DNA of 64,000 nucleotides, taken from assembly GCA_961205875.1 (NCBI GenBank), contig OY540818.1, positions 14,792,761 through 14,856,760 on the forward strand, given 5' to 3'. Shown one piece after another: positions 1 through 64,000 of the stretch; the first letter of the stretch is position 1; every line of letters begins with the position of its first letter. This stretch comes from Sialis fuliginosa (Eukaryota; Arthropoda; Insecta; Megaloptera; Sialidae). Under the pieces are notes generated by a model that saw only the letters and a program-made list of their open reading frames with translations, ran no database searches and was not told the origin of the DNA. The position numbers and the translations under genes are program-made.

Positions 1-128
1 TGAGGTAAGCAAACAGTCCATATAAATGATTTCTATTCCAAATATTGTTATAAAAATATGTATTAACTACAATAAAATCATTTTGATTTGATTCTTTCAA
101 AAAAATGTAAACACATTTTATCCAAAAG

Positions 129-1308
129 TAGGCTAGAAGAATTAAGAGAAAGCTCGAAAAGATCTCGTCCTGGAGCGTTGGCGAGTGTTCGAGAAAGAGT
201 CGAACGTCAACGCAGTGTGGTTGTTTCACCTAAGTGTCTAGATCGGCCGAATGCAACTACGACGGGTTCGTTCGAGGGACTTAACTTAGAATTAAGAGGA
301 GACATAGAACTAACTAGGAATAGTGTAGACCGTCTAGATAACCAAGTATCGTCTTTACATCAAGATGTAGCTGCTTTGAGTATAGAGGTAAGTCATTAAA
401 TATAAATATCAAAATCACGATTTTTTTGCAGGTGTCCGCTGCCAGACCGGTATTTTAGAATATGCTCTTAGACTCTTAGGTACTAAAAGATTGAGTACCC
501 CTGGTCTAAATTAATCCGAAATACAATTACAAAATTTAATAAACAAAAAAATCACTGAAAAGAGTGCAAAAAGTTTTATGTTGCACAAAAAACATAATGT
601 GAAATATTAAGTTGTAATTTTCTTTCGAATATTCAGGTAAGAAACGCTATACAAGCTCTTCAAGAAATGGCAACACCTGGTTCAATGTGCAGCACATCAC
701 GTTATCCGGCATACTCCAATCCGAACTTACCAGATCACGAAGCGAGCAAGAAAATAAACAGCTCTATTCTTACGCGTTGTTCTTCACAACCACCGGATAT
801 GTTCTGTTGGGAAGGCCAAGCCCATGAGAGCCACGCAATGTTGTGCAATTTAGAAGATGCGAACACACAAACAGAAAAAATGGAATATTTCATAGAACAA
901 TACATCCTTCAAAATCCGTGGAAGGTGTTAGAACTATTAGGTTTAGATCCGAACACGTTCTTACCAAAAATATCTACAGCTACTGAATCGAGTGAAAATA
1001 AAAAAGATACTTTAGTTGATTTGTCGATACAATCACCGAGTACATCAATAAAATCAAGTACTAATAAATCGATTAATAATAATATTAAACATAGCAATGC
1101 TAACATAACAGATGTTGAGTTAGGTTTAGAAGATAGCAGTTGGAATAAATCTAAAACTTATAATTGGAAGCCTAGTTCTTCTACTAATAACACTCAACAT
1201 AGATTTAGTGCTGGAGATGCAGACAAAACATCACCGTTTTTATTTGAAGCTATTAATCCTCTAACAACAACACATTCGTTGAAATTCCATCCGTCGGAAA
1301 ATAGTTGA
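129..1308 (+). CDS. EAG/ERG/ELK-family voltage-gated K+ channel, C-terminal exons (partial)
   Basis: This is the cytoplasmic C-terminal end of a channel whose membrane core and cyclic-nucleotide-binding-like domain lie left of the window. The first bases look like an exon end (TGAG before GTAAGC at 5). The next exon starts at about 129-132 and ends at 387 before GTAAGT; the last exon runs 637-1308 after an ATTCAG acceptor, stop TGA 1306-1308. The 387/637 junction is phase 0. Across it the protein reads ...VSSLHQDVAALSIE / VRNAIQALQEM..., a heptad-like coiled coil typical of the C-terminal assembly helix in this channel family. Downstream there is a Ser/Thr/Asn-rich tail with a conserved-looking patch around PWKVLELLGLDP. 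I favour an ELK or ERG (seizure-like) channel but cannot decide between them from the tail alone. Confidence 0.7.
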
Positions 1309-1550
1309 ATTATAATAACTATTTAAATAATTGTTTCTACACATACATATTCCCTCACATCAATCTATCTCATAAATTTTAAAATCATATCTATCATACA
1401 CCTACATATAAAAATATTGTTCATAATATGATGGTGCTATCACTTTATGTTGTGCGTATATAATATTATTCTGGATCATAATATAATTTCACACAATATA
1501 TCTAGTCTTATTCTATAATATTGTTTATAATATTGTATTTGAATATTACA

Positions 1551-2303
1551 CAGTAGGATGGAACGAAAAAAACATTTTATTTTATTCTAACTTAGGGTAG
1601 GTCATAGACATAGAGTATGGACCGCGCATTCGGTATTAACATAATAGTGTAATATTTCTTCAAAACAATGAGAGAGATGCAGTGGCGTTTTGGATATATC
1701 TATCTCTTTTTCTAAGAAGAATGAAATAGACACGCCTGTTTAAATAAGGACAAGTATATCCCAAACCATTTTTTATCTCATTCTTTTGACAACTCTGTTT
1801 TTGAGTCTATGTGCTTCTTATGTCTATGAGGTAGGTAAATTTTATTGAGAAACTAAAGTTGTTCAAGCATAACTTCTAAAATTAAAATTAAAACTCAAAA
1901 ACTAAAATTATTATTGTTTTAGGGCGCTTTTACATGTATTTTCAATTGACTTTATTAAATTGAGGCGTTAAGGGTCTTAACTTGTTGATACTAAAATGTA
2001 AATACTTTTTTGTTCATACATATTTTTTTGATAAAATTGATAGTTACTAAAATATATGCCATCTTATGCAAAAAAAGGAAAAATATCAACTTTATCAAAA
2101 ATATATAGAAAAAAAGTTTTGAATGTTAACAAATTAATACATTTAAGGTTTTAATTTAAAAACTTATTTTGACATAAAGTAACCTTTTAAGTTTTAGGAG
2201 TTACACTTAAACACACTTTATTTTCGTACTAAAATTAACAAAATATAGACTTACCCTAAGACAAATAAAAAAAGTGTTTTTTTTGGGTCCACCTTATTAC
2301 ATA
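1551..2303. mobile_element. MITE-like inverted-repeat element, about 750 bp
   Basis: The left end (GTAGGATGGAACG... to ...CTTAGGGTAGGTC) matches the reverse complement of the right end (...GACTTACCCTAAG... to ...GGGTCCACCTTATTAC) over about 50 bp with mismatches. No transposase frame inside. It is interrupted by a second element at 1603-1828. Confidence 0.5.
1603..1828. mobile_element. 226-bp MITE nested in the previous element
   Basis: Ends are CATAGACATAGA and TTATGTCTATG, imperfect inverted repeats. The flanks gggtaggt (1595-1602) and aggtaggt (1829-1836) agree at 7 of 8 bases, so this looks like an 8-bp target-site duplication made inside the older MITE. Confidence 0.6.
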
Positions 2304-3004
2304 GTACTTCGTAAATTGCATACATCAAAAATTGTGCTGTATATAAAAATTCATCACAGTGTGATTTAGTTTCTAATACATTTTGCTATATTAATTTAAT
2401 ACTAATAATTTTATATTCAACGATATAAAAACATTATATATGATTGATACATTTTCAATCTAACTATTGACAGTTAATATATTTTTAATAAAAAAACTAT
2501 TGAAAGAAATATCATATTTGGATTTCGCGTTCTCAAAAAAACATAATCAATACAAATATCAACAAATTAGTTATTAATTCAATTTAACTAGCCGTAAAAA
2601 TGTGTTTAGTTTTTTTTTATTTGGTATAAATATAAAATTGGAATCAAATGAAAATTATGTGTTTTCATGACGTGGTAATTTCAATGTTTCATTTGTACCA
2701 AATTTTATTACAATTAAACAATAATTTTATGGTTGTTAGAAATAAGTACATAGTAAAGAGTAAATTCGGTTTCTTTAATTTTTAAAACATTTTTTAAATC
2801 TATCATTTTATTTTCTATAACATTACATACAAAAACAATTTATTTTATACAAGTTATTTACCATAATTGTATTTCAAATTTTTAAATTGAAAATTTTTCA
2901 AAACTATCGCATCAATTGCAAACTATTAGGGAATATAATACTCCAACGTTAATCTAAATTAATCTAATTATTAAATTAATTACAATGGTTCATGAAAGTC
3001 TTAT

Positions 3005-3275
3005 GTCCGGTAACACAGATGAGCTAACAAAAGTTAGCTAGCAAGCACATGTGGTATTAATTCTGTGATGTTATCTATGGATTAGCTATGGAAATAGGAG
3101 CAGTGATACTTCAACTTATTATAAGATAGTTGATGACTAATTTTCAGATACACCACTGTTTTAATACCGTTGGTGTTTATTTACACGCGTGCGCGAAAAT
3201 TGTCAAACACTTCATGAAACTTCAAGGGAACTGTCAGATAGCAAATTTTGTTAGCTCATCTGTAATACCAGATAT
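3005..3275. mobile_element. MITE, family 1 copy 1
   Basis: Ends are inverted (GTCCGGTAACACAGATGAGC... against ...GCTCATCTGTAATACCAG). The interior shares tattaattctgtgat, atctatggatta and ggaactgtcagata with the element at 12434-12746, so the two are copies of one family. Confidence 0.65.
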
Positions 3276-3582
3276 TATTTTACGAGTATATAATATAATG
3301 TCAAATTTTGAGTATTTGTCGTACCTACTTAAGCGAACGCGAAAAAAGTAGAAAATCAACTCATATATTTCAATTAATGATAATACTTCAATATCACTGT
3401 TTAAATATCTATCTCTCTTTCTTATCTATAAATATCATATCAGACAAATATTAATATTGCGCCTTTAAAAATTGTGTATTAAATAAGTACTCTGCAATAT
3501 TTATCTTTAAAAGTATAAAGTATTTGTATAAATATAAATTATGTAACAAATGGTTTTTACAATTAATTAAAATTAATATGAA

Positions 3583-3841
3583 ATATTGTAACGCATATTA
3601 ACCAAGTCACAACGGAAATAACGAACCGGAATAGGGGAGACATCGGTACGCTAAGAAGTGAGCAGTAGTGTTTCGCCAGAGCGGAAGTGCGTACTATTGT
3701 TTAGGTGACTTGATAGTTTGGAAATCTGGGACCAGAAATCCTACAGGCCAGTGGCTGCCCAGGTGATGGTCAAATATTAAGGAACCTGAAGGACAAAAGT
3801 ACTAAACCTACAATTCTCAGGTAACCTGAGCGTTACAATAT
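3583..3841. mobile_element. 259-bp element with ATATTGTAACGC termini
   Basis: Perfect 12-bp terminal inverted repeats ATATTGTAACGC (3583-3594) and GCGTTACAATAT (3830-3841). The interior is clearly GC-richer than its surroundings, which marks it as an insertion. No coding frame. Confidence 0.6.
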
Positions 3842-5493
3842 ATCTTATATGTTTTATAAAGAAGGTATATAAAACATTTGATTTCCTCCTTCCTTCACTT
3901 ATAACAAAATTAAATATTAATGTTATTATTTATTTTCAATTTATTTTACAAATACATTGTAATTTATGCTATGTGTTAAATTATTTTGTCTAAATCAATT
4001 ATTAAATATATGTATACCAGAATTGAAAAATACCTTCCTATAAAACATGTAACAAAATATTAAAACGTTTGATGTATTATAAAAAAACTTTTTATGATAT
4101 TTATTAATTCTTATTCGCTATTATTAAAATTTATCTATTTAAAATGTTAATTTTTCCGACATTTTGCTGTCGATCCATACACTTTTAAAGTTGGTTAAAT
4201 ACGTAATTATTTGTATGGGGTGGCTATGATAATTAATCTAATATTATAATATCAACTACATAAGTATTCCAAGTTAATCATATTTTCATTTACAAATCAT
4301 CTATTTCTCGACGTTTTAAATTCTTAAATAGCGAATAAAATAAATAACGTAGGTATCATAAAATCAGTTAATATCTTAACAATTAAAATATCATAATATA
4401 TTTATTTAATCATCTCTCTTTATTTGAATTCAACTCCATATTTGTATGTCAATAAATTATGCATATCAATGTGATCTTGATAAAGTATAGTGCCTCTGAA
4501 TCAGTGAAATTATATCTTACTTCTACCAAGAAATGTATTAAATTTATTTAAATAGGGATCGAACATGCATGTTTTTAAATATATAAATATATTACAGCCT
4601 AACATACTTTTTTTTATAACAAAAATATACATTAAATATAATATTATATTATTTTATATAAATTTTTTTATCAAAAGAAGTGTGTTCAAGAAAGTTCAAG
4701 AATTTGATTTTATTTCTAAAATAAAATAAAAATTAGAAATGCTGTTACTTATTTAGGACTGGAAAGTTGGGTTATATGGAATTTTGTTAAACCCTAAATG
4801 AAATAAATATTTAAAAAATCGATTCAATATTTTTTTTATTTTTTTTTCGGGAACTTTTTGAACGTCTACGTATATCTCAACTATTTTCGATCCATAAATA
4901 CTTTTCGTACATTTTTCAAATAAATATGCATTTATTATATTAAATAGGAACATTCCATTTTTGTGACTTAATATTTTCTTAAAAATGAAACTTAGTTATA
5001 TATCTTAAACTTATTTTAAAGTTAATTAAATAGATACAGTATATGTTTAGAATTACCTGTCTAGAGAACATGCCATAGAATTATATCGTGTATCTAACAG
5101 TTTTAAATTATAACTAACAATGTTAACATAATTGTGATATAGTCTTTACTTCTGTACAGTTTATAAATAATAATAGTTTCACATTGTAATTATATTTCAA
5201 AAACTATTGTATATATTGTAAAATTATTTTATGCTTAAATAATTTGTTAATAAGTTAAATACTTAATTTAAAAATAAAATTGACAATATTGTGTTGTTTT
5301 ATTTTTATAATTACCCACATTTGATAAATTTTAAATTATATGTATTTATATATTTAATTTTCTTTATAATTTAGTGTTTTGTAATTAATTTATTAAAATA
5401 TTGAATAAAATGAAACAAATTTTTTTATAACATGCGTTTATTTTATAAAAATAAATTTATGTATGTTTTTTATTTTTTTTAATATAATTTTTT

Positions 5494-5926
5494 GTGCAAA
5501 AGCAAATTAGCTTCCAGCTAACGCTATCTGCTAGGTGTCATATTGTTATGAATTTGTTCGAGATTTTAAAGCAGTGATTGCCACAGATATAATAATGTAA
5601 TCGATGTATGTATTCTAGTAAAAAAAATGTATATTTTAAGTCTGTGGTGTGTTTATATTATGTAAATCTAAACTGACAGTTCAAATATCGTAACGTATAC
5701 ATTATTTTAATACATACAAAAACATAATAAATTGTGGTTAAAATTGAAAATTTAAACTAATGGTAAGTAGTAAATATACTTTTATATATTACATACATAT
5801 TATAATGTAGGTACATATGTCCCAAAAAAATGTAAATATGTCAAATTTAATTTTTTCTATTTAATGCCACTTTATAACCTAATACCAAGCAGATAGCGTT
5901 AGCTAGAAGCTAATTTGCTTTTGCAC
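5494..5926. mobile_element. MITE with long inverted ends, about 430 bp
   Basis: The left end GTGCAAAAGCAAATTAGC... followed by AGCTAACGCTATCTGCT is matched by its reverse complement at the right (AGCAGATAGCGTTAGCT... AAGCTAATTTGCTTTTGCAC), about 45 bp with few mismatches. The interior motif aaagcagtgattgcca recalls the 3005 and 12434 elements, so it may be a relative. Confidence 0.65.
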
Positions 5927-6216
5927 TCGTGCAAATTCTTTATAATACCAAGCATAAAAATGTTATTTTTACGTTTATTTGTTTATTTAAGGATTTACTA
6001 AAATATATTTTGCACTTTTAATAAAATATTTTTGTATCTACAGAGCATGAGAAACAAAAATTACTGTGTTAATAAATTTCTCTTATTTTACATGCCACAA
6101 TGAATCAAATCTTATTTTATAGAATCGTTATAAATTGGAACAAATCATTTTACTGAACTGATTCAAATGACTCGAGTCTCTAAAAGACTCATTTTTTCCC
6201 TCTAGTAGGTATGTAC

Positions 6217-9200
6217 CTATTTTAGATCAGGTAAAACCTTTAAGTACACACGACTTCCTTCCGGAACTTTTATTGGTTCTTCATAAACATGATCTACAGT
6301 TGGGTTTTCACATTGGCAATGAGGAATTGTTTTTTGTGAAGCAGATTCTGATATAACTCGGTAATTCCGTCTCACTAAAATGTATGCAATATTTTAATTT
6401 ACTTCAATAATTTTTAATGTTGCAAGATTGTTCAAACTATGGTTAATTTTTAAATATGAGTATCATTATTTTATAATATATGAGATTAAATAAGAGATTT
6501 TTTTTTATTTCTTGCAAAATACCGATAGCCCTAAATAACATAAACACTCAAGGTATTTTTATTTACCTGGTTTTCTTTTTGTTTGTTTCCCGCAAATATC
6601 TATTTTTGTTTTACATATATAGATTACCACTACAAGTATTGGTATAAGCAACAATATAAGCAACAAATAGTAAAAATTGAAATATCCTTTTTTTGCTGTT
6701 ACTGTATTATATTGCCCAATCATATGTTTCGATTCTATTCGTTTGCATATAATTTTAGCATCTATGGAAGTTATTGCTTGTATGGTTCTTGTATCTAAAA
6801 AATAAATGTATTGTAATTTATGATTGCTTCTTAAAACTAAAACACATTTTGAAATACTTGCCATTTTTTTCTATGCACTCACGCAAACTTCGAACTCCCC
6901 AGTTTCCAGAACTATTATAATTACTAATTGTTTTTAATTTTATAAATACTGGTCCATTAATATATTCAGGAAAATTAAATATAAATTTCTCTATATGCCA
7001 TTTCTAAACAAAAAAATTATAATCTAAGATATATGTGCCTTCCATCTTTTATTTATCATAAATAAAATAGTATTTAATTGTCCATTACTGGGGTGTACTT
7101 ATTTCTACAACATTGGTAAATTATATTGGATTTTTAAATTAAAAAAATGTCAAAAAAGATTGTCATATCATCAATTTTTATATACATCATTACCTTTTTT
7201 GCTCAGCAGGTAACAACAATTTATTTATTTGTTTTTATATATTCAGTTCGTTATCTATTAAAATTTATACTTTTTGTTACTTGCTAAGCATAAAAAGTAC
7301 CTTAAATATTGCTAAATACCGAATGTGTAGTATTTATTATTTCTGTATGCGTATAATTGTTTCTTTCCAGCGTCAATTCTAGTCTACAAATTTCACATAA
7401 CATCACATCAATAGATATACAGATTTTCTGTGAAATTAAATTAAAAGTTGGACCTTCTAAATAAATATCATCAAAAACTGTTTTTAGATAACTACCTGCA
7501 ACATAATAAATTGTATTTATGAATTATATTATTAAATATAGCCTACATTTACAAAAAGTTAATTTTAAAATAAAGAGGTATACAGACGATATAAAATAAT
7601 AAATCGACGGACTTATCTAGTAGATCGTAACCTTCAAAATTTTAGAAATTTTTTATTTAGTTTAAATAAAATAATTATTAAAAAATTTTACATATATTTT
7701 TTTTATTTGCTCAAATCATCTTTTAAATATCATAAATGAAATTGTGCCCAAAACCCGATAATTAAAAATGTAAAAAATAATCTAGATTCATAGATTCGTA
7801 TTGAAACAATAGAGATAATAACATAGAGTAGGTTAGGTAACCGAGCACTTCATGTAAGTGGAAGCGACATATAAATAATAATAGAAAGACAATATTTCAG
7901 TGGTTGTGTTATGAACACATTTGCAATACATATTCTGCAAACAGTTTACTTTTTCGGCTGCCATACCTTCTCTATGTATAATATCTCTATGATTAAAACA
8001 ACAGTAAACGTACATCTGTGAATTCTCCATAAAGCATTATTCAATGAACTGACGAATACATATTTTGGTGTTAATGTTGCATTTCCTTCGTGAGACATCA
8101 AAATAGAACCTTCTTCATTTTTTATATACCAATAGTTACTTTTGTAACTAATCGCATATGTGTTCCATTCTAAGTTATTGGCATCGTTAATTTTCTAAAA
8201 TAAATTCATTAAATTACGTATAAATTCCTTCGGAACATAGAAGTAAAAAACGTACTCCTATGAACTCATATTTCTCATAGCTATTGATCAATATTTAAAG
8301 TCAATGAATATTGTTTAAATAATAACATATTTCATATCTTTTATAAAACACACTCACATTTTTAATAGACACAATAGAACAGTTATCAAAATGATTTAAT
8401 GCTGCATTTGGAGATGCCATTCTACATTCTGAAGCGATAGAATCGTTGCCTTTCTTAAAGTTAAGTTCTATCCAAAGACATTTATTACCAATTATCAATT
8501 TATTTTTTTCACACAAAGCTACATTTCCTTGACCAGATACAGAAAACCAAAGTTCTTCTCGATTAAGAGAATAGGATTCAGGAAGCAAAGTTAAATTCAA
8601 TGAAGAATTTATAATATCTAAATCTAAAAACAGCTGATTTTAATTATAATAGGTTATATGTGTGGTGATAAATTATATTTCTTACCTTCAAAATATATAT
8701 CATTCAAAGGTTTAAAAGAAGTTTCCATAACCCAGTCGGTTGTATTTGTAATTGAAAAACAGTTCAAAATATTTTTACAATCCAATTCTGATTTTCGATT
8801 TACCATTTCTAAATACAATATTCGGTTTAGTACATAAGTATTGGTATGTATTTATATACATAATAAAACGCAACGTCTCTCTGTCTGTATGTCTGTTCGT
8901 TAGTGCGTGTTTTTTTTTTAATTCATAGATATATTCTTTGCGTAGGTTTAAGTATATATTTTGTTACGTTAAGCAGTGACGATAATAATAAATCAAGTCG
9001 GAAAAAAGTTCTTTTTTGCAATACGCTGCCTAAACAATTAAATATTGAATAATATAATGTAGTAAAGAATTCTGTAGAATAAAAAAATTAATAATAATAG
9101 AAAAACTTAGAATGCGACCCCTGGCTTGTGAAGATTTAAAAAAATAATAAAATATTTAGTATAAATAAGTAGTTTCTCCCAAAAGATACTAAATTTCTAA

Positions 9201-10227
9201 TAAAAATTATTCATTTTTTAATTTTGGTCATTTTTTATTGATTTTTGTAAATTCATTTTTTAAATATTTATTATTAGTTGTTTTTTTTTGTTCGCTAAAA
9301 TTTTCGTTTTTTTATTGGCAATTTTTTAAGGTGGCGGAGGCTGCAGCCTGCAGACTCTCTTACAATAAATTTAGTGACCCAAATTCTGGTTTATTATCGT
9401 ATATATTTCTTCATATAAAAAAGATTTACAGTTAGATTAAATAATAACACTTATTCACCATGTTTAAGAACGGTTATAGCTCCATCGTCGTTTTTTATGA
9501 ACATGAGAGCAGCATCCACATCTATATCAGATGCTGTACATATTACTTTCTGAGTTGTGTCATTTATCTTCACACTCATCATCTCTACTTCCGAATGGAC
9601 AAACAATATCAAATTTAATAACAAAACACATCTGCAAATATAAAATTATTATACTAGAAAAATCAGAATAGTTGTTTTCAATTTTTGGCTACATTTCGAT
9701 AAATACATTTCCTATTACAATCACAATGATACCACAGACTATATTACTACATTTTAGGGACTGGTAGAAATAAATAAAGCTATAAATCGACTATCAGATG
9801 TTTAATTATACAAAAACAAAAAAACAATATATGAATTTTATTAAATAATTGCATCAAATATTATAACATTTAAATATTATAAATAAATAAATCGCTTTTA
9901 TCAAATTCAAATTTTAATTTTGCTTCCTCGCAATATCGAAGATACGAGAAGCTTTGTGATCGTTTCAGATTGAGACAATAAAATGTTCTCCGATTTCAAA
10001 ATTTTAAATTGATCGTTCCGTTTAACGACAAGACAAACACTTTTCGTTCCGTGTCTGTCTGTCTGTCCGTCCGTGTGTGTGTGTCCGTCTGTCCCCTGAA
10101 TCCATGTCACACGCATAACTCATGAACCACTGAACCGATATTGTTGAAACTTGGTCGGATGGTTGGGCCTGGCTTGAGAACCAATAATAATTAAAATATG
10201 AACTTACCTTAAAATTATTTCCCACAT
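6217..10227 (-). CDS. Gene A: type I membrane protein of a three-gene tandem family, YEEP tail
   Basis: Nine exons on the minus strand: 10227-10208, 9631-9459, 8808-8686, 8623-8358, 8194-8014, 7495-7320, 7003-6862, 6794-6567, 6374-6217. All phases agree and give 488 residues. The start gives signal peptide MWEIILRCVLLLNLILFVHS. The ectodomain has Cys pairs (LDCKNILNC; ALCE, NKCLW, SECR, DNCS; CEIC; LREC) and N-glycosylation sites. Residues about 110-254 (W..YAISYKSNYWYI, NALWRIH) form one domain; 255-360 ends SSGNWGVRSLREC, resembling the end of MAM-like domains. One membrane span lies at about 401-420. The tail ends HVYEEPIKV (Tyr467) and VYLKV (Tyr480), a likely SH2-type docking site if phosphorylated. 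Intron 7 uses a GC donor. Function unknown; a cell-surface receptor or adhesion protein is inferred from topology only. Confidence 0.75.
9918..10170. repeat. Dispersed repeat with CTGT/GTGT microsatellite, inside intron 1 of gene A
   Basis: The block TCGCAATATCGAAGATACG...GAAGCTTTGTGATCG recurs at 51140-51240. It is followed by a CTGT/CCGT/GTGT microsatellite and by cataactcatgaaccactg, a style common in tails of insect non-LTR retroelements. Open frames read across it are chance frames. Confidence 0.6.
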
Positions 10228-11673
10228 TTTAAGAAAGAGAAACGTTTTTATTTATTATATTAATTCTCATTTTCAGAAATACTTGATGTATGTAGATTGT
10301 AGATACATACTTATATTATAGATAAATAATATACACATATATGATTAGGAATATTATCAACACCTACTCAGGCATTAATTCAGATTAATAAAACACAATA
10401 TTTAATTTAAGTTTAAAAAATCCCTAGATATTGATAAGCTAATGAATAAATAAGCCGATAAAAACTGTAGTATTCATAGATTTTTATTTCTTGCATTCAT
10501 TATAGAAATAATAAGATTAAAATTATTAATATGCCAAAAATAATAATATTTTCAATTATACAAAATATTAGTAATGCAGGTTAGTATTAAGGAAAGCAAC
10601 AATTAAGGAATAAAAAAATATTTATTTTCAATATTGTAAAGTAGGTAGGTATATAAATATTATATACATTATTTATTTAAAATAAAATAGTACATACGTC
10701 ATGTTATACATACATGGTTTTATAATAATTTATATTTTTATTAATAAATAAATTCTTTTCATTACGTTCCATATTATTTTACAACAAAAATATACAAAAC
10801 AATAATAACTATATTAATTTTAACTTCGTATCACAGAATTACAGTATGTAATATTTATATCAATTTTATCATAGTATAATTTATTCATTTTTTATGTTTC
10901 AATATATCTGCTCATCATTAATATCTTACTGTAAGCAATTACCTTTACCACACGACCTAACATTTGGAATGCCCCGGCAAGGACCTATTTTAGCCCTCTT
11001 TATCAGTAGTGCGGTCCTTTTTTTTGCTCATCATTTATGAGGATCGGCGACTATATAATGACATTTTTTTCGGCACCCTCTTGGCCTTGCACGGGAGCCG
11101 GTTTCACCAGCTACTTACACCTCTAATCAAAGGTTATGTAAAACTTGTATATATTTGTTAGTGCTGCTAATAGGTATTGGTTGTTCGTATGCATGTATTG
11201 AATTTATCCTTCGACAACGAGTACAGGTACATTGTGATAAACAATAATGATTGTTTCTATCTAAAACAATTACAAATCGAATTAATAACTAAGTTTGTTC
11301 TAGTCTTTTAATACAGTGGTGCACACCCTATTTGTCACAACAGACGCAATAGTTTATGTTTTATATTATTTTTAAAGAAAGAATTAAACATTTTATATTT
11401 TAAAATAATTTTGAAATGTAAATGTCCACTTTTATTTTATAAATATGTACATTTATAATTTAAAGAATAAACTTTAATTTTTAACCGACATAAAAAAAGG
11501 AAGGTTCTGTTTTCGTCATGCATGATTTTCTCAGGAACTATTGAACGGATTTTGTAGGACAATTCTTAGTAGGGATATTGTGCTTAAAATGACATACTTT
11601 GGTTATTTTACGTTTTGATTTACATAATTCAGTGTTTTTTTATACCTTCAACAATCAGAAAATAAATGTAGGT
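10228..11673. other. Intergenic DNA between genes A and B
   Basis: Upstream of gene A and downstream of gene B. It contains a GC-richer repeat at about 10925-11120 and, near 11478, aaccgacataaaaaaaggaag, a fragment resembling a widespread insect repeat. No supported exon. Confidence 0.5.
10925..11120. repeat. GC-richer interspersed repeat fragment
   Basis: Stands out from AT-rich surroundings (ggaatgccccggcaagg, cacgggagccggtttcacc). It looks like a decayed SINE or LINE end. No structure or target duplication was found, so the class is open. Confidence 0.35.
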
Positions 11674-14600
11674 TTAGCTGTTCTTACCTAGAACTGGAAT
11701 CATTTCTTCATAAATATGCACTGATGAGTTCTCACTTTGACTTCTATGATTATATGTAACTGGTAAACTAGATTCAGACAAACTCTGCGATCTAACTAAA
11801 ATATTTAATTTAGTTTAAGGGACCCTCTTATAATTACGAAATGCTTTTTTCGGAATGGGGGATTCAAATTATGGAATAGTTTGGAAATGAGAATCTCTAC
11901 TCTACATATGAATCCTTAAAATCATTCTTACGTTATATGGATGCTCCTTTAAATTTTTCTTAAAGCAATAGATAAAAAGGGTCTCTATGTGACAGTTGAA
12001 ATAAACGAACGTATTTTTTTGTATCTTGTATATTATGATATATTATTCAAAAGTAAGGTACTGGCACCAGTCTTGGATATGAACCCAGTAATAAATTATT
12101 TAATATGTATGAATTTTTTAAAAACAAAGTGATTTCTTTACCTGATTTACTTTTTATTAGTTTACAGCAAACTTCATATGAATACAACATTACTACTATT
12201 GCAAACAAAAATATGAATAAATATAGCAAAATTGTTAATTCTGTTGTCCCATTATTACGAGCAGGAATATTATTTGTTGTTATTTCTGAAATTGAAATTA
12301 TTTTTAAATGAAATAATCGTGAACGTGCAATTTATATACAGGCTTTCTATAAAGTTTTGATACATTTTCGTGAAAACATAATTAATCCTCACTTTTGTTC
12401 TAGGGGTCAATAACTATCATAGTATGAGTGTTATGTCCGATATTATAAAGAAGCTAGCAAATTTGCTAGTTAGCAAGCACTTTCAAATGGGGTATTAATT
12501 CTGTGATAGTATCTATGGATTATTTATGAAATTTAGAGCAGTGATTCTTTAACGTATTGTAACACAGTTGGCGACTCTGACCGTACAAATTAATTTTCAT
12601 AATATCGCCACTGTTTTAATACAGTTGGTGTTTACATACCACTCATGCGAGAAACTTGTTAAACATTTGATAAAACTAAAGGAGAACTGTCAGATAGGTT
12701 AAAACCTCATTTGAAAGTGCTTGTTAGCTCCTTTATAATACCGGACATTAACGTATCTTATGTCTTCGTTAGAACTGAGTTTATACGTAAATGGAAACCT
12801 AGTCAAATTTCAGATAACAAATATGGACAGATATGGAGCCATTTGCCCATATTCGACAATTATGTCTGTTAACTTGGCCACGCATATGAAATGTAGCCTC
12901 ATCGCCAAATAAAATGGTATTCATTAAATTGTCGTCAAAGTAAAATTTAACACTTTTCACACGCTGCTACGAGGTATACCAAGTTCCCTACTGAATTTCT
13001 TACTGAACATGTTATGTTATCTAAAAATTGTTCATAAGAAGCTGAAAATTCGCCCTTGTTGAGTCAAGTTTCCCTTTATGTATACTCGACCCTAACTATT
13101 TTATAGGAGAATCCTGTTAAACGTGTCCAAAAAAAAATACTAATATATACTTACTAGTTGTAATTAATTACATTATCACCAAAATGGATCGAAACTTTGT
13201 AGACACCTGTACGCATCTTGCAATATATATAAAATTTTAAAAAAAGTATATATTAAACAACAGTACCTGGTTGAAAATTAATACTTATAGTAGAGTTTAC
13301 ATTTATAGAATTAAAAAATAATTCTGTATTAGTACTATTAAAAGTATTATCTGGTAATGTTGTTAGTTCTGAAAATGAATATATTTTTATGTAAAATAAT
13401 CGTAAATATATAATTTACATATACAGGATGATTTACAACTAGTGTAAAAAAAATTTTTACAGTACATCCAGGATATCATTTTAAGCAAAAAATCTTATGT
13501 GAACCTATGTCCGGAAATTCTTCATAAGGGAGCTACAGTCTCTTGCCCAAAATTATTATTTAATATCTAGAGAACCCATTGTGGTACATATATGAAATTT
13601 GATACAAGGATTAGTATTTATAAGTGTTATCAATTTCCATTATCAAATAATAATAATTTGGACCAGGTGTGTATGGGGCCAGTGTGCCCGCCGATTTTTA
13701 TCAAGTATTTTTTTGTTCTTGAATTTTTTCCTGAATTGGATTCTTGTAGAAGATTATATGATACAAAATAGACAAAAATATACATTGTTCGTTTGTCATA
13801 AGATTAACCATTTTCGAAAAATATTGAAAAAAGCAAGTACTGCAGAATTTTACTTAATACGGATGCTCAAATTACACAAAATAAGTTTATATTCTTGTTC
13901 AATGATTAAAAATAAGATGAAAAGTTATAAATGTAGCTCCAAAACTGCATTTTTAACAACAAACAACCATTTATAGATTTGTTTATTAATCATGTTAGTA
14001 AAATATGTATAACAGTAATAGAACTAGCTATAACTCTATGATGATAAGTATTAGGAGGTATATTTATATTAACTTTAATTTTTTTACTCTAGTTGTAAAA
14101 TCATCTTGAATGAAAGCTTTTTTAAAGTTTATAAAATAATAGTACCTGGTCTGGAATTAATATTTATAATAGATTTTACTTTTAAAGCACTGAGGAATGA
14201 TTCTGTATTATTACTATTAATAGTATCATCTGAAGTTGTTGGTAAAGTTTCAAATTCTGAAATTAATATTTTTTATGTTATTAGGCACTAATTAATTGTT
14301 TATGTACATCTTGCAAAATTATTTAATATTTCTATAAAAGTAAAATTACTACATTCATAAAAAAAATTACCTGTACATTCACGTAAGCCACGAATACCCC
14401 AAAAATTCTCAAAACCTTGACTAACAGTTTTTATCTTTAAAACTGTAAGTTTTTCAGAACATTCAGTAAATGTCATTTTTAATTGTACTGTAATCCATTG
14501 CTAGAAAAAATTATGCATAGTTGATAAAATTAATATTAGCATATGTTTAAATTGAAATAAACTATTCAAAAACCGTTATTTTTTCAGGATTCAGGTTCGG

Positions 14601-17600
14601 GTTCGGGTTGAAGATTGTAATTATTTTGTTAAAAAAAATATAATTAACAAATAGCAAATTTTCTGAAGAAAAAAAAAACATTAATAGCCTTTAAAATATG
14701 GATAGGAAAGGGCAAAAAATAAAATAACATTTAAAAAATTTAAATCTCTACTTTTCAGATTTTTTCTGCAAATTGAAATGTAATTTGATTAATTATTATT
14801 TATCTAAAATTGATAACTCATATCATTCAAACAAACTAGTTAGTATATTTTTTTGACACACCCTTGAATCCTGAAATTATACTTACTTATTTATATTATA
14901 TTATGAGTTATCATACATATACAATATACAATACACATACCTCATGTGCAAGACTTTCAGTTCTCATCAACTTTGTTTGTGTAATGTTATTTTTTTCAAT
15001 TGATACTTCTAGTTCACAAGTTGGGCACATATACATATCAAGTGACAAGCAAATCCTATTTGAAGTTACATTAAAACTACTTATTAAATATTCTTCAGCA
15101 AAAGCGGTTCGCAGATAATTACCTGCAACATTAATAACTCTTTAAAATTATCATCTTATAACCACATCTTAAATCTTACGTTTATGAATTTTCCATAACG
15201 CATTATGAAAAGAACTGATAAACACGAAACTTGGTATGAACGTTGATTTCCAAGACATTATCGAAATACCTTCTCTATTTTCTAAGTTCATATAACCATT
15301 TTTGTAACTTAATGTAAATGTATTCCATTCTAACTCTTTAATAGTTAATAATTCCTAGAACCACAATAAATCATTAAACTCTTCCTGCACGGTATTCGCT
15401 TGCTTACAAATCCATTCAAACTAACGCGATTTCTCACACGTTATTAGCTCCGTTTTTTGTATTAATAATTCAATATTAATTGTTATTTTGAGTTTTCTTT
15501 GATGAATAACATCGTCTCGCTTAAAATACGTGAAAATCAGGCGACTATTTACCACATATAAGTTAGTTGTTAGAGTAGAAACGAGCGTATCGGGCCGCGC
15601 ATTCCGCGCAAGATTTGCGCCAGTTTGAGATGAGCATTAATTTAGGGCGAGAAAATAGTATTTATCAAATAAAACTCAAAATGGCAATTGATACTCGTAT
15701 GTCAATATTGACATGTTAAATTGAAATACAAGCCTACGAATTCGTGGGATTCGCGCCAGTTTTAGAGAAGCTTTAAAACAATAAAATAATGTTGATTTAA
15801 TATTTTTTTAAACTCACGTTTTTAGTAGATCTTACATCACAACTGTCAAAATGATCCATTTCTACGTATGGTGATAATATTCTGCATTCTGAAACTACAG
15901 AACCTTTATTTTTCTCATTACTGAGGTTTAACCAAAGGCATTTATTTCCAATTGTTAAATTGCAGTTTTCACAAAATGCTATAGATCCTTGATTATCGAT
16001 AGAAAAAGAAAAATTTCTATCAAAAAAATTGAAATCAGAGAGCAAAGTAAGATTGGATGAAGAATGCGTAACATCTAAATCTAGAATTAAAAATATAAAA
16101 ATATTAATAAATCTAATTTTAACTAGTACATTACATTTGATTACCTTCTAAATTTGGTAAACTTGAACGACCATAAGATGTTAATGGATGCCATTTATTT
16201 GAATAAGATAAGCAATCTAACACATTATTACAATCCAAATCAGTCTTTCGATTTGGCAGATCTTAAAAAAATCAAAACAATATTCATAACTTAATTTAAT
16301 AAAGAACAGATTCAGAAATTATATAGCCTGCTAGATATTTATATTATATATTTATTGAGCGAACCTGAGCTACTTTCTATGCCAAACTTTGATATTTTTA
16401 TATAAGAGAAACTTACTTAATACTTTATGTAATGAAATAAACAATAAAAAAAACTCAGTAAGGTCGATCTAGACAATCGAGCTAGTCTCGGCCCGGTCTC
16501 GCTCCAATCAAATCTTGTGATCCCTACTATAACTATTTTTTTTTTAAATTCTTGGATTAAAGTATCTTATATATAGATTATACCTACATTTCATTATAAT
16601 TAATCGACGGGTATATTTACTAAAAATAAACGAAAACTAATACATATAAGTAGGTGTAAAATTAATATTATATTATTAATGTGAAGTAAATAAAAATAAC
16701 TTATTACCATATTCTTCTTCACAATTATTTTGCTCGATTTTATGATCATATATGTCTCTATAAACTTTATTTAACATCCTTCCTGAATGTTCAATATTTT
16801 TTTCTAAGGCTGTATAAATCTTCTGTTTGTGTATGTCATTTATTTTAGTTGTTATTTTGATCTCCATTTCAATAAATTGAATTAAATGTATCAATAAATA
16901 GCATCTGTTATTGGTATTTAAAAAAAAATTAAAATTAAATTATTATTTAGTTTCAGAGACGTAGCTAAAGGTAGCTCTACCCCGGCGAAAACTAAAATAA
17001 TCGCCTCTAATAATTATTTTTCATTGCCATGTAATTTCTGACGCCTCCTTCAAAATTTCTCATCAATCCGCTATCTTTTCTGTCACATTCACCCTTTTGA
17101 CTCAATTTGGTCCCCTAGACTTTATTCGCCAGCCCCTAGCTACACCACTGTTTAGTATTTTGTACATCAGACGTTATCAGGGTGTTAAATTAATATTATA
17201 TTTATAATATTTGATAATTATCAAGCATGGGTCTGTTCTTAGTTACTGTTTCGTTCAATGCATTTTTCTAGAATTTATAGTTATCTAAAATAACATTATT
17301 TCTCTAAATCACGCTTCATTAAGAAGAATTTAAAAATATAAAACTATATTTTTCATTTACATAAATTCAATTTAATTTTTATAACAATTTTGTATCTACA
17401 TAAATATAATGATATTTATGTACCTACCTGGCTATAATAATTTAAAATCTAATCGGTGAATGTAATGGCTTTATTTATTTTTTATTTCATATCTGTATTT
17501 TTATCAATAATTCAATAAATCAAAAAAATGAATAATATTATACATACAGAATAAGTAGCTACATACATATATCAATAGCAAATAAATGAAAGTGTTTATT

Positions 17601-18029
17601 AAGTACCTATATAGGAATATTTTTTTGTTTTATACTAACTTAATTAAATAATTATCTAAGTACTTAGGTTTTTATTATTTTATTGAATAAGCTGTTTCGA
17701 TTTTTAACCATCCACCTAGTTAGTGATGAACTACTACTTTTAATTCAATTTAAAAAATCGTACCTACATAAACAGTATATTGTTAGATGAACAGTTCAAA
17801 AACTAAAGCGAATATTATTGATGGTTTTAAAAAAATTTTTAGCAACGATGGTAAAACTTAATAACATAGTGACTTATCTAACAATAAGTTTGAATATAAA
17901 CAAAATCTGGACAGAATGTTTTGAATAGTTGGTTGCTTTTACTTTAATTTAATCTTTATATGTTATACTTTCATTTTTATATTTAAAATATGACTTTTAG
18001 TTAACTTACCTTAACATTAAAATGTGCAT
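11674..18029 (-). CDS. Gene B: diverged paralogue of A and C with extra stalk exons
   Basis: Eleven exons, minus strand: 18029-18010, 16904-16708, 16261-16145, 16080-15818, 15354-15180, 15122-14941, 14500-14371, 14256-14146, 13368-13267, 12285-12142, 11795-11674. Phases agree; 520 residues. Start MHILMLRCYLLIHLIQF is a signal peptide. It keeps the core Cys pattern (AFCE, NKCLW, SECR, DSCD; CPTC; LREC), W..FTLSY and NALWKIH. It differs from A and C in its N-terminal mature part (Lys/Glu-rich, lacking the SEVEMMSVKIND-like block), in two extra Asn/Thr/Ser-rich exons between ectodomain and membrane that look like duplicates of each other, and in the tail, IYEEMIPVL (Tyr509), which stops soon after and lacks the second Tyr-Leu-Lys-Val site. 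CTAG before GTAAGA near the stop could be a donor to an unseen exon. Most diverged member, apparently intact. Confidence 0.72.
12434..12746. mobile_element. MITE, family 1 copy 2, in the intron before the membrane-span exon of gene B
   Basis: Ends GTCCGATATTATAAAG and TTTATAATACCGGAC are inverted. The interior matches the 3005-3275 copy over most of its length (ttctgtgata, tctatggatta, agcagtgatt, cactgttttaatac, gagaactgtcagata). Confidence 0.7.
12825..12981 (-). pseudogene. Transposase fragment (DDE type, insect Tc1/mariner-like)
   Basis: On the minus strand one frame reads ...NTILFGDEATFHMRGQVN... and continues RHNCRIWANGS. The pattern F-x-D-E-A-x-F-x-x-x-G-x-V-N-x-x-N-C-x-x-W is typical of a transposase group common in insects, where the D of DEA is catalytic. 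Only about 50 residues survive, with no start, no ends and no flanking frame. It lies in an intron of gene B, antisense to nothing known. Confidence 0.6.
13420..13930. repeat. Interspersed repeat in an intron of gene B
   Basis: The segment around 13854-13915 (acttaatacggatgctcaaa...) is nearly repeated at 38999-39060. Another part (gtatggggccagtgtgcccg) resembles 18340-18400. This marks a dispersed repeat; the 125-codon frame over it has no protein-like features. Confidence 0.45.
16456..16507. repeat. Short dispersed repeat, copy 1
   Basis: GGTCGATC..GAC followed by CGGTCTCGCTCCAATCAAA also occurs at 52319-52369 with a few changes. It is GC-rich against its surroundings. Class unknown. Confidence 0.5.
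16954..17150. mobile_element. hAT-like MITE in intron 1 of gene B
   Basis: Ends CAGAGACGTAGCTA and TAGCTACACCACTG are inverted. Flanks tttagttt and tttagtat agree at 7 of 8 bases, which fits an 8-bp hAT-type target duplication. Length 197 bp, no coding capacity. Confidence 0.6.
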
Positions 18030-20212
18030 TTTAAAAACACAAATAAAAATATAAGTACAACCACTTTTGCAAATTTGAATTAACTAAAATTAATACTACA
18101 TACTAAAAATGGATTATTTATTTAATTAATAAATATGTAATCTAATCTTAACACCTACAAAAATCTAAAGATATTAAATTCAGGGAGAGAGTACTAAAAA
18201 AATAAATTTAAACCAAAAAATATTTTTTTTTATCATCAAAATGTATAACCAAACCAAATTTGACTCTTTCTTATTTTTTAACAAAAATAGCACCTGCAAG
18301 GGTCTCCAAACAGTAGTATGAAATTCGGAACCCTTATGCCTTATGGCTTACACCCGTGTATGTCTTGGCTGATTTTTATCATTTATTCCCTGAGTAGTTA
18401 TTACACCAATATCAGATAAAATTTAATAACTTAGATTATTGTTAGAACAAGCATGATGTCACTACACTTCACTAGACATTGAGTGAAAATAACAAAAACC
18501 GAAGATATCTGATAATGAGACCTATTTTTTAAATCAATTTATCATTACAATAAAACATTTTTTCAGCCCACCTATTAACTTATAAAATGATTAATTTGTA
18601 AAATATTAACAAATTAAGATTCTTTACAGATAAATACGGAAAGTACAATTTTTTTCATTATAATTACTAGTGATAAAAGTATTTAGATTGGCAAAAATAA
18701 ATAAATATATGATCAATATTTTGCTATATAAATGAAAGATGAAAGTGCAATTTAAATAGTAAGTAAATATGGGGAATAGTATTAGTTAATTTTCATATGA
18801 CCAAGTGTTTTAAATGATATCTCTTTAAACCCACGATCTAGATCATTAGGAAATATACATATGAAATTACCTTAATTATTTGCAATCTACAGTGTAAAAT
18901 AAAACGAATTCTCGAAAAATGAGTAATTATTTATATCTATATATGTCATTGTACACCTACATAAAAATATAATTAAATCAAAATATTTTAACGACTACAT
19001 TGTCAGTTGATTTCTACTTTATTCATTTAAATCGTAAGGAATATATACGTAGGTAGATGTACCTAATAGAAAAATAAAATCAATTAATTAATAAAATATT
19101 TTAAAAATATTATTTTATTAAAAAAATACATATACAAAAATTTTATTCGCTAACAAAAAATTATAAACTCGAAAAAGTAAAAGTTGAATTTTGAATGAGC
19201 TAATGGGTAGTATGAATAAAACGAATTATAAAAAGTTTATACTCTACAGAATAATATGATTAAAAATACCAACAATATGTACATACTAAAAGTTAAGTTA
19301 CAGAGTAAACTCAAGTTGAGAGATTTTACTTAAATATTGTATAAATGAAAAAAGTACATACTCAAAAGAGCGAGTTTATACTTCGATAACTTGAAGTTTG
19401 GCCAGTAGTAAACAGCTTTATCGTATTCATTATGTAATAGCAAAAACTTTAATTAAATAGGCTAGAAATCACTATACAAACTCAACAGAGAATTTTGTTA
19501 ATTGGCTATCTAATAATATCTGATGCAAGTACGATATAATATACTCTAATTTGAGTAAAATTTTATGTCTTTTTATTCATACCAATCTGAGTTTATACTT
19601 GAAATAATCATGCTCAAATTTACCTATATACTCCGTTTTATTCATACCTTCCAACAGGGGTGATTTTAACAAAATTTTAGAGTTACCCTACTGTCACTCA
19701 ATATTTTATTCCTATTTACATTTAAATATCATTCTGCATTATTTTATAACCAATATTACAAGTATTTATACAAAAAAATTCACCGTCATTAAAGAAATGG
19801 TTTATTTCACCCTAAAAATAATTAAATCATTACATTGAACAATAATTCAATAAATAAATTATTAAAATCTAAATTAGCGAAGTCTACTACAGGTTGTACA
19901 ATATAATGTCATGTTTAAACCAGAAAGACAAAACAGCAATATCGCATTTTTTTGACAAAATTGCCACAAACTTTATATATTTTTAAATACGAAGTACGTT
20001 AAAAACACCGTGTTGCTGTTTTTTCTTTTTAGTGTAAACACGGCATACGAGCAGCACACGTTGGACAATTAAAATAGTAGATAATTTATACATGTGCATA
20101 GCCAAGGAAGGGGCACGGGGCGCTCTCTTCTCAAAAACTTTGGAAATCAAATTTAGAAAATCATATTATACTTACTAGCGTGCTATATTAGCAACTAGCG
20201 CCACCAAATCTA
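18030..20212. other. Intergenic DNA upstream of gene B
   Basis: AT-rich with no supported exon. It holds a candidate MITE at 19206-19648 and repeat fragments near 18290-18400. The promoter of gene B should lie just right of 18029, but I see no distinct TATA or initiator motif. Confidence 0.5.
19206..19648. mobile_element. Candidate MITE, about 440 bp
   Basis: The left end has GTATGAATAAAACGAATTAT and the right end is the reverse complement of GGTATGAATAAAACGGAGTA. Repeated short blocks (gagtttatact, actcaagttgaga) occur inside. No target duplication was resolved. Confidence 0.5.
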
Positions 20213-21041
20213 CACAGTAAAAAATATTGTGTATTTGCGTCAAAAACGGTCTGTGTTGAAAAATTGTGTGTTGATTTTTGTGTGTTAATTTGACACTTTT
20301 TTTGTGTTACCTGAATTTTAACATGAAAATAGTGTTGTTTTCACGATATTAACACTTTTTGTGTGTTACTAGATAAAATGACACAAAATTAGTGTCAAGC
20401 GGGAAATATTAACACTAAGTTTGTGTTGTTGGCGCGTCCTTTCTTCAGTTTACGCGCCAAACGCATTGTTTTACCGGACAGCTACTTAACCACTCGGGCG
20501 TATAAATCATAGTGTTCAATTTTATGAAAAAAAGTTTATTTAAATATATTTGATAAAAAAAACCAGATTGTTCTGAATAAAAAAAAGTAAAATTGATATT
20601 AATTAAAGTAAGTAAAAGTTTACTGTATTTACAATCATATAAAATGCTCAACTAACCTCACTTTCTTATAAGAAATTTGCTACATAAATTGTTATTTAAC
20701 GATACAATTTATAATAGTTATTAAAAATTACAGACTTTGAACAATTTAAAGAAATGAAATAAACTAATTTTCTTCATAAGCATGAAAAATTTATTTATTC
20801 TTAATTAATTCCCTAACCTTTATATTCAAACTCAAATAATAAATGAGTTAACACTTATTTTGTGTAAAATCAACACAATTCTAGTGTTAGATACAGTCGA
20901 CACAAAATTAATGTTAATTTTGACACAATATTTGTGTTAAAAATTCAACACTATTTTTTGTGTTGAAAATTAACACTAAAATTGTGTCGACGGATTCTAA
21001 CACTAGGATTGTGTTGATTTTACACAAAATTTTTTACTGTG
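20213..21041. mobile_element. 829-bp mariner-type MITE packed with AACAC/GTGTT hairpins
   Basis: Terminal inverted repeats CACAGTAAAAAAT (20213) and ATTTTTTACTGTG (to 21041) are flanked on both sides by TA, the target of Tc1/mariner elements. About 200 bp inside each end is a string of short repeats and mirror pairs such as GTGTTAA, AACACAAA and TTGTGTTGATTT, so each arm can fold many ways. The middle is unique AT-rich DNA. No transposase. Confidence 0.75.
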
Positions 21042-21154
21042 TATGAATATGTTCACCCACTATTAAATAATATAAATAACGAAAGTCTTTATTATTAAAT
21101 ATATAATTTTCAAATATTCAACAGGCATAAATATGCATCACAAGAAAGTCACCA

Positions 21155-24100
21155 TTAAGATAAGACTTTTAAATACTCTTTACTACCTTTTGACACTATG
21201 ATCGGTTCTTCATAAACGTTATTTAACAGCATAAGTTCAGTTTGATTAGGAAACAATGGAGTCATAGACTGTTGTTGACGATAAATGCCTGAAATGTACA
21301 TATAAAAGTTAAATTTCAAATTAAACAATCTGACAAAAATCTCTTAAAATATCCAAATGGACTAATCAGAACCCAATATTTGGTATTTAACACAAACAGA
21401 CTGTGCATTATCCTAAACCAAGCATTAAATATCAAATTTCATTGAAAAAAATCGAATAAAATTTGAATCCTTCTGAAATTCCAAACAGCCATTTGAAATG
21501 TTTAAATATTATGTAAACAAGTAATTAAAATTATTAAAATGCAATCAATAATAAAAAACAGCTATAACTTGTGCTGTACCAAATTGTGATAGTAATTCAT
21601 TCAATAAAAAATTAATGTTTCATCAAAAAATACAGCTGTCAAAGAAATTACAAAAAATGCAGCTGTTAGAAATATGGGTGAAAAATTTAAACTTCCTCCA
21701 TTAGTGATAAAAATATTTATGTTTGCTGTGCACACTTTACTCCCAATGACGTTTTTAATAATACATTTACATTGAACGGTAAGTAATATTAATAATAAAA
21801 ATATTAATTTAACCGATAAGTGGCAGAATGGTCACTGACCATAGCGAATATAAAAAATCAATTTTACTTTAGCAATATGACCATTTAGAATTGAAAACGC
21901 AATTTTTATTTTCGAACCATATTATTACCCAAACACTTAATAGTAATTATTTTAGTAACTACTTACCCTTGTTTGCCACTGCTTTCGAAGTATTTCGTTT
22001 ACATTTATAGATTACTACGATTATAATAGGCACAATTACTAATAAAATTAAAAAATAATAGTAATTAATACTGCTTGCATTAATACTCTTAGGTGTAGAA
22101 CTATTTATAATTGGTAGCTTCGAATCCGTTCTTAGACATGTAACATTTGTATCCAGTGGAAATATTGTCTGTATTATTCTTGCATCTAAAATTAAAATTA
22201 CGGTTTAAAAAAATTAAATTGAATAAATGGAAATTTTACCAAAAATGTTAAAGTAACGTTATATTTTAATCTTAAACACTTACCATTTTTTTCGACACAT
22301 TCTCGCAAATTACGAATTGCCCAAATTCCAGTACTATTGGTATTACTGACAGTTTTAAGAGTTAAAATGGTTGCTCCGTTAATATTTTCAGGAATATCAA
22401 ATGCTTCTTTAATTTTACCCCAATACTAAAAAATACAAAATTCATCAATAAAATATTTAATTTAAGTTAGATCATAACATGATAACTGACACTTATTCCA
22501 ATTTAGTTTTGCATGTTTTTTCGTTTGAGAAATACGTTTAACAAAATGGCTATTTAATGATTTCTTAACAATACAGATACCTATACACAGTAATGAATTT
22601 TGTCAGAGTTTAAAAAGTAAAAATAAATATTTTAAGAAAAAAGAGCAAATTTTTATACAATAATATTTAGTTTAGTTATAATATAATATTATTTATATTA
22701 TAACTAACATTCCGCTGGGTCCACAAACATCAATTTTTCAAATCGCTCTTCTAAGAAATTATCGATTTATTTATTAATAAATTGTAAAACATTTCTCCTA
22801 CTAAATCATTCGTCGTAAAATAAAGAAAATGTTTTTGATATGGTAAAAATGATTGCAATAAAATTTCTTATTGTTAAATAAAACTAGGCAATAAAAATAA
22901 TTTTGCTCTGTCGTAGATACCTGAATAAGTGATCCCAAAGGTTTTTGGCATACTAAAACCGAATCTATTGCCCAAATTGCTCCTATACGTCAGGTTTCAC
23001 TTTTGGAATCACCTATCCAGATCTCTGTCAAATTATAATTAATATTCTGGAACACTTGCGATTATCTACCCTTTATGTTAAAATTATTTTGTTTTGACGT
23101 ATTTTTCATTAAAATAATTGATTCATACCGGACGTTTATTTGCTATTATTTTAGAACTTGTGAAGTTGTTTGCTTTTAACGACATTTCTAAATTACAAGT
23201 AAGACACAAAGCCAGGTCCATAGAGATGCAGATTCGTGGTGGATGAACATTAATGCTTCGACTGATCAAAACTTTATCTGAATTTTCTGTTTTAAGATAA
23301 TTAGCTGAAAAATAAAAACAATCGGTTAAATTATATGTTTAATATACTTAGATAACGACCATGTAAAGCTATGTAGACAATATCTTTTGACCCCCATCAC
23401 TGGCTAATGTTACATAACACATTACCATAAATATAATATATAGTTTTAGCATTAAGTAAACATTATAATGGGTTAATCACTCAACAGAGAATGTTACGTT
23501 GTATTTTAATAAGGCCCCACATCCCCCATTTAACTCCAATTAACAATATAGTTATACCCCCCCCCCCCTTACGTGATTTATGGATGTTTCCTTAATAAAA
23601 TTGAAAGGTATAAATTACTTATTTTTGTTTTTTAAAGAAAATTAAAACTCCTAAGACTAATATACCTAAATATTTTGTATTTTTGGTTACATACATTTAT
23701 GAATTTTCCAGAATGCGTTACGGGAAGAATTTATAAAGACATATTTTGGTATAGTCGTTGTATTTCTTTCACATGACATTACTGATGTATCGTTATTATC
23801 TTTTATATACCAATAACTACTTGTGTATGCTATTTTAAACTCTCTCCATTCTGAATCCAAGACAACATTAGTTTTCTGAAATTATTAATAAATATTATAA
23901 TTAAATAAATACATCTTAAATACATATAAGATGAATAAAAAAAAACGTATCGGTGAAAAGGAGCTCGCCGAAAATTTTCCGTGAGTCGAGAAAGTTTGAA
24001 TACCACTGGTATAGAACTATAGATGCGTGTTGTTCTTAGATATTTTCAAAATAAAACAGGGCTTCGAACCGGAAAAACCGTTATTTTTTGCCGGAACGAA

Positions 24101-27013
24101 AACCGGAACAGAACCGAACTAAAAATATCGGTTTTTACGGTTCAGTTTGTACCATAAAATATTCTAAATTATGGTAGAAATTTTTTTTTTAATACAAATA
24201 ATTTTTTTTTAATTAATCACTCGGAGCTGAACCGAAAACCGAAAAACCCGGAAAAACCGTTATTTTTTGCAGAACGATAACCGGAACCAAACCGAAATAT
24301 ATTTTTTACTCGAACCGGAACGAAAACCGAAACGAAAAAAATAACGGTTCGAAGCCCTGAAATAAAATCTTTTTGATTTTATTATGTGCGATTTCATAAA
24401 TATTATAATATATAAAATGCTCACATTTGTTTCAGATACAATAGAACACATGAAATGTTTTGGAGTTGAATTTGCAGTTAAAATTCTACACTCTAATGCC
24501 ACAGAACCATTGTTTTTCTCAGTTCCGAGTTTTATCCAAAGACATTTATTACCACTTATTAATTCATTATGTTCACAAAAAGCTATCGTAGCTTTATTAG
24601 AAACAGAAAATAAAAGCTCATGTTCACTTTGAAATTTAAAATTTGGAAGTAGAGTAAGCTTCGGTGTTGACTTTATGATAGATACATCTATAATACAATT
24701 TAAAATTCAAATAACACATTTATTGTATTGATAAAATGTAGAATGTATGTATGCAAGTGATATTTTTACCTTCAAAATCAATTTCACTCAATGCTTCAAA
24801 AGATGTTAGTTGATCCCATCCAATTGTATTAGCAAAGCATTCTGTGATGTTCTTGCATTCCAAATTTGTTTTGGGATTTAGTAATTCTAATATAAAACTG
24901 AATATTATTATAAACTTATAATTTTTTACATTCTTCAAATATGTATCGTCAAATTTCATAGAATCAAAGGTTTTTTTGCATATGGTGAAGGGTATAAATG
25001 GATCCATAGAATAAATAATTCATTCCCATACTTAATCTCATTATGATATTTGTATTCTTTACAACGTTTAATATTTATGAAATTTGTTTCTTGTAGAATT
25101 GTAAAAAATAGTAACGTCAAAAATGTGAAATTTTTCTTAAACTAACAAAAATAATTTAGTTATATGTAATTTCTGTTTTTATTTATCTTTTTTATTAAAT
25201 TTTAAAATAATAATATTATTTGTTTACCGGTCCCTTAAATGTCCAATTACCCATTAAAAATAGTATTAGATGGGACACTATACCGCTTAAAAATTAATTA
25301 TGAAAAAGGTATGTTAAAAAGTAAAATATCGATGAGTAGAAACAATTTGTAATAGTTAATGTTAGACCCATTCGATATCAATCAATAATAATAAGCAGCA
25401 TTTTATTCACCATGTTTAACAATATTTGTATCCGTCTCGGTATTAGTAACGAACATCAATCCAGCATCTGCGTCTGTATCTGATGCCATACATATAGCTT
25501 GTCCAGCTGTATCATTTATCTTTACCGTCATCATTCTTATTTCCGAATCAACAGAAAATATCAATTGTAGTAGCAAACCGCATCTGCAATTAATTTTAAA
25601 AACGTACATATATTATATAGGGGAGATACCCAATGAAACGGAAAATGTCTGTTCCATTTTGTTGTTAATATCACTAAGTTCCATCCACTATAGTTCCATG
25701 TGTTATGTTTGTATTGACAATATAAGTTTTCATCTTAAAAAAAAAAAACTAAAAAAAAATAGTTTTTTAAAAAAGATTCCAAAAGTGAGATATTACACTT
25801 GTATTTTTGATGGTTTGTGTAATATTGCATATACATATTTGAGTCAAACATTAATAGTAAGTTATCTACTTTTCAAATCTTATTTCTAATTAATATTTAT
25901 TAATAAATGATAGGTATCTACAAAAAAAAATTACTTCCACGTTTAATTCATTTTCATAATCGAATTAAATTAAATTTACAAAAATAAGAATCATAAGTAT
26001 GGTGTACTTTGGAAAAACATAATTCTAAATTACATTTATATCAGTAAGAAGTGAATACAAGTGGCTACTTGAAACACATATCATTTGAATAATATGTAAT
26101 AAGGTAGGAAATCTCACTTCTTTTTTAATCTGCACAAACAAATAGAAATGTAACCAAATCCTACCCGCAGGTTTATTTATAGCTATACTTCTATTTACAA
26201 CTAATTCAGGAAATCATTACATTAATCTTTCTATGACCTTATCGAAAATTATGAAAGCTTTAGTGGATAAAATATGTTGAACATTTTTAAAAAAGGTAGT
26301 ACATCTGACATAAATAATGTTTATACAGTGTATTCCAAGTTGATTAAGACAAAGGAAATTTAATATGAGGGCAATTAGAAATGTTGTAGTAACCTTTGAT
26401 CAAATTTAACGATGTGTCATTGATGCATTTTGAAATGCCGCCTCGAAACTAACTAATAAATTTTAAATTAATCAACAGTATTTTGTTTTCAACTTTAATA
26501 AAGAATAACATTAATGAAGAATCAATTATCGTCTGAAAATTATATACAAAACGAATAATTAACTAATCATGTTTTATAGTAAATCGAATAACTAGTTATG
26601 AAATTTTGATATCACAAAAACGGTATTAACAAATTCATCCCCCCCCCTCCCGCCCCTAAAATAAGATTCAATGCAAGGGGTAAATATTAAACGTAAAAAA
26701 ATTATTTTAAATCGAGAAATCCTAGATAAAATTATAATAATATTTTTTGGCAGATATAAATTTGAAAACAAAATACTAATTACAATTTTATTAAATTTTG
26801 TGGCGGCATTTCAAAATGCACCAATCACACATCGTTAGATTTGACCAAAGGTTACTACAACACTTCTAATTGCCCCATATTAAATTTCCTATGTCTTAAT
26901 CAACTTGGAATACACTGTATAATAAAACAATGATAAAAAAATAATGATAAAACAATTTTTTAAACAAATAATTACTAATTTATTGTACATTACCTTAAAA
27001 TATGATTGTACAT
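21155..27013 (-). CDS. Gene C: type I membrane protein of the tandem family, YEEP tail
   Basis: Nine exons, minus strand: 27013-26994, 25583-25411, 24886-24770, 24687-24425, 23875-23695, 23304-23129, 22425-22284, 22185-21967, 21288-21155. Phases agree; 474 residues. Exons 1, 2, 6 and 7 have exactly the lengths of those in gene A. Signal peptide MYNHILRCGLLLQLIFSVDS is followed by SEIRMMTVKIND, like gene A. Shared marks: LECKNITEC; AFCE, NKCLW, LECR; W..FKIAYTSSYWYI, NAFWKIH; CLTCNLEMS; STGIWAIRNLREC. Membrane span near residues 402-420, basic stop-transfer (KCKR). Tail has NNVYEEPIIV (Tyr456) and EYLKVLS (Tyr469). Closest to A, so A and C probably share function; B is the outlier. Introns carry a hAT MITE and a mariner-type MITE. 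Family not recognised. Confidence 0.75.
24057..24359. mobile_element. hAT-like MITE in intron 4 of gene C
   Basis: Ends CAGGGCTTCGAACCG and CGGTTCGAAGCCCTG are perfect inverted repeats, flanked by a perfect 8-bp duplication aaataaaa (24049-24056 and 24360-24367). The interior is built of repeated AACCGGAAC/AACCGAAA blocks. 303 bp, no gene. Confidence 0.85.
26326..26917. mobile_element. 592-bp Tc1/mariner-type MITE in intron 1 of gene C
   Basis: Inverted repeats of about 120 bp: left CAGTGTATTCCAAGTTGATT... and right ...AATCAACTTGGAATACACTG, with TA on both sides. The arms agree closely up to gcatttcaaaatgc/gcattttgaaatgc. No transposase frame inside. Confidence 0.85.
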
Positions 27014-27307
27014 TATTATTCTTATAACGGCACTTGAGTATATTCGCACATTAAAAAAACTGAAATGTGAAAATGTATTTTGGTTAGGTTTGGTATATTT
27101 GTAGATATTATACATTTTATTGATTACATTATCAAAGTAAACAGTTTGAATGATATGGTAATATTAACGTCATTCAATAGATAGCATAATAAAATAAGAT
27201 TATATTATTCATACCGTCTATTAATATAGGTATTCTAATACGTGCTTTTTTTTATTAAAGATTATTGATATTGCAGTTACTTTATCGCTATTAATGACGT
27301 TATAATA

Positions 27308-28032
27308 CAGGCCTGGCTAACTCAAATTGCACCACGGGCCGCACTGATGACCTAAAATTTTCCGAAATAAGAAATTTTGTTAAAAAAATTGGATTTCCGG
27401 TTTTGAAACTTTTTCTAATCAATATCTTTTTTTAAGTAGAACTAAAATAAAACTTAAATCTAATCTTCATAGGATTTTATAGATATAACCAACCTTCTGT
27501 CACATAAAAAGGGTTGTAATTAATCTCATTCGATCTGGCGGGATAAATCCTACAGAAATATAAGAGTTTTAGGGAAAAAATTACCCACTACGTCTCATAG
27601 GAACCGAAATATTTACGATTTTGTATAATAAATAAATAGTGAAAAATAAAAGACTCAATATTTCGCCCCGTCACAGATAAATGGTTGTAATTTGTCTCAT
27701 TCGATCTGAGAGGAAAAAACATGCAAGTATTCAATCATAGTAAATTTAAAAAAAAAATTATCAACAAAGTATATCTGTATGTTTCAAGTATTTAAAATAC
27801 AAATAAATAATGGTTATATTTATTTATTCACAAAAATACTTCAAATTCAAATTTTGTATTATATTACAAAAAAGAAATGTACCAATCAAAATAAGTAGTT
27901 AAGTCACATAAATAGAACAATATTTTAAAGAAAACAATGGGAAATTAAAACCAGTCTTTCATTCTGAAACACCTGATACTTAAAATAAACATTATAAAAA
28001 TATAATGCGGCCCCGCAAGTTGGCCTGCCCTG
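27308..28032. mobile_element. Degenerate hAT-like element upstream of gene C
   Basis: CAGGCCTGGCTAAC at the left and GTTGGCCTGCCCTG at the right are inverted; flanks ttataata/ttaaaatg agree at 6 of 8. Inside, a roughly 150-170-bp block (ttgtaatt.atctcattcgatctg..gg) occurs twice in tandem, near 27515 and 27687. Confidence 0.5.
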
Positions 28033-28950
28033 TTAAAATGTATTGTATGCATGATGTATATTTATGTGTTCCTAAAAAATATAACTCCATAGTTAAAAAA
28101 TACTTGCTTAAACTATATATATGTAAGTATGAATTATTTAGGTAAGTATTACTACAATATATACTTTATTTATATCTGTGTAGATAAACAGGTAACATAA
28201 AACTAATTAAGAGAATCTATGTAGATAAATAGAAATCAATTCAAAAAGTTCGTAAATATACGTATTATAACTGTGTAGATAAACAGTTATATTATACAAT
28301 TAAATCGAATGTATACAAGGGCGTATAAATTTTTATGCGCATTTGAATTCAGGAAGCACAAACGATAGCATCTCTATCTTGTAAAAAAAAATTTGTCGGA
28401 ATAGCTTCTGAAAAAAATATTGAAATTTAAAAGTTACATGTGGCGCCATCTAGCAGAAACATGATGAACTAACAAAAACTGGCTGAATTATATTGTTAGT
28501 ACAAGTTGTTTTTGATAGATGGCGCCACATAAACTTTTTAAATTTCAATATTTTTTTCAGAAGCCATTCCGTCTAAAACAATTTTTTTTAACGAGTTAGA
28601 GACACTATCGTATGTATTAGGGCAGCCTGAGTCCAAAAATGTACATACAATGTTTCGCTCGGATCGATAAAACTGTTTTTTATCAACATTTGTCTAAAAA
28701 ATTTGCTTGAAATTTTTAACAAACGAAGGAATTTAATCTGGTGTCATATATGATATCAGCATGTCATATTCCATACGATGGCGTGTAAAATACTTTCAGA
28801 TTTGAAATAGGTATATCAATAACCGTACTGGAAAACACATCCTTATTGAATTTGAAAATAAGTGACACGCCATCGTATGTAATATGACATACTCATATCA
28901 GAAATTATAATAGATTTTAAATCAATTATTAAAAATCTATTATCATTTCT

Positions 28951-30860
28951 GATATCAGTGCGTCAAATTACATACGATGGTGTGTCAATTATTTTCAAAT
29001 TCAATAAGGATGAGTTTTTCAGTACGGTATTTGATACACTCTTTATTAATTTAATAGAATTATACATGACATCGTATGTAAAAGGGCACGCTGATATCAT
29101 ATATTACACCAGATTAAAATTCCTTCGTTTGTTAAAAATTTCAAACAAATTTCTTAGACAAATGTTGATACAAAACAGTTTTATCGATCCGAGCGAAACT
29201 TTTAATGTACATTTTTGGAATCAGGGTAGCCTTATACATACGATAGTGTTTCTAACTCAACAAAAAAAATGACTTAGTCGAAACGGCATCTGAAAAAAAT
29301 ATTGAAATTTAAATGGTTCATGAACGCCATCTGGCAGAAATAGCTTGAACTAACAATATAATTCAGGTTTTTTTTATAGTTTAAGCTTTTCAAGCTAGAT
29401 TTTGTTACATGTACTTTTAAATTTCAATTAATTTTTCTGATGCCATTCCGACTAAGTCATATTTTTTTTGTCGAGTTAGAGGCGCTATCGTATGTATAAG
29501 GCTACCCTGATTCCAAAAATGTACATTAAAAGTTTCGCTCGGATCGATAAAACTGTTTTTTATCAACATTTGTCTAAAAAATTTGCTTGAAATTTTTAAC
29601 AAACGAAGGAATTTTAATCTGGTGTAATATATGATATCAGCGTGCCCTTTTACATACGATGTCATGTATAATTCTATTAAATTAATAAAGAGTGTATCAA
29701 ATACCGTACTGAAAAACTCATCCTTATTGAATTTGAAAAAAATTGACACACCATCGTATGTAATTTGACGCACTGATATCACAAATGATAATAGATTTTA
29801 AATCAATTCACTGGTTCAAAATATGATGAAATTTTTTAAGACAAAAGTTAATAAAAAACCGTGTTATCGATCCGAGCGCAACTTTTGATGGGCATATTTG
29901 GAATCAGGGTGCCCTAATACATACGATAGCGTCTCTAACTCGCCAAAAAAATTTTTTTCCAAAAAAGAAGCAAGGCTATAGTATGGCTTAAAAAACACCC
30001 GAAAAACACTTTTTTCGATTTTCAAAAAATTAGATACGTTATCGCATGTAAAGGGATACGCTAATTCGACAATTTTTATCTGTTGTGAAATTCATCAAAG
30101 GGTTCAAAAGTTACAGCCATTTTACGACGAAAAATTGATAAAAATCGGTGATAGGGGTCCGAGCGGAACTTTTTATCAACATTTTTGGATTCACCGTGCT
30201 GTTATACATGCGATAGCGTGCCTAACTCGACAAAAAAAATTTGTAGCGATGACGTAACATGACGGCACCTACACCAAATATACAGAATAAAATATTTTTT
30301 GATTTTTTTGTATTCCTTATTCAAAAATACCACTTTTATATTATTTTTCTACATTTTTATTTTTTGGTGAAGGCGCCGTCATGTTACGTCATCGCTACAA
30401 TTTTTTTTTGTCGAGTTAGGCACGGTATCGTATGTATAACAGCATGGTGATTCCAAAAATGTTGATAAAAAGTTCCACTCGGACCCCTATCACCGTTTTT
30501 TATCAATTTTTCGTCGTAAAATGGCTGTAACTTTTGAACCCTTTGATGAATTTTGCAACAGATAAAAATTGTCGAATTAGCGTATCCCTTTACATGCGAT
30601 AACGTATCTAATTTTTTGAAAATCGAAAAAAGTGTTTTTCGGGTGTTTTTTAAGCCATACTTATAGCCTTGCTTCTTTTTTGGAAAAAAATTTTTTTGGC
30701 GAGTTAGAGACGCTATCGTATGTATTAGGGCACCCTGATTCCAAATATGCCCATCAAAAGTTGCGCTTGGATCGATAACACGATTTTTTATCAACTTTTG
30801 TCTTAAAAAATTTCAACATATTTTGAACCAGTGAATTGATTTAAAATCTATTATCATTTC
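28951..30860. repeat. Tandem 2-kb unit, copy 1 (U-U'-V-V')
   Basis: The marker gatatcagtgcgtca occurs at 28951, 30861 and 32880, giving units of 1910 and 2019 bp. Sequence between units is almost identical, so the duplication is recent. Confidence 0.75.
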
Positions 30861-32879
30861 TGATATCAGTGCGTCATATTACATACGATGGTGTGTCAAT
30901 TATTTTCAAATTCAATAAGGATGAGTTTTTCAGTACGGTATTTGATACACTCGTTATTAATTTAAAAGAATTATACATGACATCGTATGTAAAAGGGCAC
31001 GCTGATATCATATATTACACCAGATTAAAATTCCTTCGTTTGTTAAAAATTTCAAGCAAATTTTTTAGACAAATGTTGATAAAAAACAGTTTTATCGATC
31101 CGAGCGAAACTTTTAATGTAAATTTTTGGAATCAGGGTAGCCTTATACATACGATAGTGTTTCTAACTCAACAAAAAAAATGACTTAGTCGAAACGGCAT
31201 CTGAAAAAAATATTGAAATTTAAATGGTTCATGAACGCCATCTGGCAGAAATAGCTTGAACTAACAATATAATTCAGGTTTTTTTTATAGTTTAAGCTTT
31301 TCAAGCTAGATTTTGTTACATGTACTTTTAAATTTCAATTAATTTTTCTGATGCCATTCCGACTAAGTCATTTTTTTTTGTCGAGTTAGAAACACTATCG
31401 TATGTATAAGGCTACCCTGATTCCAAAAATGTACAATTAAATGTCAATTAATTTTTCTGATGCCATTCCGACTAAGTCATTTTTTTTTGTCGAGTTAGAA
31501 ACACTATCGTATGTATAAGGCTACCCTGATTCCAAAAATTTACATTAAAAGTTTCGCTCGGATCGATAAAACTGTTTTGTATCAACATTTGTCTAAAAAA
31601 TTTGTTTGAAATTTTTAACAAACGAAGGAATTTTAATCTGGTGTAATATATGATATCAGCGTGCCCTTTTACATACGATGTCATGTATAATTCTATTAAA
31701 TTAATAAAGAGTGTATCAAATACCGTACTGAAAAACTCATCCTTATTGAATTTGAAAAAAATTGACACACCATCGTATGTAATTTGACGCACTGATATCA
31801 CAAATGATAATAGATTTTAAATCAATTCACTGGTTCAAAATATGATGAAATTTTTTAAGACAAAAGTTAATAAAAAACCGTGTTATCGATCCGAGCGCAA
31901 CTTTTGATGGGCATATTTGGAATCAGGGTGCCCTAATACATACGATAGCGTCTCTAACTCGCCAAAAAAATTTTTTTCCAAAAAAGAAGCAAGGCTATAG
32001 TATGGCTTAAAAAACACCCGAAAAACACTTTTTTCGATTTTCAAAAAATTAGATACGTTATCGCATGTAAAGGGATACGCTAATTCGACAATTTTTATCT
32101 GTTGTGAAATTCATCAAAGGGTTCAAAAGTTACAGCCATTTTACGACGAAAAATTGATAAAAATCGGTGATAGGGGTCCGAGCGGAACTTTTTATCAACA
32201 TTTTTGGATTCACCGTGCTGTTATACATGCGATAGCGTGCCTAACTCGACAAAAAAAAATTTGTAGCGATGACGTAACATGACGGCACCTACACCAAATA
32301 TACAGAATAAAATATTTTTTGATTTTTTTGTATTCCTTATTCAAAAATACCACTTTTATATTATTTTTCTACATTTTTATTTTTTGGTGAAGGCGCCGTC
32401 ATGTTACGTCATCGCTACAATTTTTTTTTGTCGAGTTAGGCACGGTATCGTATGTATAACAGCATGGTGATTCCAAAAATGTTGATAAAAAGTTCCACTC
32501 GGACCCCTATCACCGTTTTTTATCAATTTTTCGTCGTAAAATGGCTGTAACTTTTGAACCCTTTGATGAATTTTGCAACAGATAAAAATTGTCGAATTAG
32601 CGTATCCCTTTACATGCGATAACGTATCTAATTTTTTGAAAATCGAAAAAAGTGTTTTTCGGGTGTTTTTTAAGCCATACTATAGCCTTGCTTCTTTTTT
32701 GGAAAAAAATTTTTTTGGCGAGTTAGAGACGCTATCGTATGTATTAGGGCACCCTGATTCCAAATATGCCCATCAAAAGTTGCGCTTGGATCGATAACAC
32801 GATTTTTTATCAACTTTTGTCTTAAAAAATTTCAACATATTTTGAACCAGTGAATTGATTTAAAATCTATTATCATTTC
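30861..32879. repeat. Tandem 2-kb unit, copy 2
   Basis: Nearly identical to copy 1 over its whole length. It is 109 bp longer because of a local direct duplication at 31330-31546. Confidence 0.75.
31330..31546. repeat. 109-bp direct duplication inside arm U
   Basis: The block beginning caattaatttttctgatgcc and ending ccctgattccaaaaa appears twice in a row, separated only by the junction near 31437. It accounts for the size difference between the two 2-kb units. Confidence 0.75.
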
Positions 32880-33960
32880 TGATATCAGTGCGTCATATTA
32901 CATACGATGGTGTGTCAATTATTTTCAAATTCAATAAGGATGAGTTTTTCAGTACGGTATTTGATACACTCGTTATTAATTTAAAAGAATTATACATGAC
33001 ATCGTATGTAAAAGGGCACGCTGATATCATATATTACACCAGATTAAAATTCCTTCGTTTGTTAAAAATTTCAAGCAAATTTTTTAGACAAATGTTGATA
33101 AAAAACAGTTTTATCGATCCGAGCGAAACTTTGTATGTACATTTTTGGACTCAGGCTGCCCTAATACATACGATCGTGTCTCTAACTCGCTAAAAAAATT
33201 GTTTTAGACAGAATGGCTTCTGAAAAAAATATTGAAATTTAAAAAGTTTATGTGGTGCCATCTATCAAAAACAACTTCAACTAACATAACAATATAATTC
33301 AGCTAGTTTTTTTAGTTGAAGCTGTTTCTGCTAGATGGCGCCACACATATCTATTAAATTTAAAAAAAATTCAGAAGCAATTTTGACTAAATCAATTTTT
33401 TTTGTCAGAGTCGCTATCGTATGTATTATGAATTAATTTAAAATCTGGTGTAGTATATGTGTCCTCTGATATACGGTGGCGTGTATAATAGTTTCAAAAT
33501 TGAATAGGGTGTATTTTTCAGTACAAAAATCTATATACCCATATATTGAATAAATGTGATTTAATTTTATAATATACCTGTTTATCTACACAGGTATAAT
33601 ACGCATATTTGTTAACTGACTGAATCTATTTTTCTAAATAAATACTCTTAATTTTTTTTGTTACCTGTTTATCTACACAGGTATAAACTATATAAAAATT
33701 ACTTACCTTTTGTTTATAAATATTATACGTACTTTTTACATGGTGTCATTGTTGAGACATACATAATATATTATTGATGCACCTATTGATTATTTATTGT
33801 TAAAAGTTAAAATACTTCTCATTGTATTGTATATAATAAAAAAAAAAAACAAAAAAATGGGATTCGAACACTGAACTCTTGGATTGCGAGATGTACTCTA
33901 TTTTTTGTAAATTAAAAAATTTCAACCAAGTAATACTTTATATCGAAAAACCACAAGAGG

Positions 33961-33997
33961 TTATATTATATTATATATTATATTATATTATATTTTA
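33961..33997. repeat. (TTATA)n microsatellite
   Basis: Uninterrupted run of TTATA/TTATATA units just right of the foldback element. Confidence 0.7.
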
Positions 33998-34299
33998 GTT
34001 TTATTCAAAGGTTTCCAAAAAACATTTAATATCATAAATCCAATCATCTATAATCTATACTTACCGGAGATATGAATTTTTTATTTTGAAAAATTCACTA
34101 AAATAATAAAGCAATCTGATTGGCGCCAAAATAGGTCACATGACAAGATTTGACGCTAGAAATGAGCGTCGAGCGTCAAAATGAAAAGGCACCTTTAGTT
34201 GTCAATAAAACAATAACATATAGTTTATCAGTGATGTCATATTTTTCATATCAATAAAAAGAACTGAAAATATTTCTCTCATAATAAATTTATAACTAT

Positions 34300-34382
34300 C
34301 GCATTATATTCGCTGTGTCATAATACATTATCAAAGTAAAAACAGTTTGTTCTTTTCTTTTTATACATAGTGCTTAAAACAG
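34300..34382 (+). promoter_or_regulatory. Candidate 5' UTR exon of syntenin
   Basis: AAACAG before GTAAGG at 34383 is a good donor, and CTCTATCAG at 34720 is a good acceptor seven bases before the syntenin ATG. This suggests a non-coding first exon ending at 34382 and a 338-bp 5' UTR intron. The transcription start is not resolved. Confidence 0.4.
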
Positions 34383-34726
34383 GTAAGGTATTTCTTTATC
34401 CAAATTCTAGAATACACATTAGAATAAACAATTTGGTGTAAATTGATTTGGTTTAGTATAGAAATATGTATGTATTTTACGTCATTGTAGACATTTTCTC
34501 CCAACAGCATTTTAAATTACAATTATCTATGTGTTAATGATTCATCTGTGGACTGTGAATCATTTGACATTTCATTTTAAAAACTTCCTGTTAAATTGTA
34601 ATACTGCAAATGACATTTAGTTAATTGTGAACACCCATTAACGACTTATCATTACCTACACTAGTTTTGCAAATCATCTATATTGAAATCGTTTTTCTAA
34701 TATTGATTATCTCTATCAGAATAACA

Positions 34727-36549
34727 ATGGCTCTATATCCATCACTTGAAGACATGAAAATTGACCAAATGGTCAAAGCACAAGCAACATTCGAATCGCA
34801 AGTAATGCAACAAAATCCACAAGCATATTCTACAGCGCCTCCGGCTTATGATGTGAGTCCATCTGCCGAAATATATCCAGCTCTGGATAATTATATGGGT
34901 CTGGAGTTTTCTGAAGAGTTCTTGGCAGCTAATATGCCAGAATATTCCAAACAAAATCAAGTCGCTACTTTATATACGGTATGTTCAATTTAGTTTTGTT
35001 GAAGTTTTTGTTTTGATTAGAACAAATATATATACTATTTATTTTAGCGTGATGTTGCTGTGCTGCCTAATACTTCAATTACTCCATTGTCAGGAATGAT
35101 TGCACCACTTTCTGGGCAATCAGAAGGTTTAAAACGTGCTCAAGTAACTCACGGTATAAGAGAGGTATAAAAATAATTTAATTTATAATGTTCTACCTCT
35201 CAATCTGTTTTGAAAGTGTGTCAATCTTATTTATTTGAAAATTACTTTTTAGTTAACTCTTTGTAAAGATGGTGATGGTAAAGTTGGATTACGTGTGAAA
35301 GCAATAGACAATGGAATATTCGTATGTCTTGTGTCTGCTAAATCTCCAGCAGCTCGTGTCGGCCTAAGATTTGGAGATCAGATATTGCAAGTAAATGATA
35401 CATACGTTGCTGGATTTACAATGGATAAAGTACACCACTTATTCTCCAAGAGTCCTGTTAATGGAATAAAAGTAATTGTTAGAGATAGGTGAGTTTTGAA
35501 CACCCATTATTTAGTTGACTAATTTACTGATTGGTATTTTATCTAATTTTTTTCAGACCTTTTGAACGTACTGTAACACTACATAAAGACAGCGTTGGCC
35601 GTATTGGTTTCCAATTTAAAGATGGAAAAATTGTTTCAATAGTTCAAGATTCATCAGCTGCTAGAAATGGTCTCCTAACCGAACACCACTTGTTGGAAGT
35701 CAATGGGCAAAACGTAATCGGTATCAAAGATAAGGAAATATCAAAAATTATAGAAACTGGTGGAAATATAATAACAGTAACAATTATACCAAGCTTCATG
35801 TACAATCATATGATAAAATCGTAAGTACATAGTTTATTTTTTTAAATTATACTTAAACAATGGTTCTTAGACTAGTATCAGTTATATTTTTTAATAAAAC
35901 AAATATAATACACTTAGAGCCTGCGCAAAAAACAGACTTTTAATCAGCCGTTTAATTGGTTTAGCCGATATATGGGAGTGTATGCACCTACCGATTAAAT
36001 CAGTTGAAACCAACCACTGTTTAATCGGGACAAGTAATATTGCAGCTTGAACCCAATCAAACTATCGGCTGACTAAAAGTTTGTTGTGTATGCTGGCTCT
36101 TAACATTAGGTCAATTTAAAATAGTTATATATTTATGTATATCTGTCGATAACAAATGATAACAGTAATTTTTTTGTATATCTTTAATAGGTCAGCATTT
36201 ATCTTTTGTAACATGCTTTTAATATTTTACAGATCAATTTTTCCGGACATCCGCATTAAAAATCCGCTTCTAATAAAGATAATAAATGATTTCCCTATGA
36301 AAAAACATTAATAATTTCTTTCAACTGATTTTTATTCTATTCAAATTACTATTTAATATTTTTTGCTGATCATAGATAAATGAGGATGTAAAGATTTTAT
36401 GACTTAATATTTCAAATCAGTTTTTGAAAAGTCTGATAACCACTGTTTTTATAATAATAATAAGTAACACATTAACATTATTTTCATGATACAGGATGTC
36501 TACCAACTTATTGAAATCTATAATGGATCATTCTATCCCAAGTTTCTAA
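34727..36549 (+). CDS. Syntenin, PDZ-domain adaptor
   Basis: Five exons: 34727-34978, 35048-35164, 35253-35488, 35557-35820, 36495-36549; phases agree and give 307 residues, close to the usual 300. It starts [18 protein letters not shown] matches the LYPxL motif by which syntenins bind ALIX. PDZ1 spans about residues 122-203 (binding-loop KVGLRV, then [12 protein letters not shown]) and PDZ2 about 204-282 ([17 protein letters not shown]), in the tight tandem typical of the family. The C-terminus [13 protein letters not shown] matches the conserved tail. Family role: cytoplasmic scaffold binding syndecan tails and phosphoinositides in vesicle and exosome traffic. I start at 34727 and not at the in-frame ATG 60 bases upstream, which lies in the probable 5' UTR intron and adds no family sequence. 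Confidence 0.93.
35916..36100. mobile_element. 185-bp MITE in syntenin intron 4
   Basis: AGAGCCTGCGCAAAAAAC followed by ACTTTTAATCAGCCG at the left pairs imperfectly with CGGCTGACTAAAAGT and GTATGCTGGCTCT at the right, about 35 bp each. Confidence 0.6.
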
Positions 36550-39081
36550 ACAACGTGCACAGAATATCACTGTTGAGTTATAAATGTATGCAAACCATAT
36601 ATACCTACTTATATATTTTTTATCTAATGTTTAATTATAATTAAATATTTTATTCGTTATATTGATAAAGATATGTTACCCAAATATCCATTTTTAAATG
36701 AGTACATTAAAGTTAATTACAATAGATTTTTTTTACCATGTTAATTTTTGATAAATAAAAATATTAATACGTATTTATTCATAAATTATTTTAACTTTAT
36801 ATAATTTCTGAAGAAGAAAGGATTATAGATCATTATTTATAAAAACATGTAAGAAAACAACAGAATTAATCAGATATTTTAAGGTAGTTCTCATGCTACA
36901 GTAGGTACTATCAAAAAATTAATAAAATATCGAAAATTTGCGTTGCTACAGAGAATTTTTGATCAAATCTATACTCAAAGCCATCTATACAGATTATTAC
37001 AAACACACTCATACTATAAATACATTTTCTCAAATTACAAACACATAAAAAAATAGAGTTGATTCTTTGTTAAAATTTCATACTTTCCATGGTTGTATTA
37101 GTAAGTATAAGAGCCGTTTTCATAATTTTATGAATAAACGCTTTGATAGATTTTGATAAAAAAACTATCAAACAACAAAGGGTTATTATTCTAATATGTG
37201 ATAACCTTATATAAAAATCTGTTGAAGCGTTTAATCATGAAAATTAAGAAAACGAACATAATGCGTACTTGATATAGCGGATACTTACAAAAGTTGCAAA
37301 CTATAATGACAATTATCTCGAGGTTGGTCTCATTATTCTTTATATCCCCTGTTTGTTTGTTTTTTAATTCTATCGAAATGATGTTTGCACGAGAACTATC
37401 ATAAGTACAGAATCTCGAAAAAAAGGAAATTATTTTCAAATTAAATAAACTGACAATACACTTTCAGAGTTTTAAAAGTTAAAATTTTAATTAACAAATC
37501 ACACTGTGCTTTATTTAACATTAAAATAAATTATTGGAAAAATTTAGAATCAATGCACTTATAATAAATTTAGATATATGTTAAATTTGATGTTTGTTGA
37601 ATATGAAAATATTTTTAATAAATAATATATTCTGATATGAGCTTTACTTATACACTAAATCGTTGTGCTAAATTTAATATAAAAAATTAACATGCTTACA
37701 TTTTTGTAATAATAAATAAATGTTTGTTTTAAAAACCTAAATCAGTAGTTTGTATTTTATTAAGGATAGCGTACACAATAATGGCTCTAAAGATAATATT
37801 TTTGCTATTTGGTCCTTTGTTAGTGAGATAATTTTATAATCCATTAGTTTATCATTTCTATTAGATTTAAGTTTAGTTGCAGAACTTTGTAATAAGCATT
37901 ATATTATGTTATTATATGTGCCAATATTATAGTATTTGTTATTATTATATTGTGGTGCTGGAGAGAGTTGCTATATGTTAATAACTAAAGCAAGATGCAA
38001 TTCTAGTTTATATATTAATTACGTATCGATAATATTTATATTGAATTATATGTGTGATCAAACTAAGAACTAATATTATTAGTCGCTTATTTGCCAATAT
38101 AATTACGTCTACTTTTTTCCAGTACTTAATTAATCATTATGAAACATCATACACTTCTCGATTTTAGCCGTATCGAACGGCAGACATTTAAAGTATATGA
38201 CAATTTATGTTTCAAAATAAAAGAAGATAAAATCATATTTTTCTTTGACTGCTTGATAAGTGGACTTAATTGTTTTGGCTTCTATATATTATGTAATTCA
38301 TTAAAACGCCTATAAGATTTTAAAATATTGTAGTATTTTGGTTCTCGTATTTTATTTTATTATTAATGTATACTAATATTATGATCTTACCTATATTTAT
38401 ATTTCTAAGAATTCAGCAAAGCTGAAAGTCCATAAAGTATAGTAATATATATATCAATCAAAAAAGGTTCTTATAGGATTTTATTTTCAACTATTTTATT
38501 TTAATTTTTTTAATACAATGATTGATGTTAAAAAATAGTTGTTTTATAACCATTGTAATTTTTACTCTTGTAATAAATAAATTGATTCAATATACATAAA
38601 TATTGTTGTTATTTTTAGTAAATTCCACAATCTTAAGGATGAAGAAATAAACATTGTTAGATCACAAATATTCATTATATTTAATATGAAATATAACCAC
38701 ATTTTATTTATAAAATTAAAACATTATCAAAAATAATAAACTTCAATTTCATTTGTAAAAATATAGTTACCTTATACTCAGCCTTACATAGAAAATGTTA
38801 TGATGTATTAATCACGATCTTGTTCACAGTATCCAGACTAGAAAAAAATTGCAAAATAAATAACTGCTCAAGAATTTAAAAAAAAGGTATTAAATAAACA
38901 TGCTTCATGACTTTAGATACTTTATATCTGGTTTGATGAAACATACAATTAAACACAATCAATTCTTTTAAACTAAAATTATACATCTGAACCATTTACT
39001 TACTTAATACGGATGCTTCAAATTACATAAAATAAACTTATATTCTTGTTCTATGATTAGAAACTAATTAAAATGATATAT

Positions 39082-39359
39082 AGTGTCCGACTGAGTCAGT
39101 TTTTGACTGAAGCTGAAGAATTTTTATCGCATTTTATTTTTTTAAATTAATGAAAAAAAAATCAATGTATTTGAATGATTTTTTTAGGCCTTTCAATAAA
39201 TAAAAATTTCAACGTGTAATTCTATAAAAATATTTTATATAACCTAACCTTCAGCATTGGAAAAACCTTTTGCCTAATTTTGACTGAAACCAATTATTTG
39301 GCTGAAGGTGTAAATTTGGCCAAAGCTGAAGCCAAAACCAAATGTTGGGTTAGACATTA
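39082..39359. mobile_element. Candidate MITE with CTGAAGC-rich ends
   Basis: AGTGTCCGACTGAGTCAG and GACTGAAGCTGAAG at the left roughly mirror GGCCAAAGCTGAAGCC and GGGTTAGACATTA at the right. Ends are imperfect and no target duplication was found. Confidence 0.4.
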
Positions 39360-40498
39360 ACTTTCAATATTTGTCATAATTTCTTTTTTAAACAATAAGT
39401 AATATTTTTCATTCTTTAGTTTATCATTTCTATTAAAAAAATATAATATGTGGATTATTCATTTAATTATGATGTACCAGAGTAAAAAAGAACCAAATTA
39501 TTAAAATATAAATAATATTTATTTCAATAATTATACATAAAAATAATTAAAAGAATTATTTAATATTTAAATGTTTAGTATAAAAATGTATACAAAAAAT
39601 TGTTAATATTGTTAAAATTATTATTTTGTATAATTCAATATGTATTAATATCCTAATTCCATTAATTAATTAATTATTCATGCACCCCATACATTTAAAA
39701 TTATATATTATCATATATTAAACAATTTTTTTAATATATAATATTATAAAACCTTTTTTACATCACATAAAACACATTGTTTGTTAATTATTGTAAAAAT
39801 TAATATTGCAATATTTTATTTATATTGTAGTCATATGTATATGCAATACACCTAATTCTGTTCTTACACGATTTTGAAATAGCACGGTTGATAACAATAA
39901 AATAAATTTTTTTTACACATTAAATTTTCCTTTTAAATTATACATATAAATAAATAAATCTTTTTTACACGGTCATACACACAAAAACAGAATTGGGTGT
40001 ATAACATTATTATGTTATATAATATAGTAAGTAATAAGAGACTATCACAGACATAATAAATATTTTTTTATAGACCTGGTTAATCATAAAATTAACATAC
40101 AATGCGTTGAGAATAATACCTACTTAATTAAAATATGTTATTCATTATACCTTTTCTTTATGCTTTGATAAATTTGTAAAACACATTAACTACTATATAT
40201 TTACAGTAATTAGTTAAACCCTTAGATTAGGAAAGATCTCAGGAGTTCAAACGTTAAGAATTACTTTGTTTTTCAATAAAAAAATTTTACAGAGAATTAA
40301 CATAAAAATGTTGATTTCTGTAAAAAATATTAAACTATCTAATTTTGTTACAAAAGCAAATAATTTTTTTTAGATATAATTTGGAAATTCAGCTCTGCAT
40401 TTATGTTCATACAAGCCATTAATATGTTAAAAATGTCTCATCTATATAAAAATTATACATGAATATACAAGTATAAAGCAACAATGGATACTATAACT

Positions 40499-40721
40499 CA
40501 AGAGGTTCCCAAATTTTTTCAACTCGCGGCGCCATTTTTGAACTAAGGTTTTTCCATGATGCCCTTCTTAAGTTTAAACATGACTAACAAGTCAAAAAAC
40601 TGCATTATTGAACAAATTCATTTATTATTTATTCATTAACATTCAATTAACGGGATAAATGAGCTTGCAGATTCATGGTGTCCCTATAAAGATGTTGCGG
40701 TGCACACTTTGGAAACCTCTG
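40499..40721. mobile_element. 223-bp hAT-like MITE with perfect target duplication
   Basis: Ends CAAGAGGTTCCCAAA and TTTGGAAACCTCTG are inverted, and ctataact is duplicated exactly on both sides (40491-40498, 40722-40729). The internal CTCGCGGCGCC block is typical of many insect hAT MITEs. Confidence 0.85.
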
Positions 40722-40972
40722 CTATAACTTTTTTCTAATATGTAATAACTAAAGCCTGTATTATATTTATCAATTTTAAGTATATAATAAAATAACTATT
40801 ATCTCATGAAATTACCAAATAATTAAGAATAAAACATGTTCTCTTTTCACCAATAAATCAAACTCAAAACTGAACGTAAATTGATAAGTGTAAATGAGAT
40901 TTTCAGTTATCAATTTTAAATCCTTGGTTAAATACTTAAAACTGAGAAGTAATATAGGCATAAAATGAGTAT

Positions 40973-46539
<5,567 letters not shown>

Positions 46540-46907
46540 TGAGTTTACATTAATGAAATATCATCAACTTTAATTTATACGTGAAAGAGTATTCATCACT
46601 TTTCATGAATTTCTCTTTTGAGTTTTCATGACAGAACTTACTGTCACTGTCAATGAACTGCAATGAACTGTCATTATGCACTTTGGGTCACGTGATGTAA
46701 TTTTATTACATTCATATTTTGTTACATTAGTGGATTGAACGGTAAAAAAATTATTTTTGAATATTTTAAAAACTTTAATTTGTATTTCTTAAATTTTGTA
46801 TAAGTATTTTTCAATATTATTTTATTATTATAAAAACAACTTAAATAGTACGAGAGCCCGCAGTACATCACCAAACTTTAATGTTTATTAAAACTCTTGG
46901 ACATCAA

Positions 46908-46979
46908 TCCGGTATGGTCTAGTGGCTAGGATATCTGGCTTTCACCCAGGAGGCTCGGGTTCGATTCCCGGTACCGGAA
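46908..46979 (+). tRNA. tRNA-Glu (anticodon UUC)
   Basis: 72 nt. The acceptor stem TCCGGTA pairs with TACCGGA. The D arm has TAGTGGCTAGGA. The anticodon stem TCTGG/CCAGG holds loop CTTTCAC with anticodon TTC, and the T arm is CCGGG-type around GGTTCGATTCC (B box). A T run for pol III termination follows at 46987-46992. It lies about 370 bp upstream of the aldehyde dehydrogenase start, on the opposite strand. Confidence 0.95.
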
Positions 46980-47722
46980 TATTATCTTTTTTACTTTTTG
47001 TTTTATAAATTTAAAGAATATAATTTAGAGGGAAAAAGAAGCGGCCGATGATGATGTGTAACTTTCTAATTTTTATTTATTTTACTATAAATATCATAAA
47101 TAAAGTTTATTTACCCTTTTATCACATTCCACTTACATTCCTATAAAGTACGCAACCACTTTCATTATTAAATTAAAATTGTTATTGAAATCTATAAATA
47201 TCTAAATTATAATAAATATTTTTACTATTACTCATAAGATGCTTATTTTTTGAAATTAAAAAAACTTGGCTCGACAGACTAAAACGAAAACAGTCCTATT
47301 TTTAACAATATAGTCTCAAAAATACAATCTTAAATGTACGCTACTGGTTACAGATACATCACTTATGTATATTTATAGGTAAAGTAGCTGGTAGCTTGAT
47401 TACAAAATCCAAAAGATCAGAAATTATCTCAGTTGAGTCTAAAGATTAATTTTTATATAAACTTTTATGTTCTTGTGTATTGTATAATATTATACATACG
47501 TAAACATATATAGGGGAACTTCGGGCAAAGTGGATATCTTAAAGTTTGCGAGTCTCTATAAACAAATATATTTTGTATGGACACACAATGGGTTAATATT
47601 TGTCTTTATTTATTATTACTTTAGAAATACATAAATCACATTTAGTTTAATTGTAAATCTTTCATTGTTTTAACAGTGGCAGACTGAAAAAGATTTGTAC
47701 CCAGGGTGGACTGATAATTATG

Positions 47723-47743
47723 CCCCCCCCCCCCCCCCCCCCC
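47723..47743. repeat. Poly-C run of 21
   Basis: Uninterrupted C homopolymer within a CAGTGGCAGACT-type hAT-like fragment. Runs like this are often mis-sized in assemblies. Confidence 0.7.
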
Positions 47744-49314
47744 AGCCACTTCAATTTTTGCCGGTGCAATTTCTGAATGGATACGGTGCCAAGGTAATGT
47801 GAATATAAATATTATTACGTATTATGTAAAAATAATATGTAATAATAAATAAATAAATATCTTTAATAATAAGAAAATCATATTTAAGCTTTAATAATAT
47901 ACACGTTAACTGCCCTTGTTTAGGGTTGATTAGTTTCTGTTAGGTTAAAAACGGGAATTCAATCTTCGCCAGAATGAACTGTTTTTAATTAAATAATTCT
48001 GTCAAATAATGGGTGTCCTGACATCACAACTGTTAAAAACACGTATGTAGTTATTCAGAATAGAGTTGATGCTTTAATAATATGCACTTTAACTGTCCTT
48101 GGTTATGACAATCTAACAATTTTATACTATATAGTATAAAAACGGGGATTCAATCTCCGCCGCAACGAACTGTTTTTATTAAATAATTATGAAATAAAAA
48201 TTCCTACATGTTACAATAGATACATCACATTCGGAACACCCATATTCTCCGTATCAAACCATTCTACTCTATTCTAACATATCAACACGTGATTTTGAAA
48301 TTTGTGATGTGATACTCGCATATTCTTCAGTTTAACCAAATAAAGATTTAAAAATAAATATAAGTAATATATTTAAATAAATAAGTATTTGTTACATACA
48401 AAATAAACTAATTAAACGATACACATATAATCACATATGTATTATACTATACAAAGTTCAGTTATGTAGGTACCTACATATATATACCTATATATACCTT
48501 GAAACAACTGATAAGCAAAAATAATTAATGTTTATATATTTTATATACCTATTTAAAAAATATTCTTTTAATTTTTTGTGTTCAAAACAAAAAATAAAAA
48601 CTAAATATTTATATTCATAGTGAAATTTACACCAATTATAAAAACAATCTTAACTAAATCAATCAACCTAATTAATAATAAATTTAAAAAATGTATAATA
48701 CCAAAAAAAATAGTAACAAACTTCTTACGGAAACTAAGCACTACTGATTCCAAAAAGATTCACAAAACACTAATAATTTTATCTACACATTTAAAGTATT
48801 TAAACGTGTGTATCGTATGTACATATACTTATTGTTAGTTGATTTTTGTTCAGCGTATATTCCGTTTGTTCTATCAAGATAAAATTTGTTTACTGAGAAA
48901 CTAGCAACGGAATCAACCAGTAAGAGCGAAATAAAAAACGAAAGTTGTTTTCCAGCACAGAATAAGCCAGTTTAGAACAGTGGCAGTACTTACAAGTTTT
49001 TTTTTTTAAATCTGGTTTTACAGTCAGTAGCGTGTTATACAATAGGCACTTTAGAAAACTGCCTAAGACCCGGAGGTAGAAAAAAGGCCCTGAGCTGAAA
49101 AAATAAGTAAAAAAAAATGATGTTTCAAGACCTATTTTTTTGCTCTTACAACTGCTTGAAGAGCAATTAAATTTAAATACAAAAAAGTCTTCAGGTATTG
49201 TGAAATGGATTTTATTTTATTTCACAGTAACTACCTTTTTTTATTTTTTATCTCACAAAAAATTGGGGAGCCTGAATATTTATTCTGCCAGGCCCCTTAC
49301 AATAGTATCCCTAG

Positions 49315-49619
49315 CAGTGGATAACTAAGGAGGGGGGGGGCGATCCACCCTAGGTGGAGGGGTGCCAAAATGAGAAAATTAGAATTAAAAAAAAGTCTTC
49401 ATAAAAGGTAAAAAATTGCATGAAAGTAACAACGAAAAAAAGGTCATCCAATTGCATCTACGATTTTCTTTATAATGTATTTTATAAGAAATAAATTTAA
49501 ATAGTTTTTTACATTTTAAAAAATATTTATGAAAAATGGTTTTCAAAAAAGTTTTGAGGGGAGGGTGGTGCATAATTTACTTTCCGCCCCGTGTACCGAC
49601 ATTTGTTAGTCCGCCACTG
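49315..49619. mobile_element. hAT-like MITE, about 305 bp
   Basis: Ends CAGTGG and CCGCCACTG, with flanks atccctag and gtacctag agreeing at 6 of 8 bases. A G-rich run follows the left end. No gene inside. Confidence 0.5.
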
Positions 49620-51139
49620 GTACCTAGGTATAATCAAATAATATGTTTAATTGCTTTGACATTGACATTGAAAATGCTGTCACTTTTTTATTTATATTAT
49701 AAGTATCAGAAAGATGTTTTAATGGGTAGGATTTAAATATGTAAACAATAAAATCGATCAAATAGAGATAATGGAGATAAAGGTATGCAATATAAATGAT
49801 TATAAGTATTTATATTATACATAGGTACATATATCACAAGATCTGAACGTTCGGGTTCAATATATTTTCAACTTGGATTCTGGTTCAGGTTCAACGTGTT
49901 TTGAAGAACGATACTACAATAAGATGTAATTTCTAAATAACATATTTTTTATTTAGTGTAAATAGCGCTGGAATACCCTGTATATATATAGAAATTACTA
50001 ACATAAGTAATGTAAAAAGTTACTTATATTTTTTCTTTTAAATACCTTGTCCTTGTTATTTCACTTAACATATGTACATACATACATACATACAAGTAAA
50101 ACATTTTATCATTAATATTTTTTATCTGGAATGTTGTTATAAAAAATGCGAATGTAATTAATTAACATGACTGTGTTTAGCGTTTAGAATACAAATAAAT
50201 ATCAGTGGTGTATGTTTATCTTTTTTTATTATTTACTTTTTATGCAATCGCCTAGGGTTGCCAGAATATCTCTATTAATAGTTCTCTTTTTTAATGGAGC
50301 ATATTTTGACTTAATCCTGGTTTTTATATTAATATTTATGTATACTTAAACCCTATTAAAAAGAGTCCGAAAATTTCAATTTGGGAGTGACAATATTTCA
50401 AGATAAAAATCACAAACTTAAAAACTAAAAATAACTTAAAAACGACATTGAATTTATTTTTAATTTTCTTTCTGAAGGAAGAGCCCTGATTATCTATTAG
50501 TGTTCATCATCTTTTATGTAGAATTTAAAAAAATATTTCAAACAGGGCCCCACATAACAGTACTCCAGTATAATTGATTAAAATTAAAAATTCCAATTGA
50601 AAGACCAAAAAAAGGATCATTGAAACATTTTTGACATCCGAACACTTCTATGAAATTTATTGAATGACCTAAAAATATATATTTCTTAGGGGGCCCACCC
50701 ACAAGTTCCAGTATAGGGGCCTGTGATATGATATAGTATCCACGTATGTAAAAACGTAACGTTACTTATTAAAATAATTAATACAAAATAAAAGTCCTAT
50801 TTTGTCTTTTTAAATGAATCTATTTTTACATCTTGAGTTTCTGACAACCCTACTGAATCGCCCGATTTACGAACAATTATTTATTTAAATATAATGAATA
50901 TCTAAATACGTGCTATAATAAATGCATTTTAATTGTGCACATTGTTTCTTCTATATAATCTGACATACAAATATCGTGCATATTATCCATAAGGGTTATC
51001 ATAAAATTTCCAGTGCCGCAGGATTAACATTATCGTGTCAGATAAAAATAACTGTTTCAATGCCATTTAATAATTATTTCTCAGATAGTACTCACATATT
51101 ATATTGTTATTACCTACGTACTATTAAAACAGGTATACG

Positions 51140-51240
51140 ATTTTTGCATCCTCGCAATATCGAAGATACGAGAAGCTTTGTGATCGTTTTAGAATGAGAC
51201 AAAAAAATCGCTATCCGATTTCAAAATTTTAAATTGATCT
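51140..51240. repeat. Second copy of the dispersed repeat in gene A intron 1
   Basis: CATCCTCGCAATATCGAAG through GAAGCTTTGTGATCG to TTTCAAAATTTTAAATTGATC matches 9918-10015 closely. Confidence 0.65.
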
Positions 51241-51463
51241 TAGCACCTAAAGCCCGAGGCGGATCCCCTCCCCCTCCCCTAGTATGCTACTACACAGTCA
51301 CAAGAAATTAAATAATGAAATGAATTAACTACCTACACTAGTCTATTAAGATTTACGATTGTAAGCAAGATTAAGAAAATCAAGTTAAACAATAGATTTT
51401 CATGAGTTGTGATGATTAGACATTTTAGCTATCGTGGAGTAATTGAAATGTAAAAGTACTCAC

Positions 51464-51701
51464 CCCCTTCGGTTGTTATAAATATTTCAGCGAAGCTGCT
51501 ATTTTGACTATATCTTCCGTTTAGGAAAGGCTCTACATTTTCTTGAGTTGGCTGAACATTGATTGTGACAGATCTTGGAGCATGTACCAAGACAGGCGGT
51601 GTTGAGGGTTGGTCTATGTCAACGACAACAGTGCGGTCCCCAAACAGTGGAGTCTCTACTCCACTCTCTCTAGGGGGATCGCCCGTCTCGATGGGACCCA
51701 T
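51464..51701 (-). CDS. First coding exon of an unrecognised protein (partial)
   Basis: The exon starts at 51717 after TGTTACAG, has ATG at 51701-51699, and ends at 51464 before GTGAGT in phase 1, giving 79 residues: MGPIETGDPPRESGVE..., VVVDIDQPSTPPVLVHAP, RSVTINVQPTQENVEPF, ...FAEIFITTEG. Its GC content is far above the surrounding DNA and the protein is rich in Pro, Thr and acidic residues, like a flexible cytoplasmic N-terminus. No following exon could be found to the left within the window, where the tRNA and aldehyde dehydrogenase lie. A possible non-coding first exon is at 57815-58080. I do not recognise the family. Confidence 0.55.
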
Positions 51702-51717
51702 AGCTGCGTTATTGTAA

Positions 51718-54449
51718 CTGTAACAATTCATAAAATGAGAATCCATTATGTACATATATATTTTTTAATTATGCTATCACCTAATAGAAAAAAACCATAA
51801 ATAAAAACTTTATAATTAAGGATTCTAGGTAAGTATAATATATACACCAAAATAAAATTCGCATTTCGCATTAAATTAATTTAAAACTATTTGCATTTAA
51901 ATACATTTATTGAAAAATAATTGTACTTATGAATTTACTTATAAAAGTACTTAATTATTGTAAATGAACATATGCAATATTTTATCAGCAACAAAAAGGT
52001 TACCAAATTACAAATAAACATTTACAAGTAGCAAAACAAGATTTAGATGCAAATATTCATTTATTACTGAATATGTATTTGCCTATATAGGTATATATAT
52101 TCCAAAAAGGTAAGTCATAATACAGTCAGGGTCAGATCAGACTCCACAACCACAACGTTATGCACTATTAAGGCATTCCTATGCAGCCCCGATCAGATTT
52201 TAATATGGAATGAGCAGTAACGTAACTAACAATGAGGGTACTTCCAATCAGGCTAGAGTTAAGAGTATCGTATACTATGATGTAATTGCTTGATTTTAAC
52301 CTGTGGATTGTAACCTAAGGGTCGATCCAGACTATCGTGCCAGTCCCGGTCCGGTCTCGCTCCAATCAAAATATAAATCAACAATAAACAATGAAAGCAT
52401 CCACTCTATAGGTATCGTGCCGTCGAAATTTCAGAAATTGTGCAGTCTATAAAAAAATTCTAAGGTTGTTTTAGTTTAAAGCGGGGACTCTCCGCCGCAA
52501 CGAACTGTTTATAAGTAGTTTTGACAGTGTTGATAATAAATAATGATTTATTCTAATTTTCATGTGTCGGGATTTTGACTTGTTTAGAATTTCAATTTCG
52601 AGATTTTGATCGGCACTCAAAATAGATATGTACTCACTTTCTACATGTTGCATTGAACTGATGTGCAAGATATACATTTTCATACGACAAGCATCGCATC
52701 GCAACAAAAATTTTTTGTATGCAACAGGGCTAAGTTGATTACCATAGTCTTCGTGTATCTTTTAGAAGTTACGTATTACTATTTATCATTCTCCTTGATA
52801 CATATTTTTTACAATATAGCAAAATATATTCTGTGGTTTCTAGCGTTAATTGTCTTTTTTTCCTATTTCCATGAAGGTAGTAAAAATATTGTTTGTATTA
52901 TACAAAGACCTAGTTTAATTCGAATTATATGTATTCTGCTGTTATATTTTACTAATTATAAGCTATGTCATGGCTTTGTTGGAATATATGTGGTGTAATT
53001 CGAAAGCAATTGGTCATTGAATTTTGCAGATTGAACTAACAATAAGATCTAATATATGTACAGTGTACATATAATCTATTTTTTGCAATATTATTATTAA
53101 CTACATACATCTAATTATATTATTTTCTGGTCCCTCATGTACTTATTAATTACTGATGTCAACATAATTTTTTTTTTAATCTCGATATAAGTATGTTTTT
53201 CTTCTACTCTGTACAATCAAAAATTGTAAAAAAAATATTTAACATTATATTAATTTATCAATAAATGAAAGAACATTATTTGATTTATAATATATCCTAT
53301 TAAAAGTTTTATGAGTTGAAAAAAACCCTCTGTTAGTTTTTAATAGCTTATTGTTAGTAAATTGCATTGTTTTAATATTTTCTAGATTGTAATTTACATA
53401 ACTACATGTATATGTTAATATTACGTTGCGTAAAAATTATTTTCATAAAAACTCAAGATTATATTTTTTATGATGAAAATTTAAAAAGTTATTAATCTAG
53501 TTTTTTTTATATTTCTTATTTTGTTTCAGTTTCATCAGAAAAAAAGAATAACATATTATGGTTGGGCTATGATTTTCAGTAACATAAATATTTAAAATAA
53601 AATATATGTAGGTATCTGAAATAATAATTGTCTTTTTAATACAATAAATATTCCATACTGTGAGCCATGTGAAAAAAATCTCGGTAGACTTTCTAAAGCC
53701 GACTCTGAGTACCAACTACGTAAATATTTTATTGAAAAACAATTTTGTCATTACATATTTCACATTAATGAATCTTGTATTTAAAATTTTAAAAATCATT
53801 CAAATGTTATTAGAAAAACAAGCCTGTATTTTCTAAGACGTGAAAATTAATTATTGCATTTTCTGCATTCTACACACCCTCACAGTTAGGGGCAATTAGT
53901 TATATTAAACTCCGTACGCAAACACCTTTTAAGGGCTATAAAGATTACAATATGTACCAGGCTGTACGTAGGGTAAAATTGACCCTTTATCATAAATAAA
54001 ATAGAACGCGGATTCGATTTAATAAATAAAAATGTTTATTCACTTCACACAAAAATATTAACAAAGGAAAAATATTAATTCTGATATGAGTATACTTATA
54101 TTTTACTAGGGTAAAGTAAATAAATGTAATATTAAATTAAGCATATTGTTTTTAATGACCTCTAATATAAAGGAAAACTAAAGTTAAAATCGCAAAATTA
54201 TATTCATTTTGACATGCATTAATAATACATATTATGTTAATTTAACACTATTTCTAGTATACAGTAATAATAAATTATAATTGCAAAATTATTTTTAGAA
54301 ATAATGACAATTGTATTTGTTTACAATTAATATTTATCTTAAGTCTAATATAAGAACATGAACTATTAACCTAACAGAGGATTGCAAATGTACATAATAC
54401 AACAAATTGTTTAATTTTAACATTAACGTTCTGGGTTAAACAATATAAA
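51718..54449. other. Non-coding DNA, possibly intron
   Basis: No supported exon on either strand. Contains a second copy of the GGTCGATC..GAC repeat at 52319-52369. If 57815-58080 and 51464-51717 belong together, this is part of one large intron. Confidence 0.4.
52319..52369. repeat. Short dispersed repeat, copy 2
   Basis: Matches 16456-16507 (GGTCGATCCAGAC, then CGGTCTCGCTCCAATCAAA). Confidence 0.5.
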
Positions 54450-54827
54450 ATGTTACTGAAGTCAAAAATATTACATTATTTATTTTTAACACTCTCAATA
54501 CAGGTAAGACATTTACATTTTTTACTAAAATGTTTATTTATATATTTTTTTAAATACAGAATGTTAGAACGAGACAGCAATCTATTAGATATTATAATAT
54601 TTTCCATTTAATTTCTTCGTTATCTATTGTTTATCAATACACCAGAGGCGTACTTTAAATTTTACATTCATTATTTACTTCTAGTCAGAGTAACTAAAAA
54701 ACAGTTCGTTTCAAAATATTTTTGTTTGAAGTTATAGGTATTTAAATTTTGTTGCCTGGAATATAACGGAAAAAACCTAGTGATTTAGTACATACATATG
54801 ACTAAAATAAAATATTTAGTTTTGCAG

Positions 54828-56154
54828 CAGTGATGAAGGAAAAAATGACATACTTGATAAACAAATTACTAAAATGTGGGAACGGATTAATGCTGATAAT
54901 AAAATAAAATTAGAAGACATGAGCAGCACTTTACATAAATCTCTACGTGAAAAAAATATGTCCATAAAGAGAAGTACTGTTCAAAAGATAATTGAACATT
55001 TTAAAAAAGTGGAAGAAGAGGTAAATGTACTTTAAATTTTAAAATGGTCTGTATAATTATATATAAAAGTCTAGTAAAAATAATTAAGAAAATTTTTTCA
55101 CAGGCTCGTACCAAAGGCATATTAGAAAAAATATCAATTATGGATGTTGATTATAAAATTTATTTAAATGAATTTGAAAATGCAAATTTTTCAAATTTTC
55201 TTAAAGAAAACATCGCGAATCAAATAAAAGATGATAAAACTAAAGACATAATCTACCCATACATAGATATTTGCTGTAATCTCTATATAAGTTGTTTGAG
55301 AGATTTTGTCAAACATCTGGTAAGTTTAAAAAAAACAAATTAGACATATTTGGGCTGCACACGATACGAGAGTTAGCTAGGTTTCATCTCCATCTCATCT
55401 CATGAAAATTGAAACCATCTCATCTCGATCTTGTCACGTAAAAATCAAGTCTGTCTCGTACACGTATTTTTACGATTTTTTTAATTTGGTGCCTACACAA
55501 ACATTGTAATATTAACAAAATTTGTGCACATTAAAATTTCTTGAATAGTCAGTATTCATTTGAAACCCCATTCGCCGGGATTGAATAAATAAATTTTATT
55601 GGTAATCCCCTCTAAAAAACCGCAAAAACTTAAAATTTTATTTTTATAACTCACAATCACGTACATATATTGTTGATATTGGTTCCCTATTTACTATAAT
55701 TATGCCAAATCTCAACTTCTATGTCAAACGGTAAACGATTCAGTTATATGAAGGCTTTGACAGACATACAGATTCAATGCCGAAAAACGCTGAAAATAAT
55801 AATTACATTATCTAAAAATAAAATAAAATAAAAATCATATTTGGAAACTATCTAAATTGTAATGTAAGTAGTAAGTAGGTACCCATTCGTATTTAAAATT
55901 TGACTGGAAAATCTATTTTATATACCTATTCATATATATATTTTTTATAGACTGATACAGCTCCAGTATACACAACTGATCCAAATTATAAACAAAAAAT
56001 CAGTAAAAAAGCGATAGAACTCCATGTTATATTGAAGAAATATGTTACATCACAAAAGGATGAAGCAATGAATGTTAAAGTGAAATTATCTAAAATAGGA
56101 AAAACTGGTATGGATATTGAACATATTTTCAGTTATATAGGGTTTTCTATGTGA
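54828..56154 (+). CDS. Unrecognised helical protein, 3' exons
   Basis: Three exons: 54828-55020, 55104-55319, 55951-56154, joined in phase 0, stop TGA 56152-56154, AATAAA at 56207. They encode about 203 residues, rich in Lys, Glu and Ile and predicted mostly helical by eye: ...KMWERINADNKIKLEDMSS..., EHFKKVEEE, then NFLKENIANQIKDDKTKD..., YIDICCNLYISCL, and C-terminal IFSYIGFSM. The first listed exon enters in phase 2, so upstream coding sequence is missing. A candidate leader at 54450-54503 (MLLKSKILHYLFLTLSIQ before GTAAGA) looks like a signal peptide but ends in phase 0 and cannot join directly. No family recognised; cytosolic or secreted is open. Confidence 0.65.
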
Positions 56155-57814
56155 TTTTATTTAATTTATATTATAAAAAATGAATGCAAATCTTTACAAT
56201 ATGAAGAATAAAATATGAAGGGACGTATTTGGTTAAATTAAAACTTTATTACAACCGTTAAACAAAATGTATTTTTTAAATAAATAAATATATAACTTCT
56301 TTAACACAAAAACCTTAAATCATTGTTTTTTTCTAATATAAGGTTCTTCGCATCCAACATTATTAAAAATATTAATTATACATATATGTATTATTGACAA
56401 TATTCTGCTGATTATTTACATATAAACATTTACCAAACTAACATTAGATTTGATTTTATATCGGTCATACCTACTCAATCAAAATTATAACAGCTTTATT
56501 GATAGAACTAGAAAAAAATAAATACAAAAGATCAACGTACTTCTCAATAACACTATTGAATTTGTATCATGCATCTAACTCAAATTGATGTCGATTGCAT
56601 AACTTCAGACACTTATATTTAAATATGATCATATAAAGTTTGTAACAACATATTATTAAAACTTAAATTATTCAGCTTCGAAAACACATTAAACTGCGAC
56701 TCTATACTAATATATTATACATATATAAAGAAAGACGTTCTAGTGATTGACTTATCAACGCCTAGCCCACTAACAATATAAGAATGGATTTTTCGATACT
56801 CAACCCTTAAGCGTGGGTGGATTATACAATATTATAATACTTATATTATAAACCACTAACAATAATTAAAATACTATCTATATGTGATCAAATTCTCTAA
56901 GGGTGCATGGGCAAATCGGGCCAACTCAATCTGCAGTACCCCCACTCTATCTCCTAACAAATCGGCCCTGCAGATTGGGTGATGTATAAAGGCCTTTAGA
57001 CTTACATATTACATAAATAAATGCCTTTATTACCAAAAAATAAATATTATCATATATGAACCTTGAACCTTGAATATTCATATATTACAAACATTTAAAA
57101 ATAATGTGAAGGACCTTTTGAACAAGCCATGTATATTTCGATGTTTGGTTGGTCTTCTATAAGGTTTTATCCCCCCAAGAAGCGACGCCCTGCCAATCAT
57201 TAATTATTGTTTATACCAAATTATTCAAAATGCAATGCTTTTGAAAACTTGTTCAAACTCCTTATGGGTACTTTCACATTACTTCTAAGTTACTAAGAAA
57301 GTGCAAACAGATAGTACCTATTTATATCTTAAGTATGTACTTCATAAATCTACATAAAATTGAATAATAAAAACATATGTAAGCATAATAGTATACCCAT
57401 CTACATATATGTATATGTTAATAGATATGTAAACAAATACAAATGTATAAATAACACCCGGACAAAAAGGGAGTAAGAGGTTATTTTAATGAATTTAAAA
57501 AAAGTATTTTACATTTTTTCTTCATGCCTAAATCTTTATTTTGACTTTAAATTATTCAACAAATGGATTTATAAGTATCTATGATATTTTTAACATTTAA
57601 AAACAAAACATTACCATTAGAAAATGTTATTTACTAATTTACCAATTTTTATTTATTTTCTTACATAAATAATAATGATTTACTTCTTTGATGTTTCAAC
57701 ACTATACTTTATAATTACCACGACCTTATAAAGGGCCTTATATAAAGAACAGTTTATTTTTATATATACCATAACAACATATTTAAATCAGGTTTAAAAA
57801 ATAAAAGCAAAACT
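56155..57814. other. 3' flank and non-coding DNA
   Basis: No supported exon apart from the 3' UTR of the preceding gene. Holds an inverted-repeat element at 57101-57281. Confidence 0.45.
57101..57281. mobile_element. Candidate MITE, about 180 bp
   Basis: ATAATGTGAAGG..CTTTTGAACAAG at the left is mirrored by CTTGTTCAAAC.CCTTAT and CTTTCACATTA at the right. No clear target duplication. Confidence 0.45.
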
Positions 57815-58080
57815 CACCGTTTTAAAAAAAATCCAAAAAATAAACAATAACAACACAAACACAAGTATCGCTAACTAGCGTCACTCCTACGAACTAACCG
57901 AAATATAAACGACTTCAGTATACAGTCAATACAGCGGAAAATGTTTGATGTCGCTATTGGAAACACTAACACTACTTATAAAGTCCTTTGGTCCTGATCA
58001 GTAACACGGCTAATAAAAACTAAACAAACTTGCAGGCGATCAGCGGGCTAAGTTACCTACGACAACAACCGGTTCGCTCG
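57815..58080 (-). promoter_or_regulatory. Candidate non-coding first exon and promoter, minus strand
   Basis: A stretch with clearly higher GC than its surroundings. On the minus strand it ends with AAAACG before GTGAGT (donor at 57814), and a TATA-like TATTATATTC lies near 58100-58110, about 30 bp before a plausible start in the cttgacacgagcgaacc region. It has no long frame. It could be the 5' UTR exon of the gene whose first coding exon is at 51464-51701. Confidence 0.3.
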
Positions 58081-61000
58081 TGTCAAGAGCAGAAAGCGAA
58101 TATAATATGCACATGTGCCCACACATACATGTATGTATATAATATACACAAGCATATACATACATATATATAAATATCACACACTTTATGTATAATAATA
58201 TACCAATATTTAATTAATAGTGAATGGCAGAATATTGTAATAAAAACAGTAACATGGAGAGAAGCGAAATTCTATGCTCCATATTTTTTTTAAATATTTA
58301 TCTATCGTTCATACATATACCTACCGGCTAAGTTATTTATTTTGGCAAATACGAAACACTTGAAAAATTTGCAATTTAATGGCCCCAATCGAATGTTTAT
58401 AACTTTGTTAAATTTGGTGGAGGGCTTTAAGTTCACTCAAGGTCTAGTTTCTAGAAAGTTTTTAGATTTTTTTTGGTTAGACATATCTTTAAATAAAATA
58501 TGAAAAACATTGTTGTTTTTATAATAATTCTTTCGTCAACCAAACCACAGCGTTTTGCAGTAAACATTTTTGTTAAATTATAATATAAATAAAAATTTTA
58601 TAGCCATGAGCCATTTTTTATAATGTTAAAATTGTTTTAAGTGAAACTGAAATTCATAATTGAAAAATTATATTTTTGGGGGTTGATAGATTAGTGCATA
58701 GCACAGTATAATACCTAAAACTAAACTGTATATTATGTAAAGTAATTTAATTTTGTGTAATCTAAAGATAACTTGTTTATGATTTGAATGAATGGGTAAT
58801 ATCAATCCAACGCATCTCTAAAGATTCAAATTTCATAGACGTATAAATCCGCTCTTAATTTAGTTTTTTAGACATTAAAATAATTTCGGCGCTAAGGTAG
58901 ACCTATATTATATTTATTAAAATTAAAAAAAAAATAGCAAATAAATACAAATACACAAGTTCTTGTTTTTGATAATTAAATATTTTCGATTACTATTATA
59001 ATAAAATATTCATGCATATTTTGTAAATTAATTCGTTTATAACAAAAAAAATACAATACAAAAAAGTAAATCAAAAGAAATAGAAAATCTATAGTGCCAT
59101 TTCACGTATTAATCAGTACAAGAAAAATAAATTTGATTATTATATTACCACAAGTGTTTCTGAAACACTTCTGAATTAGACGACTATAGGAAATAAATAC
59201 AACGCACCGGAAATCAAGTTTATATTAGATTTTTAATCAAAAATATAAAACAACAAAAGAACATTAAACCTTTCACATATAAATAAGTTACAATATTATT
59301 ATTTAATGTATATAATTCCACAAAAGGTTAAAAATTCGCAGGGATTCTATTACAACACCTCGTAGATAGAATTAAAAGAAGGTACATACACGTTATTATC
59401 TTCCTTCCTAATCACAACACGCTATTTTTTTGCAAGGTGTAACGCTTGATGAATAACGACGTATAATTACCTAACATCTTTAATATGTATAATATTTATT
59501 TACATAATTGGAATAGAAATCTATAGTTAAGATATCTACATATTTATATATTTTTTCTTTTTAATTAATATAGTTTTAATTTTTAACTTATTATTTGTAA
59601 GTGGTTAAAATTGTATTTTAGATTGAAAATAATTATCTCAAGGTAAGTAGGTATAAATATATACATAGGTACTATAATAACTGTTAACATTTATTCTTCG
59701 ATTTAAGAATTGTTAAGTAGGTCATTGTAGGTACGATTTATTGATAATAATGCAATTACAAAAATATAAGTCTATCTACCTATATCATCTATAAACGAAA
59801 TACTTCAGAGATTGGCTTTTTTCACCAAATTAACTTTCAATCACATGAAATATTAATATATTTTTTCGTTCAAAACTCTTCAATTGTAAAGGTTAATCAG
59901 TAATTGATTTTTTACTGCTTATAACGGATAAAGATCAAACTAAATTGAAGTAAGCTTTTAATAGTATTTTTTTTATATAGGTAATAAACTAAAGTTATTT
60001 ACTACGTTGTTTAAATATACGTTTAATGTTATATATAGGGCAATAATATAAAAATTAAATAGCAATGTTAATTTGCTAAAAAGTCTTAAATTCATGATAT
60101 ATGTGGGCTCTAAGGACTGCGGAAGAAATGTAATTAAATACACAAAAAACCAGATTTTATAATTAAGTACTTATTGTTAGTAATAACACAAATACTAGAT
60201 TCAAAATGATTATAGATCTCAAAATATATCCAATTAAAATATTATTTAATTTAAATTAAATTATATTTGATACAATAATGTCATAAAACGGACAAAAATG
60301 ACTTTTTAAAAACATGTCATTTAATTATTTTCTATTATTTTTAAGGTAAAAAAAGATTATGTTTAAGAAACTCAATTATTTAGAGATATGTTTAACGTAG
60401 TTGATTTTTTAAATAATGTTTGTAATTTCAATAGAAAACTTCTTCAATCTCAAATGTCCGTTTTATTGCCTATCTCCCCTATACTTTTCAAAGGTTAATT
60501 AATGTTTATTTATTTTCAGAGTTCATTCATTGTATTCACACACAATAAGTATTATCAGCAACCTGTAAAACATGTAACAATGCCACTGTAAGCGAAATAA
60601 ATTTAAATATTACTAAAACATTTTTTCAGAAACATATCTACACAAAATGCCAAAGTTTCAAACTACTCTTTTCATTTATAACTTTTTTATTATAATTTTT
60701 TGTAAACTTTATGAATACTAATAGGTGTGTATATAATCTAAAATATGAATATTTTGAGTCATTTTTTAAATTATGTGTGTATATTCAGATGATCTGTATA
60801 TATATGTTTGTTTCGACTTGACACGATAAACTAATAAACTGATTTTCATGAAAATTTCACTGTTAGTCAGCCTAAAAACTTAGAATTAGTTTAAGCTATA
60901 TGATAATTTATTTACAATATATTTTTTCTTATATATAAGTTTTTTAATGGCTTGGCACTGATTTCCAAAACAGTTGAATTTAATTCATTTTTTAAGTTTT

Positions 61001-64000
61001 TTATTTTTCCGTTTTGAGTGGTGTATCCTCAAAGTACATGGTCAGATTCTGATAAAATTTATATGGGATCAACTGGGAAGTATACTCTTCAAATAAACAA
61101 AAATGTCCGAATTAATGCATATTTGTGGGAGTTATATTACCCGAACATACATAAAAAATATATATTGATTAAATTAAGAACTTCCTTTTTGAAGTCGATC
61201 AAAAATAGCAGGTATCTTTTTGACGTCAATAATACAACTTTTTCTGTACTTTATGAAACGACGTAAACACATTTCAAAGTTTCTACTACAAAAAGATGAG
61301 AAATAAGTAAAGCAAGTAACTTAAAATTCAGTCGTCATCGTTGCACGCAAAAAAATTCTTGACGCATATTATAGGTTTAAAAAACACAAAAAAATGTTTA
61401 CATAAATAATATTATTACGTATTGGTAGAAATAAAATTATACAAAAAAATTACTTTATACAGATGTCTTTTTAATCTAAAAACTACTTATTTTCCTATTT
61501 TTATTAATAAGTTTAGGTGCGTAATTTATAAGCTTTTCTCAATAATATTCTGTTTATAATGACACACTTTTGCAACAGGATGATTTTTTTTGCAATAAAA
61601 CCAAAGTGAAATTTTACTTTGATAAGAAAACAAGAAATCAAAAAATCTAAATCAATAATGATAGATAATGATAGATTTCAACAATTTTTTTCATATTTCA
61701 ATATTAATTATATACAGGTGAGTCATAATTACTGCTCCCTCGCAAAGAAGAATTTCTGTTAATACCTATAAATCTTTTTACTTAAAACAACTTCCGTGAT
61801 CAGCTGTTAAAATTTGTTCTACTTGTTATAACTCACACTGTATATAAACATTTTACATAATATTAAATTGAAAGTCAAGGATTTTAAATTTAATGTTAGC
61901 ATAAAAATAATAATAAAAATCTTCAAATATTTATGCATATTCACAGATATGTATCCAAAAGTGCTTCTGCCCCCGGCCCCCTCCTTGACACATTTGTTTT
62001 AATTTAAAATTAAGAAAAGTACGGTATTTTTTATTAAACAAAGTTAAATAAATAGTAAACAAAGAAGTGGTTTAAAAAATTTCCAGAAATAAATCAAACA
62101 TTTTCAATTATGACAAAGAAATATTTAATGACGAAAGAGAAAAATTACTTGTAATATATTTTACATTTTACAATCGAGTTGTCCTTCAGTTACTTATATT
62201 TTTATGGTAATTTTTCCAATAAAATTTTCTCCGTGTATGTACGAGGGTGAGTCAATAAATATCTGCAATGCAGCTATAAACTTTAGTTCAATTAAGGCGT
62301 TACACCTAATATATTAACAAATTTTTGACCATTTAGTATTGGCTTAAATGATGTATAAACATCTTAAAAATTATATTCAAAAGGAATTATAAGCAAAAAA
62401 AAAATTATTTATAATTTTAGAGCTCACGTGCACTTATGACCTGCAAAACAATAATCCTTATCGAATTAAATTATTTCATCGTCATAAATACTTAATGTAG
62501 ATATAATTTGCCCTTTACAGCATCCACTTTGTTCTTATAGTTTAGAAAATATCGTGAAATATAAATACGGGAACATAATATTATTCGCGCGATGGGAACC
62601 CGTGTCGCGGCGTGCGATAATGAGGGAGCGAGCCGAGTAGACGCAGGGCAGAGAGAATGATCATAGGCCGGTATTCTTTTGATTGTCAATTGTTTATTTT
62701 GTTTTCAATAATTAACTTATAAAAAACAGGACAAAAATTATTTTTACTTTTTGTTCTGATTCGTTTTTGTTAGGTAGGTAATTTAAGTGTTGTTTGGTTT
62801 TAATTACAATAATAACTAATCATGTTTGTACTTAATCCAACTATATTTTTTTTAAATCCTAAACAATAATTCCGTAGTCCACGCGAGCGAAGCCACGCGG
62901 ATCCAGCTAGCTATATTATATCGCAGTATATACTTCTTTAAAACATGTTCATATTATATGTCCTTTTTAGTAGTGTTACAAGCGAGGGGGGATCCCCCGC
63001 AATGTTACCAACGAGAGGCCAGATAGTTATACCATATAATATATAATATGTTATATGTCAGAGTCCCCCCTCCATACCCCCCCCCCCCCAGCAAACGCAA
63101 CTGGTACTTTTAAAGGCTAAAGTCTAAAGTTTAAAAAATTTAATTTACGTTTTTTTTTGATATACACATAAAAAATGCATGTAATATAAAAATGCATATA
63201 ATAATAATAATAAATAAATACATATTATTTACTTAATTTCTCTTTTTAAAACTTGAATAAGTATTACTATTAACTTTAGAACTTTAGACTCCAAAATAAG
63301 GAATTGTACATAATATTATATATATTCCTAGAAAAATCCATTAGAAATTGAAATGTTGTATGTAGTAACATACCTATGATACCTAATTATAATTCTTCAA
63401 GGTGATTGAAAAAGGTTAAAGTCAAAGTTGTCATGAATGTGGCAGTGAAACTATTATAAGTGGGGAAAATTATGAAGGTGCTATATTTTCTAAATAGTAA
63501 TAACATTGATTTAATCTGGCAAAGTATGATATAATTCTTATCGTGCGAGTTACAATATTAATTAATAATTATATATTAATATTATAACTATTTTTCTCAA
63601 GAAATTCTTAAGAAAAGGGCAAATTTTATATTTCTCATTTCTCGAGAAATTTGTATATTTCAGAATTTTTATTATTAATAAACTCATCAAATGATATAAT
63701 TTATATTTTTCGGTTTCATTAGATACATAAAAATGCTTTAACATAAAAAATAAAAGTATTAGAATAGATTTTTTACGCCAATAGTATGTACCCTTTAAAA
63801 AACCCAAAAATTAACTTATTGTTAGAGAGAAAAAACTACCCTCTGCCCCCCTCCCCCTCCTCCCGGCTCCGGCACCACTACATGCACAAAAAAATATAGC
63901 GAATAGTTAGATGCCGGTATTTCTTTATAGTAAGGTAATAGCGAAAAAATTTGAAAAATACAATTTTTACATTTTCGTTCATTACAAATCAAAAAATGTA
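58081..64000. other. Long AT-rich non-coding stretch
   Basis: No supported exon. Contains repeat fragments: TACGAGGGTGAGTCAATAAAT at about 62240 (mariner-end-like), a GC-rich patch at 62580-62660, cacgcgagcgaagccacgcgg at about 62880 (a non-LTR retroelement tail type) and a C run near 63080. The element end near 60450-60482 (tccgttttattg..tatctcccctata) resembles 25617-25650 in reverse. Confidence 0.4.

Follow-up and report, generated by a model that had tools for sequence, protein, structure and literature searches.

Three adjoining genes on the minus strand of a Sialis fuliginosa contig, here called A, B and C, encode predicted type I membrane proteins. On sequence comparison, their ectodomain module D2 is homologous to one in a predicted receptor protein tyrosine phosphatase (RPTP) encoded elsewhere in this genome. 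With slightly better than even confidence, A, B and C are read here as type I receptors lacking a phosphatase, belonging to a multi-locus, RPTP-related superfamily and signalling as paired receptors.

Gene models and protein plan

The genes lie in a stretch of 64,000 nucleotides (the window), and their models are predictions from the genomic sequence (Table 1). All three splice cleanly between their limits into open frames, the phases at the ends of exons 1–7 (2, 1, 1, 0, 1, 0, 1) are identical, and exon 1 is 20 nt long in each, bearing out the preliminary description of three neighbouring minus-strand genes. The protein lengths given there hold for A and C, but B splices to 560 aa and not 520 aa. 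Compared with A and C, B has three additional exons. Exons 8 and 9 of B, part of the stalk, are alike (47% over 36 aa). In A, intron 7 (6861-6795) begins with a GC donor. Exons 2-9 of A are matched by paralogue queries (tblastn), and the conservation of the gene models at the protein level exceeds chance.

Table 1. Genes, exons and protein modules of A, B and C (positions in the window; module rows give A first).
Feature	Positions	Strand	Counterpart in B	Counterpart in C	Remarks
Gene A	10227-6217	minus			488 aa, 9 exons; hand splicing gives open frame and stop
Gene A exons	10227-10208, 9631-9459, 8808-8686, 8623-8358, 8194-8014, 7495-7320, 7003-6862, 6794-6567, 6374-6217	minus
Gene B (middle)	18029-11127	minus			560 aa, 12 exons; hand splicing
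Gene B exons	18029-18010, 16904-16708, 16261-16145, 16080-15818, 15354-15180, 15122-14941, 14500-14371, 14256-14146, 13368-13267, 12285-12142, 11795-11688, 11260-11127	minus
Gene C (right)	27013-21155	minus			474 aa, 9 exons; hand splicing
Gene C exons	27013-26994, 25583-25411, 24886-24770, 24687-24425, 23875-23695, 23304-23129, 22425-22284, 22185-21967, 21288-21155	minus
N-region and likely signal peptide (A exons 1-2)	10227..9459	minus	18029-18010, 16904-16708	27013-26994, 25583-25411
D0, short C-x5-C region (A exon 3)	8808-8686	minus	16261-16145	24886-24770	two invariant Cys
D1, possibly FAMeT-like (A exons 4-5)	8623..8014	minus	16080-15818, 15354-15180	24687-24425, 23875-23695	phases 1/0/1, four invariant Cys
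D2, possibly MAM-like (A exons 6-7)	7495..6862	minus	15122-14941, 14500-14371	23304-23129, 22425-22284	phases 1/0/1, four invariant Cys
Stalk and membrane span (A exon 8)	6794-6567	minus	stalk 14256-14146, 13368-13267; span within 12285-12142	22185-21967	from hydropathy
Cytoplasmic tail (A exon 9)	6374-6217	minus	11795-11688 (YEEM), 11260-11127 (YEQP-x8-YIQV)	21288-21155 (same motif as A)	YEEP-x9-YLKV

Each protein runs from a Cys-rich ectodomain through a stalk and a single membrane span to a tyrosine-bearing tail. The alignment shows NKCLW, ECR, NA-[LF]W-[KR]-IH and the W-[GA]-[VI]-R-x-LREC ending in all three, as had been described; two further motifs credited to the whole trio are restricted to pairs, YWYI to A and C (B has YMNL there) and AFCE to B and C (A has ALCE). 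Hydropathy confirms the proposed single span, as one strongly hydrophobic segment upstream of the tail in each protein. An N-terminal signal peptide, also proposed, is likely in all three as judged by eye, and the N-terminus of A alone passes the 19-residue hydropathy threshold.

C is 47% and B 38% identical to A, so that the described closeness of A and C and divergence of B stand, in moderate degree only. Pairwise omega of the mature proteins is 0.13 (A-C), 0.24 (A-B) and 0.26 (C-B), all of them much less than 1 (2dlnL 59-102), with dS saturated at 2.3-3.4 across the pairs; the membrane-and-tail estimates did not converge for A-C and C-B. With dN/dS this low and dS saturated, A, B and C are old, constrained duplicates. 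The mature-protein values, well below 1, do not point to rapid evolution on average, saturated dS hiding site effects. The suggested dN/dS comparison thus points to constraint, and a tandem set of receptor-like type I membrane proteins, formed by old duplication and divergence, is supported.

Relatives in the same genome

Searches covered the window's own assembly (392 Mb), with HMMs run against 9143 open frames; genes beyond the window are represented by exon fragments. A first whole-genome search with the D1 of A gave only A, B and C at E up to 0.001. Profiles built from the trio only matched seven other places at E<0.01 (G1, G2, G3, RPTP1, one at C2:39.05 Mb and two on C12), contradicting the idea of a free-standing three-gene family, and profiles that also included G3 or G1-G3 matched three additional places (G4, C2:39.06 and C12:2.32). 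Among the relatives on other contigs are two further genes built to the same plan, of which one has 14 tyrosines in its tail; others are longer and add FN3 and EGF-like units, and one is an RPTP.

The trio-only D2 HMM matched G3 at 7.6e-16, the first D2 exon of RPTP1 (C2:38799989-38800246) at 1.4e-6, G1 at 5.1e-6 and G2 at 2.8e-4. The trio-only D1 profile matched the C12 copies (1.1e-6 and 3.2e-6) and G3 (6e-4), reached G1 at just 0.47 and gave no match to G2. A search in the reverse direction, from G1, returned A at 0.008 and C at 0.26, and the D1 and D2 exons of G1 have the same phases as those of the trio. The D1 of G1 and G2 was assigned from position and shape. Profiles of the N-region and of D0 (A, B, C and G3) matched RPTP1 at 0.058 and 0.056, both near noise, the former also matching G4 at 1.5e-6; the N-region, D0 and D2 matches in RPTP1 are collinear, in that order.

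RPTP1 is a predicted gene of 32 kb (C2:38797185-38829510), whose stretch also bears FN3 repeats, a membrane span, PTP exons (PF00102) with HCSAGVGRTG and, by eye, Cys-rich EGF-like units. Pfam recognised Y_phosphatase (4.3e-22) and, in one of the three stretches scanned, fn3 (9.9e-11); the other two FN3 stretches fell below its cut-off, as did the second of G3 (0.0019), and no EGF was found by Pfam in the three stretches of relatives scanned. A second RPTP locus (C2:38751899-38788231) has an N-region at C2:38751899 that matches that of RPTP1 at 1.9e-9, and PTP exons at C2:38783719-38788231. The RPTP1 stretch gave no D1 match at E up to 1, and the second D2 exon of RPTP1 was assigned by eye, unmatched by the HMM, so the sharing of ectodomain with the trio is partial. 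That A, B and C are themselves RPTPs was rejected, as they have no Y_phosphatase by Pfam and their tails are 57-89 aa long.

Resemblances of D1 and D2

For A, B and C, nothing exceeded the curated cut-offs of Pfam (best below, TMEM154 at 0.017) or NCBIfam (RodZ at 0.0037), and PDB sequences gave no match better than 0.43 (A1 query). Searches of PDB with D2 and with a FAMeT consensus, and of phages with a bacterial FAMeT stretch, gave no lead; viral contigs searched with A1 and the same consensus yielded no relative of the trio. Among the literature matches listed, no title or abstract opening describes the trio family. The preliminary description had not recognised this combination of features, which agrees with the Pfam and NCBIfam results, but D2 is common to RPTP1 of the same genome. 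A PDB search with the EGF-FN3 stretch of G3 found the angiopoietin-1 receptor weakly (0.044), behind RPTP FN3 domains; the N-region may resemble an Ig half of the Tie kind, and the EGF-like unit may likewise be Tie-like.

D1 may be a diverged FAMeT domain, a likeness that is only suggestive. Its alignments to the genome's own FAMeT domains cover 83-100 columns, or 131 under a looser setting, and are above shuffles. In hhalign, the score of D1 (8 sequences) against insect FAMeT was reached by none of 300 shuffles, at a probability under 3%; with three sequences it was reached by 0/200 and 7/1500, and for other templates by 20, 83 and 27 of 200. PF12248 gave no Pfam match for the trio, the controls being a FAMeT consensus (4.5e-52) and the genome's own FAMeT gene (3.9e-31). 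D1 and FAMeT share the phases 1/0/1, the internal intron being offset by a few residues in FAMeT2; since D2 too has these phases, the match alone is unspecific.

The similarity of D2 to MAM is again only suggestive. D2 (10 sequences) aligned with the C-terminal half of MAM over 43 columns (0/300 shuffles, hhalign probability 2.9%), the templates being a MAM consensus plus two sequences from PDB, and its cysteines at ICISI and LREC presumably resemble the C3-C4 pair of MAM. PF00629 did not match D2, the MAM consensus matching at 7.1e-30. In a first control, the D2-FAMeT score was reached by 4/1000 shuffles, over 14 columns only, and D1-FAMeT by 7/1500. With more sequences, the counts per 300 shuffles were 0 for D1-FAMeT, 4 for D2-FAMeT, 189 for D1-MAM and 0 for D2-MAM, so that the FAMeT-D1 and MAM-D2 signals separate. 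The modules appear to have been brought together through the shuffling of units in phase 1-1.

Cytoplasmic tails

The tails of all three proteins share a terminal block, YE[E/Q]P-x8/9-Y[L/I][K/Q]V. The Tyr-Glu-Glu tail described earlier is present as YEEP in A and C, B having YEEM plus YEQP. Identity in the terminal block, compared with the remaining tail, is 14/20 against 6/36 for A-C and 9/19 against 8/36 for C-B; A-B (8/19 against 15/35) shows no extra conservation within the block. The G1 tail exon has 14 Tyr and five Y[DEQ][DEQ] (0.72 in shuffles, p=0.0002), and the tail of B has two (0.08 expected, p=0.0018); taken singly, neither A (p=0.07) nor C (p=0.05) reaches significance. Yxx[PVILM] is commoner than in shuffled sequence for A (p=0.02) as well as G1 (p=0.002), and not for B (p=0.13) or C (p=0.23). 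A G1-G2 tail block, chosen by eye, is identical at 20/29 residues, against 33-51% in four D1/D2 exons.

The ITAM has the form Yxx[LI]x(6-12)Yxx[LI] and the ITIM [ILVS]xYxx[LV]. Judged by these consensus forms, the trio tails (YEEP-x9-YLKV, YEQP-x8-YIQV) carry neither in the strict sense. The residue at -2 of the YEEP/YEQP-block tyrosines and of the YEEM tyrosine is H, N, R or K.

Proposed function

If A, B and C act as paired receptors, D1 and D2, both probably beta-sandwiches, would bind a ligand or another cell, and clustering would allow a tyrosine kinase to phosphorylate the tail tyrosines, on which SH2 adaptors could dock. The RPTP members, on meeting these ligands or similar ones, would oppose this by dephosphorylation, giving the paired arrangement. 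More tentatively, and with some doubt, we suggest an undescribed paired-receptor system in which ectodomains of N-region, D0, D1, D2 and optional EGF-like and FN3 units, spread through this genome as shuffled phase 1-1 exons, are carried on built-in phosphatases in some genes and on phosphotyrosine-docking tails in others, and contact with self, symbiont or microbe would register in how far phosphorylation outweighs dephosphorylation or the reverse. Ligand, tissue and signalling of the trio are what we infer here, and the immune or gamete role suggested at the outset would be conjecture of the same kind.

The same modules could instead hold cells together, or to cuticle or matrix, in adhesion or matrix-binding proteins that do not signal themselves and whose tails serve trafficking and not SH2 docking. 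MAM-like modules have an adhesion role in RPTP mu, the tails are short, and YLKV, YIQV, YRVI and YEEM are all compatible with sorting signals of the Yxx-hydrophobic type. However, the acidic YEE/YEQ context in all three proteins and G1's long tail with its many tyrosines exceed what a sorting signal needs, and the PTP-bearing relative points to phosphotyrosine signalling, making this account unlikely. Lower still in probability is a role as decoys or co-receptors that share the ligand of the RPTP members and influence these by competing with them or joining them in heteromers, with the tail as RPTP substrate; D2, and perhaps the N-region and D0, are common to the trio and RPTP1, and the trio has no phosphatase domain, but the A-C identity in the tail block suggests more than passive competition. 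A free-standing new family without known kin, compatible with the negative Pfam, NCBIfam, PDB and viral-contig searches and with the first D1 search, is very improbable given the trio-only profile matches elsewhere in the genome.

Comparison with known systems

With the RPTPs (RPTP1 and the second locus, more loosely the MAM-bearing RPTP mu and kappa) the proposed receptors have in common the homologous D2 and the type I topology, possibly also the N-region and D0. Unlike them, the trio has no EGF-like, FN3 or PTP parts, with tyrosine motifs in their stead, and RPTP1 has no detected D1. A phagocytic receptor of the Nimrod/Draper/Eater kind was rejected, as neither Pfam nor inspection by eye found EGF/NIM repeats in the trio; the EGF-like units of the relatives likewise escaped Pfam, so its EGF negative for the trio is weak alone. 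Aphid bicycle genes encode secreted proteins with paired CYC motifs and have many microexons, whereas A, B and C carry a membrane span.

Insect FAMeT proteins are described as combining the domain with DUF3421, in an account that doubts an enzymatic role of FAMeT (PMC10015273), and Methyltransf_FA has been reported in the complement-like CPAMD8 (PMC9363628). In contrast, D1 sits in a predicted membrane receptor, has extra cysteines and lies below Pfam detection. If the likeness is true, the FAMeT-like fold would gain a new setting as an extracellular recognition module.

Vertebrate paired receptors such as CEACAM and KIR combine shared recognition modules with tails of opposing sign and are clustered, as proposed here. 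They differ in that A, B and C have no Ig domain above the Pfam cut-off, and in that the inhibitory arm here would be a built-in phosphatase of putative activity. If the proposal is true, it would be an insect counterpart of the vertebrate paired-receptor principle, with a different ectodomain and an inhibitory arm fused to a phosphatase, and the trio offers three small, testable receptors.

Gene models and selective constraint

Hand splicing of the genomic sequence of the window (C10:14792761-14856760 in a 392-Mb assembly of 20 contigs; AT-rich, with 22–30% GC in 4-kb steps) gave three open genes, A, B and C, with exactly the limits proposed in the preliminary description. The protein lengths given there also held for A (488 aa) and C (474 aa), but B, described as 520 aa, is 560 aa in our model. 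All three genes have a 20-nt exon 1, and the phases at the ends of exons 1–7 (2,1,1,0,1,0,1) are identical. In alignment, the A protein is 47% identical to C and 38% to B. Measurement of dN/dS, suggested earlier as a check on the family, gave omega values by codon ML of 0.13 (A–C), 0.24 (A–B) and 0.26 (C–B), all far below 1, with pairwise dS saturated at 2.3–3.4, indicating old reading frames kept by purifying selection. The donor site of intron 7 is GC in gene A (intron at 6861-6795) and GT in its paralogue in C.

Features of the window, the trio (A, B and C) and related loci (C2, C3 and C7 are other contigs of the assembly)
Feature	Location	Strand	Description
Gene A	10227-6217	-	
Gene B	18029-11127	-	
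Gene C	27013-21155	-	
N-region	exon 2 of A, B, C	-	
D0	exon 3 of A, B, C	-	short, C-x5-C
D1	exons 4-5 of A, B, C	-	four invariant Cys
D2	exons 6-7 of A, B, C	-	four invariant Cys
Open frame	598-1305	+	236 aa, no confident Pfam family
Repeat block	28487-33293		compact, direct and inverted, between gene C and PDZ gene
Two-PDZ gene	34631-35821	+	Pfam PDZ 2.3e-17 on 35253-35821 pieces
Aldehyde dehydrogenase exons	44547-46179	-	Pfam Aldedh 2.7e-9 on single piece submitted
tRNA-Glu	46908-46979	+	
G1 and G2	C2:38.964-38.983 Mb	+	D0-D1-D2-membrane span-tail
G1 tail exon (last)	C2:38971033-38971707	+	YDEV, YEDI, YDEV, YVEP, YMNV, YDEF, YDLP, YDYP
G3	C2:19.855-19.849 Mb	-	N-D0-D1-D2, EGF-like unit, two FN3, membrane span
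G4	C2:19.837-19.834 Mb	-	N, EGF-like unit, two FN3-like stretches, membrane span
PTP exons, RPTP1	C2:38824828-38829534		PF00102
PTP exons, second RPTP locus	C2:38783719-38788231		PF00102
PTP exons	C3:1804221-1807749		PF00102
FAMeT gene	C7:18252938-18254853	-	two FAMeT domains, then DUF3421-like exon (by eye)

Protein organisation

The three proteins share the order likely signal peptide, N-region, D0, D1, D2, stalk, one membrane span and tail, and as read from sequence their topology is type I. The signal peptides were judged by eye, and only that of A passed the hydropathy threshold. Each whole chain carries 11–14 N-glycosylation sequons, with 10–12 preceding the membrane span. In the stalk of B, exons 8 and 9 are alike (47% over 36 aa).

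Searches of Pfam and NCBIfam with A, B and C gave nothing at family cut-off, the best matches below it being TMEM154 (0.017) and RodZ (0.0037), respectively. The best match among PDB sequences reached only 0.43, and viral contigs yielded no encoded relative. No description of the family was found among the literature matches listed, in a search that covered mostly papers outside subscription.

Relatives and a link to receptor phosphatases

A whole-genome search with D1 of A returned the trio only, at E up to 0.001. With D2 plus the tail of C as query, C2:19.85 Mb yielded a gene (0.0016) and C2:38.97 Mb a weak match (0.13). The regions of the related genes G1–G4 were read as exon fragments rather than as full gene models. 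The D1 and D2 exons of G1 have the phases of the trio, and G1 as a query matched G2 as well as two genes of the window, A (0.008) and C (0.26). In both G3 and G4 the first FN3 was recognised by Pfam (2.1e-9 and 1.3e-8, respectively); the second of G3 (0.0019) was under the cut-off, and the second FN3-like stretch of G4 lay outside this check. The EGF-like units had no Pfam match in the G3 and G4 stretches submitted.

With G3 as a query, D1 matches were found at C12:2.29 (0.009) and C12:2.33 Mb (0.02), and EGF-like modules at C2:39.02-39.07 (four places), C2:38.76, C2:38.80, C12:2.32, C12:2.37, C1:44.10 and C3:1.83 Mb. At C12:2288715-2291939 (-), one of the family copies has, beside a D1 exon, a 420-aa open frame resembling a retroelement integrase region.

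Of the EGF-like modules matched by G3, three are followed, about 20–25 kb behind and on the same strand, by PTP exons. One such stretch, RPTP1 (C2:38797185-38829510; 34.8 kb read), as read from sequence has candidate N-region and D0 segments, D2, two EGF-like units, several FN3 stretches, a membrane span and PTP exons, the last containing HCSAGVGRTG (Pfam Y_phosphatase, 4.3e-22). Its D2 comprises two exons, the second assigned by eye. Three FN3 stretches submitted to Pfam scored 9.9e-11, 1.0e-4 and 6.7e-5, the latter two just below cut-off; Pfam returned nothing for N-D0-D2 and no EGF family for the EGF-like units. Between these units and the FN3 repeats lie frames (C2:38803855-38804411, +) that we take to resemble a mariner-type transposase.

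HMMs were run against 9143 open frames, taken from the window, from the three regions that had been read and from 11 of the loci. A D2 model built from the trio only detected G3 (7.6e-16), the first D2 exon of RPTP1 (1.4e-6), G1 (5.1e-6) and G2 (2.8e-4), and more weakly C2:39.05 (0.006), C12:2.32 (0.03) and C2:39.06 Mb (0.09). Models from A, B, C and G3 found RPTP1 near noise for the N-region (0.058) and D0 (0.056), the former also finding G4 (1.5e-6). The trio D1 model matched the C12 copies (1.1e-6 and 3.2e-6), G3 (6e-4) and G1 (only 0.47), with no match among these frames in RPTP1 or G2. The N-region at C2:38751899, upstream of the PTP exons of the second RPTP locus, matches that of RPTP1 (1.9e-9). 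At the level of sequence, D2 of the trio is common to an RPTP of the same genome.

Similarity of D1 to FAMeT and of D2 to MAM

In hhalign, D1 aligned to the genome's own FAMeT domains over 83–100 columns by default and 131 with a loosened setting. The score was reached by 0/300 column shuffles with eight D1 sequences, by 0/200 and 7/1500 with three, and by 20/200, 83/200 and 27/200 with other templates (a single consensus or bacterial members). For D2 and MAM (template: a consensus plus two PDB sequences), the score of a 43-column alignment with ten sequences was reached by 0/300 shuffles; the cross-controls gave 189/300 (D1–MAM) and 4/300 (D2–FAMeT). The probabilities assigned by hhalign itself were below 3% for both pairings. 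FAMeT2 and D1 have phases 1/0/1 in common, with an internal phase-0 intron 21 and 17 residues, respectively, ahead of the aligned aromatic residue. Since the internal intron of FAMeT1 is at a different place and D2 also has phases 1/0/1, this match is support rather than proof.

All four FAMeT matches in the genome fall within a single gene on contig C7, the sole FAMeT gene found; a gene type with FAMeT domains and DUF3421 is described for insects in PMC10015273. The C7 gene would be of this type, which makes an insect the probable source of the window. A Rhizobium plasmid gene (L002 1270-2523, +) has a FAMeT-like stretch and neighbours a UDP-galactopyranose mutase gene. A bacterial MAG gene (L001 913-2172, +) combines two DM9/DUF3421-like stretches (by eye) with a FAMeT domain, at 52% against a consensus. 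This combination is known in insects, and horizontal transfer or contamination is possible.

Tyrosine tails

The tails of A and C end in YEEP-x9-YLKV and that of B in YEQP-x8-YIQV, with an additional YEEM upstream. Identity in the terminal block versus the remainder is 14/20 against 6/36 for A–C and 9/19 against 8/36 for C–B; A–B is without this contrast (8/19 and 15/35). Enrichment of Y[DEQ][DEQ] had p values of 0.0018 (B), 0.07 (A) and 0.05 (C). The G1 tail exon, for which Pfam gave no known family, has 14 Tyr, with five Y[DEQ][DEQ] against 0.72 expected (p=0.0002). Yxx[PVILM] occurs nine times in it, against an expectation of 3.36 (p=0.0022). A 29-residue G1–G2 tail block, picked by eye, is identical at 20/29 positions, compared with 33–51% in four D1 and D2 exons, hinting that the tail is kept under a diverging ectodomain.

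Window neighbourhood

The repeat block has 816-nt arms that are 96% complementary and a period of about 2.0 kb, and resembles a satellite or a mobile element of nested palindromic form. The two-PDZ gene we take to resemble syntenin.

Proposed mechanism and comparison with known systems

In the predicted A, B and C proteins, a tyrosine block stands where the RPTP has its phosphatase. SH2 preferences are such that pYxxP fits Crk/Nck-type and pYEEI-like sites Src-type domains. D1 and D2 would bind a ligand, the tail might be phosphorylated by a Src-family kinase and then offer docking sites for SH2 proteins, and the RPTPs may antagonise this signalling. In its proposed working, the closest known system to the trio and RPTPs is that of the vertebrate paired receptors; the trio is not a member of it.
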